NCBI GenBank assembly: GCA_029289325.1
Contig: JARFTV010000005.1
Coordinates: 57,774 to 121,773, forward strand
From: Alphaproteobacteria bacterium
Lineage (GTDB): Bacteria > Pseudomonadota > Alphaproteobacteria > Rhodobacterales > Rhodobacteraceae
DNA length: 64,000 nt
Direction of reading: 5' to 3'
Each line of letters opens with the position of its first letter. Position 1 is the stretch's first letter. Below, piece after piece: positions 1 to 64,000 of the stretch. The notes beneath the pieces were generated by a model. It saw only the letters and a list, made by a program, of their open reading frames with translations. It made no database searches and was not told the origin of the DNA. The position numbers and the translations under genes are program-made.

Positions 1-2440
1 CCGGATGCCGGGAAAACGCTCGAAATAGCGGTCGATGAACCCTTGGGCCTCGGCACGAGGGATGCGCAGGTTGCGGGCAAGGCCGAAGCCGGAAATCCCG
101 TAGATCACCCCGAAGTTGATCGCCTTGGCCTTGCGGCGGATGTCCGGCGTCATCTCGGTGAGCGGCACGTTGAACATCTCCGATGCGGTCAGGGCGTGGA
201 TATCGATCCCCTCTTCGAAGGCGCGACGCAGCTGGGGGATATCGGCGATATGGGCGAGGATCCGCAGTTCGATCTGGGAGTAGTCGAGGCTGACCAGCAC
301 CCGGCCTTCGGGGGCGACGAAAGCCTCGCGGATGCGGCGACCTTCCTCGGTGCGGACCGGAATGTTCTGCAGGTTCGGATCGGTCGAGGCGAGCCGGCCG
401 GTGTTCGCCCCGGCGATGGAATAGCAGGTGTGGACCCGGCCCGTATCCGGATTGATGGCGGTCTGCAGCGCGTCGGTATATGTGGATTTCAGCTTGGCGA
501 TCTGGCGCCAGTCGAGCACCCGCGCCGCCAGTCGCGCACCTTGCGGATGGCTGTCCTCCAGCGTGGTGATGTCCTCCAGCACATCGGCTCCGGTGCCGTA
601 TGCGCCGGTCTTGCCCTTCTCGCCACCCGGCACCTGCATCCGGTCGAAGAGGATCTCGCCCAGCTGCTTCGGGCTGCCCACGTTGAAGGGTTCGCCGGCG
701 ATGGACTGGATCTCCTCCTCGAGCTGGACCAGCTTTTGCGCGAAGACGTTGGACATGCCGCGCAGGACCTCGCGGTCGACCTTGATCCCGGCCATCTCCA
801 TCTCGGCCAGGACCGGGACCAGCGGACGCTCCAGCGTTTCATAGACCGTGGTCACGCGCGCCCGATGAAGCTGGGGCTTGAACAGCTGCCAGAGGCGCAG
901 GGTCACGTCGGCATCCTCGGCCGCGTATTTCACGGCGTCCTCGATGGCGACCTTGTCGAAGGTGATCTGTGATTTGCCGCTGCCCAGAAGCGACTTGATC
1001 GGGATGCACTGGTGGCCGAGGTAGCGGTCGGCCAGTTCGTCCATCCCGTGGCCGTTCAGGCCGGCCTGCATGGCATAGCTCATCAGCATCGTGTCGTCGA
1101 ACGGCGTGATGCGGATGCCGTTCCGGGCAAAGATCTTCCAGTCGTATTTCATGTTCTGGCCGATCTTGAGGACGGCCGGATCCTCCAGCACCGGCTTCAG
1201 TGCAGCAAGCACATCGGCCAGCGGGATCTGGTCCGGGGCCAGCGCCGTCGCGCCGAAGAGGTCGCCGCCGCCGGTCGTGTGGCCGACGGGGATATAGGCC
1301 GCCTGTCCGGGATCGATGGCAAGCGAGATGCCAACCAGTTCGGCCTGCATCTCGTCAAGGCTCGTCGTCTCGGTATCGACGGCGACATGGCCCACCTCGC
1401 GGATCCGTCCGATCCAGCGGGTCAGGGTCTCCCGGTCGCGGATGCAGACATAAGAGGAATGGTCGAAGGGAAGCTGCTCCTCGATCGACGTCGTCTCTTC
1501 GTCGCGGGCGGCGACCTGCAGTTGCGAGACCTCCGGCAGCGAGGGCGGTGCCACGCCCAGCTTGTCGGCCACCCGCTTCGTCAGGGTGCGGAATTCCATC
1601 TTGGTCAGGAATTCCATCACCTTGTCCGGCTCGGGCAGGCGGATTTCCAGATCCTCCAGCGTGGCATCGACCGGCGTGTCGTCCTGCAGCGTCACCAGCT
1701 CGCGGCTGATGCGGATGCGGTCGGCGTTCTCGATCAGGGCCTCGCGGCGCTTGGGCTGCTTGATCTCGCCCGCGCGGGCCAGAAGCGTGTCAAGGTCGCC
1801 ATATTCCTGGATCAGCAGCGCAGCGGTCTTCAACCCGATGCCCGGAGCGCCTGGCACGTTATCCACGCTGTCGCCGGCAAGGGATTGTACGTCGATCACC
1901 CGGTTCGGAGGCACGCCGAATTTCTCCAGCACCTCGTCCGGGCCGATGGTCCGGGCCTTCATCGGATCGAACATGTCGATCCCCGGCCCGATCAGCTGCA
2001 TCAGGTCCTTGTCGGACGAGATGATCGTGCAGCTGCCGCCCGCCGCCACCGCCTGCTTTGCCAGCGTGGCGATGATGTCGTCAGCCTCGAATCCCTCGGT
2101 CTCCAGGCAGGCAACGTTGAAGGCCCGCGTCGCCTCACGCGTCAGGGGGAACTGCGGGCGCAGGTCCTCGGGCGGTTCGGGGCGGTTGGCCTTGTAGTCG
2201 GAATAGATCGCGTTGCGAAAGGTCTTGGAGGAATGGTCGAAGACGACCGCCAGATGCGTCGCCGCCTTGGCCCCGTTCGACCGGGACAGCTCATTCCACA
2301 GGATGTTGCAGAAGCCCGCCACGGCACCCACCGGCAGGCCATCCGACTTCCGCGTCAGGGGCGGCAGCGCATGATAGGCCCGGAAGATATAGGCCGAGCC
2401 GTCGATCAGATGCAGGTGGTGGCCCTTGCCGAATGCCATG
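1..2440 (-). CDS. polA: DNA polymerase I, 3'-truncated by window edge
   Basis: This encodes DNA polymerase I, used for Okazaki-fragment processing and repair synthesis. About 813 of the usual roughly 930 residues are visible. The start MAFGKGHHLHLIDGSAYIFR is the typical 5'-nuclease N-terminus. Near the window edge the translation shows motif A (SLDYSQIELRILAH) and the O-helix motif B (RRKAKAINFGVIYG). Motif C (VHDE) and the C-terminus lie outside the window. The ATG complement is at 2438-2440. The identity is sure. I did not translate the proofreading domain fully, so its catalytic residues are not confirmed. Confidence 0.97.
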
Positions 2441-2512
2441 GTCGGCCCCCTTCTTGTGGCTTGGGGGCCAGTATTGCCACGAAGCCCGACAGGGTGCCAC
2501 CCTTAGGCGGAA

Positions 2513-2536
2513 GGGCGGGACCATTCGGCCCCGCCC
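2513..2536 (-). terminator. Hairpin after small secreted-protein gene
   Basis: GGGCGGG and CCCGCCC arms of 7 bp enclose a 10-nt loop just past the stop of the small secreted protein (minus strand). The tail is only weakly T-rich, so this is a possible, not a strong, intrinsic terminator between that gene and polA. Confidence 0.35.
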
Positions 2537-2543
2537 GACGGGG

Positions 2544-2963
2544 TTACAGCCCCTGGATCGCTTCGCAGACCGGGCGCATCCGGGTGTCGTCATAGACGAA
2601 GCCCATGTCCTCGGCCGTGGTGGAACCCGAATCCGTGGTCACACTGGCGGACCCGTCGGCTTCCACCGCATCCGCGCCCTTCGACGGCTCCATCTCGGAG
2701 GCCCGGTTCATCAGCGCCTCGCAGCGGGTGCGGAGCGCGGTCTGGTCCTCGGGGCTCAGCGTCGACCACTGGGCCTGGATCTCCGAACTGGACCGCAGCG
2801 TGGTCATGTCGGTGTCCGCGAAGAAGGCGGTGCCGACGCGGGTCGACAGCCCGTTGTCGAGATCGATACCCACGCCGACATCGGCGGTGCCTTCGGTGGT
2901 CGTGGTCTGGGCAAAGGCCGGAACGGCCAGAACCATGGCAAGAAGGGGAGCGTAAAGTTTCAT
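2544..2963 (-). CDS. Small secreted protein of unknown function
   Basis: The 139-residue protein opens with a clear Sec signal peptide (MKLYAPLLAMVLAVPAFAQT, probable cleavage after AFA). The mature part is acidic and rich in Ser, Thr, Asp and Glu. It carries two cysteines, in LRTRCEALMN and in RPVCEAIQGL near the C-terminus, that could form a disulfide. The ATG at 2961-2963 was chosen over an in-frame upstream start because GGAGAG lies about 6 nt before it and the signal peptide begins there. I do not recognise a named family. The periplasmic location is inferred. It lies upstream of polA on the same strand with a hairpin between them. Confidence 0.75.
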   Translation of the reverse strand: MKLYAPLLAMVLAVPAFAQTTTTEGTADVGVGIDLDNGLSTRVGTAFFADTDMTTLRSSSEIQAQWSTLSPEDQTALRTRCEALMNRASEMEPSKGADAVEADGSASVTTDSGSTTAEDMGFVYDDTRMRPVCEAIQGL

Positions 2964-3097
2964 TATCTCTCTCCGGTTGGTGGCACCCGGGGTCGCACGT
3001 CCTTCGACGCGGTTACCCCAGGCTCGGTCCTTCAACCGAAAGGGACTGGCGTTGTTCCCACTGCCCCGGCGGCACGCGCGGGAAGGTGCCAGAGCGG

Positions 3098-4342
3098 TCA
3101 GATCGGATCGCCCAATCCTGCCGAGCGGAACCAGCGCACGATCGCGGCCCGTTCCTCCGGCTCCATCCAGCTCAGGTTGCCGGGAGGCATGGCATGGGTG
3201 ATTCCGGACTGCAGGTAGATCCGCCGCGCCTCATGCGCGATCTGCGCCTCGGTCTCCAGCACGACACCCTTCGGCGCCCAGTGCATCCCATCCCAGGCAG
3301 GCTCGGCCGCGTGGCACATGGAACACCGGCCCAGCACGATGCTGACCACATCCTCGAACCCGTCAGCCGAGGCATAGACCAGCGCCGCGCCTCGCAGCGT
3401 CCCGTCGGCGGCCTCCCCCTCTGCCAGCCGCATCGGCGCGGTCGAAAGCCAGGCGATGACCAGGAACAGGATCACCGTGACGCCCCAGGTCCAATGCGGG
3501 TTGCCCTTGCGGGCGTGGCGGGTGTTGAACCAGTGCCGGATGGTCACACCCATCAGGAAGACGAGGCTGGCGATGACCCAGTTCCACTCGGTCGCGAAGA
3601 CGAGGGGATAGTGGTTCGACAGCATCAGGAAGACGACCGGCAGGGTGAGGTAGTTGTTGTGCGTGCTGCGCTGCTTGGCGATCTTGCCGTATTTCGGGTC
3701 AGGTTTGCGGCCGGCCTTCAGGTCCGCCACCACCACCCGCTGGTTCGGCATGATGATGAAGAAGACGTTGCCCGACATGATGCTGGCGGTGAACGCCCCC
3801 AGATGCAGCATCGCCGCCCGGCCGCTGAAGACCTGGGTATAGAACCAGGCCATGCCGACCAGCACGACGAACAGCGCCACCATCAGAAGCGTCTGGTTCG
3901 CGTTCACGAAGACCTTGCAGATCGTGTTGTAGACCACCCAGCCAAAGGCCAGTGACGCCAGCGAGATCGCGACGGCCTGCCAGACGGAAAGCTCCATCAC
4001 CGTCGGATCGATCAGGAAAAGCTCGGCCCCGAGGTAGTAGACCAACGCCAGCAGGGCGAAGCCCGACAGCCAGGTCGCGTAGCTTTCCCATTTGAACCAG
4101 ACCAGATGGTCCGGCATTGCCGCCGGGGCGACGAGGTATTTCTGGATGTGGTAGAACCCGCCGCCGTGAACCTGCCATTCCTCGCCATCCGCGCCCGAGG
4201 CAAGGTTGCGGTCCCGGTGGAGGCCTAGGTCAAGCGCGATGAAATAGAAGCTCGACCCGATCCAGGCGATGGCCGTGATCACATGCAGCCAGCGCACCGC
4301 GATCTCGATCCATTCCCACAGCACCGCCCAGTCATACATCAC
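3098..4342 (-). CDS. puuD: Membrane-bound urate oxidase with C-terminal cytochrome c (PuuD)
   Basis: PuuD oxidises urate to 5-hydroxyisourate and passes electrons to its own cytochrome c domain rather than to O2 as soluble uricase does. The 414-residue protein has an N-terminal multi-helix membrane domain (LHVITAIAWIGSSFYFIALD, several later hydrophobic helices with conserved His). The C-terminal cytochrome has heme motif CSMCH at residues 340-344 and a likely distal Met in HAMPPGN. The length equals that of known PuuD proteins. It diverges from a LysR regulator and stands with uraH, puuE-uraD and allA, which confirms the pathway. ATG codons at 4342 and 4339 are both possible starts. Confidence 0.93.
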   Translation of the reverse strand: MMYDWAVLWEWIEIAVRWLHVITAIAWIGSSFYFIALDLGLHRDRNLASGADGEEWQVHGGGFYHIQKYLVAPAAMPDHLVWFKWESYATWLSGFALLALVYYLGAELFLIDPTVMELSVWQAVAISLASLAFGWVVYNTICKVFVNANQTLLMVALFVVLVGMAWFYTQVFSGRAAMLHLGAFTASIMSGNVFFIIMPNQRVVVADLKAGRKPDPKYGKIAKQRSTHNNYLTLPVVFLMLSNHYPLVFATEWNWVIASLVFLMGVTIRHWFNTRHARKGNPHWTWGVTVILFLVIAWLSTAPMRLAEGEAADGTLRGAALVYASADGFEDVVSIVLGRCSMCHAAEPAWDGMHWAPKGVVLETEAQIAHEARRIYLQSGITHAMPPGNLSWMEPEERAAIVRWFRSAGLGDPI

Positions 4343-4434
4343 GCGCCCTCCCCGGTTTTCCGAAACGCTATCCTGCGTCGCACCTTTCTGTTAATCCGGT
4401 GAAAGCCCGCATCACTTTCAAACCGTGCCGAAGA

Positions 4435-5355
4435 ATGTCCTACGTCAACAATATCCGCATGTTCGTGCGCGTCTACGAACTCGGCAGCATGTCCGCCGCC
4501 GCCCGCGACCAGCGCACCTCGCCCGCGGTCGCCTCGGCCCGGATCTCGGATCTTGAGAAACATCTCGGCGTCCGGCTTTTCAGCCGGACCACCCGCAGCC
4601 TGCAACCCACTGAAAACGGCCGCATCTTCTATGACGGTGCCCGTCGCGTGCTGGAGGCGATCGACGAGGCCGAGGCCGCGGTGATGGACGTGACCCAGAA
4701 CCCGCGCGGCACGATCTTCGTCGCCGCGCCGCTTGGGATCGGCCGCAGGCTGATCGCCCCCCGCGTGCCCGCCTTCAAGACCCTCTATCCCCAGATCGAC
4801 GTGCGCCTGCGGCTCTCGGACCGCGGCATCGACGTCGTGGCCGAGGGTATCGACGTCGCCTTCCATCTCGGGCTGCTCGAGGATTCCACCCTCAAGGTCC
4901 GCACCATCGCCGACTGCCCACGCCTCCTCTGCACCTCGCCCGCCTATGTCGCGCGGCGGGGGATGCCCGAGGACGGCGCGGCCCTCGTCCGCGACCGGCA
5001 CGACTGCCTGAACCTGCGCTTTCCCGGCGCCAAGGAGTTCCAATGGACACTCCTGACCCCCGAAGGCCCGCGCCGGTTCGAGATTTCTGGGCCCTTCGAA
5101 AGCGATGACGGCGACGTGCTGACCGGCTGGGCGCTGGACGGCCACGGAATCGTGCTGAAACCGCAGTTCGAAGTGGCTGATCATCTGCGCAGCGGCGCGC
5201 TGGTGCCGGTCGCAACCGCCACCCCGCCCCTGCCGGTCCAGCTTTCCACGCTCAGCCAGCACCGCAGGCTGAAGGATCCGAAGATCCAGCTCTTCACCGA
5301 TTTCATCGCCAGCCAGATCCGCGAGGACCTCCGCCGCGCTGCGTCCCAAGAGTAG
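4435..5355 (+). CDS. LysR-family transcriptional regulator, probably of urate catabolism
   Basis: The 306-residue LysR-type protein has an N-terminal winged helix-turn-helix (NIRMFVRVYELGSMSAAARD, SARISDLEKHLGVRLFSRTT) and a periplasmic-binding-like effector domain. The start at 4435 (MSYVNNIRMF) fits the family's usual N-terminus. A GTG at 4399 would add 12 residues. It is transcribed away from puuD, the normal layout for a LysR activator of the neighbouring operon, so control of urate genes by a purine intermediate is a reasonable inference. The stop codon lies inside a REP-like palindrome. Confidence 0.88.
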   Translation: MSYVNNIRMFVRVYELGSMSAAARDQRTSPAVASARISDLEKHLGVRLFSRTTRSLQPTENGRIFYDGARRVLEAIDEAEAAVMDVTQNPRGTIFVAAPLGIGRRLIAPRVPAFKTLYPQIDVRLRLSDRGIDVVAEGIDVAFHLGLLEDSTLKVRTIADCPRLLCTSPAYVARRGMPEDGAALVRDRHDCLNLRFPGAKEFQWTLLTPEGPRRFEISGPFESDDGDVLTGWALDGHGIVLKPQFEVADHLRSGALVPVATATPPLPVQLSTLSQHRRLKDPKIQLFTDFIASQIREDLRRAASQE

Positions 5356-5378
5356 GGTGGGCGATCCGCCCACCCTAC
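5352..5378. repeat. REP-like palindrome, copy 1
   Basis: Perfect 12-bp arms (GTAGGGTGGGCG and its complement) flank a 3-nt centre. The element contains the stop codon of the LysR gene. The same arm sequence recurs at 5395 and 20722, so it is a dispersed repeat rather than a lone terminator. Confidence 0.85.
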
Positions 5379-5394
5379 GCCCGCGCTCGTCCTG

Positions 5395-5418
5395 GTAGGG
5401 TGGGCGATCCGCCCACCG
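5395..5418. repeat. REP-like palindrome, copy 2 (one arm decayed)
   Basis: The left arm GTAGGGTGGGCG is identical to copy 1, 43 bp away. The right arm matches only over CGCCCACC before diverging. The two copies in direct array resemble a REP doublet. Confidence 0.75.
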
Positions 5419-5426
5419 TCCAACGG

Positions 5427-5454
5427 AAAAGGGGCGGAGCCGCAGCCCCGCCCC
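5427..5454 (-). terminator. Intrinsic terminator of the DUF2125 gene
   Basis: Read on the minus strand, GGGGCGG and CCGCCCC form a 7-bp stem followed by TTTT, 22 bp after the stop of the DUF2125 gene. This is a standard rho-independent terminator shape. Confidence 0.65.
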
Positions 5455-5475
5455 CCGTCCTGCACCGCGACCCGC

Positions 5476-6972
5476 TTACTGGATCTGCTGGCCGTTCACG
5501 AAGACCGCGAAACCTTCCTTCGCTTCGATCTTGGTGGTCAGCTCATCCGGGTTCGCGCCCGGCGACATGAAGGCACCCATCATCATCCGCGCGCCCATCG
5601 CGTCTTCCTCGGCCATGAGCCCGGTGGCGATCAGCCCGTCGATCAGCGCATTCGCGCCGGTGATGGTCACATCCGCCTCACCCAGCGGCATCGGCATCCC
5701 CATCGAATTGTCGAAGGTGAAGGCGCCCGTCGCGCGCAGGGCCGCACCGGCCACGTTCAGCGCAATCTCGGTGATGTCCAGCGTCTCAGGCTCCGGCACC
5801 GGCGGCTCCATGCCCGCGTCCTCGGCATTCGCAATCGCCGCGAAATCGACCTTGGCCTTGCCGGAGACATCGATCGCGATATCCGCCGCATCCCGGCTCA
5901 GCGCGCCCTGCGGGTCGAACATCGCCCAGGTTTCCTCGTTGATGCTCAGCTGGTTCAGCTTCAGCAGCAGCCCGTAATCCCCCGCCGTCTCGGTCGCCAT
6001 GACCGGCGAGGTCAGGCCGAATTCCATCGGGCCCGAGGTCACCTTGAACGGCGCCGGCATCATCCCCGAGGTTCCCTCGATGTCCAGCCCGCTGCTGGTC
6101 GAGCTGATCTGGAAGCGGTCCTTGTTGAACTCACCCGAGGCTTCGCCCGCGCCAGCCGTGATCGTCATGTTCATCGGCATGTAGGGGCTGTCCTGCGCGA
6201 CGGTGCCAGCGGAATCGCCCTGCTTCGAGCTGAAGGTCAGCGCCAGCCCTTCCTGCAGCGCGACGCCGAAATCTTCCGGCATCTCGCTACCCGCCGAAAC
6301 GCTTGTCGGCAGCGCCAGCTGCACCGCAAGCTCGATCCCCCGCGTGGTGCTCGTCGTGGTCTGCTTCAGTTCCAGCGACGGATCGTCCGAGCTTGTGTTA
6401 TAGGCCAGGGCATCGGCCTTCAGCTCCAGCCCGAAGGTCCGGTTCGTGCCGGGGATGTCGGAGTAGCTCCCGGCCAGGCCGGTGAAGCCAAAGTTCCCGG
6501 CGTTCTTCACTTCCGGCGCGGGCGAGCCGTCGAACGAAAAGCCGGGCGCGGACGTGTCATAGGCCACATCCAGCCGGGCCGCAGTGTAGTCATAGACCAG
6601 CCCGCCGTCCGCCTCGCGCGCGACCAGCGCCAGCCCCTCGTGCGATACCTTGACCGAACCCTTGGTCTCGCCCGACATCGACACGCCGATATTGGCGCCC
6701 GGCGCGATGGTGACCGACCCGTCGGCGGCTTCGGTCAGCGTCATGTCGGAAATGGTGATCCCGGGGACCCCCTCCGGCGCAATCGACACGCCATTCAGCG
6801 TCAACACGCCACCAGAATTGTTCTCGGTCGCAGCGGTCACTTCCAGCCCGACGGCGGCCCCCGCATCCTTCCAGGACTGCCAGACCTGATCCGCGGTCAG
6901 CGCGAAGGAGGCCGTGCTCCCCATCAAGAAAACAACGGCCGGAACGGCCAAATTGGACGTCATGCGAAACAT
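5476..6972 (-). CDS. DUF2125 domain-containing protein, exported
   Basis: The 498-residue protein has an N-terminal signal sequence (MTSNLAVPAVVFLMGSTASF). The long, low-Cys body is beta-rich, with repeated segments like GVSIAPEGVPGITISDMTLT and FGLTSPVMATETAGDYGLLL. This matches the DUF2125 family common in Rhodobacterales, whose function is not known. The ATG at 6972 has AAGGAGAA at ideal distance and was preferred to an upstream in-frame start at 7020. It lies between urate genes on the minus strand but has its own terminator, so a role in urate metabolism is not implied. Confidence 0.82.
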   Translation of the reverse strand: MFRMTSNLAVPAVVFLMGSTASFALTADQVWQSWKDAGAAVGLEVTAATENNSGGVLTLNGVSIAPEGVPGITISDMTLTEAADGSVTIAPGANIGVSMSGETKGSVKVSHEGLALVAREADGGLVYDYTAARLDVAYDTSAPGFSFDGSPAPEVKNAGNFGFTGLAGSYSDIPGTNRTFGLELKADALAYNTSSDDPSLELKQTTTSTTRGIELAVQLALPTSVSAGSEMPEDFGVALQEGLALTFSSKQGDSAGTVAQDSPYMPMNMTITAGAGEASGEFNKDRFQISSTSSGLDIEGTSGMMPAPFKVTSGPMEFGLTSPVMATETAGDYGLLLKLNQLSINEETWAMFDPQGALSRDAADIAIDVSGKAKVDFAAIANAEDAGMEPPVPEPETLDITEIALNVAGAALRATGAFTFDNSMGMPMPLGEADVTITGANALIDGLIATGLMAEEDAMGARMMMGAFMSPGANPDELTTKIEAKEGFAVFVNGQQIQ

Positions 6973-7098
6973 GCGGTTCTCCTTAACCCCGATAAAACGA
7001 CGGCAATACAAGATACCCATAAACCGTCAACCGCAAGTGACGGTTTCTCGACCTTGCCAGTGCCAGGCATCACGTCGGCGGCACGGGGCCGACCGGGC

Positions 7099-7452
7099 TC
7101 AGGATCCGCGATAGGTGGAATAGCCGAAGGGCGATATCAGCAGAGGCACATGATAGTGCTGCCCCGCATCCGGCACGCCGAAGCGGATCGGGATTTCGTC
7201 AAGGAACAGCACCCCCGGCCCCGCCTGCCCCGAGCCGCGCAGATAGTCGCCGGCGGCAAAGACCAACTCATAGACTCCGGCCTCCAGCGCCTCGCCCTCC
7301 AGAAGCGGACCGTCCGTGCGCCCGTCGGAATTCGTCGTGACCTCGCGCAGCTGCGCGCGCTCCCCGCCCGACAGCCGGTAAAGCGTGATCCTCACCCCAG
7401 CCGCGGGCTTGCCCCGCGCGGTGTCCAGCACATGCGTCGACAGCCGTCCCAT
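7099..7452 (-). CDS. uraH: 5-hydroxyisourate hydrolase
   Basis: UraH hydrolyses 5-hydroxyisourate, the PuuD product, to OHCU. The 117-residue protein is the usual length. It shows the transthyretin-like hallmarks: N-terminal LSTHVLDTARGKPA with the active-site His, a central NSDGRTD, and the C-terminal tetrapeptide YRGS. The start at 7452 (MGRLSTHVLD) has GGAGGA just upstream. It diverges from the puuE-uraD fusion gene, leaving about 136 bp that must hold promoters for both directions. Confidence 0.96.
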   Translation of the reverse strand: MGRLSTHVLDTARGKPAAGVRITLYRLSGGERAQLREVTTNSDGRTDGPLLEGEALEAGVYELVFAAGDYLRGSGQAGPGVLFLDEIPIRFGVPDAGQHYHVPLLISPFGYSTYRGS

Positions 7453-7588
7453 TCCATCCTCCGTTTTCCGCATCTGATCACGAAACCCCGCGCCCGGGGA
7501 CCCCGCATTGCGCGCATATGACCTTTCGTGAAAAGCTGAAAATATCTTCACCCAACCTGCCCTAATCTGCCCGGAGGAGGATCATTCC

Positions 7589-9004
7589 GTGCACCGCTAC
7601 CCCCGCGACTTTCGAGGCTACGGCCCCACTCCCCCCGATGCCCGCTGGCCTGGCGGCGCGAAGATCGCCGTGTCGGTCGTCCTGAACTACGAGGAAGGGG
7701 GCGAGAACAACATCCTGCATGGCGACGCCCAGTCCGAGGCGTTTCTCTCCGACATCGCCGGAGCCGCGCCCTGGCCCGGCCAACGCCACTGGAACATGGA
7801 GTCGATCTACGACTACGGCGCCCGCGCCGGCTTCTGGCGGCTGCATCGGCTGTTCACCGGGATGGACATTCCCGTCACGGTCTACGGGGTGACTTCGGCG
7901 CTGGCCCGCAACCCCGAACAGGTCGCCGCGATGAAATCCGCGGGGTGGGAGATCGCCTCCCACGGCCTGAAATGGGTCGACCACCGCGACATGCCCGAGG
8001 CCGAGGAGGCCACCCAGATCGCCGAATCCTTCCGCCTGCATGAGGAAGTGGTCGGAGAGCCCCCGCAGGGCTGGTACACCGGCCGCTGCTCGATGAACAC
8101 GGTGCGCCTGACGGCCGAGACCCGGCGGCTGGCCTGGATTTCCGACACCTATGACGACGACCTGCCCTACTGGCGCGAATATGGTGACCATGACCAGCTG
8201 GTGATCCCCTACACGCTCGAAGCCAACGACATGCGCTTCGCCACCGCGCCGGGCTACATCACGGGTGAGCAGTTCTACCAGTATCTCAAGGACAGCTTCG
8301 ACACCCTTTATGCCGAAGGTCAGGCAGGCGCGGCCAGGATGTTCTCCATCGGCCTGCACTGCCGCCTGATCGGCCGCCCCGGCAAGATCGCGGGTCTGCA
8401 ACGGTTCCTCGACTATGCCAGATCGCACGACGGCGTCTGGTTCCCGCGCCGGATCGACATCGCCGATCATTGGAGAAAGACCCATCCACCCAAACGCTTC
8501 GAACGGCCAAGCCAGATGGCCCGCGAACGGTTCGTGGAGCGCTTCGGCTCAATTTTCGAACATTCTCCCTGGATCGCCGACCGCGCCTTCGATCTGGAGC
8601 TCGGCCCGGCGCATGACAGTGCCACGGGCCTCCACAATGCCCTGGCCCGCATCTTCCGCTCGGCCTCGCCCGACGAACGCCTCGGCGTCCTGCGCGCCCA
8701 CCCCGACCTTGCCGGGAAGCTCGCCGCCGCGAAACGCCTGACGCCCGAATCCACCGCCGAACAGGCCTCTGCCGCCCTCGACGCGCTGACCGACGAGGAG
8801 CGAACCCGCTTCCAGCGGCTGAACGAGGACTATGTCGCGAAACACGGCTTCCCCTTCATCATCGCCGTTCGCGACAACACCAAGGCCTCGATCCTGCAGG
8901 CTTTCGCGACCCGGATATCGAACGACACTGCCACCGAATTCGCCACCGCCTGCCGTCAGGTAGAGCGCATCGCCGAACTGCGCCTCAAGGACCAATTGCC
9001 ATGA
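7589..9004 (+). CDS. puuE-uraD: Bifunctional allantoinase (PuuE) - OHCU decarboxylase (UraD) fusion
   Basis: The 471-residue protein joins two steps. Residues 1 to about 300 are a PuuE-type allantoinase of the polysaccharide-deacetylase fold (RYPRDFRGYG, VVLNYEEGGENN, ASHGLKWVDH), opening the hydantoin ring of allantoin. Residues about 305 to 471 are OHCU decarboxylase (ERFGSIFEHSPWIADRAF, LGVLRAHPDLAGKL, HGFPFIIAVRD), which makes S-allantoin. The GTG start at 7589 follows GGAGGAGG at good spacing. The stop overlaps the next gene's start by ATGA, so translation is probably coupled. Similar fusions are known, but here the order of domains is opposite to the order of the reactions. Confidence 0.94.
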   Translation: MHRYPRDFRGYGPTPPDARWPGGAKIAVSVVLNYEEGGENNILHGDAQSEAFLSDIAGAAPWPGQRHWNMESIYDYGARAGFWRLHRLFTGMDIPVTVYGVTSALARNPEQVAAMKSAGWEIASHGLKWVDHRDMPEAEEATQIAESFRLHEEVVGEPPQGWYTGRCSMNTVRLTAETRRLAWISDTYDDDLPYWREYGDHDQLVIPYTLEANDMRFATAPGYITGEQFYQYLKDSFDTLYAEGQAGAARMFSIGLHCRLIGRPGKIAGLQRFLDYARSHDGVWFPRRIDIADHWRKTHPPKRFERPSQMARERFVERFGSIFEHSPWIADRAFDLELGPAHDSATGLHNALARIFRSASPDERLGVLRAHPDLAGKLAAAKRLTPESTAEQASAALDALTDEERTRFQRLNEDYVAKHGFPFIIAVRDNTKASILQAFATRISNDTATEFATACRQVERIAELRLKDQLP

Positions 9005-9840
9005 GCTACTACACCCCGCCCGGCGGCCTGCCGCCCCAGACCGCACTGATGACCCAGCGCGCGGTCTTCACCACCGCTTACGCCTTCATCCCGAACGGGT
9101 GCTTTTCCGACATCGTCACCAGCTGCCTCCCCGGCTGGGACAGGACCCGCCTCTGGCTGATCGCCCGCCCCATGTCCGGCTTCGCCGAGACCTTCAGCCA
9201 ATATGTGATGGAGGTCCAACCCGGAGGCGGCTCCGACACCCCGGACCCCGAGACCGGTGCGCAACACTGGCTCTTCTTCACGGGCGGCCTTGCGACGCTG
9301 ACCATCGACGGCACCGGCTACGAGATGGAGGAAGGCTCCTACGCCTATATCCCTGCGGGCTCCCGCTGGACCCTTCTCGCCGAAGGCAACGCCCCGGCCC
9401 GGTTCCACTGGCTGCGCAAGCTCTACGAACCCGCCCCCGGCGTGCCCGCGCCCGAGGCCTTCGTCATCAACGAACGCGACGTCCCGATCCGCTGGATGCC
9501 CGACACGGGTGAGCGTTGGGGCACCACCCGGTTTGTCGAGCCTGACGACATCCGCCACGACGCGCATGTCAACATCGTCACCTTCCAGCCCGGCGGCGTG
9601 ATCCCCTTCGAGGAAACCCATGTCATGGAGCACGGCCTTTACGTGCTGGAGGGCAAGGCCGTCTACAAGCTGAACCAGGACTGGGTAGAGGTCGAAGCCG
9701 GAGACTTCATGTGGCTCCGCGCCTACTGCCCGCAGGCCTGCTATGCCGCCGGGCCGGGCCGCTTCCGCTATCTGCTTTACAAGGACGTCAACCGCCACGC
9801 CAAGCTGCGCGGTCCCGGCGCCTTTGGGCCCCCGAGATGA
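9001..9840 (+). CDS. allE: (S)-ureidoglycine aminohydrolase, bicupin
   Basis: The enzyme releases ammonia from (S)-ureidoglycine to give (S)-ureidoglycolate. The 279-residue protein is a bicupin: an N-terminal cupin (GAQHWLFFTGGLATL, YIPAGSRWTL) and a C-terminal metal-binding cupin with HDAHVNIVTFQPGG, ETHVMEHGLYVLEG and GDFMWLRAYCPQACYA. The start ATG overlaps the puuE-uraD stop. The pathway position between allantoate and AllA supports the call. UGHY/AllE naming differs between systems. Confidence 0.93.
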   Translation: MSYYTPPGGLPPQTALMTQRAVFTTAYAFIPNGCFSDIVTSCLPGWDRTRLWLIARPMSGFAETFSQYVMEVQPGGGSDTPDPETGAQHWLFFTGGLATLTIDGTGYEMEEGSYAYIPAGSRWTLLAEGNAPARFHWLRKLYEPAPGVPAPEAFVINERDVPIRWMPDTGERWGTTRFVEPDDIRHDAHVNIVTFQPGGVIPFEETHVMEHGLYVLEGKAVYKLNQDWVEVEAGDFMWLRAYCPQACYAAGPGRFRYLLYKDVNRHAKLRGPGAFGPPR

Positions 9841-9916
9841 TGGTTTCGTACCGGCCCAAGTATACCGGGGGTCCGGGCGCTGGCCCCCGGCCCGACGGCC
9901 AGCCAGGGAGCCGCGC

Positions 9917-10393
9917 ATGAGAACCCTGCGCCCCGCCCCCCTTACCGCCGAGGCCTTCGCGCCCTTCGGCGACGTGCTCGACGCCACCGGCGCGCACCGC
10001 CTGATCAACGCCGGCCTCTGCCGCCGCCACCATGACCGCGCGACGCTGGATTTCGGCCCCGAAGGACGCGCCGGGATCTCGATCTTCCAGGCCGAACCGC
10101 GCGCGCTGCCCTACAGCTTCGACCTGATCGAACGCCACCCCGAGGGATCGCAGGCCTTCCTGCCGATGAGCGAACATCCGTTCCTCGTCATCGTCGCCAC
10201 CAGCCCAGACGCGCCGCCCCAAGCCTTCCTGACCAATGGCGCGCAAGGCATCAACCTGCACCGAGGCACCTGGCACGGGGTGCTGACTCCGCTTCATGCC
10301 CCCGGCCTCTTCGCCGTGGTCGACCGGATCGGCCCCACGCCGAACCTTGAAGAATACCGTTACACCCAACCGTGGACGGTCCTCACCCCGTAA
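9917..10393 (+). CDS. allA: Ureidoglycolate lyase
   Basis: AllA splits ureidoglycolate into glyoxylate and urea, ending the pathway. The 158-residue protein has the family's start (MRTLRPAPLTAEAFAPFGDV) and the motifs ISIFQAEPRALPYSF, LIERHPEGSQAFLPM and INLHRGTWHGVL. The ATG at 9917 was chosen because homologues begin with this LRPAPLT stretch, and GGGAG lies before it. It follows the aminohydrolase after 76 bp on the same strand and probably shares its transcript. Confidence 0.95.
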   Translation: MRTLRPAPLTAEAFAPFGDVLDATGAHRLINAGLCRRHHDRATLDFGPEGRAGISIFQAEPRALPYSFDLIERHPEGSQAFLPMSEHPFLVIVATSPDAPPQAFLTNGAQGINLHRGTWHGVLTPLHAPGLFAVVDRIGPTPNLEEYRYTQPWTVLTP

Positions 10394-10477
10394 CGGGGCC
10401 CCTAACCGGAGCGCATGCAGGGGCAATGCGCAGACGGCGCGAAGACCAACAGGCCCCAAGGGAAAAGGACAAGACAG

Positions 10478-11893
10478 ATGACAAGTTCCGCGATCGGGAC
10501 GCCGGAGCAACTCCGCGACCCCGACTACCTGCCCCCGCTGGCTCAGGCCGTGCCGCTGGGCATTCAGCATGTGCTCGCCATGTTCGTCTCGAACGTGACG
10601 CCGGCGATCATCGTCTGCGGCGCGGCCGGAATCGGCTTCGGCTCGGACCAGGGGGCGCTCGGCTTCCCCGACATGACCTACATGATCCAGATGTCGATGC
10701 TGTTCGCCGGGGTGGCGACGCTCCTGCAGACCATCGGCCTCGGCCCGGTCGGGGCGCGGCTGCCCATCGTTCAGGGCACCTCCTTCGCCTTCGTGCCAGT
10801 GATGATCCCCGCCGTCGCGGGCCTGGGAACGGCGGGCCTTGCGGGGCTTATGACCGGGGTCATCCTCGGCGGCATCTTCCACTTCTTCCTCGGCTTCATC
10901 GTCGGCCGCATCCGCTATGCGCTGCCGCCCCTCGTCACCGGCCTGATCGTCCTGATGATCGGTCTCGCGCTGGTGAAGGTCGGCATCCAGTACGCCGCCG
11001 GTGGCGTCCCCGCGATGGAGGCCGGAATGCGCGCCATCGCCGAGGCCCGCGCCGCGGGGACCGAGGTCGACTGGTCCACCATCACCTTCGGCAGCTTCAG
11101 CCAGTGGTTCCCGGCCCTTGTGGTGATCCTCGTCACGCTTGCGATCAAGTTCTTCGCCCGCGGCTTCCTTGCCATCGCCGCCGTGCTGATCGGCATCCTT
11201 GCCGGCTATGTCGTCGCGCTGGCCATGGGCCAGGTCAGCTTCACCTCGGTCGAGCGTGCCGGGTTCTTCGCCCTGCCCAATCCCTTCCGCTGGGGCTTCG
11301 AGCTCAACCTCGCGATCATCGTCGGCATGTGCTTCATGGCCGTGGTCTCGGCGATCGAGACGGTGGGCGATGTGTCGGGCATCGCCAAGGGCGGCGCAGG
11401 GCGCGAGGCGACCGACAAGGAAATCCAGGGCGCGACCTTCGCGGATGGCGCGGGCACTGCCGTCGCGGGGATCTTCGGCGCGCTGCCGAACACCTCGTTC
11501 AGCCAGAACGTCGGCCTGATCGCCATGACCGGCGTGATGAGCCGCCATGTCGTCACCATCGGCGCGCTGTTCCTGATCCTTTGCGGGCTGGTCCCCAAGG
11601 TCGGCGCCGCAATCAACACCGTCCCGATCAACGTCCTTGGCGGCGGCGTGGTGGTGATGTTCGGCATGGTCTGTGCCGCCGGCGTCAACATGCTGTCCGA
11701 AGTCCGCTGGAACCGGCGCAACATGGTGATCTTCGCCACCGCCCTCTCGGTCAGCCTCGGCCTGCAACTGGTTCCCGAGGCGCTCCAGCACATGGGCCGC
11801 ACCGCGCAGATCCTGCTGACCTCGGGCCTGCTGCCCGCAGCCGGCATCGCGATCGCGCTGAACCTCCTCCTGCCCGACGATCTGGGCGACTAA
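10478..11893 (+). CDS. NCS2-family xanthine/urate permease
   Basis: This is a 471-residue nucleobase:cation symporter-2 protein with about 12 to 14 hydrophobic segments. The family signature appears as SFSQNVGLIAMTGVMSR. The QN-x-G-x4-T-G form is seen in xanthine/urate carriers, while uracil carriers usually have EN. ETVGDVSGIAKGG is the other conserved stretch. The start at 10478 has GGAAAAGGACA upstream. As last gene of the urate cluster it most likely imports urate, with xanthine as the alternative. Confidence 0.9.
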   Translation: MTSSAIGTPEQLRDPDYLPPLAQAVPLGIQHVLAMFVSNVTPAIIVCGAAGIGFGSDQGALGFPDMTYMIQMSMLFAGVATLLQTIGLGPVGARLPIVQGTSFAFVPVMIPAVAGLGTAGLAGLMTGVILGGIFHFFLGFIVGRIRYALPPLVTGLIVLMIGLALVKVGIQYAAGGVPAMEAGMRAIAEARAAGTEVDWSTITFGSFSQWFPALVVILVTLAIKFFARGFLAIAAVLIGILAGYVVALAMGQVSFTSVERAGFFALPNPFRWGFELNLAIIVGMCFMAVVSAIETVGDVSGIAKGGAGREATDKEIQGATFADGAGTAVAGIFGALPNTSFSQNVGLIAMTGVMSRHVVTIGALFLILCGLVPKVGAAINTVPINVLGGGVVVMFGMVCAAGVNMLSEVRWNRRNMVIFATALSVSLGLQLVPEALQHMGRTAQILLTSGLLPAAGIAIALNLLLPDDLGD

Positions 11894-11941
11894 GCCCCAA
11901 GGCGGCAGCCGCTCCGGTGGCTGCCGCACCCTGCCGCGCGG

Positions 11942-12445
11942 TCAGGCGAGGATCTCCCGCGGGACGATGAAATCGACCACCACGCCCTTGCCGAACACCA
12001 GCTCTCCCCACTCCGCCACGTCGAAATCCGCGACCAGGGTCGCCCCGGTCGGATAACGCGCGAAATCGGGCGTCGCGGGCGGATGCGCCACCAGCCGGGC
12101 GGCGAATTCGGCAATGCCCGGATTGTGGCCGATCATCATCACCACATCCGCCTTGGCGTGACGCAGCACCGCCATCATCACATCCGGCCCGGCATGATAC
12201 AGCGCTGGCTTCAGCTCCAGCACCGGGCTTCCGGGAAGGGCGGGGGCGATCCCGGAAAAGGTCTTGCGGGTGCGCAGCGCATCCGAGCACAAGACCTCCC
12301 CCGGCACATAGTCCCGGCTGGCGAGCCATTGACCCAGATCAGCCGCCGCCGCCTTGCCACGTTCGTTCAAGGGGCGGTCATGGTCGGGCATCAGCGGATC
12401 GTCCCACGAGGATTTCGCATGCCGCGTCAGGATCAACCGCTTCAT
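11942..12445 (-). CDS. SixA-like histidine phosphatase
   Basis: The 167-residue protein belongs to the histidine phosphatase branch-2 fold. It has the RHG-type motif as LTRHAKSSWDDP at the N-terminus, LCSDALRTRKTF in the middle and the second catalytic His in MIGHNPGIAEF. SixA in E. coli dephosphorylates a phosphohistidine on an HPt domain or on PtsN-type proteins; the substrate here is unknown. The start at 12445 fits homologues, which begin directly with MKRLILTRHA. It overlaps the preceding iron-sulfur protein gene by 4 bp, so the two are probably co-translated. Confidence 0.88.
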   Translation of the reverse strand: MKRLILTRHAKSSWDDPLMPDHDRPLNERGKAAAADLGQWLASRDYVPGEVLCSDALRTRKTFSGIAPALPGSPVLELKPALYHAGPDVMMAVLRHAKADVVMMIGHNPGIAEFAARLVAHPPATPDFARYPTGATLVADFDVAEWGELVFGKGVVVDFIVPREILA

Positions 12446-13131
12446 TTGTGGAACTGCCCCATGTGATAGGCCGACTGTTCCGGCAGTCTTGCATAGCTTT
12501 GCGACACCGGGCAAGCGCGGCGAACCAGACAGCCGCCCGTCATGCACTTCGCCCCGGCGGCTTGGTCCAGGAAGGCGTGGCAGACCGGCAGGTCATAGCC
12601 CGCCCCGGTCAGCGCCCCCGCCGGGCAGGCGGTCAGGCAGGGGGCCGGGCACCCGTCGCAGGGCCTCACCACCGGGGGCGGCACGGGAACCGCCTCCTTC
12701 AGCGCCAGCGCCCCGCGGAAGCTGACCATCAGCCCCTGCCCGGCATGGACCAGAAGCCGCACCGGGCTGTCCCAGACCCGCCCCGTCCGCAGCGCCCACT
12801 GGTAGAACGGGTGATAGGGCGGCCCGCCGAACGGGAACAGCGCCTTGGCCCCCAGGTCGCAGGCGATCCGGCCGATCACCCGGCGCGACCAGCGGTCCAC
12901 CGGGTCCGGTCCGCCCCATTCCGGCTGCGCTGTCAGATGCGCCCAGAACCCCGGCTCGGCCGGTCCCAGCATCAGAAGCGTCCGCGTCCCCGCCGGGAAC
13001 CCCTCTTCCCCCTCGGCCACGGTGAAGCCGCCCAGCAATTCCAGCCGATGCTCGGCCAGCCGCGCCTCTAGCGCCGGAAGAAGGGCAACCCCAGCACCCA
13101 GCCCAGCCGCATCGTCCGGTCGTCCTGCCAT
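12442..13131 (-). CDS. Iron-sulfur (ferredoxin-like) protein
   Basis: The 229-residue protein has a cluster-binding C-terminal third: CDGCPAPCLTACP gives a C-x2-C-x3-C-x3-CP 4Fe-4S site, followed by further cysteines in PVCHAFLDQ, AKCMTGGCLVRRACP, enough for a second cluster. The N-terminal two thirds have no motif I can name, though GTRTLLMLGPAEPGFW is typical of ferredoxin-like proteins of Rhodobacterales. The overall layout recalls the C-terminal half of QueG-like proteins, but no cobalamin-binding region is evident. The only ATG in range (13131) overlaps the upstream sterol-desaturase gene by 64 bp. The function is unknown. Confidence 0.75.
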   Translation of the reverse strand: MAGRPDDAAGLGAGVALLPALEARLAEHRLELLGGFTVAEGEEGFPAGTRTLLMLGPAEPGFWAHLTAQPEWGGPDPVDRWSRRVIGRIACDLGAKALFPFGGPPYHPFYQWALRTGRVWDSPVRLLVHAGQGLMVSFRGALALKEAVPVPPPVVRPCDGCPAPCLTACPAGALTGAGYDLPVCHAFLDQAAGAKCMTGGCLVRRACPVSQSYARLPEQSAYHMGQFHK

Positions 13132-13862
13132 TCCAGCCCCACCGTCATCGCCTCATGTCCTGCCTTCGGTTGTGGCACATAGGTCCCGAAAATCCGGTCC
13201 CAAACCGACAGGGAAAAGCCGTAATTGCTGTCATGCTCCTCGCGGTGGACGGAGTGATGCACCCGGTGCATGTCCGGCGTCACCAAGACCAGCCGCACCA
13301 CCCGGTCCAGCCACAAGGGCAGCCGCAGGTTGGCATGGTTGAACATCGCCGTCGCGTTCAGCAGGATCTCGAACAGAACCACCGCCAGCGCCGAGGGGCC
13401 AAGCAGATAGACAAGCCCCACCTTCAGCCCCGCCGAGGCCGCAATCTCCACCGGATGAAAGCGCAGCGCCGTGGTAACGTCGAAATCCCGATCGGCGTGA
13501 TGGACCCGGTGAAAGCGCCAAAGGAGCGGCACCTTGTGCGTCACCAGATGCTGCGCCCAGATCGCCAGGTCCAGGATCAGCACAGCCAGCAGCACCTCGA
13601 CCCAGGCGGGCCAGTCCAGCGCGTTGAACAGGCCCCAGCCCAGCCGCTCTGCATCCACCGCCGCCGCGACCGCCAGGATCGGCAGCGCCAGCGCCAAAGC
13701 CCGGACCGCCAGCGTGTCGATCACCACCAGCCCCAGATTCGTCGCCCAGCGCCGGGGTTTCGGCTGCACCAGCCGCCGCCGTGGCATCAACCGCTCCAGC
13801 CCCGCCAAGGCCAGAAGCACCCCCAGAAAGACCCCGACCCGCCAGATAACCTCGTGTTCCAC
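13068..13862 (-). CDS. Sterol desaturase/fatty acid hydroxylase family membrane protein
   Basis: The 264-residue protein has four hydrophobic segments and the di-iron histidine clusters of this superfamily: HLVTHKVPLLWRFHRVHHAD, then MFNHANLR and DMHRVHHSVHREEHDSNYG. Such enzymes hydroxylate or desaturate lipids or sterol-like compounds at the membrane; the substrate here is not known. The GTG at 13862 is chosen as start because GAGGAGG precedes it by 6 nt. An ATG at 13898 would put the same motif inside the coding region. Its 3' end overlaps the iron-sulfur gene, so electron supply from that protein is possible but unproven. Confidence 0.85.
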   Translation of the reverse strand: MEHEVIWRVGVFLGVLLALAGLERLMPRRRLVQPKPRRWATNLGLVVIDTLAVRALALALPILAVAAAVDAERLGWGLFNALDWPAWVEVLLAVLILDLAIWAQHLVTHKVPLLWRFHRVHHADRDFDVTTALRFHPVEIAASAGLKVGLVYLLGPSALAVVLFEILLNATAMFNHANLRLPLWLDRVVRLVLVTPDMHRVHHSVHREEHDSNYGFSLSVWDRIFGTYVPQPKAGHEAMTVGLEWQDDRTMRLGWVLGLPFFRR

Positions 13863-13920
13863 AGCCACCTCCTCGCAGGACGGAAGTCTCTTTCTCAAGA
13901 AATCTGCAAGAATCCCTTCT

Positions 13921-14616
13921 TCAAGGATCTTGCCCGTCCCGCTCCTGCACCACTGCCAGCAACGCTTCGACCTGCGGCCCCAACCCCTCGACGATCAGCT
14001 TCACGCCCTCGGGGTTCGGGTGCAACCCATCCGGCTGCATATAGGCCGCCAGAGAGGCCGGATCGCTCGGGTCCGCCCCGACCGCGCGCAGGCCCGCGAA
14101 GAAATCCTCGGCCAGCAGCGTCCCATAGTCCGCCGCCAGATCGCCATACATCGCATCGAAGGCCGCCTTGTACTCCGGCCCGAAATTGCCGGGAGCCTTC
14201 ATGGCCACCAGCAGCACCGGCAGGTCCCGCGCCGCCGCTTCCTTCAGGATCCCGTCCAGATTGGCCCGCGACGCTGCCGGGTCGATCCCACGCAGCAGGT
14301 CATTGCCGCCCAGCGTCACGATCAGCGCATCTGCCTCGGGCCCCAGCGCCCAGCCGACTCGCGCCAGCCCCCCCGCTGTCGTATCGCCCGAGACGCCTGC
14401 ATTCTGCACCACGACCTCATGCCCCCGCTCCGCCAGCCAGCCTTGCAGCACCGGGGCAAAGCCCTGGCTCTGGTCGGCCAGCCCGTAGCCCGCCGTCAGG
14501 CTGTCGCCCAGCGCGACGACCGTCACCGGCTCGGCCACGGCTGCGCCCGCAAGCAACAACGTGACCGCAAAGCCATTGCGGACACTGGCAATCGCGCCAT
14601 ATCCCTTTGCAACCAT
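13921..14616 (-). CDS. tesA: Periplasmic arylesterase/lysophospholipase, TesA-like (SGNH/GDSL)
   Basis: The 231-residue protein has a signal peptide (AVTLLLAGAAVAEP) and the SGNH blocks: GDSLTAGYGL with the nucleophile Ser, AGVSGDTTAGG, GGNDLLRG and DGLHPNPEG with the catalytic Asp and His. TesA-type enzymes hydrolyse esters and acyl thioesters in the periplasm. The start at 14616 gives a normal signal peptide. A Met at 14637 would overlap the divergent ABC gene. The tesA/ybbA/ybbP arrangement is conserved from E. coli, which supports the name. Confidence 0.9.
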   Translation of the reverse strand: MVAKGYGAIASVRNGFAVTLLLAGAAVAEPVTVVALGDSLTAGYGLADQSQGFAPVLQGWLAERGHEVVVQNAGVSGDTTAGGLARVGWALGPEADALIVTLGGNDLLRGIDPAASRANLDGILKEAAARDLPVLLVAMKAPGNFGPEYKAAFDAMYGDLAADYGTLLAEDFFAGLRAVGADPSDPASLAAYMQPDGLHPNPEGVKLIVEGLGPQVEALLAVVQERDGQDP

Positions 14617-14635
14617 TGCCCCAAGGGACCTTTGC

Positions 14636-15331
14636 ATGACTGATGAAATCCTCGCGCTCACCGATGCGCGGCTCACCCTTGCCGGCAATGCCGGCCCGGT
14701 CGAGATCCTGAAGGGCATCACGCTTACGATCCGCAAGGGCGAAACGGTCGGGCTGATCGGGCCATCGGGGTCGGGCAAGTCGTCGCTCCTCATGCTCATG
14801 GGCGGGTTGGAGCGTGCCACCGGCGGCAAGGTCCTTGCCCTCGGGCAGGACCTGACCGCGATGGACGAAGACGCGCTCGCCCGCTTCCGCCGTGGGAATA
14901 TGGGGGTTGTGTTCCAATCCTTCCACCTCATTCCCACCATGACCGCGCTCGAGAACGTGGCGCTGCCGCTGGAACTGGCCGGTGCGCGCGACGCCTTTGA
15001 CCGGGCCGAGGCAGAGCTGACCGCCGTGGGTCTCGGCTCCCGGATGCACCACTACCCCAGCCAGATGTCGGGGGGTGAGCAGCAGCGCGTCGCCCTCGCC
15101 CGCGCCGCCGCGCCCCGGCCCGCGATCCTGCTGGCGGATGAACCGACGGGCAACCTCGACGGCGTCAACGGCCAGGCGATCATGGACCTCCTCTTCGGCC
15201 TCCGCGACCGCCACGGTGCCACGCTGGTCCTTGTGACCCATGCCCCCGAACTCGCCGCCCGCTGCGACCGGGTGATCCGCCTTGCCGACGGCCTCCTCGC
15301 GCCCGAGACCCACGCGAAAGCCGCCGAATGA
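14636..15331 (+). CDS. ybbA: ABC transporter ATP-binding protein, YbbA/LolD-like
   Basis: The 231-residue ATPase has Walker A GPSGSGKSS, signature MSGGEQQRV and Walker B ILLADEPTG, all intact. It belongs to the MacB/LolD class that pairs with FtsX-like permeases. AAGGGA lies 6 nt before the ATG at 14636. The start is only 19 bp from that of tesA on the other strand, and the stop overlaps the permease start (ATGA). The YbbA-YbbP pair is thought to act on lipids or hydrophobic compounds in the envelope. That role is inferred from homology and context. Confidence 0.92.
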   Translation: MTDEILALTDARLTLAGNAGPVEILKGITLTIRKGETVGLIGPSGSGKSSLLMLMGGLERATGGKVLALGQDLTAMDEDALARFRRGNMGVVFQSFHLIPTMTALENVALPLELAGARDAFDRAEAELTAVGLGSRMHHYPSQMSGGEQQRVALARAAAPRPAILLADEPTGNLDGVNGQAIMDLLFGLRDRHGATLVLVTHAPELAARCDRVIRLADGLLAPETHAKAAE

Positions 15332-17841
15332 GCCTCTCTTTCACCATCGCCCGGCGTGAACTGCGCGGCGGCCTGCGCGGGTTCCGCGTCTTCCTCGCCT
15401 GCCTCGCCCTCGGCGTTGCCGCCATCGCCGCCGTCGGCACGCTGCGGACCGGCATCCAGCAGGGCCTGACCGACCAGGGCGCGGTGATCCTTGGCGGCGA
15501 CGCCGAGATGCGCTTCACCTACCGCCAGGCCGACGCCGACGAACGCGCCTACATGGACCGCATCGCCACCCAGGTGTCCGAGGTCTACGACTTCCGCTCC
15601 ATGGTCCTGGTCCAGGACGACCAGGCCCTCACCCAGATCAAGGCCGTCGACGACTCCTGGCCTCTGACCGGAGCGGCCGAGCTTGATCCGCCGATCCCCG
15701 TCGCCGAGGCGCTGGCCGACAGCGATGGCCTGCCCGGCGCGATCATGGACCCCGTGCTGATCGATCGGCTGGCGCTGCAACTGGGCGACAGCTTCCGCCT
15801 CGGGACGCAGACCTTCCGCCTCACCGCCGCCCTCACGCGTGAGCCGGACAGCGCCTCCACCGGCTTCACCCTCGGCCCGCGCACTGTCGTCCATTCCGAC
15901 GCGCTGGCGAACTCCGGCCTTCTGGCCAGCGGTTCGATGTACGAAACCCGCTACCGCCTGATCCTCCCCCCCGGCACCGACCTGCAAACCCTCAAGGACG
16001 AGGCGGAAACCACCTTCCGCGACAAGGGGATGCGCTGGACCGACAGCCGCAACGCCGCGCCCGGGATCGAGCGGTTCATCGACCGCATCGGCAGCTTCCT
16101 CGTCCTCGTCGGCCTCGCCGGGCTGGCCGTGGGCGGCGTCGGCATCTCGGCCGCGATCCGCAGCTACCTTGACGGCAAGACCGAAACCATCGCCACCCTG
16201 AAAACCCTGGGCGCCGAGGGCGGGCTGATCTTCCGCACCTACCTCTGGCAGACCGCCATCCTTTCCGCCCTAGGCATCGCCATCGGCCTTGTCCTCGGCG
16301 CCCTCGCCCCGGTCCTTGCCGCCCCGCTGATCGAATCCTCCCTCCCCTTCCCGGCCGATATCCGCCTCTCCCCCGGCGCGCTGGCTGAGGCCGCCTTCTA
16401 CGGCACCCTCTCGGCCCTGATCTTCACCCTCCTCCCCCTCGCAAGGACCGAGCGTATCCGCCCCGCCGCCCTGTATCGTGGCGGCTCGGGCACCCGGACC
16501 TGGCCGCGCAAACGCTACCTGAGTGCCCTTGCCCTTCTGACCCTGACGCTCATCGGCAGCGCCACCTGGCTTTCCGGCATCCCCGAGCTTGCCCTCGGCG
16601 CGGCGGGCGGCATCGTCGGGGCGCTGCTGATCCTCGCCCTCTCCGCCCTCGGCCTGCGCAAGGCCGCCCGGCGCCTCGCCCGCACCCGGCTCACCCACGG
16701 CCGTCCCGCCACCCGCGCGGCGCTGGCCGCGATCGGCGCGCCAAGATCCGACGCGACCTCCGTTGTCCTTTCGCTCGGCCTTGGGCTTTCCGTTCTTGCC
16801 GCCGTGGGCCAGATCGACTGGAACCTGCGCCAGGCCATCGCGACCGACCTGCCCACCCGTGCGCCCGCCTTCTTCTTCGTCGACATCCAGCCCGACCAGA
16901 TCGACCCCTTTCTCGCGCTGGTCCAGGCCAATCCCGCCGTGACCGAGGTTGAAACCGCCCCCATGCTGCGCGGCGTCATCACCCAGATCAACGGCCGCCC
17001 CGCGCGTGAGGTGGCCGGCGACCACTGGGTCGTGCGCGGCGACCGCGGCATCACCTATGCCGCCACCCCCGGCGAAAAGACCCGGATCACGGCCGGGAAA
17101 TTCTGGGCCGAGGATTACACCGGCGAGCCGCAGATCAGCTTCGCCACCGAAGAGGCCGAGGAAATCGGCCTTCGGCTTGGCGACACGATGACCGTCAACA
17201 TCCTTGGCCGCGACTTGACCGCGACGATCACCTCCTTCCGCGAGGTCGATTTCTCCAACGCCGGGATGGGATTCGTGATGACCCTCAACCCCGCCGCGCT
17301 GGCGGGGGCACCGCACACCCACATTGCCACCGTCTACGCCCCGCCCGAAGCTGAAGCGCAGATCCTGCGCGACGTGACCAAAACCTGGCCCAACATCACC
17401 GCCATCGGCATCCGCGAGGCTGTCGACCGCGTGGCCGAGGCGCTAAGCGCCATCGCCACCGCCACCGCCTGGGCGGCCGCCGGGACGCTCATCACCGGCT
17501 TCGTGGTCCTGATCGGCGCAGCCGCCGCAGGGGAACGGGCCCGCATCTACGAATCCGCGATCCTCAAGACCCTCGGGGCCACGCGCGGCAAGATCCTGTC
17601 CAGCTTCGCACTGCGCTCCGCCCTGATGGGGGCGGCGGCGGGCGTGGTCGCCGTCATCGCCGGGGGCATCAGCGGCTGGGGCGTGATGACCTTCGTGATG
17701 GAGTCGGACTTCCGGTTCGAGCCGGTCTCGGCCCTCGGCATCGTGCTGGGCGGTATCTTCGCCACCCTGCTGGCGGGGCTCTTCTTCGCGCTCCGTCCTC
17801 TGAACGCCCGCCCGGCTGGCACCCTGCGCGCGCAGGACTGA
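15328..17841 (+). CDS. ybbP: FtsX-like ABC transporter permease, YbbP-like
   Basis: The 837-residue inner-membrane protein starts with TIARRELRGGLRGFRVFLAC and has two FtsX-type membrane blocks, around residues 240-370 and 700-830, separated by large periplasmic segments. TLKTLGAEGGLIFRTYLWQT and SAILKTLGATRGKILSSFAL are the twin coupling motifs of the family. The length matches YbbP of E. coli (about 800). It partners the ATPase encoded just upstream, with which it overlaps by 4 bp. Confidence 0.93.
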   Translation: MSLSFTIARRELRGGLRGFRVFLACLALGVAAIAAVGTLRTGIQQGLTDQGAVILGGDAEMRFTYRQADADERAYMDRIATQVSEVYDFRSMVLVQDDQALTQIKAVDDSWPLTGAAELDPPIPVAEALADSDGLPGAIMDPVLIDRLALQLGDSFRLGTQTFRLTAALTREPDSASTGFTLGPRTVVHSDALANSGLLASGSMYETRYRLILPPGTDLQTLKDEAETTFRDKGMRWTDSRNAAPGIERFIDRIGSFLVLVGLAGLAVGGVGISAAIRSYLDGKTETIATLKTLGAEGGLIFRTYLWQTAILSALGIAIGLVLGALAPVLAAPLIESSLPFPADIRLSPGALAEAAFYGTLSALIFTLLPLARTERIRPAALYRGGSGTRTWPRKRYLSALALLTLTLIGSATWLSGIPELALGAAGGIVGALLILALSALGLRKAARRLARTRLTHGRPATRAALAAIGAPRSDATSVVLSLGLGLSVLAAVGQIDWNLRQAIATDLPTRAPAFFFVDIQPDQIDPFLALVQANPAVTEVETAPMLRGVITQINGRPAREVAGDHWVVRGDRGITYAATPGEKTRITAGKFWAEDYTGEPQISFATEEAEEIGLRLGDTMTVNILGRDLTATITSFREVDFSNAGMGFVMTLNPAALAGAPHTHIATVYAPPEAEAQILRDVTKTWPNITAIGIREAVDRVAEALSAIATATAWAAAGTLITGFVVLIGAAAAGERARIYESAILKTLGATRGKILSSFALRSALMGAAAGVVAVIAGGISGWGVMTFVMESDFRFEPVSALGIVLGGIFATLLAGLFFALRPLNARPAGTLRAQD

Positions 17842-17853
17842 CCGGGACCCTGC

Positions 17854-18627
17854 CTAGCGGCGCCGAAGGTGCTGAAGGGTCAGGCCGACCGCCAACAGCT
17901 CCCGGCTGCGCGGCCTGACCAGACGCAACCCGCGCGCCAGCCAGGCCAGAGGCATCAGCCAGCGCGCCAGCCGGGCCACCCGCTCCATCGACCCGGGCGG
18001 GGAATGTGCGGCATATCCGGCCAGCGCCGCATCCAGCCAGCGCGCGTCGTCCGGCCAGCGCGTGAAGGCGGTCTGCGCCAGCATGACCACATCCGCCGCC
18101 TGCGCCAGCCCGCCGCGCCGCGCCAGCCGGAAGCGTTCCAGATCGATGAACCGCGCCGCCGTACCGTCCCAGCAGATATCGCGCACCGCAGGCCGGCCAT
18201 GCGCCATGCCGGCCCAATGCACCTGACCCAGCGCCCGCCCCGCCTCGGCGAAGGCGGCCAGTTTCTCGGCCTCGCTGCGTCCGGGATCCACCACGACCTC
18301 GGTCAGGATCGGCCCCGCGTCGGGCAAGAGCAGCCAGTCCGGCCCCTCGGCCACGATCCCCGCCACCGGCACCCCGGCCTCGGCCATGGCGTGCAGGCCA
18401 GCACGCTCGGCCGCGAAAGCCCGCGCCGGATCGCCCTTCTGCCATCGCAACCGCCCCGACAGCCGCTCGACCCGCTTCAACCAGAACCGCCGCCCATCCG
18501 GCAGCACCACCGGCCGCACCCGACGGAACGGCTCGGCCAGCGCGGCCGCGACATGGGCATGCAGATCAGGGTCAGACAGGGGAACGCCTCCGCTTTTGCG
18601 GGGCATGTAACCCGTTGACGACAGCAT
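17854..18627 (-). CDS. Kinase-like phosphotransferase (BUD32/LPS-kinase type fold)
   Basis: The 257-residue protein looks like an atypical small kinase. FWLKRVERLSGRLRW holds a possible Walker-like Lys, WAGMAHGRPAVRDICWDG resembles a catalytic loop (HG-x4-D-x2), and ARFIDLERF resembles the metal-binding D-x-E motif. Similar proteins are annotated as LPS-core or Ser/Thr-type kinases. The substrate is unknown. The start at 18627 has AAGGG upstream and lies 8 bp after the hemC stop, so the two are probably one transcript. A Met at 18606 is an alternative. Confidence 0.7.
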   Translation of the reverse strand: MLSSTGYMPRKSGGVPLSDPDLHAHVAAALAEPFRRVRPVVLPDGRRFWLKRVERLSGRLRWQKGDPARAFAAERAGLHAMAEAGVPVAGIVAEGPDWLLLPDAGPILTEVVVDPGRSEAEKLAAFAEAGRALGQVHWAGMAHGRPAVRDICWDGTAARFIDLERFRLARRGGLAQAADVVMLAQTAFTRWPDDARWLDAALAGYAAHSPPGSMERVARLARWLMPLAWLARGLRLVRPRSRELLAVGLTLQHLRRR

Positions 18628-18635
18628 TGTAACCC

Positions 18636-19574
18636 TTAGCCGAAGAACCCCGGCCCGGCCTTGGCCAGCAGGTCCTCGGCCAGATCGCGCCCCATCGCCG
18701 CGCCATCGCTGATCGGACCGCGTCGCTCCCCGGTCAGCGAGGCCGAACCATCCGGCCGCAGGATCTCGCCGCGCAGCCAGAGCTGGTCGCCCTCAAGCAC
18801 CGCCAGCCCGGCGATGGGCGTCTCGCAGGATCCGTCCAGCGTGGCAAGGAAGGTCCTCTCCGCCGCCAGCCGCTGCCCGGTCTCACCATGATGGATCGCC
18901 GCCAGCAGCGGCGCGACCCGCTCATCCGCTGCCCGCCGCTCCACCCCGATCGCGCCCTGCGCCACGGCGGGGAGCATCTCTTCCGGCTCGATGGCCGAGC
19001 GCACGACCTCCAGCATCCCCAGCCGCGTCAGCCCCGCCATCGCCAGGAAGGTCGCATCGGCCACCCGGTCCTCCAGCTTGCGCATCCGCGTCTGGACGTT
19101 GCCCCGGAATTCCACCAGTCGCAGATCCGGTCGCCGCAGCGCCAGCTGCGCCCGCCGCCGCAAGGACGACGACCCGACCACCGCGCCCTGCGGCAGCTCG
19201 GCAATCGACCCGTAATGCGGAGACACGAAGGCATCCCGCACATCCGCGCGTTCCAGATAGCAGTCCAGCACCAGCCCCTCGGGCTGCAAGACCGGCATGT
19301 CCTTCATCGAATGGACCGCGATATCGATGCCGCCATCCAGCAGCGCCTCCTCGATCTCGCGGGTGAACAGCCCCTTCCCCCCGATCTCGCGCAGCGCCTT
19401 GTCCTGGATCTGGTCGCCCGTGACCTTGATCACCACGATCTCGAACGCCGCCTCGTCCAGTCCGAACGCCGCCATCAGGCGTCGACGCGTCTCATGCGCC
19501 TGCCACAAGGCCAGCGGCGAGCCACGGGTTCCGATCTTCAGCGGGCGGGCGGGGGAGGGCAGATCATCGCGCAT
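18636..19574 (-). CDS. hemC: Porphobilinogen deaminase (hydroxymethylbilane synthase)
   Basis: HemC joins four porphobilinogens into hydroxymethylbilane for haem and bacteriochlorophyll synthesis. The 312-residue protein shows the start LKIGTRGSPLALWQAHE, HSMKDMPVLQPEGL, VGSSSLRRRAQL and the cofactor-binding Cys in LDGSCETPIAGLA. The start is set at 19574 (MRDDLPSPAR). 19586 would add four residues. It diverges from hemE, a common arrangement in alphaproteobacteria. Confidence 0.97.
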   Translation of the reverse strand: MRDDLPSPARPLKIGTRGSPLALWQAHETRRRLMAAFGLDEAAFEIVVIKVTGDQIQDKALREIGGKGLFTREIEEALLDGGIDIAVHSMKDMPVLQPEGLVLDCYLERADVRDAFVSPHYGSIAELPQGAVVGSSSLRRRAQLALRRPDLRLVEFRGNVQTRMRKLEDRVADATFLAMAGLTRLGMLEVVRSAIEPEEMLPAVAQGAIGVERRAADERVAPLLAAIHHGETGQRLAAERTFLATLDGSCETPIAGLAVLEGDQLWLRGEILRPDGSASLTGERRGPISDGAAMGRDLAEDLLAKAGPGFFG

Positions 19575-19613
19575 GGCCCAAGCCATACCCCTGTCATGCC
19601 AGCCTGACAACTC

Positions 19614-19619
19614 TTGACA
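19614..19619 (+). promoter_or_regulatory. Perfect -35 hexamer upstream of hemE
   Basis: TTGACA lies 46 bp before the hemE start in the divergent hemC/hemE gap. No convincing -10 is visible at 16-18 bp, so this is only a partial promoter call. Confidence 0.3.
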
Positions 19620-19664
19620 ACGCCGCCCCCGCAGCCGACCCATGAACCGCAGACGAAAGGACCC

Positions 19665-20696
19665 ATGATGACCAAGACGATCCTGCGCGCGCTCAAGGGC
19701 GAGGTGCTGCCCACCCCGCCGATCTGGATGATGCGCCAGGCGGGCCGCTACCTGCCGGAATACCGCGAGACGCGGGCCAAGGCAGGCGACTTCCTCTCGC
19801 TCTGCTACAACCCCGAGCTTGCGGCCGAGGTCACGCTGCAACCGATCCGCCGCTACGGCTTTGACGCGGCGATCCTCTTCGCCGACATCCTGCTGCTGCC
19901 CCAGGCGCTTGGCCCGAAGCTCTGGTTCGAAACCGGCGAGGGGCCAAGGATGGAGACCACCGACACCCCGGCGCAGGTCGCGAACCTGCGCCCGACCGAG
20001 GCGATCCACGAGACGCTAAGCCCGGTCTACGAAACCGTCCGCATCCTCTCCCGCGAGCTGCCCCGCGAAACCACGCTCATCGGCTTCGCCGGCGCGCCCT
20101 GGACCGTCGCCACCTACATGATCGCCGGCAAGGGTTCGAAGGACCAGGCCCGGGCCCATGCGCTGAAGGACCAGGATCGCCCGACCTTCCAGGCGCTGAT
20201 CGACCGGATCACCGAGGCGACCGTCGAATACCTGTCGGCCCAGATCGAGGCCGGGGCCGAGGTGGTCAAGCTCTTCGACAGCTGGGCCGGCAGCCTCAAA
20301 GGCCAGGACTTCCGCGACTTCGCCGAGGCGCCGACCGCACGGATCATCGCCGCACTCAAGGCCCGCCACCCCGGGATCCCGATCATCGCCTTCCCGCGTG
20401 AAGCCGGGCAGGGCTATATCGGCTTTGCCCACAGGACCGGGGCGGATTGCGTCGCGATCGACAATTCCGTCAGCCCGGAATGGGCGGCGGCCAATGTCCA
20501 GATCGACGGCTGCGTGCAGGGCAACCTTGCGCCCGAGCATATGGTGACTGGTGGTCCCGCCCTCGTTGCGGCGACCCGCCATGTGGTCAAGGCCTTCTCC
20601 AAGGGTCCGCATATCTTCAACCTGGGCCATGGGATCACCCCCGACGCGCATCCCGAGAATGTCCAGTTGATGATCGACACCGTCCGGCGCGGGTAA
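19665..20696 (+). CDS. hemE: Uroporphyrinogen decarboxylase
   Basis: HemE removes four carboxylates from uroporphyrinogen III to make coproporphyrinogen III. The 343-residue protein has the signature [19 protein letters not shown], the substrate-site Asp in [14 protein letters not shown], and [15 protein letters not shown]. The tandem ATG at 19665 and 19668 follows AAAGGA. It is divergent from hemC, and the two steps are separated only by HemD. Confidence 0.98.
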
Positions 20697-20721
20697 GCCA
20701 CCGGGCGCGCCTCTCGCAAGC

Positions 20722-20749
20722 GTAGGGTGGGCAATATTGCCCACCCTAC
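20722..20749. repeat. REP-like palindrome, copy 3
   Basis: This is a perfect 28-bp palindrome whose arms start GTAGGGTGGGC like copies at 5352 and 5395. The centre is AATATT instead of GAT. It follows hemE by 25 bp and could act as a terminator or mRNA stabiliser. Confidence 0.85.
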
Positions 20750-20779
20750 CCCCAAAGCCCCCTTCCCACGGTTCCCGCG

Positions 20780-21676
20780 ATGGACCAGCTCTGGATTCCC
20801 GTCACCCTCGCCGCCGCCGTCGCCCAGACCGGCCGAAACGCCGCCCAGCGCGGGCTGACCGAGCGTCTCGGCACCCTTGGCGCGACCAATGTGCGCTTCC
20901 TCTATGGCCTGCCCTTCGCGCTGGCCTTCCTCGCCCTGGCGCTTGGCCTCACCGGCTCCTCCGCGCCGACGCTCACGCCACGCGCGGTCGCCTTCGCCGC
21001 CCTTGGCGCGCTGGCCCAGATCGCCGCCACCGCCCTCATGCTTCAGGCCATGCGGACCCAGGGCTTCGGCCTTGTCACCGCCTGGCTCAAGGTCGAGCCC
21101 GTCCTCGTCGCCCTCGTCGGCTGGGCCATCCTGGGCGAGGCGCTGACGCTTCCCATGCTCGCCGCTATCGCCGTCGCGGTAGCCGGGGTCCTGGTGATGA
21201 CGCTGAAACCCGGCCAGGGCCGCGCCATGCTGTCCGGGCTCGGCCCCGCGGCCCTCGGGCTCGCCGCGGGCCTCGCCTTCGGCCTTTCCGCGATCGGCTT
21301 CCGCGGCGCGATCACCGCGCTCCCCGAGGGGAGCTTCCTGATCCGCGCGCTCACGATGCTGGCCCTCACGCTGGCGCTGCAGACCTTCGCGCTTGGCCTC
21401 TGGCTCGGCATTCGAGACCGTGCCGCACTGACCGGCAGCTTCCGCGCCATCGGCCCCTCGCTTGCGGCCGGTTTCCTCGGGGCCCTCGCCTCGGCCTTCT
21501 GGTTCACCGGCTTCGCGCTGACGACCGCCGCCAATGTCCGTACCCTGGCCCTGGTCGAGGTTCTTCTCGCCCTGCTCGTCGCACGCTTCGCCTTCGGCCA
21601 AAGGACAAGCCCGCGCCAGCTAGCCGGGATGGCGGTCCTGCTTTTGGGCGTCGGGCTGCTTCTGCGCGCCGGCTGA
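20780..21676 (+). CDS. DMT-superfamily (EamA) transporter
   Basis: The 298-residue protein has about ten hydrophobic segments in two EamA repeats. The second repeat begins near FGLSAIGFRGAITALPEGSF. Members export or import small metabolites; the substrate cannot be read from the sequence. TLALVEVLLALLVARFAFGQ near the end is typical of EamA repeats. The ATG at 20780 follows the palindrome after hemE and is probably separately transcribed. Confidence 0.85.
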   Translation: MDQLWIPVTLAAAVAQTGRNAAQRGLTERLGTLGATNVRFLYGLPFALAFLALALGLTGSSAPTLTPRAVAFAALGALAQIAATALMLQAMRTQGFGLVTAWLKVEPVLVALVGWAILGEALTLPMLAAIAVAVAGVLVMTLKPGQGRAMLSGLGPAALGLAAGLAFGLSAIGFRGAITALPEGSFLIRALTMLALTLALQTFALGLWLGIRDRAALTGSFRAIGPSLAAGFLGALASAFWFTGFALTTAANVRTLALVEVLLALLVARFAFGQRTSPRQLAGMAVLLLGVGLLLRAG

Positions 21677-21736
21677 GGCCAGCAGACTTGACCTCGGGGG
21701 GGAAGCTCACGGAATGTGGGCGGCGAAAGGCCCTGC

Positions 21737-22519
21737 ATGTCCCATCCGCCTCCCCGCCTGCGCAAGCGCCTGCGCATCCTTTACGAAAGCGCCGGGCCGG
21801 TCGGGGACCGCTTCCGCTATGGCCTGCTGGCCTTTGACCTCGCCACGGTCGCCTGGCTGGTCACCAGTTCCTTCCTGCCGCGTGGACCCCATACCACGAC
21901 GATCGACATCGTCATCGGGCTGGTCTTTCTTGCCGACCTCCTGGCCCGGCTCTGGATCGCTCGCCGCCCCTCGCGCGAGGTCTTCAGCCTCTGGGGCGTT
22001 GCGGACCTTCTCGTCATCCTTTCGCTGCTGGTGCCGATCTGGGGCGAGGGGCTGGCCTTCCTGCGCGTGTTGCGGCTTTACCGCGTCTTCCACTCGCCCC
22101 AGACGCTGGAGCAGTTGCGCGACGACATTCCCGGCTTCCGGCGGAACGAACAGGCGCTGCGGGCGGGGCTGAACCTGCTGATCTTCATCTTCGCGATGAC
22201 TGCCCTGGTCTATGAAACCCAGTCCAAGGTGAACGCGGATATCCGCGACTATGTCGATGCGCTCTATTTCACCATTTCGGCACTGTCGACGACGGGGTTC
22301 GGCGACATCACCCTTGTCGGGCCGATGGGCAAACTTCTGTCGGTGGTGATCATGATCTTCGGCATCAGCCTGTTCCTGCGGCTGATCCAGCTGGTGTTCC
22401 GACCGCCGAAGGCGATCTTCCCCTGTCCGACCTGCGGGCTAAGGCGGCACGACCACGATGCGGTGCATTGCAAGGCCTGCGGGACGGTGCTGGCGATCCC
22501 CGACGACGGGGCGGATTGA
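21737..22519 (+). CDS. Voltage-gated K+-channel-like protein with C-terminal zinc ribbon
   Basis: The 260-residue protein resembles a six-helix voltage-gated cation channel subunit. S1-S3-like helices occupy residues 28-100, an S4-like stretch with spaced arginines is FLRVLRLYRVF (109-119), and the pore helix and filter STTGFGDI lie at 184-191 with S6 after it. TTGFGD differs slightly from the classic TVGYGD but is K+-selective in other prokaryotic channels. The cytoplasmic tail has Cys230, Cys233, Cys245 and Cys248 in CxxC pairs, a likely zinc ribbon. The start at 21737 has GAAAGG upstream. Gating is unknown. Confidence 0.85.
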   Translation: MSHPPPRLRKRLRILYESAGPVGDRFRYGLLAFDLATVAWLVTSSFLPRGPHTTTIDIVIGLVFLADLLARLWIARRPSREVFSLWGVADLLVILSLLVPIWGEGLAFLRVLRLYRVFHSPQTLEQLRDDIPGFRRNEQALRAGLNLLIFIFAMTALVYETQSKVNADIRDYVDALYFTISALSTTGFGDITLVGPMGKLLSVVIMIFGISLFLRLIQLVFRPPKAIFPCPTCGLRRHDHDAVHCKACGTVLAIPDDGAD

Positions 22520-22615
22520 GCGGCGGCGTGAGGTCGGCTTCGTTAACGGACCCTGAATCGCCGCGGACAAACCCTTGATTTTGCTGGGGGCGCGCAAGTG
22601 ACCACGCTGGACAGG

Positions 22616-23590
22616 TCAGCCCATCCGCAGCGCCACGTCCAGCATACGGTTAGAGAAGCCCCATTCATTGTCATACCATCCGAAGACCCGCAGCATCCCC
22701 CCGGCAGACAGCTTCGTCTCCGGGCAGGCCATGACCACCGACTCCGGCCGCGCCCGCAGGTCGGTCGAGACGAGCGGCCGGTCCGTCGCCCCGATCACCC
22801 CCCCGGCGGCGCGGAAGGCCGCGTTGACCTCCTCGACCGAGGGGCGCGCCTCGGTGACCAGATGGAAGTCCACGCAGGAGACCGAGGCGACCGGCACCCG
22901 CACCGCCTGCGCGACGATCCGACCCGCCAACTCTGGCAGGACCCCGTCCAGCAGGCGCGCGGCCGAGGTGGTGGTGGGCACCATGGACAGCGCCGCCGCC
23001 CGGCTCCTCGGATAATCCGCCGCCGGGGCATCGACGGTCGGCTGGCTTCCCGTGTAGCAGTGGATCGTCGTCATCGACCCGGTCACGATCCCCCATTTCC
23101 GATGGATCAACCGCGCCAGCGGAGCCAAGGCGTTCGTGGTGCAGGAGGCGTTCGAGACGATCTTCTGCCCCGCAAGCCGATCCTCGTTGGCCCCGAGGAC
23201 GACCGTCACCTCCGCTGCGGCCGAGGGTCCCGAGACCAGCACCCGCCCCGCCCCGGCGCGCAGCCCCCGGCCCGCCACCTCGGCAGCGTCGGCCCGGCCG
23301 GTGCATTCCATGACCAGATCGACCCCGGACAGGTCCAGCGCCGAAAGGTCCGCCGTCCGATGCAGGGGCACCCGCCGCCCATCCACGACCAACGCCCCGC
23401 CCTCCAGCGCCACCGAGCCGCGCCAGGGGCCGAAGACGCTGTCATACTCGAAGAGATAGGCGCACACCTCGGCGGCGGCGATGTCGTTGATCCCGACGAT
23501 CTCCAGCCCCGGCCATCTGGCGGGAGCCTGCATCCAGGCCCGCAGCACCGACCGGCCGATCCGGCCGAACCCGTTGATGAAGACCCGCAT
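22616..23590 (-). CDS. gap: Glyceraldehyde-3-phosphate dehydrogenase (or erythrose-4-phosphate dehydrogenase)
   Basis: The 324-residue NAD(P)-dependent dehydrogenase starts MRVFINGFGRIGRSVLRAW, the Rossmann dinucleotide site. The catalytic Cys is in NASCTTNALAPL with TTIHCYTGSQPTVD after it, and WYDNEWGFSNRM closes the protein. It catalyses oxidation of glyceraldehyde-3-phosphate with phosphate. Erythrose-4-phosphate dehydrogenase (Epd) shares these motifs and cannot be excluded. A second, clearly different GAPDH begins at 63907 in the ars cluster. Confidence 0.92.
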   Translation of the reverse strand: MRVFINGFGRIGRSVLRAWMQAPARWPGLEIVGINDIAAAEVCAYLFEYDSVFGPWRGSVALEGGALVVDGRRVPLHRTADLSALDLSGVDLVMECTGRADAAEVAGRGLRAGAGRVLVSGPSAAAEVTVVLGANEDRLAGQKIVSNASCTTNALAPLARLIHRKWGIVTGSMTTIHCYTGSQPTVDAPAADYPRSRAAALSMVPTTTSAARLLDGVLPELAGRIVAQAVRVPVASVSCVDFHLVTEARPSVEEVNAAFRAAGGVIGATDRPLVSTDLRARPESVVMACPETKLSAGGMLRVFGWYDNEWGFSNRMLDVALRMG

Positions 23591-23665
23591 CGTCAGCTTC
23601 CCCCGTGTAGGACGCAGCAGTCTCAGCACGGGCCGGGCGCGGCTTCAACAGGGCTCTTGTGCCCG

Positions 23666-26600
23666 TCACAATCCGCCCCAGCCGCCCCCGCCCGGAGTCC
23701 GCATCTCGAAGACCGCTCCTGCCGGCAGGTCGCGCTCGTCGTTGCCCTCAAGCCGTTCCAGCCGTCCGTTGGGCCAGTGGACCAGGTTCTCACCCACAGC
23801 CCCCGGTCCGCCACCCTCGCCCCCGAAGGGCGCGATCTTGCGACTGCCGCAAAGTGTCGTCACGGTTACTGGCGCCAGGAAGCGCAGTTGCCGGACTGCG
23901 CCATGCCCCCCGCGCCACCGCCCCGCCCCGCCCGAGCCTTCCCGGATCCCGAATGCCTCCAGCCGCACCGGGAAGCGCTTTTCCAGGACCTCGGGATCGG
24001 TCATCCGCGTGTTCGTCATATGGCTTTGCACCGCGTCGCAGCCATCGAACCCCGGTCCGGCCCCAGTGCCGCCAGCGATGGTTTCGTAATTCTGAAAGCT
24101 CTCGTTACCCCAGATGAAATTGTTCATCGTCCCCTGCGCCGCGGCCACCACGCCCAAAGCCCCATAAAGCGCGTTGCAGGCCGACTGGCTCACCTCGGTA
24201 TTTCCGGCGATCACGGCTGCCGGGGCGCGGGGGTTCAGAAGCGTCCCCTCGGGGACAATGATGGTGAGCGGTTTCAAACAGCCCTCGTTCAGCGGGATCG
24301 GCTTGCCGACCAGCGTGCGGAAGACATAAAGCACCACCGCCCGTGTTACCGCCTGCGGGGCGTTGTAATTGCCGGAATGCTGCGGGCTGGTCCCGGAGAA
24401 GTCGATGGTCGCAGAGCGCGCTTGCCGGTCGACCTTGATCGATACCTGAATGCTTGTTCCGATATCCATCGGATAAGTGAACGATCCGTCCTGCAATCGG
24501 TCGATCACCGCCCGGACACATTCCTCGGCGTTTCTTTGGACATGTCCCATGTAGGCCGCCGCCACCGTGGCCCCATGATTGGCGACCACACGGAGGAGCT
24601 CGCGCCGCCCGGTTTCGTTGGCGGCGATCTGCGCCTTGAGGTCGGCCATGTTCTGGTCGATCGATCGGCAGGGCCAGCGGCCCGAGGCAAGCAGGGCCCG
24701 CGTCTCGCCCTCGCGCAGGTGGCCCTCCACGACCAATGGGAAGAGGTTAATGACCACGCCCTCCTCCTCGATCCGGGTGCTGTCCGGGGGGCCGGAGCCG
24801 GGCGTGCGGCCACCGATATCGGCATGATGCCCGCGCGACCCAAGCCAGAAGGCCGGGCGGCCGTCCACGAAGACCGGGGTGACCACGGTCACGTCGGGCA
24901 GATGCGTCCCGCCGTTCCACGGTGAGTTCAGCATCCAGGCGTCGCCCTCCCGCGCGGTGGTCCCGACTGCGGCGATCACCGTCTTGACCGCATGGGACAT
25001 GGAGCCCAGATGCACCGGCACATGCGGGGCGTTGGCGACAAGATCCCCGGCCGCATCAAAGATGGCGCAGGAAAAGTCCAGCCTTTCCTTGATGTTGACT
25101 GACCAGGCCGTATTCGCAAGCGTGGCCCCCATCTGATCGGCCACCGACATGAAGAGGTTGTTGAACACCTCGAGCAGTACGGGGTCGGCCTTGGTTCCCG
25201 CCGCCGGGGGGCGGGCGATCGCGCTTACGCGGCGCAGGATCAGATTGGCCTGCTCATCGATGCGCGCCTCCCAGCCGGGTTCTACGATGGTGGTCGCGGT
25301 GGACTCGGTTATGACCGCCGGGCCGGCGATTCGGGTCGCGGTTCCGCAACCCTCGCGCCGGTACAGCGGGACCTGGCGCCAGGCGCCCTCGGTCCACAGG
25401 GTAAGATGGTCAACCGGCTGACCCGCCAATGGACCGGGAGAGAGGTCGGGAAGGTCCGCCCCGCCCCCCTCTGCCTCGACGGCGAGCATCTCGAACAGGA
25501 TCGCGCGCTCGGGGGAGGTAAAGCCGAAGCGGGCCTGATGCGCGACGGCGAAGGCGCGGGACATCGCCTCGCCGTCGCCGAACGGCACCGGGAGCGACTG
25601 GTGTGAGCCGTCGTAGCGCAGATGCGCCGTGCGGATGATCTGCGGGGCTGGGATGCCCTGGGCGGCAAGCTCGGCCGCGGCCTCGGCGGCGAGCGCGTCC
25701 ATCCGGGTGCGGGCCTCATCAACGAGGGTGAGGGGGGCGTCGAACTGGACCTCCCGCAGGGCGCGCAGATGGGCGAGACCCATGCCAAAGGCCGACAGGA
25801 CACCAGCCTGTGGATGCAGGAACACCGTCCGCATCCCCAACGCATCGGCCACCCCGCAGGCGTGCTGGCCGCCAGCGCCGCCGAAGCATTGCAGGGTATA
25901 TCCGGTCACATCATGCCCGCGCTGAACGCTGATCTTCTTCACCGCGTTTGCCATGTTGTCGATGGCGATGCGCAGGAAGCCCTCGGCAATGACCTCGGGC
26001 GGGTCAAGGCGGCCGGTGGCCGCGGCAATCTCTTCGGCCAATGCCCTGAATTTCTGCCGGACAATGGTGGTGTCCAGCGGCTGGTCGCCATCGGGGCCGA
26101 AGACGGCCGGGAAATGGGCGGGCGAGAGGCGGCCGAGCATCACGTTGCAATCGGTGATGGTCAGCGGCCCGCCCCGGCGATAGCAGGCGGGGCCGGGATT
26201 GGCGCCCGCGCTTTCGGGGCCAACCTGAAAGCGCCCATCGCGGAACGAACAGATCGAGCCGCCCCCGGCGGCGACGGTGTGAATGTCCATCATCGGCGCG
26301 CGCATCCGCACGCCCGCGACCTCGGTCTCGAATGAGCGTTCGTAAACCCCGGCATAGTGGCTCACGTCGGTCGAGGTGCCGCCCATGTCGAAGCCGATCA
26401 GCCGGTCAAAGCCGGCCGCGCTGGCCGTGGCGACCATCCCGACGATGCCGCCCGCCGGACCGGAAAGGATGGCGTCCCTGCCCTGGAAGCGGTGGGCTTC
26501 CGTCAACCCGCCGTTCGACTGCATGAAGAGAAGCCGCCCGGTGGCGCGGCCCATGTCCAGAGCGCCTTCGACCTGGGCCACATAGCGGCGCAGGATCGGC

Positions 26601-27241
26601 GAGAGGTAGGCGTCGACCGTGGTGGTGTCGCCCCGGGGGACCAGCTTCGCCAGCCGGCTGACCTGGTGCGAAAGCGAGATCTGGGTGAAGCCGGCCTCGG
26701 CGGCAAGGGCCCCGACGCGGGCCTCATGCATGGGGTTGACGTGGCCATGCATCAGGGCGACGGCAACGGCGCGGATGCCTGCGTCATGGGCCGCGGCCAG
26801 CGCGGCGCGGACCGCGCTTTCGTCCAGAGGGCGGACCTCCTGCCCCGCGGCGTCAAGGCGGCCGGGGACCTCGGCCACAGCTTCATAAAGGAGATCGGGG
26901 CGGCGGATGTTCAGGGCGAAGAGATCGGGCCGGGCCTGGGTGCCGATGCGCAACAGATCGCGGAACCCCTCGGTGATCAGGAGAAGGACACGCTCGCCCT
27001 TCCGTTCCAGCAGGGCGTTGGTGGCGACGGTGGTGCCCATCTTGACGGCAGCGATGGCCTGGTCCGGGATCGGCTGGCCGGGGGCAAGGCCCAGACAATC
27101 GCGGATGCCCTGGACAGCGGCGTCAGGATAGCGCTCGGGGTTCTCGGACAGGAGTTTCGCCGTCACCAGCCGTCCATCCGGCGCGCGGCCCACCACATCG
27201 GTAAAGGTGCCGCCGCGGTCGATCCAGAATTCCCAGGCCAT
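23666..27241 (-). CDS. ATP-dependent 5-oxoprolinase/hydantoinase, fused A and B subunits
   Basis: The 1191-residue protein begins with the HyuA/ASKHA ATPase half ([46 protein letters not shown]). It continues from about residue 680 with the HyuB half ([51 protein letters not shown]). The full length equals that of single-chain 5-oxoprolinases, which hydrolyse 5-oxoproline to glutamate with ATP. Some relatives act on hydantoins or acetophenone. Start ATG is at 27241. It stands alone, divergent from the GST gene. Confidence 0.93.
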
Positions 27242-27438
27242 GCCCACCCCATGCTTTGGCCCCGACCCTAGCCAAGGATCATGCCCGGGTGAAGGGCCGC
27301 CCCGACAGTCTGCCCGCTGCCGTGAAGCCGTCGCAGGCACGGGTGATCCGGCGTGATGCACTGCACCTGTGCGCGGACCAGTCTTGTGGGCCGGGCGTGA
27401 AGGCCCACATCCTGTTATCAGAATGAAAGGGCGACATC

Positions 27439-28413
27439 ATGGGCAAGCTGGTCGAGGGAAAATGGGACAGCGCCTGGTACGATACCAGTGCGACGGGCGG
27501 CAAATTCCAGCGCGACACCTCGCGCTTTCGCAACTGGATCACCGCCGACGGCAGCCCCGGCCCGTCGGGCGAGGGCGGATTTCCTGCGGAAAGCGGGCGG
27601 TATCACCTTTATGTCTCCTATGCCTGCCCCTGGGCGCATCGCACGCTGATCTTCCGCAGTCTCAAGGGCCTCGCGCCGCATATCGACGCCTCGGTCGTAC
27701 ACCCCGACATGCTGACCGAAGGTTGGACCTTTGCGACCGACTTCCCCGGCGCGACGGGGGACGGGCTTTACGGCCTGCCCCATCTGCGCGATCTCTACAC
27801 CCGCGCGCGGCCTGATGTTTCGGGGCGAGTCACCGTCCCCGTCCTGTGGGACAAGACGCGCCAGACGATCGTAAGCAACGAATCCTCGGAGATCATCCGG
27901 ATGTTCAAAGGGGCCTTCGACGGCCTCACGGGCAACCGCGACGACTATTGGCCCGCCGAACTGCGCGACGGGATCGAGGCGATGAACGACCGCATCTATC
28001 CGGCGATCAACAACGGCGTCTACCGCGCAGGCTTTGCCACGACGCAGGCTGCCTATGACGAGGCGGTGCATGAGGTATTTGCCGGGCTGGACTGGCTGGA
28101 AGGCCATCTCGGCGCGAACCGCTACCTGATGGGCGCCCGGCTGACCGAGGCTGACTGGCGGCTTTTCACCACGCTGATCCGGTTCGATCCGGTCTATCAC
28201 CTGCACTTCAAGTGCAACCGCAAGCGGCTGATCGATTATCCGAACCTCTGGGCCTACACGCGTGAGCTTTACCAGTGGCCGGGCGTGGCCGAGACTGTCC
28301 GGTTCGACCATATCGTGCGCCATTACCACTACAGCCATGACACGCTCAACCCGCACCGGATCATCCCGATCAACCCGGTGCTGGACTATGACCAGCCGCA
28401 CGGGCGCGGCTAG
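27439..28413 (+). CDS. Glutathionyl-hydroquinone reductase (Xi-class GST)
   Basis: The 324-residue protein has the Xi-class GST hallmark YVSYACPWAHRTLIF with catalytic Cys63, then VPVLWDKTRQTIVSNESSEI in the thioredoxin domain and an all-helical C-terminal half. Relatives of YqjG/PcpF reduce glutathionyl-hydroquinones with GSH. The Met start has AAAGGGCGACATC before it. It diverges from the 5-oxoprolinase gene, whose product feeds glutathione turnover, which may be coincidence. Confidence 0.93.
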   Translation: MGKLVEGKWDSAWYDTSATGGKFQRDTSRFRNWITADGSPGPSGEGGFPAESGRYHLYVSYACPWAHRTLIFRSLKGLAPHIDASVVHPDMLTEGWTFATDFPGATGDGLYGLPHLRDLYTRARPDVSGRVTVPVLWDKTRQTIVSNESSEIIRMFKGAFDGLTGNRDDYWPAELRDGIEAMNDRIYPAINNGVYRAGFATTQAAYDEAVHEVFAGLDWLEGHLGANRYLMGARLTEADWRLFTTLIRFDPVYHLHFKCNRKRLIDYPNLWAYTRELYQWPGVAETVRFDHIVRHYHYSHDTLNPHRIIPINPVLDYDQPHGRG

Positions 28414-28465
28414 GGCGGGCCGACTGAGGCGCCCGCGCTGGTCATCTGCCCCCCTTCTGTGCCCG

Positions 28466-28500
28466 CAGGCTTGAAGCCCTGCGGTGCGCCTTCAGGGCGC
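28466..28500. terminator. Tandem hairpins between convergent genes
   Basis: GCAGGCTT/AAGCCCTGC and GCGCC-TTCAG-GGCGC hairpins lie between the GST stop and the livM stop, which face each other. They may terminate both directions. There is no long T tract. Confidence 0.35.
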
Positions 28501-28517
28501 CAGGCCACCGTGCTTGG

Positions 28518-29549
28518 CTAGATCGCATCGGATGAGTCCGCCACCTGCTTCCGCCCGGTGCCTGCCCGCGAGGCCGGGCCACCGGCCTCAGTCTTTCTGG
28601 CCAGACCTGCAATCCCCCGGGGCAGCAGGATGACGAATACCGCCAGCACCAGGCCAAGGCCGATCTCGCGGAAGGTGCCGACCTCGCGCAGGCCCTCGTC
28701 AGCCGCCATGAGGAGCGCCGCCCCCAGCAATGGGCCCCACACGGTGCCCATGCCCCCCACGACGATCATCGCCAGCAGGAAGAGAAGCATCGACACGGAA
28801 AAGACGATAGGCCCGACCACGCCGAAATTGGCGGCATAGAAGGCCCCGGCCAGTCCGGTGAAGAAGGCAGACAGGCCGAAGACCCATAGTTGATAGCGCA
28901 GTTTGCCCACGCCGCGCGACATCGCATAGCCGGGATTGTCGCGCAGCGCCCGGAAAGCCAAACCCAAGGGTCCACGGATGAGGACGATGCAGAACACCTG
29001 CGCCGCCAGCAGCAGCGCCAGGCCGACATAATAGTGGCCGATGTAGAACTTCGACCCCAGAAGTTCGCGGAAGCCCAGATCGCCAAAGCGCGAGAAGCCG
29101 CGGACGCCCCCGAACAGGGGAAGGCAGCCCGACGGCGGATTGGTGAAGCAGGCGGTGTCGTTGACAACGATCAGGTAGATCACCTGGGCGATGGCCAGCG
29201 TCAAAAGCGCGACATAGGCCCCTTTCAGACGCAGGCAGGCAAAACCGATCAGCAGGCTTGCCGCCACCGTGACCAGCGCGGCCACGGGCATGGCGGCCAG
29301 AAGCGGCAGGCCGACGTAATAGGCCAGCATCGCCGTCCCATAGGCTCCGATCGCGAACAGAGCCATCTGTGCCAGCGAAAAGATCCCTGCCACGCCAAGG
29401 ACCAGGTTCCATTGCGTGACGACAAGGCCCCAGATGAAGAACACCGTGATCTGGCTGATGATGTAGCGCGTGCTGAAGACCAGCGGCACCAGCGCCAGGA
29501 GCGCGGCGAAGCCCAGGCTGAGAAGGATGTCCCGACGTCTTGCAGTCAC
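28518..29549 (-). CDS. livM: Branched-chain-type ABC permease (LivM)
   Basis: The 343-residue polytopic protein matches LivM: about nine hydrophobic helices, GVAGIFSLAQMALFAIGAYGT near the N-terminus and MIVVGGMGTVWGPLLGAALL near the end. A long periplasmic loop with a Cys pair (NDTACFTNPPSGCLPLFG) lies in the middle. It is the last gene of the HDAC-livKGFHM-type unit and overlaps livH by 4 bp. Confidence 0.93.
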   Translation of the reverse strand: MTARRRDILLSLGFAALLALVPLVFSTRYIISQITVFFIWGLVVTQWNLVLGVAGIFSLAQMALFAIGAYGTAMLAYYVGLPLLAAMPVAALVTVAASLLIGFACLRLKGAYVALLTLAIAQVIYLIVVNDTACFTNPPSGCLPLFGGVRGFSRFGDLGFRELLGSKFYIGHYYVGLALLLAAQVFCIVLIRGPLGLAFRALRDNPGYAMSRGVGKLRYQLWVFGLSAFFTGLAGAFYAANFGVVGPIVFSVSMLLFLLAMIVVGGMGTVWGPLLGAALLMAADEGLREVGTFREIGLGLVLAVFVILLPRGIAGLARKTEAGGPASRAGTGRKQVADSSDAI

Positions 29550-30424
29550 AGCCGCACCACCTGGCGTTTGCCGAAAAGTCCATAGGGGCGCCAGATCAGC
29601 ACGCCGATCACCAGCGCAAGCAGGATGGCAAAGGCATATTGCACCCCGAAGATGTACTGGATCACAGCCTCGAGGATGCCAAGGAGCAGCGCCGCGATTG
29701 CCGCTCCCGGCACATTCCCGAGGCCAGCGACGACGCAGATCACGAAGGCCTTCAACATCGGGTCGGCGCCCATCGTCGGCAGCAGCCCGGACAGGGACGA
29801 GACCATGATCCCCGACAGGGCCGCCAGCGCGCCAGAAAGCGCCAGCACCTGCGCATAGACCCGGCCGATGCGGATACCCATCAGCTGCGCTGCCTCACGG
29901 CTTTGCGCGGTGGCTCGGATCGCCAGCCCCGCCCGCGTGCGGCCCAGAAGCCAGGCGACGCCGGCAAGCATGGCGGCCGCGACGGCGAGGATCAGGATGT
30001 TCTGCCAGGGCACCACGACGCCGCCCAAGGAGACACCCCCCGGCAGGGTCATGGGCTGGGCCTTGGGCTGCGGCCCGAAGAGCTGCAGGATCACGCTTTG
30101 CAGGACCGAGCCGATCCCGATCGTGGCGATGAAGATCTGCGTCTCGAAGGCGGGAGAGGCCAGCATGGGCCGCGCGACCATGAGGTAGATCGTCAGCCCC
30201 AGCGCCGCGCCCACCACCATCGCCGCCAGCACGCCGACCGGAGCGGGCAGGCCAAGCTGCTGCATGACGTAGAAACAGACATAGCCTCCGAAGGCCAGCA
30301 GGGCACCCTGGGCCATGTTCAGCATGTTCAGAGCGCCATAGACCAACGCCAGCCCGATAGTCGAGACCGCATACATCGCGCCCAGCGTCAGCCCCGAGGC
30401 CAGGACCTGCACAAAGATCTCCAT
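29546..30424 (-). CDS. livH: Branched-chain-type ABC permease (LivH)
   Basis: The 292-residue permease starts MEIFVQVLASGLTLGAMYAV and has the family motifs YGALNMLNMAQGALLAFGGY, RATAQSREAAQLMGI and CVVAGLGNVPGAAIAALLLG. It pairs with LivM to form the pore. The start at 30424 was chosen as the first Met consistent with LivH homologues. It lies 2 bp after the livF stop. Confidence 0.94.
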   Translation of the reverse strand: MEIFVQVLASGLTLGAMYAVSTIGLALVYGALNMLNMAQGALLAFGGYVCFYVMQQLGLPAPVGVLAAMVVGAALGLTIYLMVARPMLASPAFETQIFIATIGIGSVLQSVILQLFGPQPKAQPMTLPGGVSLGGVVVPWQNILILAVAAAMLAGVAWLLGRTRAGLAIRATAQSREAAQLMGIRIGRVYAQVLALSGALAALSGIMVSSLSGLLPTMGADPMLKAFVICVVAGLGNVPGAAIAALLLGILEAVIQYIFGVQYAFAILLALVIGVLIWRPYGLFGKRQVVRL

Positions 30425-30426
30425 CC

Positions 30427-31137
30427 CTAGCCTCCCAGATAGGCGGACAGGATTTCCGGGCGCGACAGGAACTCGCTGCCCGGCCCGCTCCACGCGATGC
30501 GGCCGTTGTCCATCAGATGCATCCGGTCCGCCATCTCGGCGATGCGCATGGCGTTCTCCTCGACGACAAGAATAGTGCGGCCCGAAGCGGCAAGCCGTTG
30601 CACGATGTCGTAGATCTGATCGATGACGATGGGCGCGAGGCCAAGCGAGGGTTCGTCCAGCATCAGGATCCGACCGCCCGCCATCAGCCCGCGCCCGATC
30701 CCGACCATCCGCCGCTCGCCGCCCGACAGGGTGCTGGCGACCTGGTGCTTGCGCTCGGCGAGCTTGGGCAGAAGGGCGAAGACCTCCTCCAGTCGGTTGG
30801 CGGCGTGTGTCGCCGCTTGCGGCAGGTAGGCGCCAAGGCGCAGATTCTCCAGCACGGTCATTTCGGGAAACAGCATGTCGCCCTGCGGCACGTGCACGAT
30901 CCCCGCCGCGACGATCTGGTCGGGACGGAGCCGGTCGATCCGTTCGCCCGCCAGCCGAATCAGGCCCGCCCTTGCGCGTACCAGGCCCGAGACCGTGCGT
31001 AGGGCCGTGCTTTTCCCGTGTCCGTTCGGCCCGACCAACGCTGCGAAACTGCCCTCGACAATCTCGAGCGACAGGTCCCGCAGCACTGCCTGCGCGCCGT
31101 AGCCGGCCTCAAGTCCCTGGATCTCCAGAAGGCTCAT
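30427..31137 (-). CDS. livF: Branched-chain-type ABC ATPase (LivF)
   Basis: The 236-residue ATPase has Walker A GPNGHGKST, signature LSGGERRMV and Walker B LMLDEPSLG. HGK replaces the usual NGAGK, a conservative change in the loop. IPTIG-like ends are missing but the length is normal for LivF. It overlaps livG by 4 bp and livH follows. Confidence 0.94.
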   Translation of the reverse strand: MSLLEIQGLEAGYGAQAVLRDLSLEIVEGSFAALVGPNGHGKSTALRTVSGLVRARAGLIRLAGERIDRLRPDQIVAAGIVHVPQGDMLFPEMTVLENLRLGAYLPQAATHAANRLEEVFALLPKLAERKHQVASTLSGGERRMVGIGRGLMAGGRILMLDEPSLGLAPIVIDQIYDIVQRLAASGRTILVVEENAMRIAEMADRMHLMDNGRIAWSGPGSEFLSRPEILSAYLGG

Positions 31138-31925
31138 GGCACAGCCCCCTGCAGCATTGCCGCCAGCCGAGCCGAGGCGCCTTCGCCCAGATAGACATCG
31201 ACCACGGCCCTGTCCTCGACCAGACCCTTGGGCGGGCCTTCATAGATCCGCTCGCCGTGGTGCAGGATCATGACCCGGTCGGACAGCGCGACCAGAAAGC
31301 GCATCACATGTTCGATGAGGATGATCGTCACCCCCTGCGCCTTGATCCGGCGCACGGCGTCCATCATCAGGTCGGTCTCGGCATGGGTCAGCCCGCCAAC
31401 GGGTTCATCCATCAGCAGAAGTTTCGGCCGCGTCGCCACCGCCCCGGCCAGCATCAGCAGCTTGCGATCCAGCACGGGCAAATCGCCCGCGACATGGTTG
31501 GCCTTGTCCGACAAACCGACCAGCGCCAGCGCCTCGTCCGTCGCGGCCCTGGCCTCGGCCGAGGGGTTCAGGCCCGGCAAGCCATGCGCCGCCCGGCCGA
31601 AGATGGCGCCAACCTCGACATTCTCGCGCACGGTCAAACTGTCGAAGCAGGCGTTCAGTTGGAAGGTCCGGGCGATGCCGGCATGGCAGATCGCCTCGGG
31701 CGCGGCGCGGGTGATGTTCTGGCCGTCCAGCCAGACCTCGCCCCGCGTCGCCGGATTCAGCCCCGAAAGCACGTCGAAAAGCGTGGTCTTGCCCGCCCCG
31801 TTCGGCCCGCCGATGCCGAGGATTTCGCCCCGGCGGGCCGTGAAACCAAGGTCCTTCACGGCCACCAGCGAGCCGAACTGCTTTGTCACGCCCTTGCAGA
31901 CGAGAAGGTCCCCGGATTCACGCAT
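31134..31925 (-). CDS. livG: Branched-chain-type ABC ATPase (LivG)
   Basis: The 263-residue ATPase has Walker A GPNGAGKTT, the LivG-type GIARTFQLNACFDSLTVREN, and Walker B LLMDEPVGG. The signature loop (AGDLPVLDRKLLMLAGA) is degenerate relative to LSGGQ, having DLPVLDRK, as in many LivG proteins that keep only part of it. It follows the binding-protein gene by 3 bp. Confidence 0.92.
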   Translation of the reverse strand: MRESGDLLVCKGVTKQFGSLVAVKDLGFTARRGEILGIGGPNGAGKTTLFDVLSGLNPATRGEVWLDGQNITRAAPEAICHAGIARTFQLNACFDSLTVRENVEVGAIFGRAAHGLPGLNPSAEARAATDEALALVGLSDKANHVAGDLPVLDRKLLMLAGAVATRPKLLLMDEPVGGLTHAETDLMMDAVRRIKAQGVTIILIEHVMRFLVALSDRVMILHHGERIYEGPPKGLVEDRAVVDVYLGEGASARLAAMLQGAVP

Positions 31926-31928
31926 GGA

Positions 31929-33254
31929 CTACTTGATCCAGGAGGGCAGCCTGAAGGCGGCGGTGTTGTAGGGCGGGGGCGCGACCAGAAGGCCGCCCTT
32001 GGTCTTGTCCTGGATCTGCAGGAACTGGTGCGGCATCCCCAGGGACGAGTCGTTGACCTGCGTCGGATAGCTGTAGGCGGTGTTCTCGGCCGGGTTCATC
32101 CGGGTCGTGCCGGTGACGCCGCGCCAGATCAGGCTGCGCATCCGGTCCGCGACCTTGCGGTTCTGGTCGGCATTGTCCGGCTCTCCGGTTCCGCCAGCCA
32201 GTGCTGCGGCCGTGGCCCAGAACCAACAGCCGTCATAGGGCTGCGCCCCGGCATTGTGGCCGGCATTTTCGCCGAACTTGGCCTTGTAGCGCGTCTCGAA
32301 GGCGGTGCCGATCTCGTCCTGTAGGGCGCCGACGACGGTGGCATACAGCACGCCGACCGAGGCATCGCCCGCGATCTCGCGGAAAGCGGGGATCGAGGGG
32401 CCATATTGCATGTAGACCAGCGAGGGCGTCGGGTCGGTCGAGAACTGCACCATGAACTGCGCCAGGTCGGCGGGCAGGAAATGCGTCACCGCGATGACAG
32501 CCGGCGGATCGGAGCGCAGCTTGGCCAGCGTCGGACCCCATTCCGAGATCGGGACGTTCACCGTTTCGAACAGGCTGATTTCCCAGCCATAGCTCGCCGC
32601 CTGTTCCTGGATCGCATTGGCGATGTTCGCGGCATAGACCCCGGCCGAGAGGATCACCGCCATCTTGTTGTTGTTGCGCGTGTATTCGCCCCGCTCCTCC
32701 AGCCCCTTCAGGAAAGCCAGGAAGCCCGGTCCATACCAGTATTCCGCCGGATCGCCCTGGAAGCTGCCGAAGTAGCGGTCCGGGTCCGAAGCGATCAGGG
32801 CGTTATGGCCGACGGTGGTGTCGTAATGGACATAGATGATCCCGCTGTCGGCAATCACATCCTGGATCGCGGCTCCCGAGCCGATGTTGTAGCCGTTGAT
32901 CACGGCATGAACCCCATACCGGTCGATCAGGCGTTGCACCGCCTGCACGTTGGTCGCGTCGCCCATCTGGGCGGTGTCCTCGAAATAGGGTTCAAGCGAA
33001 CGACCGAGGATGCCGCCGAGGGCGTTGATCTCTTCGCAGGCCAGGGTCAGACCGTTTCGGAACTCGACCCCGTCTGCGGCGGCAAAGTCGGTCAGCGGCG
33101 CGGCCTGACCGACGGGGATCGGATTGGCGTCCTGCGCGCGTACGCCGTCGTTCATCGCGGCCAGCATTGCGCCTGCCCCGCCGAAGGCTGCCGCGCCCAT
33201 AAGGAACGAGCGGCGACCGGGGATGATGGAAGGGGTGGCCAGCTTCTTGATCAT
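31929..33254 (-). CDS. ABC transporter substrate-binding protein, Tat-exported
   Basis: The 441-residue protein starts with a twin-arginine signal (GRRSFLMGAAAFGGAGAML) and is a type I periplasmic-binding fold of the LivJ/AmiC/urea-binding class (PIPVGQAAPLTDFAAADGVE, LACEEINALGGILGRSLEPY). The start at 33254 follows GGGAGAA. The ligand is not evident. Its place between the HDAC-like enzyme gene and the liv permease genes suggests an amide or acylated amine. Branched-chain amino acids are an alternative. Confidence 0.88.
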   Translation of the reverse strand: MIKKLATPSIIPGRRSFLMGAAAFGGAGAMLAAMNDGVRAQDANPIPVGQAAPLTDFAAADGVEFRNGLTLACEEINALGGILGRSLEPYFEDTAQMGDATNVQAVQRLIDRYGVHAVINGYNIGSGAAIQDVIADSGIIYVHYDTTVGHNALIASDPDRYFGSFQGDPAEYWYGPGFLAFLKGLEERGEYTRNNNKMAVILSAGVYAANIANAIQEQAASYGWEISLFETVNVPISEWGPTLAKLRSDPPAVIAVTHFLPADLAQFMVQFSTDPTPSLVYMQYGPSIPAFREIAGDASVGVLYATVVGALQDEIGTAFETRYKAKFGENAGHNAGAQPYDGCWFWATAAALAGGTGEPDNADQNRKVADRMRSLIWRGVTGTTRMNPAENTAYSYPTQVNDSSLGMPHQFLQIQDKTKGGLLVAPPPYNTAAFRLPSWIK

Positions 33255-33288
33255 GTCATTCTCCCTGTCTTTTGATTTATTGTCGTTG

Positions 33289-34389
33289 TTACCGGATTCC
33301 GTCCAGCAGCGCGGCGGCCGCGTCGATCGCCGCGCTTTGGTGCGGTTGCAGCGCCTGCTGGCCCCAGAGCGCCATGTGCGGCCCCCAGGGATCTTCCACA
33401 CCGGTGCGGTGGCCAGTCATTTCTTCCAGCACCGCAAGGCCGCAATAGGGCGCATACATTGCCGAATAGCCGCCCTCATGCGACATCAGAAGCCGTCCCC
33501 CGCACAACCGGTCGGCGGCCTCCATCAGCATCCGGGTCATCTGGCGGTAGCCCTCGGCCGAGACCATCATCCGACCCATCGGATCCACGCCCGAGGCGTC
33601 GAAGCCCGAGGGAACCACGATCATCTCGGGCCGGTAGCGTTCCAGCGCCGGGATGACCACGCGGCGCATCACCTCGAGATAGGCACCGTCGCCGCAGCCA
33701 GGGGGGAGAGGGATGTTCAGGTTGTAGCCCTCGCCCCGGCCCGTGCCGCGTTCGGCAAGACCGCCCGAGTTCGCCGGGAAAAGGTTGTCCTGATGCAGCG
33801 AGATCGTGAGCACATCGGGGTTGTCGTAGAAGGCCGCCTGCGTACCGTTGCCGTGGTGCACGTCCCAGTCCACCGTGGCGATGCGCCCCAGACCGCGCTC
33901 GGCCTGGGCATGCATGATCGCGATGGCAACGTTGCCGAACAGGCAAAAGCCCATGCCGACGTCGTGGGTCGCGTGGTGCCCCGGCGGGCGCACCAGCGCA
34001 TAGGCATTCCGCACCCGACCGGACAGCACGGCATCCATCGCCTCGATCGTGCCGCCCGCGGCCAGCAGCGCGATCTCATAGCTGCCGGTACCGAAGGGGG
34101 TCAGCGAGCTGGCATCGCCCCCGCCGGCGGCGCTCATGCTGCGGATCTTCTCCAGATGGCCCGGGGTGTGAAACCGCAGGATCTCGGCCTCGGTCGCCGG
34201 GCGGGGCTTGATGGGCGTCAGGTGGTCGATCAGGCCCGAGACCTCCAGCAGGTTGCGGATCCGGCGCTTGGTCTCGGGATTTTCGGCGTGTTCACCGGGC
34301 TGCACGGTCAGGCCGGGCGGAAAGACCAGCGCCCAGTTCTGTGTGTTGTGCCACAGGTACAGCTCGTGAAACACAAAACCCGTCGTCAT
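33289..34389 (-). CDS. Class II histone-deacetylase-like amidohydrolase
   Basis: The 366-residue protein belongs to the arginase/deacetylase superfamily, class II HDAC branch. It keeps the zinc and charge-relay residues: RPPGHHA (His138, His139), DWDVHHGNG (Asp176, His178), SGFDASGVDPMG and HEGGYS near the C-terminus. Bacterial members remove acyl groups from polyamines or other amines. It heads a unit that continues into a transporter, so its substrate is probably what that transporter imports. The start at 34389 (MTTGFVFHELYLWHN) matches the family. Confidence 0.92.
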   Translation of the reverse strand: MTTGFVFHELYLWHNTQNWALVFPPGLTVQPGEHAENPETKRRIRNLLEVSGLIDHLTPIKPRPATEAEILRFHTPGHLEKIRSMSAAGGGDASSLTPFGTGSYEIALLAAGGTIEAMDAVLSGRVRNAYALVRPPGHHATHDVGMGFCLFGNVAIAIMHAQAERGLGRIATVDWDVHHGNGTQAAFYDNPDVLTISLHQDNLFPANSGGLAERGTGRGEGYNLNIPLPPGCGDGAYLEVMRRVVIPALERYRPEMIVVPSGFDASGVDPMGRMMVSAEGYRQMTRMLMEAADRLCGGRLLMSHEGGYSAMYAPYCGLAVLEEMTGHRTGVEDPWGPHMALWGQQALQPHQSAAIDAAAALLDGIR

Positions 34390-34474
34390 GCGGCCCTCCC
34401 GGCATCTTTCCGAAAGCCTCGCACCCGTTGCACGGCCTGTCACTTTCCTTCCGGGTAAGTGCCATGTCCGCCCC

Positions 34475-34490
34475 CCACCCTTTCGGGTGG
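34475..34490. other. Perfect inverted repeat upstream of the HDAC-liv unit
   Basis: CCACCC-TTTC-GGGTGG lies between the LuxR-type regulator stop and the HDAC start, 86 bp before the latter. It could be a regulator-binding site or a weak terminator; no T tail follows on either strand. Confidence 0.4.
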
Positions 34491-34499
34491 AAACTGCTC

Positions 34500-37274
34500 T
34501 CAAACGCTTGAAGTACCTTGCAGAACCCCAATCTCGCGGAGACGCAGAACCGCTTGGGTGCGGTTCTCGACCCCCAGCTTCGAGAAGATGTTCTTCAGGT
34601 GCCATTTCACCGTGTCCGGCGCCATGTCCAGCGCCGCCGAAAGATCGCGGTTTGTCAGCCCCTCAGAAAGTCGCCGGGCGACCTCGGTCTCCTTGGGGCT
34701 GAACCGTGGCCTCGCCGAAAGGCCCCGGCGTGCGGCGGGCTCGGTCGGCGGGCGCTGGCCCACGGTCCGGTCAAGGAAATTCGCGATCTCGCTGCGAGAC
34801 CGCCAGCTTGGCACCTTTTCGCGGCCGAAAAGCAGTACTTCCCGCAGCGGCTCACCCTCGTCGATCAGGGTCCGCAGCGCGCCTTGTCGGCGGCAGATTT
34901 CGACAGCGTCGACGATGGCAGCCAGCGTCGCCAATCCGTCACCTGTGCGATAGCAGGCAATTGCAGTCACGGCCCGGATCTGGCCCAGCCGGCGCATTCG
35001 ACCCTCGGCCCGGACCCTGTCACCAAGCGCATCCAGCAGCCGAATTGCCGCCTCGGGGCGGTTCTCGGCGATCAGCAGGCGGGCCAGCGCGATATGCTCC
35101 ATCTCGCAGGCCGGGCGACGGGCGGCAGCGCTCCGCGCCCAGTCCTCGGAGATGCCGCGGGCCGCCAGAACGTGCCGGGCCAGCGAGGCCTCGCCCCGCA
35201 GGATCAGAAGCCGCACCCGGTCGTTGATCGCCGTCGCCGCCAACCGCCTGTACCGGTTCTTGACCCCCTGACGTTCGGCCCGTTCCAGCACGGCCAGCGC
35301 TTCGTCCGTGCGCGACTGTGCCGCCGCCAGACGGGCGACATGCAGCTTGCAGGCGATGTCATGGACGACCAGCCCGGCTTCCTCGATGAGCGGCCGGTGG
35401 CGCAAGAGCAGCGCCTCGGCCTCGGCCAGTTCGTTCCATTCATAATGCAGCTCGACCCGGAAGATGCCGGCCATTGCCTCGGCATAGGAATCCGGGCCAA
35501 GAGCTTCATAAGCCCGGCGGGTTGCGCGCTGAAAATGGTCGCCGGCCAGCGTCAGGTTTCCCGCCGCCTTCTCGATCAGGCCCAGGATCAGGTCGGAGTA
35601 GACGATCCCGAAGACCGACTGCGCCTCGGTATGGCTGTCGCGAGCCTGCAGGCAGGCCTGCCGGGCCGGGTCGAAATTGCCCAGGGAATAGTAGCTGTAG
35701 GCCAGGATATTACCCAACGTCCCCTTCAGGAAGGGCAGGTCGTCGGGGATCGAGGGCAGCCGCGCCGTTCCCAGCCGCACCGCCGACCGCGATCTTTCGG
35801 CCGAGCTCAGCACCCCGGCTGTCAGCACCGCGAGTTCGGCCGCCAGCGCGCGTTCCTCGCGCGGGGTCAAGCGCCCCTCCCTCTGGTCCTTGGCGAAACT
35901 GTCACGGGCGATGCGCAGGGCCGCTGCGGCCGAGCGGGGGCGGCTGATCTGGAACTCGATCCAGACCTTGGCCAGTAGCAGGCGCGTGTGGCGCTCGATC
36001 ACTGCATCGGGCAGGCGCGACAGCCAGTCACGCACCCGGGTCAGATGGCTTTGCCGGATCAGCGGCATGCAGCAATCCTCAACCAGCGCGGCGGCCAGCT
36101 CGTTGTCGCCTGCCGCAAGCGCATGGTGGACGGCATCGGCCGGCAGTGCGCGCTCGGTCAGGCGGGCTGCGGCGCGGCGGTGCAGGCCGACCAGTTCCTC
36201 TGGGTGGCGCTGCGACAGAAGCGTGCGCAAGAGGTCGGCAAACAGGTGGTGATAGCGGAACAGCGTCCGCTCTGCGTTCAGGGGCACCAGAAAGAGGTTC
36301 GCCGCTTCGATCTCGCGCAGGCGCGCCCGCGCATCTTCCTGGCCCGAGACGGCTGCGGCAAGATCGGCATCAAACCAGTCCAGGATCGCGCTGCGCAACA
36401 GGAAGTCCAGCAGTTCGGATGGCAAACGGCCGATCACATCCTGCATGAGGAATTCGGCAATGTCACCGGACGCCCCTGAAAACTGCGCCAGAAAACGCGC
36501 CCTTGCGTCAGCCTCGGATTCGGTCAGGGCCAGGCTTGCCAGTTGCAGGCCCGCGATCCAGCCCTCGGTTCGATTCTGAAGCGTCAGGATTTCCGGCTCG
36601 TCCAGCGAGAGACCCGAGCAGTCGTTCAGGAAGGAGGAGGCCTCTTCGAACGAGAAGCGGAGCGAGGTCTCATCCAGCCGCACCATCAGCCCGCGCATCC
36701 GCAGCGTCGCCACCTTGACCGGAACCACACCTCGCGTTGCCAGAAGGATGCGGAAGTTGCGCGGCGCATAGGCCAGCAGCGCATCCAGCACCACGCCGAT
36801 CTCGGGATCCGTCAGGAAATGGGCGTCGTCGATGACCAGGACCAGCTCGCGCTGCCAGGCCGTGATGCCGTTGATCAGACGGGTCAGGATCACATCGGTT
36901 GGCAAGGTGGGGTTGGAATCGACGATCGAGGGCAGGTTCTCGACGATCCGTTCTGAAACCCGTGCCAAGGCACCGATGATATGGTCCAGCAGCCGGCCCG
37001 GCTCGTTCTCGCGCTCGTCCAACGACAGCCAGGCGACCTCGATTCCCCGCTCGCGGGCCGTAAGGCACCATTGGCCCAGAAGCGTGGTCTTGCCGAATCC
37101 CGCCGGGGCAGAAACCACGGCGAGGCGGCCCTCCATCACCCGGTCCAGCTGGGCAAGCAGGTTCCGCCGCACCACAAGACGCGGCAGGAGCACAGGCGTC
37201 TGGAATTTGGTATCGATGAAAAGCGGCATGGCCCATTCTTGCGACAAGACATTCGGGATGGGAACAGCCAACAT
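34500..37274 (-). CDS. MalT-like LuxR-family transcriptional regulator with NTPase domain
   Basis: The 924-residue protein has the MalT/LAL layout. An N-terminal NTPase has Walker A APAGFGKTT at residues 56-64, and VLVIDDAHFLTDPE looks like Walker B. A long helical TPR-like middle follows. The C-terminal LuxR helix-turn-helix is FSPKETEVARRLSEGLTNRD and DTVKWHLKNIFSKLGVENR. Such proteins act as ligand- and ATP-dependent activators. It lies upstream of and in line with the HDAC-liv unit and diverges from the first phn-like unit, so either could be its target. ATG at 37274 has GAGGGTGG before it; TTG at 37277 is an alternative. Confidence 0.9.
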   Translation of the reverse strand: MLAVPIPNVLSQEWAMPLFIDTKFQTPVLLPRLVVRRNLLAQLDRVMEGRLAVVSAPAGFGKTTLLGQWCLTARERGIEVAWLSLDERENEPGRLLDHIIGALARVSERIVENLPSIVDSNPTLPTDVILTRLINGITAWQRELVLVIDDAHFLTDPEIGVVLDALLAYAPRNFRILLATRGVVPVKVATLRMRGLMVRLDETSLRFSFEEASSFLNDCSGLSLDEPEILTLQNRTEGWIAGLQLASLALTESEADARARFLAQFSGASGDIAEFLMQDVIGRLPSELLDFLLRSAILDWFDADLAAAVSGQEDARARLREIEAANLFLVPLNAERTLFRYHHLFADLLRTLLSQRHPEELVGLHRRAAARLTERALPADAVHHALAAGDNELAAALVEDCCMPLIRQSHLTRVRDWLSRLPDAVIERHTRLLLAKVWIEFQISRPRSAAAALRIARDSFAKDQREGRLTPREERALAAELAVLTAGVLSSAERSRSAVRLGTARLPSIPDDLPFLKGTLGNILAYSYYSLGNFDPARQACLQARDSHTEAQSVFGIVYSDLILGLIEKAAGNLTLAGDHFQRATRRAYEALGPDSYAEAMAGIFRVELHYEWNELAEAEALLLRHRPLIEEAGLVVHDIACKLHVARLAAAQSRTDEALAVLERAERQGVKNRYRRLAATAINDRVRLLILRGEASLARHVLAARGISEDWARSAAARRPACEMEHIALARLLIAENRPEAAIRLLDALGDRVRAEGRMRRLGQIRAVTAIACYRTGDGLATLAAIVDAVEICRRQGALRTLIDEGEPLREVLLFGREKVPSWRSRSEIANFLDRTVGQRPPTEPAARRGLSARPRFSPKETEVARRLSEGLTNRDLSAALDMAPDTVKWHLKNIFSKLGVENRTQAVLRLREIGVLQGTSSV

Positions 37275-37539
37275 CAATCCACCCTCTCTGACCGATCAGG
37301 GAAGAACAGCGGCTCGCCCCGATCAATACCCTCGATGATGGCCGTAATGCCCGCCGCCGCCGGACTTGCAGACGTCCATGGCACGGGCAAGTTTTTACCC
37401 AGCCACGGCCCGGCCCCGACACTTGCACCGCCTGTCACCAACCAAGTGGCCCGCAATATTCCTGTGATCTGCTCTTTGCTCGGACGTCACATGGCGGTGC
37501 TAGGTCGCATGCATCCGCATGCAACCATGGACACCCACT
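37275..37539. promoter_or_regulatory. Divergent control region between LuxR-type gene and phnD-like gene
   Basis: This 265-bp gap has no gene. It holds a CTGTCAC half site at 37432-37438 and CTGTGAT at 37462-37468, single Pho-box-like heptamers not in the usual 11-bp spacing. It also holds a tandem repeat of GCATGCATCC/GCATGCAACC at 37507-37526 just before the phnD-like gene. I see no clear -10/-35 pair. Confidence 0.4.
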
Positions 37540-38406
37540 ATGAAACAGCTTCTGCTTTCCGGCCTGCTTGCCAGCGCCCTATTTGGCGCGACCCATGCCG
37601 CTGCCGAAGACACCATCCGTTTTGCCGTCACCGATATTGACGGGCTTGAAGCGCTGCAGCGCGAGATGGGGCCGTTCAAGGAGGCTTTCGAGGCTGCTTC
37701 GGATCTGAAGGTCGAATTTTTCCCCGTCTCCGGCCGCACTGTGGCCGTCGAGGCGATGGCCGCCGATCAAGTGGATTTCGTGCTGACCGGCCCGGCAGAA
37801 TACGTGGTTTTCAATGCCCGTCTTGATGCCCAGCCCGTCGTGACCTTCAAGCGGCCGGATTATTACTCGACCGTCGTCGTGCTGGACGAAAGCCCGATCC
37901 AGACTCCCGAGGACATCAAGGGCAAGAAGATCTCCTTTGGCGAGATCGGCTCCACCTCGCAGCACCTTGGCCCCGTGGATCTGCTGACGAAAGCCGGTCT
38001 GGGCTATGCCACCGATTATGAGCCCGTTTTCCTGAAACGGAATGTGGCTATCGAGGCGCTGGTTGCCGGCGACATTGCGGGGATCGGTGTCAATCGGACC
38101 CATATCGAAGCCTTTTCCGAGAAATTCCCTGATGTGAAGCTGCGGGTGCTGCTCAAAGGCGACCAGCTACCGGATGACATCCTGCTTGCCTCGTCCAAGG
38201 TCGCGCCGGAAGCGGTGGAGATTGTGCGCAAGACTTTCGCCGATCACAGCGAAACGCTTCTGGCCGCTGTCACCTCGACCGAGGAGAACGCGAAATACAT
38301 CGGCGGGGCCTTCAACGCCCAGGTCACCGATGCCGACTATGACGTGGTGCGCAAGATGTATGAGAATCTCGGCATAACCGAGTTCACCGAATTCGTCGGC
38401 CAGTGA
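37540..38406 (+). CDS. PhnD-like phosphonate-family binding protein, system 1
   Basis: The 288-residue protein has a Sec signal (LLLSGLLASALFGATHAAAE) and is a PhnD/SsuA-type binding protein. The ligand loop reads GEIGSTSQHLGPVDLL, while the C-P lyase PhnD at 43077 has DPNSTSGYLVPG, so the ligand probably differs. MAADQVDFVLTGPAEYVVF is the typical second lobe. The start at 37540 gives a normal signal peptide though the ribosome site is weak. It opens a compact unit followed by ATPase, permease, methyltransferase and PhnM-like amidohydrolase genes. Confidence 0.88.
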   Translation: MKQLLLSGLLASALFGATHAAAEDTIRFAVTDIDGLEALQREMGPFKEAFEAASDLKVEFFPVSGRTVAVEAMAADQVDFVLTGPAEYVVFNARLDAQPVVTFKRPDYYSTVVVLDESPIQTPEDIKGKKISFGEIGSTSQHLGPVDLLTKAGLGYATDYEPVFLKRNVAIEALVAGDIAGIGVNRTHIEAFSEKFPDVKLRVLLKGDQLPDDILLASSKVAPEAVEIVRKTFADHSETLLAAVTSTEENAKYIGGAFNAQVTDADYDVVRKMYENLGITEFTEFVGQ

Positions 38407-38413
38407 CGGCAGT

Positions 38414-39217
38414 ATGAACGCGCTCATCCTTCCCTCCCGGGCTTTGGCCGGTTCCACCCTGGTGGAGCCGGTCCTTGCGGTTGCCGGGCTTACCAAGGTC
38501 TTTTCGGGCCGTGAGATTCTGCAGGGGCTGGATTTCGCCCTCTCCCCCGGCCAGTCCACCGCGCTGATCGGCGCGAACGGGTCGGGCAAGTCCACCCTCC
38601 TGCGCTGCCTTGTGCGTCTGGTCGAGCCGACCTCGGGCCGCATCGCCATGCTGGGGCAGGATGTGATCACTCTGCGCCCGCACGAATTGCGCCGGTTCCG
38701 CGCGCGGGTTGGGATCGTCTGGCAGCGCCACAACCTTGTGCCGCGCCTGTCGGCGCTCTCAAACGTCATCCACGGCGTGCAGGCCCGGATGTCGGGCCCC
38801 CGAGCCTGGTTCCAGTCTCTCGCCCCCGCCGATGTCCGAGCCGAGGCCATGACTTGCCTTGCCCGCGTGGGCCTGGCCGACCGCGCCTCTGCCCGGGTCG
38901 ACAGCCTGTCGGGCGGCCAGCAGCAGCGCGTCGCCATCGCGCGCATGCTCATGCAGCGCCCGGCTTTCATCCTTGCCGATGAACCCGACGCAAGCCTTGA
39001 CCCGCAGACGGGGCAAGAGGTGATGGAGCTGCTTCTGGGCCTTGTCCGGCAGGACGGGTTGTCGCTCTTGGTCATCTCGCACCGGCTGGAACACACGCTG
39101 GCCTATTCCGACCGCATCCTTGGCCTTGCCAACGGCCGCATCGCGCTGGACCTGCCGACGGTTCAGGCGAATGCCGCCGCGCTGCGCCGGTTTTTCGATC
39201 ATGAGGGTGCCGCATGA
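38414..39217 (+). CDS. PhnC-like ABC ATPase, system 1
   Basis: The 267-residue ATPase has Walker A GANGSGKST, signature LSGGQQQRV and Walker B FILADEPDAS. The PhnC-type region NLVPRLSALSNVIHG and MSGPRAWFQSLAPADVRAEA resembles phosphonate ATPases. It starts 7 bp after the binding-protein stop and ends overlapping the permease start by 4 bp. Confidence 0.93.
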   Translation: MNALILPSRALAGSTLVEPVLAVAGLTKVFSGREILQGLDFALSPGQSTALIGANGSGKSTLLRCLVRLVEPTSGRIAMLGQDVITLRPHELRRFRARVGIVWQRHNLVPRLSALSNVIHGVQARMSGPRAWFQSLAPADVRAEAMTCLARVGLADRASARVDSLSGGQQQRVAIARMLMQRPAFILADEPDASLDPQTGQEVMELLLGLVRQDGLSLLVISHRLEHTLAYSDRILGLANGRIALDLPTVQANAAALRRFFDHEGAA

Positions 39218-40014
39218 CCGACGCCACTCTTTCCCCGCCCCGCTTCCGCCACCTTGGCTTGCCATCCTATGTGGTCCTTCTGGTCGTGCTGGCGCTGGTC
39301 GTCTCGTCCGTGGCCGCAACCGCCCCAAGCGCCGACAAGCTTGTTCGGGGGATCACTCGGCTTTTCGCTCCTTCGGGCCTGTTCACCCAGATGGTCCCGC
39401 CAGATTTCTCGCGGATCGAGCCGATCTCGTGGAAACTGTTGGAGACGCTGCAAATGGCCGTGGCAGGCTGCTTTCTGGGCCTGATCTTCGCGGTACCCTT
39501 CGCGATCCTTGCCACTGACCGGCTGTCACCGCATCCCGTGGTGCGAAGCATCGCCCGCGCGGTCATCGCGCTGTTCCGCACGGTGCCGGACCTCGTCTGG
39601 GCGATCATCTTCATCATCATCATGGGTCTGGGCCCCGCCGCGGGCGTCATGGCAATCATGGTGGACAAGATCGGCTTCGCCGGCCGCTTCTTCGCCGAGG
39701 CGATGGAGGAAACCGACCCCGGCCCGCAGGACGCGCTGCGCGCCATCGGGGCCAGCCGGCTGGGGGTGATCGTGTCCTCGGTCTTTCCGGCCTGCCTGCC
39801 GTCCTTCACCGCCACCTCGCTGTTCGCGCTGGAAAAATCCGTGCGCGGTTCGGCCGCTCTCGGCCTTGTCGGCGCAGGTGGCATCGGGGTCGATCTCAAG
39901 GTCGCCTTCGACCTTTTCAACTATGACGAGGCGCTGGCGATCATCCTTCTGATGCTCGCCCTTGTCATCGCCGTCGAGCAGGGCTCGGGCTGGATCCGCA
40001 GGAAACTGATATGA
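39214..40014 (+). CDS. PhnE-like ABC permease, system 1
   Basis: The 266-residue inner-membrane permease has five to six hydrophobic segments and the family motif EAMEETDPGPQDALRAIGAS followed by FPACLPSFTATSLFALEKSV. It would form a homodimer, as only one permease is encoded. That contrasts with the PhnE1/PhnE2 pair downstream. It overlaps both neighbours by 4 bp. Confidence 0.92.
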   Translation: MTDATLSPPRFRHLGLPSYVVLLVVLALVVSSVAATAPSADKLVRGITRLFAPSGLFTQMVPPDFSRIEPISWKLLETLQMAVAGCFLGLIFAVPFAILATDRLSPHPVVRSIARAVIALFRTVPDLVWAIIFIIIMGLGPAAGVMAIMVDKIGFAGRFFAEAMEETDPGPQDALRAIGASRLGVIVSSVFPACLPSFTATSLFALEKSVRGSAALGLVGAGGIGVDLKVAFDLFNYDEALAIILLMLALVIAVEQGSGWIRRKLI

Positions 40015-40679
40015 CCATGATGACCACAGATACTGCCCATCTTTACTGGAACGCCGAATGGCAGAAGGCCGATGGCAGCAGTCCTTGGGCGCAGCCGGAA
40101 CCCTGGGTGACCGATCATATGGCAGCGCTGGCGCCGAGGTCGCGGGTACTCGACCTTGGGGCAGGCATTGGACGCCATGCGCTGGCCTTTGCCCGCGCCG
40201 GCCATCAGGTGACTGCACTGGATGCCGCCGAGGCTGCCGTGGACGCCATTTCGGCCTCCGCCTTCACCCATGGCCTGACGATCGACGCCCGCATCGGCGC
40301 GATGACCGATCTGCCCTTCGAGAGCGGCAGTTTCGACCATGTGTTGGCCTGGAACGTGATCTACCACGGCGACGAGTCCATCGTCCGACGCACCTTGGCC
40401 GAGGTGGCCCGCGTCATCCGCCCCGGCGGCAGCTTCATGGCCACCATGCTGTCCGCCCGCCGCCTGCCGGTGGAACAGGCCAAGGCAAGGGGGCGCGAGA
40501 TCAGCCGCAATACCTGGGTGTTCGAAGGTCCCGGCGACAAGGTTCATCCGCATTACTTCTGCACCGCGCCAGAGCTTCTGTCGCTCCTGTGGGGATTCGA
40601 GACGCTGACCCTCTTTGATCGTCCCCACGAAAAGCCCGGATCGTGGCACTGGCACCTTCTGGCGGAGCGACTGGCATGA
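40011..40679 (+). CDS. Class I SAM-dependent methyltransferase
   Basis: The 222-residue protein has motif I VLDLGAGIGRHALAFA, an acidic residue after it (VTALDAAEAA) and motif IV FDHVLAWNVIYHG. This is the usual Rossmann SAM fold. The N-terminal YWNAEWQKADGSSPWAQPEP is shared with TehB-like and small-molecule methyltransferases. The substrate is unknown. It sits in a translationally coupled chain between a phosphonate-type permease and a PhnM-like amidohydrolase, so the substrate is likely a compound brought in by that transporter or its product. ATG at 40011 or the following Met are possible starts. Confidence 0.9.
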   Translation: MTMMTTDTAHLYWNAEWQKADGSSPWAQPEPWVTDHMAALAPRSRVLDLGAGIGRHALAFARAGHQVTALDAAEAAVDAISASAFTHGLTIDARIGAMTDLPFESGSFDHVLAWNVIYHGDESIVRRTLAEVARVIRPGGSFMATMLSARRLPVEQAKARGREISRNTWVFEGPGDKVHPHYFCTAPELLSLLWGFETLTLFDRPHEKPGSWHWHLLAERLA

Positions 40680-41911
40680 GCGCGGAACTGATAGATGGCG
40701 CCATGCTGATCCTTGAGGATCGGGTGACGACGGGCTCGGTCCGAGTGGAGGGCGGCCGGATCACCGGCATCGACGTGGCGCGCGACGGGGCCAGCATCAT
40801 TCCCGGCAAGGGCCGCATCCTGGCCCCGGCCTTTGTCGACATCCACGGCGACGCCTTCGAACGCCAGCTTATGCCGCGTCCCGGTGTCATGGTGGGAACG
40901 GAAGCCGCGCTTCTGGAAGCCGACCGCCAGCTTGCGGCGAACGGCATCGCCACCGCCTATCACGCCCTAACCCTCTCGTGGGAGCCCGGCCTGCGGTCGG
41001 TGGAAACCGGCTGGCAGGTCGTCCGCGCGCTGGAGGGGTTGCGGCACCGGCTGACCGCCGACAACCGCATTCAACTCCGCTGGGAAACCTTCTGCCCCGA
41101 GGCGGAACCCCTGATCGCCCATGTCCTTGCCGGCCCTGACCGCCCGGCGCTGGCCTTCAACGACCACACCACCGCGGCATTGCTGCACCCCGAAATCGCC
41201 GTCCACGACCGGCCATTCGATCATGTCGACGATTACCCGGTGACCGATCTTTCCGCCGAGGGTTTCCTGCACAAGATGGGTGAACGCGCGAAGCGGTCGC
41301 ACATGACCACCGCTGATTTCGTCGCGCTGATCGCCCGGGTGTGGGCCCGGCGACCCGAGGTTCCGGCCCAGATCGAACGGATCGCTGCGCTGGTGCGCAA
41401 GCAGGGCGCACCGATGCTCAGCCATGACGACAGCCAGGTGGAAACCCGCATCTTCTATCGCAGCCTCGGCGCCCGGGTGGCCGAGTTTCCGATGCATGAA
41501 AGGGTGTTCCTTGCGGCGCGTGAGGCGGGCGACCCGATCGTGCTTGGCGCACCGAACGCCATGCGCGGCGGCAGCCATCTGGGCAGTCCCGGTGCCGCGC
41601 AGATGATCGCGCGGGGGCTCTGCGACATCCTCGCCTCTGATTACTACTACCCCGCCATGTTGGGCGCGATGGTGCGGCTTCATGCCGACCGGGTGGCACC
41701 CTTGGCCGACCTCTGGCGGCTGGTCTCGGTCAACCCCGCCCGCGCGATGGGGCTGACTGACCGTGGCCGCATCGCGCCGGGACAGCGGGCCGATATTGTG
41801 CTGCTCGACTGGCCCGAAGGCCATGCGCCGGCGCCACTGCGCACCTGGGTCTCAGGGCGGGGCGGCTATTCCGCGCTGCCCCAGCAACGCACCGCCGAAT
41901 ACGCATCCTGA
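40676..41911 (+). CDS. PhnM-like amidohydrolase, second copy
   Basis: The 411-residue protein is a homologue of PhnM (alpha-D-ribose-1-methylphosphonate-5-triphosphate diphosphatase). It keeps the metal-site blocks: VDIHGDAFER, FNDHTTAAL, MLSHDDSQVETR, GAPNAMRGGSH and ASDYYYPAML. The canonical PhnM at 53428 has ELHTDNLERH and DHTPGARQF at the same places, so this copy is diverged around the ligand, and it lies outside the C-P lyase operon. Start at 40676 overlaps the methyltransferase stop. The function may be deamination or diphosphate hydrolysis of a related compound. That is inference. Confidence 0.88.
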   Translation: MSAELIDGAMLILEDRVTTGSVRVEGGRITGIDVARDGASIIPGKGRILAPAFVDIHGDAFERQLMPRPGVMVGTEAALLEADRQLAANGIATAYHALTLSWEPGLRSVETGWQVVRALEGLRHRLTADNRIQLRWETFCPEAEPLIAHVLAGPDRPALAFNDHTTAALLHPEIAVHDRPFDHVDDYPVTDLSAEGFLHKMGERAKRSHMTTADFVALIARVWARRPEVPAQIERIAALVRKQGAPMLSHDDSQVETRIFYRSLGARVAEFPMHERVFLAAREAGDPIVLGAPNAMRGGSHLGSPGAAQMIARGLCDILASDYYYPAMLGAMVRLHADRVAPLADLWRLVSVNPARAMGLTDRGRIAPGQRADIVLLDWPEGHAPAPLRTWVSGRGGYSALPQQRTAEYAS

Positions 41912-42222
41912 CCACGGAGAGCGGGTGCCAAGCACCAGTCTGACTGCCTCGCTCGATCCGTTCCCGGGAAGGGCTTTCCGTCCAATCCCGGTTGCGCCGG
42001 CGTCATCCGGGCTGTTCCAAAAGCCGGTGGTGCGCCCTTCCGCAGATCCCGGCAACGGGCGCCGGGAACGGCGCCTGTCTCAGATCGTTCGCCCCGATGT
42101 CTGCGTCTGGCAGCAGTTCACGCGCTGATTTCCCCGCCCGTCACGCAAGTTTCACATCGGTTTCGGTCAGCTGTCACATGACCCCGGTAGTTGGCCAGCA
42201 ACAGGAAACCCGGGAGTGACAG
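41912..42222. promoter_or_regulatory. Upstream region of phnC with hairpin and Pho boxes
   Basis: The 311-bp gap holds no gene. It has a GGCGCC-GGGAAC-GGCGCC hairpin at about 42058-42075, which could end the upstream unit although no T tract follows. The Pho-box array described separately is at 42149-42177. Confidence 0.5.
42149..42177 (+). promoter_or_regulatory. Pho-box array upstream of phnC
   Basis: Three heptamers with 4-nt spacers, GTTTCAC-atcg-GTTTCGG-tcag-CTGTCAC, have the 11-bp period of PhoB-binding boxes. They end 45 bp before the phnC start and point toward it. PhoB control under phosphate starvation is inferred from this spacing and from the operon's role. Confidence 0.75.
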
Positions 42223-43041
42223 ATGCTGGATGTACAGGGCGTGACGCGGATGTTCGGCCGGAAAGCCGCGGTGGACGATGTCAGTTTCCACATCGATGGT
42301 CCGGCCTTTGTCGGCATCATCGGGCGGTCAGGCGCGGGGAAATCCACTTTCCTGCGACTGATGAATCGGCTGCTTGACGCCAGCGCTGGCGAAATCCGGG
42401 TGGATGGCCGCAACGTTCTGGCTCTGAAGGGCGCCGAGGCGCGGGAATGGCAGTCGCATTGCGCGATGATTTTCCAGCAGTTCAACCTCGTGCCCCGGAT
42501 GGACGTGGCCTCGAACGTGCTGCACGGCATCCTGAACCGTCGGTCCACCCTGCAGACCATGTTCAACCTCTGGCCCCGCGCCGACATCCTTCGCGCGCTG
42601 GATATTCTGGAGCGCCTTGGCATTGCCGAACAGGCCCCGAAACGGGCCGAGGCGCTGTCGGGCGGCCAGCAGCAGCGCGTTGCCATCGCCCGCGCCCTGA
42701 TGCAGAACCCGAAGATCATTCTGGCAGATGAACCGATCGCCAGCCTCGACCCGATGAACGCGCAGGTGGTGATGGACACGCTGAAGCGCATCAACGTGGA
42801 AGACGGCCGCATGGTCATCGCCAACCTCCACACGCTTGATACGGCGCGGCGCTACTGCGACCGGGTGATCGGCATGCGTGACGGTCGCATCGTCTTTGAC
42901 GGCACGCCGGACCAGCTGTCCACCGGCGTCGCGCGCGAGATCTACGGCGCCGACGACAGCTTCAACGAGGCCGCCACCTCAACCTCGATCCCAACCGACA
43001 CCGCAGCCGACCGGTCCTACGCCGACCTCATGCTGTCGTGA
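42223..43041 (+). CDS. phnC: Phosphonate ABC transporter ATP-binding protein
   Basis: The 272-residue ATPase has Walker [30 protein letters not shown], signature LSGGQQQRV and Walker [11 protein letters not shown]. These are standard for PhnC, which drives phosphonate import. GGGAG lies 7 nt before the ATG. It heads the C-P lyase locus and is followed by phnD after 35 bp. Confidence 0.95.
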
Positions 43042-43076
43042 AACCCGCCACAAGGCCACAACCCCATGGAGTTCCC

Positions 43077-43973
43077 ATGCAAAAGCTGCTGACTGCAACT
43101 GCCCTGAGCGCCGTTCTGGCCACCTCGGCCACGGCTCAGGATCTGACCGGCTTCAATATCGGCATCCTCGGCGGCGAAAACGCCCAGGACCGGATGACCA
43201 ACCTCGAATGCTTCCGCGCCAAGGTGGAAGCCGAGCTTGGGGTGCCGACGAAGCTCTTCACCCCTGCCGATTATGACGGTGTGATCCAGGGCCTGCTGGG
43301 TGGTTCGCTCGACTTCGCCTGGCTGGGTGCCTCGGCCTATGCCAAGACCTACCTGACCAACCCGGAAGCCGTGGACGTGATGCTCACCAAGCAGAACACC
43401 GACGGCACCACCGGCTATTACGCCATCGGCTTCGCCCGCGCTGATTCCGGCATCACGTCGATGGAAGATGCGCAGGGCAAAGTCTTTGCCTTCGCCGATC
43501 CGAATTCGACCTCGGGCTACCTCGTCCCCGGTGCCGAGCTTCAGGAAACCTATGGCAAACTGGAAGACTACTTCGCCGAGGTGAAGATGTCGGGCGGCCA
43601 TGAACAGTCGATCGTTGGCGTGGCGAACGGCGACTTCGACGCCGCCGTGTCCTGGGCCGACGGTTTGGGCAACTGGGAAGACGGCTTCAACTCGGGCGCC
43701 TTCCGCAAGGCCGCGGATTCGGGCCTCGTCGACATGACGACCCTGGTCGAGATCTGGCGCTCGAAGCTGATCCCGGAAGGCCCGATGGTGATGCGCAAGA
43801 CGCTGCCGCAGGACACCAAGGACAAGATGTATGCGCTGATGGATACGATGTGGGAAACCGATCCTGACTGCGCCTACAACGTCGCGGCCGGCGAGGCGAA
43901 GGACTTCGTTCCGGTGAAGCACGAGGACTATCTGGGCATCATCGCCGCGCGCAAACTTCAGGAAAGCAACTGA
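43077..43973 (+). CDS. phnD: Phosphonate-binding periplasmic protein
   Basis: The 298-residue protein has a signal peptide (LLTATALSAVLATSATAQDL). The phosphonate-binding loops are FAWLGASAYAKTY and FADPNSTSGYLVPGAELQ, the typical PhnD serine-rich pocket. The ATG at 43077 follows GGAG. An attenuator-like hairpin lies between it and phnE1, in keeping with higher expression of the binding protein than of the permeases. Confidence 0.95.
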   Translation: MQKLLTATALSAVLATSATAQDLTGFNIGILGGENAQDRMTNLECFRAKVEAELGVPTKLFTPADYDGVIQGLLGGSLDFAWLGASAYAKTYLTNPEAVDVMLTKQNTDGTTGYYAIGFARADSGITSMEDAQGKVFAFADPNSTSGYLVPGAELQETYGKLEDYFAEVKMSGGHEQSIVGVANGDFDAAVSWADGLGNWEDGFNSGAFRKAADSGLVDMTTLVEIWRSKLIPEGPMVMRKTLPQDTKDKMYALMDTMWETDPDCAYNVAAGEAKDFVPVKHEDYLGIIAARKLQESN

Positions 43974-43986
43974 TTTCATGAAGATC

Positions 43987-44020
43987 GGCCGGGTCACCCG
44001 TCTGGGGGCCCGGTTCTTTT
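43987..44020 (+). terminator. Attenuator-like hairpin after phnD
   Basis: CCGGG and CCCGG arms with an inner CCC/GGG pairing are followed by TTCTTTT, 14-45 bp past the phnD stop and before the phnE1 ribosome site. Such structures often let part of the transcripts stop after the binding-protein gene. Confidence 0.6.
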
Positions 44021-44036
44021 GATTTCGGGGGACAGG

Positions 44037-44915
44037 ATGGTGGATATAGCATTCGGGCCGGAACTGGGCAGACGCCCGGACCTTGCCGACAATCGCAAAG
44101 ACTATCTGGAGATGGTGCGCCGCAAGCGGATGTATGGCGGGCTTCTGCTGGTCCTCTTCATTGCGCTCATGTCCTCGGGCTGGATGCTCGCCGATGATCG
44201 CAACGCGGGCGGCTTCTGGGGCGGACTGCATCAGGTCTTCGATTTCCCCTCGGAAGTATTGACCGAGGCGTGGGACAAGCGTCCGAACCTTCCGGCGCTG
44301 TTCTCGAAGCATCTGCCTGCGCTGATCGAGACCCTGAACATCGCCGCCGTGGCCACCCTGATCGGGGCCGTCGCCGCCATGTCCCTGTCGCTTCTGGCCA
44401 CCCGCGGGCTTGCCCGCTGGCCGCGCCTGATCCCGGTGTTTCGCCGCATGATGGACGCGCTGCGCGCTATCCCCGAGATCGTCATCGCGCTGGTGCTGAT
44501 CTACATTCTAGGCGGCGGCCCGGTCCCCGCCGTCATCGCCATCGCCCTGCATACCGGGGGTGCGTTGGGCAAGCTTTTCTCGGAAGTGGCCGAAAACGCC
44601 GACCTCAAGCCGGTCGAAGGTCTCGCCTCGGTCGGGGCCAACTGGTCGCAACGGATGTGGCTGGGGGTGATCCCGCAGGTCGCGCCCAACTGGCTCAGCT
44701 ATGCGCTGCTGCGCTTCGAGATCAACGTCCGCGCCAGCGCGATCCTGGGCTTTGTCGGCGAGGGCGGGATCGGCCACGATCTCAAGCTTGCCATGCAATG
44801 GGGTCAGGGGCGCTATGACCAGGTGGTAGCGATCTTCCTGCTGCTCTTCCTTGCCATTGTCGTGATCGACCGCGTCTCGGACCATTACCGGCACAAACTG
44901 GTGAAAGGGCACTGA
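44037..44915 (+). CDS. phnE1: Phosphonate ABC transporter permease 1
   Basis: The 292-residue permease has an N-terminal helix (GLLLVLFIALMSSGWMLA), five more hydrophobic segments and the conserved loop EVAENADLKPVEGLASVGAN. With PhnE2 it forms a heterodimeric pore. GGGGGACAGG lies before the ATG at 44037. It is followed by phnE2 after 3 bp. Confidence 0.94.
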   Translation: MVDIAFGPELGRRPDLADNRKDYLEMVRRKRMYGGLLLVLFIALMSSGWMLADDRNAGGFWGGLHQVFDFPSEVLTEAWDKRPNLPALFSKHLPALIETLNIAAVATLIGAVAAMSLSLLATRGLARWPRLIPVFRRMMDALRAIPEIVIALVLIYILGGGPVPAVIAIALHTGGALGKLFSEVAENADLKPVEGLASVGANWSQRMWLGVIPQVAPNWLSYALLRFEINVRASAILGFVGEGGIGHDLKLAMQWGQGRYDQVVAIFLLLFLAIVVIDRVSDHYRHKLVKGH

Positions 44916-44918
44916 CCC

Positions 44919-46241
44919 ATGACCACGTCCCTCTCCCCCAGCCTGGCCGAGAGCGTCAACCGCCGCTTCGACCGCAAGCGCCGCATGGCCTTTGCCGTTC
45001 CGGCCGCGATCATCGCCTATCTGGTCTATGCCGCGATCAGCTTTGACATCGCGGGACTGGTGAACCGCGCCCGCTTTGACAATGCCTCGATCCTTCTGTC
45101 TGACTTCTGGTCGCACAAGACGCACGTCACCCGCGACAACCGCAACGGCAAGCTGACAGTCGCCATCGAGGGTGAAAGCAAGGGCACCTACCCCGAGGGC
45201 ATGTTGCCTGACTGGGTAAGTGTCTCGGACGGCGTTACCACCATCGACCTCGGTGACGGCCACATCGTCACCTACGACCAGGCAGGCGCGCGCTATGTCG
45301 TGCCGGGCTACGGCACCATCGACGTCCGCCCCGACGGCGACCGCCCAGTCATCACTGCGCCCGAACCGATCCCCGACTGGATCGCGGTGGCTGAAAACCG
45401 TGTGGGCGTCACCACCACGGCCGGGCGCTTCACCTACACAAGGTCGAAGGTGGAAACCTTCAAGTACCACGCTGGCTGGGAGCTGTGGTTCTTCACGCTC
45501 GACAGCCCCTTCCATGGCAAGGGCTTTGGCGAGCTTGCCGCGCTGGCCCTGTCTGGCGATCGGATCGACCCCGATCGTTCGAACCTTGGCTATATGGCAA
45601 GCGAGTTCTGGACCAACAGGATGTGGCGCCATGGCGACGTGGCCTGGGCAATCTTCGAGACGATCCTGATGGCCTTCCTCGGCACAATGACCGCCGCGAT
45701 CGTGGCCCTGCCACTGTCTTTCCTTGCCGCGCGGAACTTCATGCCGCTTGGCATTTTCCGAGGTGCGGCCCGTCGGGTCTTCGACTTCATCCGAGGCGTG
45801 GACGGGCTGATCTGGACCATTATCCTGTCCCGCGCTTTCGGACCTGGCCCGATGACCGGCGCCATTGCGATTGCGATCACCGACACCGGCAGCTTCGGCA
45901 AGACCTTTTCGGAAGCGCTGGAGAACATCGACGAGAAACAGGTCGAGGGCGTCCGCTCTACCGGAGCCAATGCCTTGCAGCGCGCCCGGTTCGGGGTGAT
46001 CCCGCAGGTGATGCCGATCCTTCTGGCTCAGGTGCTTTACTATCTGGAATCCAACACCCGCAGCGCCACCGTGATCGGAGCCATTGTCGGCGGCGGGATC
46101 GGGCTTCTGCTGACGCAGGCAATCATAACCCAGAAGGACTGGGAGGAAGTGGCCTATTACATGGTCCTGATCGTGCTGATGGTCATGCTGATGGACAGCC
46201 TGTCGGGCTGGCTGCGGCGCAAGCTGATCAAAGGGAAATGA
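44919..46241 (+). CDS. phnE2: Phosphonate ABC transporter permease 2 with large periplasmic insert
   Basis: The 440-residue permease is longer than the usual 260-300. One helix (residues 24-45) is followed by about 175 residues of beta-rich periplasmic sequence (VTIEGESKGTYPEG-type, VPGYGTIDVRPDGDRP). The normal five-helix core with EALENIDEKQVEGVRSTGAN then ends the protein. Long PhnE2 forms are known in alphaproteobacterial phn loci. The insert may dock PhnD. Its stop shares ATGATG with the acetyltransferase gene. Confidence 0.93.
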   Translation: MTTSLSPSLAESVNRRFDRKRRMAFAVPAAIIAYLVYAAISFDIAGLVNRARFDNASILLSDFWSHKTHVTRDNRNGKLTVAIEGESKGTYPEGMLPDWVSVSDGVTTIDLGDGHIVTYDQAGARYVVPGYGTIDVRPDGDRPVITAPEPIPDWIAVAENRVGVTTTAGRFTYTRSKVETFKYHAGWELWFFTLDSPFHGKGFGELAALALSGDRIDPDRSNLGYMASEFWTNRMWRHGDVAWAIFETILMAFLGTMTAAIVALPLSFLAARNFMPLGIFRGAARRVFDFIRGVDGLIWTIILSRAFGPGPMTGAIAIAITDTGSFGKTFSEALENIDEKQVEGVRSTGANALQRARFGVIPQVMPILLAQVLYYLESNTRSATVIGAIVGGGIGLLLTQAIITQKDWEEVAYYMVLIVLMVMLMDSLSGWLRRKLIKGK

Positions 46242-46858
46242 TGCCGAAACTGTCGCCCGAACAGCCCCTGGTCCATCCCGGTTGCCAGATCGTCAATTCC
46301 TCCTTCGGGGCATATTGCGAGGTGGGCGAAGGAAGCCGCGTGCTGAATTCGACCTTCGAGGATTACGCCTATTGCGACAGACTATCCGACATCGCCAACA
46401 CCACGGTCGGCAAGTTCGCCAACATTGCCGCGATGACGCGGATCGGGCCGACTGACCATCCGATGGCAAACGCAAGTCTGCACCATTTCCTTTACCGGTC
46501 ATCCTATTACTGGGACGACGCTGAGGACGACGCGGATTTCATGGCCCACCGCTCCGGCCGACGCACGGTGATCGGGCCGGATACCTGGCTGGGCCACGGG
46601 GTGATCGTGAAGCCCGAGGTGACGATCGGCGCCGGGGCGGTGATCGCCTCGGGCGGCGTGGTGACCAAGGACGTGCCGCCCTACATGATCATGGCGGGTG
46701 TCCCGGCCCAGCCCTTGCGCGCCCGCTTTGCGCCGGGGGTGGCGGACCGACTGATGGCGCTGGCCTGGTGGGATTGGCCGCATGACCGGCTTCGGAAGGC
46801 GCTGACGGATTTCCGGTCGCTGCGGGCCGAGGCCTTTCTGGAGAAGAATCAGGGCTAA
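46238..46858 (+). CDS. Hexapeptide-repeat acetyltransferase of the phosphonate cluster
   Basis: The 206-residue protein is a left-handed beta-helix acetyltransferase of the phn-linked hexapeptide family (known as phosphonate metabolism transferase, phn_thr-fam). It has repeats such as VIGPDTWLGHGVIVKPEVTI and GAGAVIASGGVVTKDVPPYM with the XAT-type catalytic His in GHGV. It may acetylate aminophosphonates, as PhnO does, though it is unrelated to PhnO in sequence. It ends overlapping phnF tail-to-tail by 4 bp. Confidence 0.9.
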   Translation: MMPKLSPEQPLVHPGCQIVNSSFGAYCEVGEGSRVLNSTFEDYAYCDRLSDIANTTVGKFANIAAMTRIGPTDHPMANASLHHFLYRSSYYWDDAEDDADFMAHRSGRRTVIGPDTWLGHGVIVKPEVTIGAGAVIASGGVVTKDVPPYMIMAGVPAQPLRARFAPGVADRLMALAWWDWPHDRLRKALTDFRSLRAEAFLEKNQG

Positions 46859-47571
46859 TCGGGGCTGACCGTCAGGGTTACCCGGTCCCCGGCAAACCAT
46901 GTCGTGCCGAATTCGACCGGAACCTCCGTCGCATCGACGTTCAGCGCCACGGACCGCAGCACGGGCGCTCCCGGCTGAACCTGCAAGGCCAGCGCCAGCA
47001 CCGGATCAGCCAGCTTGGCGGTGAGGCGGGTGTCGCGGCGGGTGTAGTCAGCCAGCCCGCAGGCCCGCAATGCCGCGGTGACCGAGGACTGTCCCTCCAT
47101 TGCCGCCAGCAGCCCTGGAAACCGCGCCGCCGGAAAGACCGACCGGAAGGCCGCCAGCGGCATCCCGTCGGCCAGCGACACACCCTCCACCACATGCACC
47201 ATGGCACCGGGGTCCAGCCCCAGTGCGTCTGCCTCCTCGGGCTGGGCCGGGCGGGTCTCCAGCCGGGTGATCCGGCGCGAGGGCGTGCGGCCGCTATCGC
47301 TGACGTTCTGGTGGAAGCGCACCCGCCGCCCCAGCCGGTAATCGGTGGGTCGTGAGGCCACGAACACGCCGGATCCCCGGCGTGAGACAATCACGCCCGC
47401 CTCGGCCAGATCGGCCAACGCCCGGCGCAAGGTGTGGCGGTTCACCCCGAAACGCGCGGAAAGCTCCGCCTCGGTCGGCAGACGTGCACCGGGCGCATAG
47501 GCGCCCTCGGCAATCTCAGCCCGTAGTGTGGAGGCAATTGCGGACCACAGCGTTTCACGCGGCAAGTGCAT
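46855..47571 (-). CDS. phnF: GntR/HutC-family repressor of the phn genes
   Basis: The 238-residue protein has the GntR winged helix (PTEAELSARFGVNRHTLRRA) and a HutC/UTRA effector domain (TRLETRPAQPEEADALGLDP, VEGVSLADGMPLAAFRSVFP). PhnF proteins are ligand-sensing repressors of phosphonate genes. It diverges from phnG and faces the acetyltransferase gene. AGGA precedes the start, and the Pho box begins only 4 bp from it, so the two control systems meet in this gap. Confidence 0.93.
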   Translation of the reverse strand: MHLPRETLWSAIASTLRAEIAEGAYAPGARLPTEAELSARFGVNRHTLRRALADLAEAGVIVSRRGSGVFVASRPTDYRLGRRVRFHQNVSDSGRTPSRRITRLETRPAQPEEADALGLDPGAMVHVVEGVSLADGMPLAAFRSVFPAARFPGLLAAMEGQSSVTAALRACGLADYTRRDTRLTAKLADPVLALALQVQPGAPVLRSVALNVDATEVPVEFGTTWFAGDRVTLTVSPD

Positions 47572-47574
47572 ATC

Positions 47575-47603
47575 CTGTCATGAAAAATTCACAACTCTCC
47601 GGT
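47575..47603 (+). promoter_or_regulatory. Pho-box repeats upstream of phnG
   Basis: CTGTCAT-gaaa-AATTCAC, with a weak third copy CTCCGGT after aact, follow the 11-bp spacing of PhoB sites. They end just before the predicted -35 of phnG. Confidence 0.6.
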
Positions 47604-47631
47604 TGGAGCCTTCGGCGTTGTCCCGTATGAT
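47603..47631 (+). promoter_or_regulatory. Sigma-70-type promoter of phnG
   Basis: TTGGAG at 47603-47608 and TATGAT at 47626-47631 are spaced by 17 bp, which is a good match to a sigma-70 promoter. The expected start is near 47638, within the repeats described next. Confidence 0.6.
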
Positions 47632-47647
47632 TTGTCTAGTTGTATAG
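47632..47647 (+). promoter_or_regulatory. Tandem 8-bp repeat, candidate PhnF operator
   Basis: TTGTCTAG and TTGTATAG follow each other directly at the expected transcription start of phnG. TTGTATAG resembles half sites of HutC-type PhnF operators. A repressor here would block RNA polymerase. Confidence 0.55.
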
Positions 47648-47682
47648 TAAGTCCGACAAACTGCCAAGATGTCGAGGATGCG

Positions 47683-48126
47683 ATGATCGAAGACCAGACC
47701 GCGGCGCGAAAGGGATGGATGTCCCTTCTGGCAAAGGCCCCGCCTGACCGGCTTGCGGCGCTGCTGCCAGACCTGCCGGACCACGCCCTTGTGCGCAGCC
47801 CGGAAAGCGGGTCCGTCATGGTCAGGGGCCGGATCGGGGCCAGCGGTGGCCCGTTCAACCTGGGTGAAATAACGGTGACACGCTGCTCTGTCCGCATGGG
47901 ATGCGGCACGGTCGGCCATGCCTGGGTGCAGGGCCGTGACAAGGCCCATGCCCGGCGCGCGGCGGTCGTGGACGCGCTCATGCAGACCGAAGCGGCGGCG
48001 GGCCTGCGCGCCTCGGTGCTGCACTTGCTGGCGGCCGAGGCCGATCAGGCGCGCGCCACCCGCGCGGCCAAGGCCGCGGCGACCAAGGTCGATTTCTTCA
48101 CCATGGTGCGGGGGGAAGACGCATGA
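47683..48126 (+). CDS. phnG: C-P lyase complex subunit PhnG
   Basis: The 147-residue protein matches PhnG, which with PhnH, PhnI and PhnJ forms the C-P lyase core complex: RKGWMSLLAKAPPDRLAALL and NLGEITVTRCSVRMGCGTVG with conserved residues near the core. The start at 47683 fits the family's beginning. It overlaps phnH by 4 bp. Confidence 0.95.
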   Translation: MIEDQTAARKGWMSLLAKAPPDRLAALLPDLPDHALVRSPESGSVMVRGRIGASGGPFNLGEITVTRCSVRMGCGTVGHAWVQGRDKAHARRAAVVDALMQTEAAAGLRASVLHLLAAEADQARATRAAKAAATKVDFFTMVRGEDA

Positions 48127-48692
48127 TCGCCGACACTCTTTCCGGTGGCTTCGCCGACGCCCCGACCAAGTCTGCACGCGCCTTCCGCGCCATCCTTGAG
48201 GCGATGGCCCGGCCTGGCACGATCCACACTGTCACCGCCGCCCAACCGCCCGCCCCCCTGTCTGTGGCGGCTGGCGTCGTGCTCCTCACGCTTTGCGATG
48301 GCACCACGCCCCTGCATCTCGCGGGAACAGCCGACCGGGCCGAGGTCCGCGACTGGGTGGCCTTCCACACCGGAGCCCCGCTCGTCGCCCCCGAGGAGGC
48401 CGCTTTCGCCCTTGGCCGGTGGGAGGCGCTGGCCCCCGTCAGCTGCTTCCGCATCGGCCAGCCCGATTATCCCGACCGCTCGGCCACACTGATCGTCGAG
48501 ATGGACCGCCTGACCAACCACGGTCCCGCCCTGACCGGACCGGGGATCGAAACCGCCACATGGCTGAATCTGCCGGAAACGGCAGCCTTCCGGGCCAACC
48601 GAGCACTGTTCCCGCTGGGGTTCGACACGATCTTCACCTGCGGCGACCGCATCGCCGCCCTGCCCCGGTCCACCCGCGTGGAGGCTGTCTGA
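48123..48692 (+). CDS. phnH: C-P lyase complex subunit PhnH
   Basis: The 189-residue protein has PhnH features: SARAFRAILEAMARPGTI at the N-terminus, LLTLCDGTTPLHL and FRANRALFPLGFDTIFTCG at the end. It is a structural subunit of the C-P lyase core. It overlaps phnG and phnI. Confidence 0.95.
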   Translation: MIADTLSGGFADAPTKSARAFRAILEAMARPGTIHTVTAAQPPAPLSVAAGVVLLTLCDGTTPLHLAGTADRAEVRDWVAFHTGAPLVAPEEAAFALGRWEALAPVSCFRIGQPDYPDRSATLIVEMDRLTNHGPALTGPGIETATWLNLPETAAFRANRALFPLGFDTIFTCGDRIAALPRSTRVEAV

Positions 48693-49792
48693 TGTATGTT
48701 GCCGTCAAGGGTGGCGAACGCGCCATCGACAATGCGCACCAATGGCTGGCCGAGGAACGCCGCGGGGACCTTTCGATCCCCGAACTGACCATCCCCCAGA
48801 TACGCGAGCAGATGAAGCTTGCGGTCAATCGGGTCATGGCCGAGGGCTCGCTTTACGATCCAGACCTTGCCGCCCTTGCGATCAAGCAGGCGCGGGGTGA
48901 CCTTATCGAGGCGGTCTTCCTGATCCGCGCCTATCGCACCACCCTGCCGCGCTTTGCCCTGTCGAACCCGGTCGATACCGGGACGATGGCGGTGGACCGT
49001 CGCATCTCGGCCACGTTCAAGGATCTGCCGGGCGGGCAGGTTCTAGGGCCGACCTTCGACTACACCCACCGGCTGTTGGATTTTGCGCTGATGGCCGAGG
49101 GAGAGGCACCCTCGGGCACGCCCCCCACCCCGATCAATCCCTTGGAACGGGGGGCACCCCTTGTCCCCCATGTCACCGGTTTTCTCGACCGCGACGGGCT
49201 GATCGAGACGGAACCCGCGACCGACACCACACCCCCCGACCTGACCCGCGAGCCGCTGGAGCTTCCGGCCGACCGCGCCCTGCGCCTGCAGGCGATCACA
49301 CGGGGGGATGAGGGCTTCATCCTGTCGCTCGCCTATTCCACTCAGCGCGGCTATGGCCGCACCCACGCCTTTGTCGGCGAATTGCGCATCGGGCGGGTAG
49401 CGGTCGAGGTCGACATCCCCGAACTCGGCTTCGCCGTGGAGATCGGCGAGGTAGAGCTGACCGAATGCGAGACGGTCAACCAGTTCAAGGGCTCCAGGAC
49501 CGAACCACCGCAGTTCACCCGGGGCTATGGGCTGGTCTTCGGCCAGTCCGAACGCAAGGCCATCGCGATGAGCCTTGTCGACCGCAGCCTGCGCTGGAAC
49601 GAACTGGGCGAGGACTTCACCGGCGCCCCGGCGCAGGACGCCGAGTTCGTGCTTTATCACTGCGACAATATCCAAGCGACCGGGTTTCTCGAACATATCA
49701 AGCTGCCGCATTACGTCGATTTCCAGGCCGAGCTGGAGCTGGTCCGCGGGCTGCGGGCCGAGGCGCAGGCGCAGCGGGAGGCGGCGGAATGA
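48692..49792 (+). CDS. phnI: C-P lyase complex subunit PhnI (nucleosidase)
   Basis: The 366-residue protein matches PhnI, which couples ATP-derived ribose triphosphate to the phosphonate. It shows MYVAVKGGERAIDNAHQWLA at the start and DYTHRLLDFAL, ELDLAFAVEIGEVELTECET-type motifs later. The TGATG junction with phnH implies coupling. It overlaps phnJ by 4 bp. Confidence 0.96.
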   Translation: MYVAVKGGERAIDNAHQWLAEERRGDLSIPELTIPQIREQMKLAVNRVMAEGSLYDPDLAALAIKQARGDLIEAVFLIRAYRTTLPRFALSNPVDTGTMAVDRRISATFKDLPGGQVLGPTFDYTHRLLDFALMAEGEAPSGTPPTPINPLERGAPLVPHVTGFLDRDGLIETEPATDTTPPDLTREPLELPADRALRLQAITRGDEGFILSLAYSTQRGYGRTHAFVGELRIGRVAVEVDIPELGFAVEIGEVELTECETVNQFKGSRTEPPQFTRGYGLVFGQSERKAIAMSLVDRSLRWNELGEDFTGAPAQDAEFVLYHCDNIQATGFLEHIKLPHYVDFQAELELVRGLRAEAQAQREAAE

Positions 49793-50679
49793 CCATATCC
49801 CGAGAAACCCAAGCCTACAATTTCGCCTATCTGGATGAGCAGACCAAGCGGATGATCCGCCGTGCCATCCTGAAGGGCCTGGCGGTGCCCGGGTATCAGG
49901 TTCCCTTCGCCAGCCGCGAAATGCCCATGCCTTACGGCTGGGGCACCGGCGGAGTGCAGGTCACAGCGGCCTGTCTGATGCCGGAGGACCGGCTGAAGGT
50001 CATCGATCAGGGCGCCGATGACACGACCAATGCTGTGTCGATCCGCAAGTTCTTTGCCCGGACGGCGGGCGTAGCCACCACTGAACGGACGGGCGAGGCA
50101 ACCGTGATCCAAACCCGCCACCGCATCCCGGAAACGCCGCTGACCAAAGGGCAGATCCTTGTCTACCAGGTACCGATCCCCGAACCCCTGCGCTTTCTTG
50201 AACCGCGCGAGACCGAGACGCGGAAGATGCACGAGCTGGAGGAATACGGGCTGATGCATGTGAAGCTCTATGAAGACATCGCTCGCCACGGCCAGATCGC
50301 GACATCCTACGCCTATCCGGTCAAGGTCGAGGGGCGCTATGTCATGGACCCCTCACCGATCCCGAAGTTCGACAATCCCAAGCTCGGCCAGAGCCCCGCC
50401 ATCCAGCTGTTCGGCGCGGGGCGTGAGCAGCGCATCTTTGCCCTGCCGCCCTTCACGGACGTCGTCAGCCTGGACTTCGACGACTACCCCTTCGCGGCCA
50501 CCAAGGCCCCGCACGACTGCGACCTTTGCGGCGCGCGGCAAAGCTATCTGGACGAAGTCATCACCGATGACCGGGGCGGGCGGATGTTCGTCTGCTCCGA
50601 CACCGATTTCTGCGCCGGTCGACAGGCGGAGGGCAAGGTCGGGCGACTTGGGGTGGGTCAGGCGGAGGGCGCGAAATGA
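49789..50679 (+). CDS. phnJ: C-P lyase catalytic subunit PhnJ (radical SAM)
   Basis: PhnJ breaks the carbon-phosphorus bond using a 4Fe-4S cluster and SAM. The 296-residue protein has the C-terminal cysteine motif CDLCGARQSYL then MFVCSDTDFC, giving the CX2C...C pattern of PhnJ rather than the CX3CX2C of classic radical SAM enzymes. The N-terminal KRMIRRAILKGLAVPGYQVP is typical. All core cysteines are present, so it looks functional. Confidence 0.97.
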   Translation: MTISRETQAYNFAYLDEQTKRMIRRAILKGLAVPGYQVPFASREMPMPYGWGTGGVQVTAACLMPEDRLKVIDQGADDTTNAVSIRKFFARTAGVATTERTGEATVIQTRHRIPETPLTKGQILVYQVPIPEPLRFLEPRETETRKMHELEEYGLMHVKLYEDIARHGQIATSYAYPVKVEGRYVMDPSPIPKFDNPKLGQSPAIQLFGAGREQRIFALPPFTDVVSLDFDDYPFAATKAPHDCDLCGARQSYLDEVITDDRGGRMFVCSDTDFCAGRQAEGKVGRLGVGQAEGAK

Positions 50680-51461
50680 CGCTGCGGGAAAAGATCGTCG
50701 CATTGGATCGACCGATCCTCAAGGTTGAAGGCCTGACAAAGCGCTATGGTCCCCGTATTGGCTGCGTGGATGTGTCCTTTGAGCTGTACCCGGGCGAGGT
50801 TCTGGGGATCGTCGGGGAAAGCGGGTCGGGGAAATCCACGTTGCTGTCCTGTCTTGCCGGGCACCAGCGCCCCGACCTTGGCCGCATCGCCTTTGACGGG
50901 CGCGACGTGCTGGCGATGAGCGAGACTGAACGTCGCCTGCTGTCGCGCACCGACTGGGCCTATGTCCACCAGAACCCGCGCGACGGGTTGCGGATGGGCG
51001 TCAGCGCGGGCGGGAACGTGGGCGAACGGCTGATGGCCGTGGGCGCGCGGCATTATGGGCAGATCCGCGGCAAGGCGGCCGATTGGCTCGGCCGGGTGGA
51101 AATCGCCGCCGACCGGATCGACGACCGCCCCAGCGCCTTTTCCGGGGGCATGCAGCAACGCCTGCAGATTGCGCGCAATCTGGTCACAGCGCCGCGCCTT
51201 GTCTTCATGGACGAACCGACGGGCGGCCTTGATGTTTCGGTGCAGGCTCGGCTTCTGGACCTGCTGCGCGGCCTGGTCCGCGACCTTGGCCTGTCGGTCA
51301 TCATCGTGACCCATGACCTTGCCGTGGTCAGGCTGCTTGCGCATCGGCTGATGGTGATGAAATCGGGCCGGGTGGTGGAACAGGGCCTGACCGATCAGGT
51401 GCTGGACGATCCGCAGCACGCCTATACGCAATTGCTCGTCTCCTCTGTGCTTCAGGTGTAA
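50676..51461 (+). CDS. phnK: C-P lyase associated ATP-binding protein PhnK
   Basis: The 261-residue ABC-type ATPase has Walker A GESGSGKST, QNPRDGLRMGVSAGGNVGER, a degenerate signature FSGGMQQRL and Walker B LVFMDEPTGG. PhnK binds the C-P lyase core rather than a membrane permease. It overlaps phnJ and is followed by phnL after 4 bp. Confidence 0.95.
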   Translation: MTLREKIVALDRPILKVEGLTKRYGPRIGCVDVSFELYPGEVLGIVGESGSGKSTLLSCLAGHQRPDLGRIAFDGRDVLAMSETERRLLSRTDWAYVHQNPRDGLRMGVSAGGNVGERLMAVGARHYGQIRGKAADWLGRVEIAADRIDDRPSAFSGGMQQRLQIARNLVTAPRLVFMDEPTGGLDVSVQARLLDLLRGLVRDLGLSVIIVTHDLAVVRLLAHRLMVMKSGRVVEQGLTDQVLDDPQHAYTQLLVSSVLQV

Positions 51462-51465
51462 CCAC

Positions 51466-52149
51466 ATGATCCGTATCGATAACCTGTCGAAGTCCTTCAC
51501 CCTGCACAATCAGGGCGGCGCGGTGATCCCGGTCATGGGCGGCGCTTCGCTGACTGTCGCGCCGGGCGAATGCGTCGGCCTAACCGGCCAGTCCGGCGCA
51601 GGGAAATCCACGCTGATGCGGATGGTCTATGGCAATTACCTTGCCGCGGGGGGAAGCCTGATCGTCGGGGATCTCGACGTCGCCAGCGCCGCCCCGCGCG
51701 AGATCATCCGTCTGCGGCGCGAGACGCTGGGCTATGTCAGCCAGTTCCTCCGTGTCGTGCCCCGCGTCCCCACCCTGGACGTCGTGGCCGAGCCGCTTCT
51801 GGCGCTTGGCACCGCGGGCGAAGAGGCCCGCGACCGCGCGGCCCATCTCTTGCACCGCCTCAACATCCCCGAACGGCTCTGGGCCCTGTCGCCCACCACC
51901 TTTTCGGGTGGCGAACAGCAGCGCGTGAACATCGCGCGAGGCTTTGCCCATGCCTATCCCGCGCTCCTCCTCGACGAACCGACCGCGAGCCTTGATGCGG
52001 CGAACCGTGAGATCGTGCTAAGCCTGATCGAGGAAGCCAAGGCACGCGGCGCGGCGATCCTGGGCATATTCCATGACGAATCCGCCCGCGCCCGCGTCTG
52101 CGATCGGTTGGTGGATGTGACCGGCTTTACCCCGAAAGTTGCGGCATGA
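51466..52149 (+). CDS. phnL: C-P lyase associated ATP-binding protein PhnL
   Basis: The 227-residue ATPase has Walker [20 protein letters not shown] as signature and ALLLDEPTAS as Walker B, with the PhnL-type VSQFLRVVPRVPTLDVVAEP. It probably acts with PhnK on the C-P lyase core. Overlaps phnN by 4 bp. Confidence 0.95.
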   Translation: MIRIDNLSKSFTLHNQGGAVIPVMGGASLTVAPGECVGLTGQSGAGKSTLMRMVYGNYLAAGGSLIVGDLDVASAAPREIIRLRRETLGYVSQFLRVVPRVPTLDVVAEPLLALGTAGEEARDRAAHLLHRLNIPERLWALSPTTFSGGEQQRVNIARGFAHAYPALLLDEPTASLDAANREIVLSLIEEAKARGAAILGIFHDESARARVCDRLVDVTGFTPKVAA

Positions 52150-52670
52150 TCTTCGCCGTCGTCGGCCCCTCGGGCGCGGGGAAGGATACGTTGATCGCGG
52201 GTGCGCTCGCCGTCCGGCGGGACCTGCGCCTTGTCCGCCGCGTCATCACCCGCCCGTCCGAAGCGGGGGGCGAGGATTTCGAGGGCGTCTCGGTCCCGGA
52301 TTTCCTTCTCCGCCGGGACCGGGGCGAATTTGCCCTGCACTGGCAGGCGCATGGCCTGCATTACGGCATCCCCAAGTCCCAGCTCGCCGGACCGGGTGAC
52401 GTGATCTTCAACGGCAGCCGCGCCGCCCTGCCCGAGGCCGTTCGGGCCCTTCCGGGGCTGCGTGTGATCCTTGTCACCGCGCCGGATGCCGTGCTGGCCG
52501 ACCGGCTGACCGCACGGGGACGCGAGGAAGCCGCCGACATCCGGGCGCGGCTGAACCGGGCAGGCTTTGCACTGCCCGAGGGGATTAGCGCCACGCCTGT
52601 CATCAACGATGGCGCGCTGGAGACCGGCATCAGCCGGCTTCTGGCGGCACTTCAGCCGGTAAGGGCATAG
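52146..52670 (+). CDS. phnN: Ribose 1,5-bisphosphokinase PhnN
   Basis: PhnN phosphorylates ribose-1,5-bisphosphate to PRPP, the last step of the C-P lyase pathway. The 174-residue protein has the P-loop VVGPSGAGKDTLI and RLVRRVITRPSEAGGEDFEG typical of the family. Its end overlaps the convergent DUF1045 gene by 19 bp. Confidence 0.95.
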   Translation: MIFAVVGPSGAGKDTLIAGALAVRRDLRLVRRVITRPSEAGGEDFEGVSVPDFLLRRDRGEFALHWQAHGLHYGIPKSQLAGPGDVIFNGSRAALPEAVRALPGLRVILVTAPDAVLADRLTARGREEAADIRARLNRAGFALPEGISATPVINDGALETGISRLLAALQPVRA

Positions 52671-53332
52671 CGGTGCAACAGGTGGAACCGGCCGCCCGCA
52701 TCCTCGCCGAAGAGGCACAGGTCCTCGATCACGAAAGGGCGGGGCAGAACGGGCGCGAAATGCGCCGCCAGCGCCGCCCTGGCCGGGGCGGGATCGGTCA
52801 GGCGGTCGGTCAGCGTCAGGTGAAAGCGGAATTCCTCCATCACGAAAGGATAACCCCAGGTCTCCATCAGGGCCCGCTGGCGGGAGGACAGGGTTTCCGG
52901 GCGACGGCGGGCGATCTCGGCGGGCGTCAGCGCCGCGCGCAGCGGATTGGTGGCTTCAACCACCGCTACGCCCAGTTCCAGCAGTGCAGCCTCACAGCCC
53001 GTGGGCGTCAGGGCAAGGAAGCCGTGCAGGTTCTCCAGTGCCAAGCCCTCGCAGGTGACCGGCGCCCGGCGCCCCGCCAGATCGGCCACCGTTGCGGCGG
53101 CCTCCTCGGGCGTCACGCCCGCATCCAGCCGGAAGGGCGCGCGGATCGTGCCGTGAAAGCCATAGCGGCGCGGGTCCACCGTGATGGCGGCGGGATCGTC
53201 GATGCCCGGCACCACGGGCTGCGGCCGGGACTGGCCCGTTGCCGGGTCCCAACCAAGCCAGTCATTCGCCCGCGCGGCAAAGGCGCCGGGGCGCGGAGCG
53301 TAGTAGACGGCAAAGCGTTTCATCTGGTCCAT
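52652..53332 (-). CDS. DUF1045 protein, 2H-phosphoesterase-like, phosphonate-linked
   Basis: The 226-residue protein belongs to DUF1045, regularly found in phn loci. It has the two H-x-T/S motifs of 2H phosphoesterases: RYGFHGTIRAPFRL near residue 60 and EEFRFHLTLTDRL near 170. This suggests hydrolysis of a cyclic phosphate such as PRcP, the step done by PhnP in E. coli, for which no gene is seen here. ATG at 53332 has no clear ribosome site; 53320 (MKRFAVYYAP) is an alternative. It diverges from phnM. Confidence 0.85.
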   Translation of the reverse strand: MDQMKRFAVYYAPRPGAFAARANDWLGWDPATGQSRPQPVVPGIDDPAAITVDPRRYGFHGTIRAPFRLDAGVTPEEAAATVADLAGRRAPVTCEGLALENLHGFLALTPTGCEAALLELGVAVVEATNPLRAALTPAEIARRRPETLSSRQRALMETWGYPFVMEEFRFHLTLTDRLTDPAPARAALAAHFAPVLPRPFVIEDLCLFGEDAGGRFHLLHRYALTG

Positions 53333-53354
53333 GCGGGGCTGCGTAGCGGGGCTC

Positions 53355-53372
53355 TGTCACATCAGTGTGACG
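53355..53372. promoter_or_regulatory. Pho-box-like inverted repeat before phnM
   Basis: CTGTCAC-atca-GTGTGAC includes a perfect GTCACA-TCAG-TGTGAC inverted repeat, in the gap between the DUF1045 and phnM starts. It could serve both directions through PhoB or PhnF. Confidence 0.55.
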
Positions 53373-53427
53373 GGTCCATGGCACCAGACGCCATCCCCTT
53401 CCGGGCCTTTTCCCAAGCGAGACCGAC

Positions 53428-54573
53428 ATGACGACCGAGACGATCCTGGCCAATGCCACCCTTGTCCTGCCAACCGGCACCCTGCGCGGGCAGGTGCGGA
53501 TGCTAGATGGCCGGATCACCGACATCGCGGAGGGCACCGGCCGTCCCACAGGCGCGATCGATTGCGCGGGCGATCTGGTCATGCCCGGCCTGATCGAGCT
53601 TCACACTGACAACCTTGAACGCCACATCGAGCCGCGCCCCAAGGTCGACTGGCCCCATGCCGCCGCCATCATCGCCCATGACGCCGAGCTCGCCAGCGTC
53701 GGCATCACCACCGTCTTCGACGCGCTGCGGGTGGGGTCGGTCGTGTCAAACACCAAGGCCAACTACGGCGAATATGCCCGCGCTCTGGCGGATGAAATCC
53801 TTGGCCTGCGGGCCGAGGGCGCGCTGCGGATCAGCCATTTCCTGCATCTGCGTGCCGAGGTCTGCTCGGAAACGCTGGTGGAGGAACTGGACAAGTTCGG
53901 CCCCGCCGACCGGATCGGCATCGTCAGCCTGATGGACCACACGCCCGGCGCACGGCAGTTCCGCGACCTGTCGAAGCTGAAGGATTACTACATCGGCAAG
54001 CACGGAATCTCGGACGCCGACTGGGATGCCCATGTCGCCGCCCAGCTTGCCCTTAAGGAGCGCAACGGCGCCGTGCATGAGGCCGCCGCCGTCGCCGCCG
54101 CCCGGCGTTATGGAGCGGTGCTGGCCAGCCATGATGACACCGAAGCCGACCATGTCACCCGATCTGCCGAACATGGCGCGCATTTCGCCGAATTCCCCAC
54201 GACGGTCGAAGCCGCGCGGGCCTGCCGCGACCACAAGATCAAGGTGATGATGGGCGCCCCGAACCTGATCCGCGGCGGCAGCCATTCCGGCAATGTCGCG
54301 GCCGAGGATCTGGCGCGGGCCGATCTGCTGGACATCGTTTCGTCCGACTATGTGCCGTCGTCGCTTCTATCTGCCGCGCTGCGGCTGGGTGATCTGTGGG
54401 GCAACCTTGCCCGCGGCATCGCCACGGTGACCGCCGCCCCGGCCAAGGCCGCGGGACTGGACGACCGTGGCCACCTTGAACCGGGCGCGCGGGCCGACGT
54501 GATCCGCGTTGCCCGGGTCGGCTCGGCAGGCGCCGTGCGCGGGGTCTGGGTTCAGGGCAACAGGGTAGCCTGA
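53428..54573 (+). CDS. phnM: Ribose-1-methylphosphonate-5-triphosphate diphosphatase PhnM
   Basis: PhnM removes diphosphate from alpha-D-ribose-1-phosphonate-5-triphosphate before PhnJ acts. The 381-residue amidohydrolase has the canonical MPGLIELHTDNLERHIEPRP, SHFLHLRAEVCSETL, MDHTPGARQF, LASHDDTEADH, GAPNLIRGGSH and SSDYVPSSLL. Start at 53428 follows a plausible GCGAGACC. It is convergent with aioA, with a strong terminator between. Confidence 0.97.
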   Translation: MTTETILANATLVLPTGTLRGQVRMLDGRITDIAEGTGRPTGAIDCAGDLVMPGLIELHTDNLERHIEPRPKVDWPHAAAIIAHDAELASVGITTVFDALRVGSVVSNTKANYGEYARALADEILGLRAEGALRISHFLHLRAEVCSETLVEELDKFGPADRIGIVSLMDHTPGARQFRDLSKLKDYYIGKHGISDADWDAHVAAQLALKERNGAVHEAAAVAAARRYGAVLASHDDTEADHVTRSAEHGAHFAEFPTTVEAARACRDHKIKVMMGAPNLIRGGSHSGNVAAEDLARADLLDIVSSDYVPSSLLSAALRLGDLWGNLARGIATVTAAPAKAAGLDDRGHLEPGARADVIRVARVGSAGAVRGVWVQGNRVA

Positions 54574-54637
54574 CCGGCCCAAGGCGTGGCGACTTCCTAC
54601 AGCGCCTCCCGACACGGCTTCCCGGACCCTGCGTTAC

Positions 54638-54672
54638 TGCGCCGCCGACGCTGAGGTCGGCGGCGCAAATTT
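54638..54672 (+). terminator. Strong intrinsic terminator after phnM
   Basis: A perfect 12-bp stem (TGCGCCGCCGAC and its complement, loop GCTGAG) is followed by AATTTT on the plus strand. It lies 64 bp after phnM and should stop phnM transcription before the convergent aioA. Confidence 0.88.
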
Positions 54673-54676
54673 TACA

Positions 54677-57136
54677 TCAAAGCTCCACTTCCCACGACTT
54701 GTAGGAGACCCGCGCCGCAGCCGGGGTGGCATCCGAGATCTTGCGGATATTCGCCCAGGTCTGCTTGTAGTTCGGCAGGATCAACTCGTTAGTACCGGCA
54801 TTGATCACGTTCCCCTGTGTGCCGTTCGGCGCGCCGAAGATCATGAAGGTCTCGTTCTTCCGGGCAGTGGGCTCGGGATAGACGAGCGCCTGGGTGGCCC
54901 CAACGTCGTTGTAGACCTCGACCATATCGCCGGGCTTCAGACCAAGATCGGCCATGTCGTCGGGATTGATCTGGATGAAGGGCACCGGGAAGCGGTCCAT
55001 GACGAAGTCGTTCTTCTGGTCAAGGAACCAGTTCTGCCAATTCAGGTTCGCCCGCCCATTGTTGATCAGGAACCGGTGGTTGGCCTGCTGCTGGGTCTTG
55101 CCCGGCGCCTGAAGCCCGCGCCAGGACCCCATGCAGAACAGTGCCTTGCCATCCTCGCGCCCGTGGCGGGTAAAGACGCCGTCCTCATAAAGCCGCGGGG
55201 TGCCGACAAGCGCGCCGTTATCATAGCCCTTGACCGGTTCCTGCACACCATCATTTCCGGCCGCACGGAGGCGCTCATAGGTCACTTCCGGATTGCCCGA
55301 GTTGTAGCCATCCATGAAGGCATCCTCTTCGGTCTGCCAGTCGAAGCCTTTGAACTGGTCGGCATATTCGACGCGGCCTTCCTCACGCAGCACGCGTTCC
55401 AGATGATTGGCCAGCCGGGCGGCGATGATGCAGTCGGGCTGAGCCGAGCCAGGCGCGTCCATGTATTTCTCGACCAGCCGCAAGCGCCGCTCACCGTTCA
55501 TCGAGGTCAGGTTCATCTCACCCGATTCCACCGCCGGCAGGATCACGTGGGCAGCCTGGCCGATCTGGCTGTGGATGATGTCCACATTGACCGAGAAGAT
55601 GCCTCCCGCGTTGATCGCACTAACAATCGCATCGACCAGTTCCTCACGCGTGGCCCCGGCGCGGGCGTCCATGGCTTCCTTCACCATGTTGGTCCGGCGG
55701 TTATAGACGCGCTTGAACTCGGCCGCGTTGAGCGTGGTCTTGTAGTGGTCGTTGGCCCAGATGTGATGGACCTTGCCGCCCCCGGCGATGATCAGCTGGT
55801 CGATGTACGGAGCTGGACGTCCGACATGCGCATCCGACGGGCGGAAGTACCCTTCCTGGTGCCCGCCCAGACGGCAGACGCCGCCTCCCTCACGGCCGAT
55901 ATTTCCCGTCGCAAGGCCGATGTTCACCAAGGCGCCGATGACGCGATAGTTGTCGTTGCCCCAGATGATGCCCTTTTCGTAGCCCGTCACCGTCTTGCGG
56001 CGGCTGCCATCCTCCTTGGGCTTGGCGATCCATTCGGCCGCCTGGATGATCTGGGCTTCGGTCAGGCCGGTGATGGCAGCTCCGTCCGCCACGCTCATCC
56101 TGCAGGCTGCGCGCGCCGCTTCAAAAGAGCCGAGCGAGGCCGGATGGGCAGCATCTTCCGGCACCGCAACATCGCCTTGGAAGGTCGAGTTGGCGATGAA
56201 GTCGGCGTCCACCCAGCCCTGATCGGCGATGTAGGTGAAGAGCGTATTGAAGAGTGCGAGGTCAGATCCTGTCGCAATGGCCAGATGCAGGACGTTCTCC
56301 GTGCCCGCGACCTGTTCGCAGCTGTCCACGGTCACGGTGCGGCGGGGATCGACGACGATCACCTTCGCCCCGTTCTGCATCCCCTTCACCATGTGGTTCA
56401 GGAAGAGGTTTGTCTGGCACTCCATCGGGTTGGTGCCGACCAGCATGATCGTGTCGGCGACCTGATAGTCCGAGTAGGAGTAGTTCAACTCGTCCACACC
56501 CATGTCACGGGTGCTGTGCACTTCGGAATTATAGGCCGGGCGGTTGTGGATCCGGCAGTGCTTCACCTTCATCGAGCCGAAGTAGAGCTTGCCGGTGCCC
56601 CAGGTGTTTTCGTAGCCGCCCGCCGAGCCGCCATGGTCGAACATCGAGACGTAGAGGTCGTTCTCATCGTCCTTGTCGATCACGCGTGCAGTGACGCGGG
56701 CCACGAGGTCCAGTGCGTCGTCCCAGGATGTCGGCTGCCAAGTGCCATACCGCCAGACCATGGGTTCCGTCAGGCGCTGTGCCTGCGTGCCTGTGATGTC
56801 AGAGCGGCGGTTCTCGGCCATGCGGGCGCCGCGGACCGAACCAAGCCCGGAGTTCACCACACAGTTGGCATCCGGCTTGATGACCAGATGCACGTCCTGG
56901 CCGTTCTGCTTGACCACGTTGTACATGGACGGCGCATACCAGGCTTCGGTCTCGGCGCCCTGCTGCTTGGACAGGTCTTCGCCGATCCAGTTGCTGTCCG
57001 TCGTGCCCTGCTTTTTCAGCGGCCATGTGTAGGCTTTGTAGCCGCAACCGACGATGCAGTAGTGGCAGGTGACGTTGTGTTCCTTGGCGCCTGCGGGAAT
57101 GATCGGCAGGCGGTCGATGTTGCGCTTGTAAGTCAT
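54677..57136 (-). CDS. aioA: Arsenite oxidase large subunit
   Basis: AioA oxidises arsenite to arsenate at a molybdenum bis-pterin site. The 819-residue protein has the 3Fe-4S motif CHYCIVGC (Cys24, Cys27, Cys31) with no fourth cluster Cys, as in other AioA. It also has IGEDLSKQQGAETEAWY and TMLVGTNPMECQTNLFLNHM-type motifs of the DMSO-reductase family. It is periplasmic through co-export with AioB, having no signal of its own. It follows aioB after 9 bp on the minus strand. Confidence 0.97.
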   Translation of the reverse strand: MTYKRNIDRLPIIPAGAKEHNVTCHYCIVGCGYKAYTWPLKKQGTTDSNWIGEDLSKQQGAETEAWYAPSMYNVVKQNGQDVHLVIKPDANCVVNSGLGSVRGARMAENRRSDITGTQAQRLTEPMVWRYGTWQPTSWDDALDLVARVTARVIDKDDENDLYVSMFDHGGSAGGYENTWGTGKLYFGSMKVKHCRIHNRPAYNSEVHSTRDMGVDELNYSYSDYQVADTIMLVGTNPMECQTNLFLNHMVKGMQNGAKVIVVDPRRTVTVDSCEQVAGTENVLHLAIATGSDLALFNTLFTYIADQGWVDADFIANSTFQGDVAVPEDAAHPASLGSFEAARAACRMSVADGAAITGLTEAQIIQAAEWIAKPKEDGSRRKTVTGYEKGIIWGNDNYRVIGALVNIGLATGNIGREGGGVCRLGGHQEGYFRPSDAHVGRPAPYIDQLIIAGGGKVHHIWANDHYKTTLNAAEFKRVYNRRTNMVKEAMDARAGATREELVDAIVSAINAGGIFSVNVDIIHSQIGQAAHVILPAVESGEMNLTSMNGERRLRLVEKYMDAPGSAQPDCIIAARLANHLERVLREEGRVEYADQFKGFDWQTEEDAFMDGYNSGNPEVTYERLRAAGNDGVQEPVKGYDNGALVGTPRLYEDGVFTRHGREDGKALFCMGSWRGLQAPGKTQQQANHRFLINNGRANLNWQNWFLDQKNDFVMDRFPVPFIQINPDDMADLGLKPGDMVEVYNDVGATQALVYPEPTARKNETFMIFGAPNGTQGNVINAGTNELILPNYKQTWANIRKISDATPAAARVSYKSWEVEL

Positions 57137-57145
57137 TTTCGCCTC

Positions 57146-57673
57146 CTACCCTTGCAGCACGTTGGACAGACGGCCGTAGATAAGCTCGTCCGCGCCTTCG
57201 GCGTAGATGTCGCCCTTGTCGTCCACCCGGAGCGTGAACTGCGGCAGGTTCTGCGTGGCATGGCCCCAGATCTGCTGGCCGCCCTTCTCGCAGTCAAAGC
57301 GCGAGAAGTGGCCAGGACAGTTCAGGGTTTTGTCGGCAGCGTGGTAGCTCATGTAGAAGCCCTTGTGCGGGCACAAGACCGAGTAGGCGACGATGTCGGC
57401 ATCAGGCCCAGCACCGCCTTCGACAACGGTACCCAGTTTCAGAAGGATGCCGGGGCTATCCGCATCGGGATAGCCGATATCCATCGGCTCGTTGACCGCG
57501 AGGTCCGCGACATTCGCCAGTCTGGTGGACGGGTAGTCCACCATCGCCCGTGCTGTTTGCGCCTGAGCCTGCCCTGCAGGCATGACCGTTGCCGCCGCAG
57601 CTCCCGCTGCGCCGAGGACACCCCCGCGCAGGAACTGACGGCGGCCGACATCGACCAACCGATTGCATTTCAT
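57146..57673 (-). CDS. aioB: Arsenite oxidase small subunit, Rieske protein
   Basis: AioB carries the 2Fe-2S Rieske cluster and the export signal for the complex. The 175-residue protein has a Tat signal (DVGRRQFLRGGVLGAAG) and the cluster motifs CPHKG (Cys101, His103) and CPGHF (Cys119, His122). The residues that form the Rieske disulfide in bc1 proteins are Phe and not Cys here, as in other arsenite oxidases from alphaproteobacteria. The start at 57673 has GGGAGGAAG upstream, overlapping a hairpin. Confidence 0.95.
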   Translation of the reverse strand: MKCNRLVDVGRRQFLRGGVLGAAGAAAATVMPAGQAQAQTARAMVDYPSTRLANVADLAVNEPMDIGYPDADSPGILLKLGTVVEGGAGPDADIVAYSVLCPHKGFYMSYHAADKTLNCPGHFSRFDCEKGGQQIWGHATQNLPQFTLRVDDKGDIYAEGADELIYGRLSNVLQG

Positions 57674-57687
57674 GGTAGCACTTCCTC

Positions 57688-57709
57688 CCTTGGCTCCCTT
57701 TCGCCAAGG
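57688..57709 (-). promoter_or_regulatory. Hairpin in aioB leader overlapping the ribosome site
   Basis: Read toward aioB, CCTTGGC and GCCAAGG (7 bp) flank an 8-nt loop, and the second arm runs into the GGGAGG ribosome site about 20 nt before the start. It could regulate aioBA translation or be a protein-binding site. Confidence 0.55.
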
Positions 57710-57794
57710 TTAGCAGGCGATGCTGCAGGTGCGACTGACCGAATTCCCGGCCTCGACAGTGCTAAGCGCTTAAAGAAGATAGACTTTCTTGGCG

Positions 57795-57812
57795 TGTTCG
57801 GGATTCCGAACA
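57795..57812. promoter_or_regulatory. Perfect inverted repeat upstream of aioBA
   Basis: TGTTCGG-GATT-CCGAACA has 7-bp arms and lies 122 bp before the aioB start and 34 bp after the aioR stop. It has no T tail, so an operator for AioR is more likely than a terminator. That is inference. Confidence 0.55.
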
Positions 57813-57845
57813 TGGCGGAGGGCCGACGGCGGCATGAGCGAGCCA

Positions 57846-59054
57846 TCAGAGACCAAGCTTCTGCATCTTCTCCCACAGGGTCGTCCGCGAAACGCGGAGA
57901 AGCTTCGCCGCCTCTCCGACCTGGCCACCTGTTCTCTCCAGTGCAGCCGCGATCTGCGACCGCTCGGCCGCATCCCGCACTTCGGCCAGAGATCGCAATC
58001 CGGCATCGCCAGCCCGTTCGGGAAACAGGTCCGATGTGAGTACAAGATCGCCAGCCGCCGCCTCCACAGCGCGCAGCAGTCGGGCCCGCAATTCGCGCCC
58101 GTTCCCGGGCCAGTCATGCGCACGGATGGCCTCTTCTGCGGATGCGGCAATCCCGGTCAGCGGCTTGGCCCGACGGGCGTTCAGAGCGGGGAAGAGACGG
58201 CCCGCAAGCCAGACGGCATCGTCCGGTCGCTCGGATAGTGCAGGAATGACGATCTCATGCGAGGTAAGAAGCGACAGGAGATCGGACCGGAAACCATCGG
58301 GTGCCTTCTCCTCAAGCCGCAGCCCGGCCGTCGCGATAAGCCGGAAGTCCGCCGTTCTGAGTTTGGCAAGCAGCAGCTCCTGGCAATCCGGAGTGAGCCG
58401 ACCAATGCCGACGATGATAAGGCTTCCCTCGCCAACTTCGGCGGTGGCCGCGGCGAGCGCCTCGCTGTCGACGGTTCCGCCAAGGGCGTCGATGACAATG
58501 GCTGGTGCCGCCCGCCGATCGGAGTGATCATGAATGCGACGCGCAAGCTTCAGCTTGCCAAGGCCCGGCCCACCGCGCAGCAGAACGGGCGAGTCGCGAC
58601 GTGCCGCATCGGCCACCAGCCGGTCAGTCGCGCGGGCCGCCTTTGAGATCCCGGTTTCCGGAGGCATCTCCTGATCCGCGCGCGGCTGCATGACCTGTGT
58701 CAGACGGACCAGGAACTGCGCCATGTCAAAAGGCTTCGCGATATAGTCCATGGCGCCAGACCTGATCAGGCGCACGGCCTGGTCGATCGATCCCTGACCC
58801 GTGATGAAAAGAAACGCCGGCGGGTGACCGGTCCGTGTCAGGGTCTCATAAAGCTCTTCTCCGGTGCCGTCCGGCAGCCGGATGTCGCAGATGACTGCGT
58901 CGACCGGCTTTCGTGGTGTCCGGATCGCAGGCAGCGCGCGCAGCATCTGGCGGTACCATTGCACATCGGCTCCCTCCAGTTCCAGACGCTGGACAAGCGA
59001 AGCTCCCATGATCTCGTCGTCCTCCACCAGGACGATGCGCTTGCCTTCAAGCAT
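57846..59054 (-). CDS. aioR: Arsenite-responsive regulator AioR with degenerate AAA+ domain
   Basis: The 402-residue response regulator has an intact receiver (VICDIRLPDGTG, phospho-Asp57) and a Fis-type C-terminal helix-turn-helix (GQVGEAAKLLRVSRTTLWEK). The middle is NtrC-like but degenerate: Walker A reads GGPGLGKLK with Leu for Ser/Thr, Walker B reads GSLIIVGIG without Asp-Glu, and the GAFTGA loop is missing. It is therefore unlikely to remodel sigma-54 holoenzyme. It overlaps aioS by 8 bp and precedes aioB. Confidence 0.9.
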   Translation of the reverse strand: MLEGKRIVLVEDDEIMGASLVQRLELEGADVQWYRQMLRALPAIRTPRKPVDAVICDIRLPDGTGEELYETLTRTGHPPAFLFITGQGSIDQAVRLIRSGAMDYIAKPFDMAQFLVRLTQVMQPRADQEMPPETGISKAARATDRLVADAARRDSPVLLRGGPGLGKLKLARRIHDHSDRRAAPAIVIDALGGTVDSEALAAATAEVGEGSLIIVGIGRLTPDCQELLLAKLRTADFRLIATAGLRLEEKAPDGFRSDLLSLLTSHEIVIPALSERPDDAVWLAGRLFPALNARRAKPLTGIAASAEEAIRAHDWPGNGRELRARLLRAVEAAAGDLVLTSDLFPERAGDAGLRSLAEVRDAAERSQIAAALERTGGQVGEAAKLLRVSRTTLWEKMQKLGL

Positions 59055-60474
59055 GGCCGGCGTCCTTCAGGGGCAAAGTGACACGAACGGACGTCTTCTC
59101 CCCAACCCGTTCATGATGGATTTCGCCGCCAAGCTCGGACACCAGATCGTGCACAAGGCGCAGGCCCACCCCTCCACCCGGTGGAAGCGGACCAGATGCC
59201 AGCAGCCGGCCAAGATCGGCCTGACCCAAGCCGGGACCGGTGTCCGTGATGTCCACGGAGAGCCGTCCCTCGTCCACCGCAATCTCCAGACCGACCTCGC
59301 CGTCCTGACCGGCCGCCGCGCCAGCATTGAGGAGGAGGTTCAGAACGATCTGCCGGACGGGCGCAGCAGGCAGACGTGCCAAGCCTGCCGATCCCGCGTC
59401 GACATTCCAATGCAGCCTTTGCGCACGGCTGGCGACCTCGGGTTCGAACAACAGCTTGAGGTCTTCAAGGTCTTCGGGGCGCAAAGCCTGGCCAACCCGG
59501 TCAAGGCGGTTTTCATCCAGAATGGCCCGGGTCACATCCCGCAGATGCGACAGTCCGCGCTGCATCAGTTCGGCCGATTGACGTACGACCTCGGGCCGAT
59601 CCGAATAGGACAGGATGGTGTCGGCCGCGTTGAGAAGACCGCCAAGCGGATTGTTCACCTCATGCGCGAGGGACGAGGACAGCCTGCCAAGGCTGACAAA
59701 ACGTTCGCGCTCTGCAAGCCGCCGTTCGGCCTCGGCGCGGCTTTCGACAGCGGTGGTCATCCGGTTATAGGTGGAGATCAGTCGGGACAGCCCCGGATCA
59801 CCACGCGGAATTTCAGACTCCGCGATAGGCCTGGGCACGCCTCTGGAATCGTCCATGGCCGATACCAAAGCGCCGACGGGCCGAAGGATTCTTGCAACGG
59901 CCAGCCACCCCCCGAAGGCGAGAAGCGCAGTGGCCACGGCATTTCCGAACAGAAGCCACATCGAAACATTGCGGCGTTCGGCCAGAAGATCGGTCACATC
60001 CAGTTCGGTCACGATCTGACCAATCTGACGGCCCTGAAAGAGAAGCGGCGCCGCGACTCGAAGCACAGGATCACCGGTCATTCGGATGGCATCAGGTGGA
60101 ACAGCATCCCCCTTGAACCCGGCGACGGCCTCGCCCACGGGCGCTCGACGCGGGTCCGTGGCGGCAAGGATGCGCCCACGTTCATCGGCCACGATCGACA
60201 GGAGCAATCTCTGTCCATCATAGGCCGAACGCGCTCGGTCCAGGATGTCGTAGACTTCCCAGACGTCCTGCCGGAGCACGGATGGGCCAAGGGCCACGGA
60301 CAAGCCTTCGACATGCAGTCTTGCGGTTTCGGAAAGCCGCGCGTCCTGTACCCTGCCCAACGTGGAAAGGACGCTCTGGCTCGCCAGAAATCCGAGCAGA
60401 ATCATCAGACCGGCCATGACCAACGGCACACGCAAGGTCACGGGCAGGTTGCGAAAATGCGGCACCTGTCTCAT
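59047..60474 (-). CDS. aioS: Arsenite sensor histidine kinase AioS
   Basis: The 475-residue kinase has an N-terminal helix (VPLVMAGLMILLGFLASQSV), a periplasmic sensor of about 135 residues, a second helix and a HAMP-like linker. The dimerisation His is in SLAHEVNNPLGG (His271), and the ATPase domain ends with TDTGPGLGQADLG and GGGVGLRLVHDLVSELGGE. It is expected to sense arsenite through AioX. The start ATG at 60474 overlaps the aioX stop by 4 bp. Confidence 0.93.
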   Translation of the reverse strand: MRQVPHFRNLPVTLRVPLVMAGLMILLGFLASQSVLSTLGRVQDARLSETARLHVEGLSVALGPSVLRQDVWEVYDILDRARSAYDGQRLLLSIVADERGRILAATDPRRAPVGEAVAGFKGDAVPPDAIRMTGDPVLRVAAPLLFQGRQIGQIVTELDVTDLLAERRNVSMWLLFGNAVATALLAFGGWLAVARILRPVGALVSAMDDSRGVPRPIAESEIPRGDPGLSRLISTYNRMTTAVESRAEAERRLAERERFVSLGRLSSSLAHEVNNPLGGLLNAADTILSYSDRPEVVRQSAELMQRGLSHLRDVTRAILDENRLDRVGQALRPEDLEDLKLLFEPEVASRAQRLHWNVDAGSAGLARLPAAPVRQIVLNLLLNAGAAAGQDGEVGLEIAVDEGRLSVDITDTGPGLGQADLGRLLASGPLPPGGGVGLRLVHDLVSELGGEIHHERVGEKTSVRVTLPLKDAGHA

Positions 60475-61331
60475 CCACCAGCGAGGACAGCCATGCGGGC
60501 GGCGACACCGTCGAAGAGGGCGTCCTCCCCCGGCTCGATCGCATCGAGGCTCAACAGTTTGAGTGCCTCCTTCCCCTGCGCTGTGGCCGACAGACCCAGA
60601 AGCGCAGCACGGCACGCCCTCACTGATGGCTCAGTCATCCGATCTGCCCGGGCGACCATGGGGGGGAAGCCCAACCACTCTGAACGCAGAATGACCTTTG
60701 TCCTTGCCGTCAGATCTGGTTCCGCGGAACTGAGCGCCTCCCAGACGTAGCCGTCGACGCTGCCGGATCGGGTCAGGCCACCCGCGACCGACCGAACCAC
60801 GTTGCGATGACCATAGGTGAAGATGACCCGCGAGAAGAATTGATCCGGGCTTTGGCCAGCCCGGGCGAGGTCCGATGCCGTGACAAGGAAACCGGAATTG
60901 CTGTCAGGGTCCGAGAACGCGTGAGTCCCGCCGCTTAAGTCTGACAGCGCAGTCGCGGGATCATCCGCGGCGACGATGAGATAAGACTGGTAAAGCGGTT
61001 GCCCTCGCCAGACCGGTACGCCCAGCAGCGAAAGTTCGGCCTTGTGCTGAAGATAGGGATAGCCGCATGTCCAGGCCGCATCCACAGAACCATCGAGTAG
61101 CGCCCCCGAGATTTCCTGATAAGTGCGTCGCTGGACGAGTTCGATATCCTGGCCCATCCCTTCAGCCAAAGCGGCGCGCAGGGCGGAAATGACCGCCGCG
61201 TCATTGTCGAGGAAGACTGGCGTCAGGGCAAATCTGAAGGCTGCCGGGGTTTGGGCCCAGCCTCGGGTTGCAACGAAGGGCGCGGCCGAGGCCGCCACTC
61301 CCATCAGCACAGCGCGACGCGTGCTTTTCAT
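60471..61331 (-). CDS. aioX: Periplasmic arsenite-binding protein AioX (PhnD family)
   Basis: The 286-residue protein has an export signal (RRAVLMGVAASAAPFVATRG, Tat-like) and a PhnD-family fold with the loop DPDSNSGFLVTASDL. Cys89 in AWTCGYPYLQ lies where AioX of Agrobacterium has the Cys needed for arsenite sensing. It diverges from arsR across 128 bp. It is the first gene of the aioXSRBA block. Confidence 0.92.
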   Translation of the reverse strand: MKSTRRAVLMGVAASAAPFVATRGWAQTPAAFRFALTPVFLDNDAAVISALRAALAEGMGQDIELVQRRTYQEISGALLDGSVDAAWTCGYPYLQHKAELSLLGVPVWRGQPLYQSYLIVAADDPATALSDLSGGTHAFSDPDSNSGFLVTASDLARAGQSPDQFFSRVIFTYGHRNVVRSVAGGLTRSGSVDGYVWEALSSAEPDLTARTKVILRSEWLGFPPMVARADRMTEPSVRACRAALLGLSATAQGKEALKLLSLDAIEPGEDALFDGVAARMAVLAGG

Positions 61332-61393
61332 CCTTGCCCCCTGAAGCGCGTCCCCCACGCCACCTGCGATCTCAAAGCGCCACAAACCTGCTT

Positions 61394-61426
61394 GTCCGCG
61401 CGCGGACGAAATCGTAAATCGACGAT
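61394..61426. promoter_or_regulatory. Palindromes in the aioX/arsR divergent region
   Basis: GTCCGCG-CGCGGAC (61394-61407) is a perfect 14-bp palindrome, and ATCGT-AAATCG-ACGAT (61411-61426) is an inverted repeat beside it. TTGTCC (61392) with TAAATC 17 bp later is a weak promoter pair for arsR. These are candidate ArsR or AioR sites. Confidence 0.45.
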
Positions 61427-61459
61427 ATACGGAATCCTGTCGGCTTGGGAAGCGCGCAG

Positions 61460-61780
61460 ATGGCAACGGACGAGACGACGGCTGCCTTGGCAAAGGCGCT
61501 CGCACATCCGGCGCGCATCCGGATCCTCCGGCTGCTTCAGGCCACTCCCGGCTGCATCGGAGGCGACATCGTGGGCGCCGTCGGTCTTGCGCAGTCAACG
61601 GTTTCGGAACACCTCCGCATCCTCAAGTCAGCGGGTGTCATCACGGGCGAGATCGACGGACCTCGGGTTTGCTATGCGCTGAACCCGGCGGCATTGGCCC
61701 CGCTCGCCGAGATGATCATGGGATTCACCCCTCCACCCGACGGCGCCTGCTGCATTCCCGGAAAGGATGAACCTGCATGA
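61460..61780 (+). CDS. arsR: ArsR-family arsenic-responsive repressor
   Basis: The 106-residue protein is a small ArsR/SmtB winged helix ([32 protein letters not shown]). It lacks the classic ELCVCDL metalloid box. Instead it has Cys32, Cys71 and a C-terminal Cys97-Cys98 pair, which resembles the Acidithiobacillus ArsR type (Cys95, Cys96). The ATG at 61460 follows GGGAAG. It overlaps acr3 by 4 bp. Confidence 0.93.
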
Positions 61781-62790
61781 GCCTGTTCGAACGCTGGCTG
61801 AGCCTCTGGGTCGCGCTTTGCATCCTTGCGGGGCTTGTGCTTGGCAACCTTGTGCCCGGCCTGTTCGCCGCACTCGCGGGGCTGGAATATGCCTCGGTCA
61901 ACCTTGTCGTCGCCGTGCTTATCTGGGCGATGGTCTATCCGATGATGATCGCCATCGACTTCGGCTCGCTGAAGGATGTGGGCCAGAGGCCGAAGGGACT
62001 GGTCGTCACGCTGGTGGTCAACTGGCTGATCAAGCCCTTCACCATGGCGGCGCTGGCGGTGCTGTTCTTCGACTACCTCTTCGCCGGTCTGATCGACCCG
62101 GCCAAGGCACCCGAATACATCGCCGGGCTGATCCTTCTTGGTGCCGCGCCCTGCACGGCGATGGTTTTCGTCTGGTCGCAACTGACCAAGGGCGACCCGA
62201 ACTATACCCTGGTTCAGGTCAGCGTGAACGACCTGATCATGGTCGTGGCCTTCGCCCCGATCGTCGCCTTCCTGCTGGGCGTCACCGATATCAGCGTGCC
62301 TTGGGAGACGCTGCTCCTCTCGGTTGTCCTCTACATCGTCATCCCGCTGATTGCCGGAGTGCTGACCCGCCGGGCTTTGCTGGTCCGGGGCCTGCCGGTC
62401 GAGGAATTCACCGCGCGTATCAAGCCCGTCTCGGTCCTGGGCCTTCTGCTGACCGTGATCCTTCTTTTCGGCTTTCAGGGGCAGGTAATCCTCGCCCAAC
62501 CACTGCTGATCGCGCTCATTGCCGTACCGATCATCATCCAGTCCTACGGCATCTTCGCAGTTGGATATGCCTGGGCCTTTGCATGGAGACTGCCCCACAA
62601 GGTGGCGGCTCCCTGCGCCCTGATCGGAACGTCGAACTTCTTCGAACTGGCGGTGGCCGTGGCCATCGGGCTCTTCGGCCTGAACTCGGGCGCGGCGCTT
62701 GCCACGGTCGTGGGCGTCCTGGTCGAGGTGCCGGTGATGCTGTCGCTGGTCGCCTTCGCCAACCGCACGCGCGACAGGTTTCCAGCATGA
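61777..62790 (+). CDS. acr3: Arsenite efflux permease, ACR3 family
   Basis: The 337-residue transporter has ten hydrophobic helices and the ACR3 motif [16 protein letters not shown] with the essential Cys. [20 protein letters not shown] opens it. It expels arsenite using the proton gradient. It is coupled to arsR by ATGA. Confidence 0.96.
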
Positions 62791-63047
62791 CCGTTGGGGC
62801 TCTTCCGGGCCGCCGGATACACGACTGTCGTTTTCGTAACCTTCAGGGCGGCTGGACCTGATCCGTCGGGGCTAAGGACAGGGCATCGCTCCCTTCCTCA
62901 CCAGAGACCGTGCCGAACAACTTGTCAGCCGCAATTCCGAAAGCAATGACAGCATTGATGCCTGAGCCTGTCAGCTGCGGCCTTAGGCACGGCGGTGTCA
63001 TGAAACCTTCATTGGACCGCGCCGTTTATTTCCTATAATCGGGAAAT
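62791..63047. other. Gap between acr3 and the arsR-arsC fusion gene
   Basis: A 24-codon reading frame (start 62787, overlapping the acr3 stop by ATGA) ends at 62861 but has no recognisable product. The rest holds nothing clear until the promoter and operator at 63012-63048. Confidence 0.4.
63012..63039 (+). promoter_or_regulatory. Sigma-70 promoter of the arsR-arsC fusion
   Basis: TTGGAC at 63012-63017 and TATAAT at 63034-63039 are separated by 16 bp. Transcription should start around 63046, so the mRNA would be nearly leaderless, with the ATG at 63048. Confidence 0.7.
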
Positions 63048-63048
63048 A
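63027..63048. promoter_or_regulatory. Candidate ArsR operator over the -10 and start codon
   Basis: TATTTCC and GGAAATA are perfect 7-bp arms 8 bp apart. The spacer holds the TATAAT box. A dimeric ArsR bound here would block RNA polymerase directly, consistent with autoregulation. Confidence 0.65.
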
Positions 63049-63902
63049 TGGAACAGAATCGTGCCATTCATGCCTTCGCCACGCTCGGCCACCCTGGCCG
63101 GATGGCGGTCTTTCGGCTCCTGATGCGCTTCGCCCCGCAAGGCGTGCGCCCGACCGAGATCGCCGAGGCACTCAGCCTGAAACAGAACACGCTTTCGCAT
63201 CATCTCGCCGACCTTGCGGCCTCTGGACTTGTCCAGGTCACACGGGTCGGAAGATCGCTTTACTACGCCGTCGATCTCGACACGACCGAAGGGTTGATCG
63301 GCTACCTCGCCCTTGATGTGGGCCGTGCCCGGCCCGACGTCCTTGCCCCTTTGTTCTCTGCCCCAAAGGACACCGTTCAAATGGTCCGGACCATCCCCGA
63401 TACCGACTTCGACGTGCTCTTCATCTGCTCGGGCAACTCTGCCCGCTCGATCTTTGCCGAGGCGCTTCTGCGCGATCTTGGCAAGGGCAGGTTTCAGGCT
63501 TTCTCGGCTGGGACCCGCCCCAACAGCGAATTGAACCCCTTCGCGCTGGAGATCCTGAAGCGCAACGGCCACGACACCTCTGGCCTGCGGTCCAAGCACA
63601 TCTCGGAATTCCAGCAGCCCGGCTCCATTGTCATGGATTTCGTCTTCACCGTCTGCGACACGGCGGCAGCCGAGGAATGTCCGCCTTGGCCCGGCCAGCC
63701 GATCACCGGCCATTGGGGCCTGCCCGACCCGGTGAAGGCCACCGGGACGGATGCCGAAAGGGCGCTCGTCTTCGCCCAGACCTATGCCGCGCTCCGCCGC
63801 CGGATCACGGCTTTTGTCGATCTGCCGTTCGCGTCCCTCAGCCGGATGTCCCTTCAATCCCAAGTCGATGCGATCGGCTCTGACGCACAAGCAAAGGCCT
63901 GA
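63048..63902 (+). CDS. ArsR-arsenate reductase (ArsC) fusion protein
   Basis: The 284-residue protein joins an ArsR-type winged helix (residues 1 to about 105, EIAEALSLKQNTLSHHLADL) to a low-molecular-weight-phosphatase-type arsenate reductase (about 120-270). The latter has catalytic VLFICSGNSARS (Cys127) and FTVCDTAAAEECPPWPG (Cys203, Cys211). The ArsR half has no cysteine at all. Such fusions are known but little studied. It precedes the ars GAPDH by 4 bp. Confidence 0.93.
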   Translation: MEQNRAIHAFATLGHPGRMAVFRLLMRFAPQGVRPTEIAEALSLKQNTLSHHLADLAASGLVQVTRVGRSLYYAVDLDTTEGLIGYLALDVGRARPDVLAPLFSAPKDTVQMVRTIPDTDFDVLFICSGNSARSIFAEALLRDLGKGRFQAFSAGTRPNSELNPFALEILKRNGHDTSGLRSKHISEFQQPGSIVMDFVFTVCDTAAAEECPPWPGQPITGHWGLPDPVKATGTDAERALVFAQTYAALRRRITAFVDLPFASLSRMSLQSQVDAIGSDAQAKA

Positions 63903-63906
63903 CACC

Positions 63907-64000
63907 ATGACCCGCATTGCCTTGAACGGCCTTGGCCGCATCGGAAAACTTGTCCTGCGCGATCTGATCGACACCGGCGCCGGGGGCGAGATCGTGCTTC
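63907..64000 (+). CDS. Arsenic-cluster glyceraldehyde-3-phosphate dehydrogenase, start only
   Basis: Thirty-one residues are visible (MTRIALNGLGRIGKLVLRDL), the NAD-binding start of a GAPDH. In ars clusters such GAPDH genes partner ArsJ, making 1-arseno-3-phosphoglycerate for export. ArsJ should follow beyond the window. It starts 4 bp after the fusion gene. Confidence 0.85.
   Translation, partial: MTRIALNGLGRIGKLVLRDLIDTGAGGEIVL

Follow-up and report, generated by a model that had tools for sequence, protein, structure and literature searches.

A conserved five-gene operon for phosphonate-type uptake and processing, adjoining the C-P lyase genes of a Rhodobacteraceae bacterium

Analysis of a 64,000-nucleotide stretch of a Rhodobacteraceae genome (contig JARFTV010000005.1; hereafter the window) supports a phosphonate-type uptake and processing operon of five open genes, all on the + strand at 37540-41911, which is real and conserved far beyond chance. 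The five genes probably form an accessory module, presumably induced by phosphate starvation, whose dedicated transporter and PhnM would supply C-P lyase with an additional phosphonate; a methyltransferase (MT) is an optional part. Through C-P lyase, phosphonates serve as a source of phosphorus and methylphosphonate gives off methane; the enzyme's natural substrate range and the auxiliary genes surrounding it are poorly explained. According to the accessible part of one report, a second phnM-like gene is among those whose exact role is still to be defined (PMC3840354). A conserved transporter–PhnM–methyltransferase module with clear residue signatures makes the role of such a gene directly testable.

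Gene order of the operon and its neighbourhood

The operon and the adjoining genes in the window are as follows:
37440..37510, + strand: degenerate Pho-box-like heptamers in front of the SBP gene (sequence; repeats in relatives)
37540..38406, + strand: PhnD-like periplasmic binding protein (SBP), distinct subclass (PF12974)
38414..39217, + strand: PhnC-like ABC ATPase (TIGR02315, 2.7e-71, under cut-off)
39214..40014, + strand: PhnE-like permease (TIGR01097, 9.5e-76, above cut-off)
40011..40679, + strand: class I SAM-dependent methyltransferase, MT (PF13649, AlphaFold model, conserved residues)
40676..41911, + strand: PhnM2, PhnM-like amidohydrolase of HGDAFE type (NF011987, tree clade)
42223..46241, + strand: canonical phnC, phnD, phnE1 and phnE2, the second phosphonate transporter
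46238..46858, + strand: hexapeptide transferase of phosphonate clusters (TIGR03308, 293 bits, cut-off 201.65)
46855..47571, - strand: phnF regulator (TIGR02325, 214.5 bits, cut-off 156.8)
47632..52670, + strand: phnG, phnH, phnI, phnJ, phnK, phnL and phnN (open reading frames; G, H, I, K and L by match to an annotated Loktanella cluster)
49789..50679, + strand: phnJ (PF06007, 7.4e-143)
52146..52670, + strand: phnN (named from position and sequence only)
52652..53332, - strand: DUF1045, probable RcsF-like 2H phosphoesterase (PF06299)
53428..54573, + strand: canonical phnM, HTDNLE (TIGR02318, 420.8 bits, cut-off 390.55)

Coordinates and family matches bear out the initial annotation of five genes in a row with ATGA overlaps at three of four junctions, namely ATPase/permease (39214-39217), permease/MT (40011-40014) and MT/PhnM2 (40676-40679); the SBP and ATPase genes are separated by a 7-bp gap, with no overlap. 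A second in-frame ATG of the SBP gene lies at 37519, and the site matching 37540 is the start in many relatives. The arrangement is not confined to one strain: in a draw of 295 Rhodobacteraceae genomes, the five-gene order is complete in 18 of the 21 MT-positive genomes. The earlier remark that no gene for breaking C-P bonds lies among the five was correct, but it omitted the full C-P lyase operon, which begins with phnC at 42223, 311 bp downstream of the module on the same strand.

Protein families and conserved residues

By its PF12974 (Phosphonate-bd) score (4.5e-35, 121.6 bits; cut-off 27) and its STS motif, the SBP is classed as a member of the PhnD/PtxB superfamily. It fails the NCBI PhnD equivalog TIGR03431 (74.2 bits vs cut-off 261.1), and the ATPase scores 239.8 bits against NCBIfam PhnC (TIGR02315), below the 266.1 cut-off. 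The nearest solved structure to the SBP is PtxB, both by sequence (3.7e-19) and by fold (1.9e-20); its fold neighbours include GpxB (rank 13, E 7.4e-17), and ArrX and AioX have the same fold. R66, Y108, S138-T139-S140, R167, N168 and D213 are invariant in all 38 rows of alignment A2, which holds 38 of 41 open reading frames (L038 was omitted for a long upstream extension, L026 and L028 for long starts). The phosphite-specific cap tyrosine (Y203 of Ps_PtxB) aligns with Asp213 (38/38), Tyr49 of PtxB with an arginine, and the histidine of STS-H with Asn168 (38/38; Asn in 56/57 of a wider set); the PtxB signature of cap Tyr plus STS-H His is absent from the SBP. The stretch GSTSQHLGP, first read as replacing the PhnD pocket, is indeed present, but its STS is the canonical PhnD/PtxB motif, found in 57 of 57 sequences of the wider set, and the pocket differs at other residues.

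MT matches PF13649 (Methyltransf_25, 2.2e-20), and its AlphaFold model has a pLDDT of 92.9. Eight residues (H119, D176, K177, H179, H181, H206, W214 and H215) are invariant in the 35 rows of alignment A1, which covers 35 of 36 open reading frames, L069 being omitted for a long upstream extension. Assignment to a known phosphonate methyltransferase, with DhpI as the candidate, was rejected: the top 50 structure matches and the sequence and profile matches name generic class I methyltransferases. Phosphoethanolamine N-methyltransferases are among the profile matches. An ArsM-type arsenite methyltransferase was likewise rejected (NF008823, 33.3 bits vs cut-off 263).

The distribution of MT is patchy. 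It occurs in 20 of the 28 SBP-positive genomes of the Rhodobacteraceae draw and, class-wide, in 4 of 172 genomes, two of them outside the family. At 8 of 77 PhnM2 loci the transporter is present without MT, one genome (G204) has MT without PhnM2 beside it, and a search at E 1e-25 found MT elsewhere in none of 17 MT-less genomes, the same query matching 21 genomes of the 295-genome draw. MT and PhnM2 thus do not always travel together, as had been suggested for checking, and MT is not essential to the module because many modules lack it.

PhnM2 is placed in the PhnM family by its score against the PhnM subfamily NF011987 (348.9 bits, cut-off 253) and by the motifs HxDxxE and GAPNxxRGGSHxG; it falls below the PhnM equivalog TIGR02318 (285.2 bits vs 390.55). 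PhnM is the diphosphatase of ribosyl-phosphonate triphosphate (RPnTP). HGDAFE, which is in the sequence as reported, had been taken to mark a diverged enzyme, but HGDxxE is an ordinary PhnM variant: the PhnM encoded within C-P lyase operons reads HGDMIE in Sinorhizobium, HGDSLE in Thermus and HGDAFE in Marinobacter. The sole PhnM found in genome G496 is also of this kind. The E. coli motif is HTDNLD. A new activity for HGDAFE was rejected on the PhnM tree, in which the HGDAFE clade comprises 32 rows with support 100/98, and on the context survey. In a further tree, the canonical PhnM row of G357 was out of frame and its placement is meaningless; the other joins were computed with that row present.

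Neither such a transporter nor MT lies in the flank of 34 of the 77 PhnM2 loci, 21 of the 34 being rhizobial by title and several loci truncated. Among 27 rhizobial PhnM2 loci no common neighbour was seen beyond apparent lineage synteny, and no phn gene adjoins the Paroceanicella homologue or the Variovorax relative. A class-wide draw contained PhnM2 in 2 of 289 genomes. Duplicates and overlapping loci (L001, L002 and L084-L088) were excluded from some counts.

Association with C-P lyase and upstream repeats

Whereas phnJ is present in 147 of the 295 Rhodobacteraceae genomes, it is found in 33 of 34 PhnM2-positive (Fisher p 3e-10), 27 of 28 SBP-positive (p 3e-8) and 20 of 21 MT-positive genomes (p 5e-6), the overlaps being tallied by eye and the genomes, all of one family, being related. 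Because it co-occurs with C-P lyase, the module is not the complete stand-alone uptake-and-modification route first proposed; co-occurrence cannot prove a shared pathway. The phnJ-less genome common to the three sets, G123, carries phnK-phnL-phnN-phnM on a 6.3-kb contig that begins inside phnK, so its phnJ was probably lost to assembly. Among loci whose fetched flank had no phnJ, the gene was found in 32 of 32 genomes checked, a subset that includes rhizobia lacking a phnJ baseline.

In Marinobacter and in two further families, both alphaproteobacterial, the C-P lyase loci contain related modules. Marinobacter pMAQU01 has the order SBP-PhnC-PhnE-PhnM(HGDAFE)-phnGHIJKL-MFS-phnN-phnP. Outside Rhodobacteraceae, SBP-PhnC-PhnE-MT of G357 adjoins phnF and phnGHIJKLM, and an HGDAFE PhnM there precedes phnN; G496 has HGDAFE PhnM, SBP-PhnC-PhnE-MT, phnF, phnGHIJKL, DUF1045 and phnN. 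In G496 (10 contigs, completeness 100) the HGDAFE protein is the single PhnM-family match; the same search found both PhnM2 and canonical PhnM in G136, G123, G307, G300 and G357.

In relatives, CTGTCRY-like repeats with 11-bp spacing lie at about -64 of the SBP gene. Across 57 distinct SBP upstreams, Pho-box-like triples score a mean of 15.62 vs 12.08 for shuffled sequences, which ignore relatedness and give z values that are not probabilities, and 12.93 for the reverse strand; their median position is -64 (IQR -69 to -57). The heptamer weights were set by us from the consensus CTGTCAT. The MT upstreams, which are coding DNA, gave 11.64 vs 12.09 shuffled (n=52), and the livK and aioX controls, one sequence each, were uninformative, the aioX query being translated in a wrong frame with 6 stops. 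The window's own copy is weak, its best pair having 4 mismatches to 14 specified bases and its best triple lying elsewhere. Among 28 stand-alone or near-stand-alone PhnM2 upstreams, a CAAATYTGTYAY site is present in 11 and missing in 17. The repeats suggest that the module may be under PhoB (phosphate-starvation) control.

Proposed role and comparison with known systems

We propose that the binding protein, ATPase and permease would bring in a phosphonate for which the canonical PhnCDE is a poor transporter. In the cytoplasm, PhnI with PhnGHL would join this phosphonate to the ATP ribose. PhnM2, as a PhnM paralogue, would strip pyrophosphate from the ribosyl-phosphonate triphosphate, a reaction suggested by its family, its context and the HGDAFE type of the only PhnM found in G496; PhnJ of the neighbouring C-P lyase would then cut the C-P bond. 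MT is an optional add-on; its likeliest role would be to methylate the incoming molecule, or something closely derived from it, making it usable or tolerable for C-P lyase. E. coli PhnO acetylates 1-aminoalkylphosphonates, and by analogy a PhnO-like role for MT is possible, if doubtful. We consider unlikely a new entry branch into C-P lyase, in which the distinct SBP would import a phosphonate with an extra anionic, amino or hydroxyl group, a dedicated MT would cap that group before C-P cleavage, and a matched PhnM2 would handle the bulkier ribosyl triphosphate. Counting against the accessory-module reading are the MT-less modules, the PhnM2 loci without a transporter, the poor fit to the PhnD model, the pocket without the conserved His and the weak Pho box of the window.

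Alternatively, the transporter could be a Gpx-like importer of phosphate esters or organophosphates, with PhnM2 outside the C-P lyase pathway and the phn linkage due merely to a shared Pho regulon. GpxB among the fold neighbours, the rhizobial PhnM2 genes without such a transporter nearby, and R66, R105 and R167 of the SBP, which would suit a more anionic ligand, all fit this idea; the near-constant presence of phnJ in PhnM2-positive genomes, the embedding of modules in C-P lyase loci of other families and the HGDAFE protein as the sole PhnM found in G496 make it quite improbable. Import of phosphite is more improbable again: PtxB is the closest solved structure and the single permease matches the PtxABC layout, but Asp, Asn and Arg replace the cap Tyr, the STS-H His and Tyr49, and phosphite would need neither PhnM nor MT. 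The faintest chance is that of an arsenic route, in which arsonate or arsenite would be taken up and methylated. Just past the C-P lyase operon, the source genome does carry a cluster for arsenite oxidase together with an ACR3-like gene and an arsR-arsC fusion; an arsR-arsC homologue occurs near the module at 2 of 77 loci (L034 and L038), and the fold of the SBP is also that of ArrX and AioX. Against it, and against the arsonate-like substrate of the initial annotation, AioA is no commoner in MT-positive (3/21) or PhnM2-positive genomes (5/34) than overall (39/295), aioA is in the flank (at most 10 kb) of 0 of 77 PhnM2 loci, and MT scores far below the arsenite methyltransferase cut-off.

Our literature search, which left most subscription papers out of reach, found no functional account of the five-gene operon, in agreement with the earlier failure to match it to a described pathway. 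In its accessible part, a description of the HIMB59 island fGIphn-A mentions phnDCE and phnCDEE around phnGHIJKLM, with auxiliary methyltransferase and hydrolase genes (PMC10734472); the likeness is one of gene content as described, not of sequence comparison, and does not imply methyltransferase homology. On the Rhodobacteraceae fosmid B3_TF_MPn_2, the C-P lyase cluster includes an additional phnM-like hydrolase, a second phnE, a hexapeptide transferase and an RcsF-like gene; unlike for our module, the accessible part of its description mentions no second SBP or MT (PMC3840354). GpxB of the glycerol-1-phosphate transporter is a PhnT-family SBP found in Rhodobacterales, and the part of the report available names genes for two transmembrane proteins and an ATPase beside it, but no MT or PhnM (PMC12718374). 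PtxB, as far as its partly accessible description goes, shares fold and STS motif with the SBP and differs at the cap Tyr, STS-H His and Tyr49 positions (PMC5700983). Structurally, GpxB is a weaker match to the SBP than PtxB. The E. coli C-P lyase operon is phnCDEFGHIJKLMNOP, and the module resembles it in its PhnC/PhnE-type transporter parts, its PhnM family member, its proposed control by phosphate starvation and the kind of locus. It differs in having no lyase genes of its own and in being a second transporter, with an SBP of another subclass and one permease gene, accompanied by an HGDAFE PhnM and an extra MT.

Gene layout and the neighbouring arsenic genes

In the window (G000:C2:57774-121773; host genome 4.17 Mb), the five genes are as the initial annotation read them: a PhnD-like binding protein (SBP), a PhnC-like ATPase, a PhnE-like permease, a class I SAM methyltransferase (MT) and a PhnM-like amidohydrolase with the motif HGDAFE (PhnM2). 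The sequence bears out ATGA overlaps at 39214, 40011 and 40676; the first junction, between the SBP and ATPase genes, is a 7-bp gap without overlap. It is also correct that no gene for breaking C-P bonds lies among the five, but the annotation omitted a C-P lyase operon starting at 42223.

37540-41911, plus strand: five-gene module
42223-54573: C-P lyase region downstream of the module, in the order phnC, phnD, phnE1, phnE2, hexapeptide transferase, phnF (reverse), phnG-L, phnN (named from position and sequence), DUF1045 gene (reverse), canonical phnM
54677-63902: arsenite oxidase and arsenic resistance cluster, comprising the six entries below
aioA, minus strand: TIGR02693
57146-57673, minus strand: aioB, named from sequence and position
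aioR and aioS: named from sequence and position
aioX, minus strand: PF12974, named from sequence and position
61777-62790: ACR3-like transporter, PF01758
63048-63902: arsR-arsC fusion, one ORF with an ArsR-type HTH and a low-molecular-weight phosphatase (ArsC-like) domain

PhnM2 and the canonical phnC are separated by 311 bp in the window (41912-42222), by about 1 kb in the relatives at loci L003, L004 and L007, and by less in L012 and L028.

An arsenic link of the module was considered and rejected, AioA being no commoner in MT-positive (3/21) or PhnM2-positive genomes (5/34) than among the 295 Rhodobacteraceae genomes of the family draw (39/295). In a same-genus relative (G223), AioA and the module lie on different contigs, and 2 of the 77 PhnM2 loci (L034, L038) have an arsR-arsC homologue close to the module. 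We take the arsenic genes beside the module to be a coincidence.

Conservation of the module and its link to C-P lyase

The five genes form a real, conserved module that most likely serves C-P lyase as an accessory. PhnM2 was used as the query to scan the genome collection, which yielded 77 loci, the nearest protein being that of Pseudotabrizicola algicola (92%). By our reading of the flanks, MT, ATPase and permease adjoin PhnM2 in 35 of them; in L005 and L025 the contig begins too late to include SBP. Another 34 have a flank without such a transporter; 21 of these are rhizobial by record title and 13 are not, several of the latter being truncated contigs or weaker PhnM relatives. With MT as query, 21 of the 295 family-draw genomes were positive, and 18 of these carry all five genes in order. 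As for the other three, the contig of L104 ends before SBP, L108 is a short contig with MT and PhnM2 only, and G204 (L107) has SBP-PhnC-PhnE-MT with no adjoining PhnM2. The initial question of whether MT and PhnM2 always travel together is answered in the negative: 20 of the 21 MT-positive genomes hold PhnM2, but 8 of the 77 loci have SBP-PhnC-PhnE-PhnM2 without MT. A search for MT in 17 MT-less genomes at E 1e-25 found none (0/17). SBP was detected in 20/21 MT-positive genomes, and PhnM2 in 25/28 SBP-positive ones.

The marker gene phnJ occurs in 147/295 genomes overall versus 33/34 PhnM2-positive, 20/21 MT-positive and 27/28 SBP-positive genomes. In the sole miss, G123, a 6.3-kb contig that opens partway through phnK carries this gene with phnL, phnN and phnM. 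All 32 genomes picked for a phnJ-free fetched flank also contain phnJ; about half are rhizobia, to which the Rhodobacteraceae baseline of 147/295 does not apply. The link extends across lineages. On Marinobacter nauticus pMAQU01 (L112), a gene row starts with SBP, PhnC, PhnE and an HGDAFE PhnM and also contains phnGHIJKL, an MFS gene, phnN and phnP; this SBP shares the signature TGPAEYVV, RPDY, GSTSxHLGP and LPND. Two further families of the window's class are represented by G357 and G496. In both, phnF and phnG-L have SBP-PhnC-PhnE-MT as neighbours, as well as a divergent HGDAFE PhnM, which overlaps phnN in G357. Haematobacter and Peteryoungia have the transporter arranged divergently from an HGDGFE PhnM, with phnF following the latter. 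Pointing the other way, no annotated phn neighbour was present within the stretch fetched for a Paroceanicella PhnM2 homologue and a Variovorax relative.

Several further arrangements were observed. On plasmid pSMR1-5 of Pseudosulfitobacter (L080), the module is flanked by IS5-family transposase genes and continues into an MFS transporter gene, as also found in the pMAQU01 row, and a sugar phosphate isomerase/epimerase family gene. In roseobacter-type loci L095, L096, L097, L098, L069, L070, L072 and L105, a diverged C-P lyase cluster lies next to the module; its PhnJ, where complete in the flank, is ~45-50% identical to that of the window, and its own PhnM reads HGDMIE where the motif is readable. 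A second phnJ, of canonical type, is also present in several such genomes.

Upstream sequences and PhnM types

Phosphate starvation probably controls the module, judging from upstream sequences in relatives. CTGTCRY-like heptamers with 11-bp spacing (median position -64) precede the relatives' SBP genes, with a mean triple score of 15.62 (n=57 distinct) versus 12.08 for shuffles; canonical phnC (14.47 versus 12.14, n=38) and phnG (14.44 versus 12.04, n=26) follow the same pattern. MT upstreams scored in the same way showed no excess (11.64 versus 12.09, n=52), and the window's own heptamer copy is degenerate. Upstream of transporter-less PhnM2 genes, we counted a CAAATYTGTYAY site in 11/28 and none in 17/28. 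A palindrome like ATTCATTCGAATGAAT lies just 5' of the SBP start codon in roseobacter-type L069, L072, L096, L097, L098, L103 and L105, and is perhaps the operator of a local regulator.

In the PhnM tree, motif types mostly sort by clade. HTDN forms make one group (100/99), as do the HGDM[IV]E forms (100/99) of the diverged roseobacter-type cluster, beside which the Sinorhizobium B11 operon PhnM falls; many HGDGFE forms adjoin phnF. In several C-P lyase operons (L008:16876-17811; L010:18158-19189; L037:19876-20898; others), this third type has the hexapeptide transferase gene on one side and phnF on the other. The PhnM2 clade comprises 32 HGDAFE rows (100/98). Exceptions are an HGDAFE phnF-neighbour of Loktanella that groups with HGDGFE rows, and the pair of HGDGFE proteins from Haematobacter/Peteryoungia, which is nearer PhnM2. 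The deeper join of PhnM2 with this pair and the Marinobacter protein, a long branch, is moderately supported, at 81/88 without G496 and G357 and at 89/95 in a tree that included them and one mis-framed row. Because the single PhnM-family match at E 1e-5 in G496 (10 contigs, completeness 100) is an HGDAFE protein, this type is likeliest a working PhnM.

Binding protein and methyltransferase compared with known systems

By sequence and fold (model pLDDT 89.2), SBP is nearest PtxB, ahead of GpxB, ArrX, PhnD and AioX. Its STS motif is invariant (57/57). Relative to PtxB, Y94 is kept (Y108, 288-residue numbering), but Y49 is replaced by R66, the STS-H His155 by N168 and the cap Y203 by D213, each in 38/38 alignment rows; positions were counted along the alignment, with PtxB residues as named in the available part of PMC5700983, where E. 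coli PhnD likewise has Asp at the cap (D205). Asn occupies the STS-H position in 56/57 of a wider SBP set, and the more distant SBP of G204 has Gln at the R66 position. Our reading is of a putative oxyanion site with an altered, more positive surround, not specific to phosphite.

The MT model is of high confidence (pLDDT 92.9) and has varied class I methyltransferases among its listed structure neighbours, and its profile matches include phosphoethanolamine N-methyltransferases and phosphatidylethanolamine N-methyltransferase, among others. All 35 aligned sequences (35/35) share residues D176, K177, H179, H181, H206, W214 and H215, as well as H119, which is at the position of a catalytic His in RebM-like enzymes. 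A hypothetical PhnO-like job for MT is plausible, since three marine clusters without phnO gave no growth on aminomethyl- or 1-aminoethylphosphonate (available part of PMC3840354).

No functional account of the five-gene module was found in the literature searched, and the word "methyltransferase" is absent from the main text of PMC8316502 and PMC10574752. The existence of the module is partly visible in print already. The accessible text of PMC3840354 describes a Rhodobacteraceae cluster that has a second phnM-like gene, and proposes that genes of this kind may enable particular substrates to be used; the HIMB59 island described in that of PMC10734472 has phnDCE, phnCDEE and phnGHIJKLM, with a methyltransferase gene and a hydrolase gene among its auxiliary genes.
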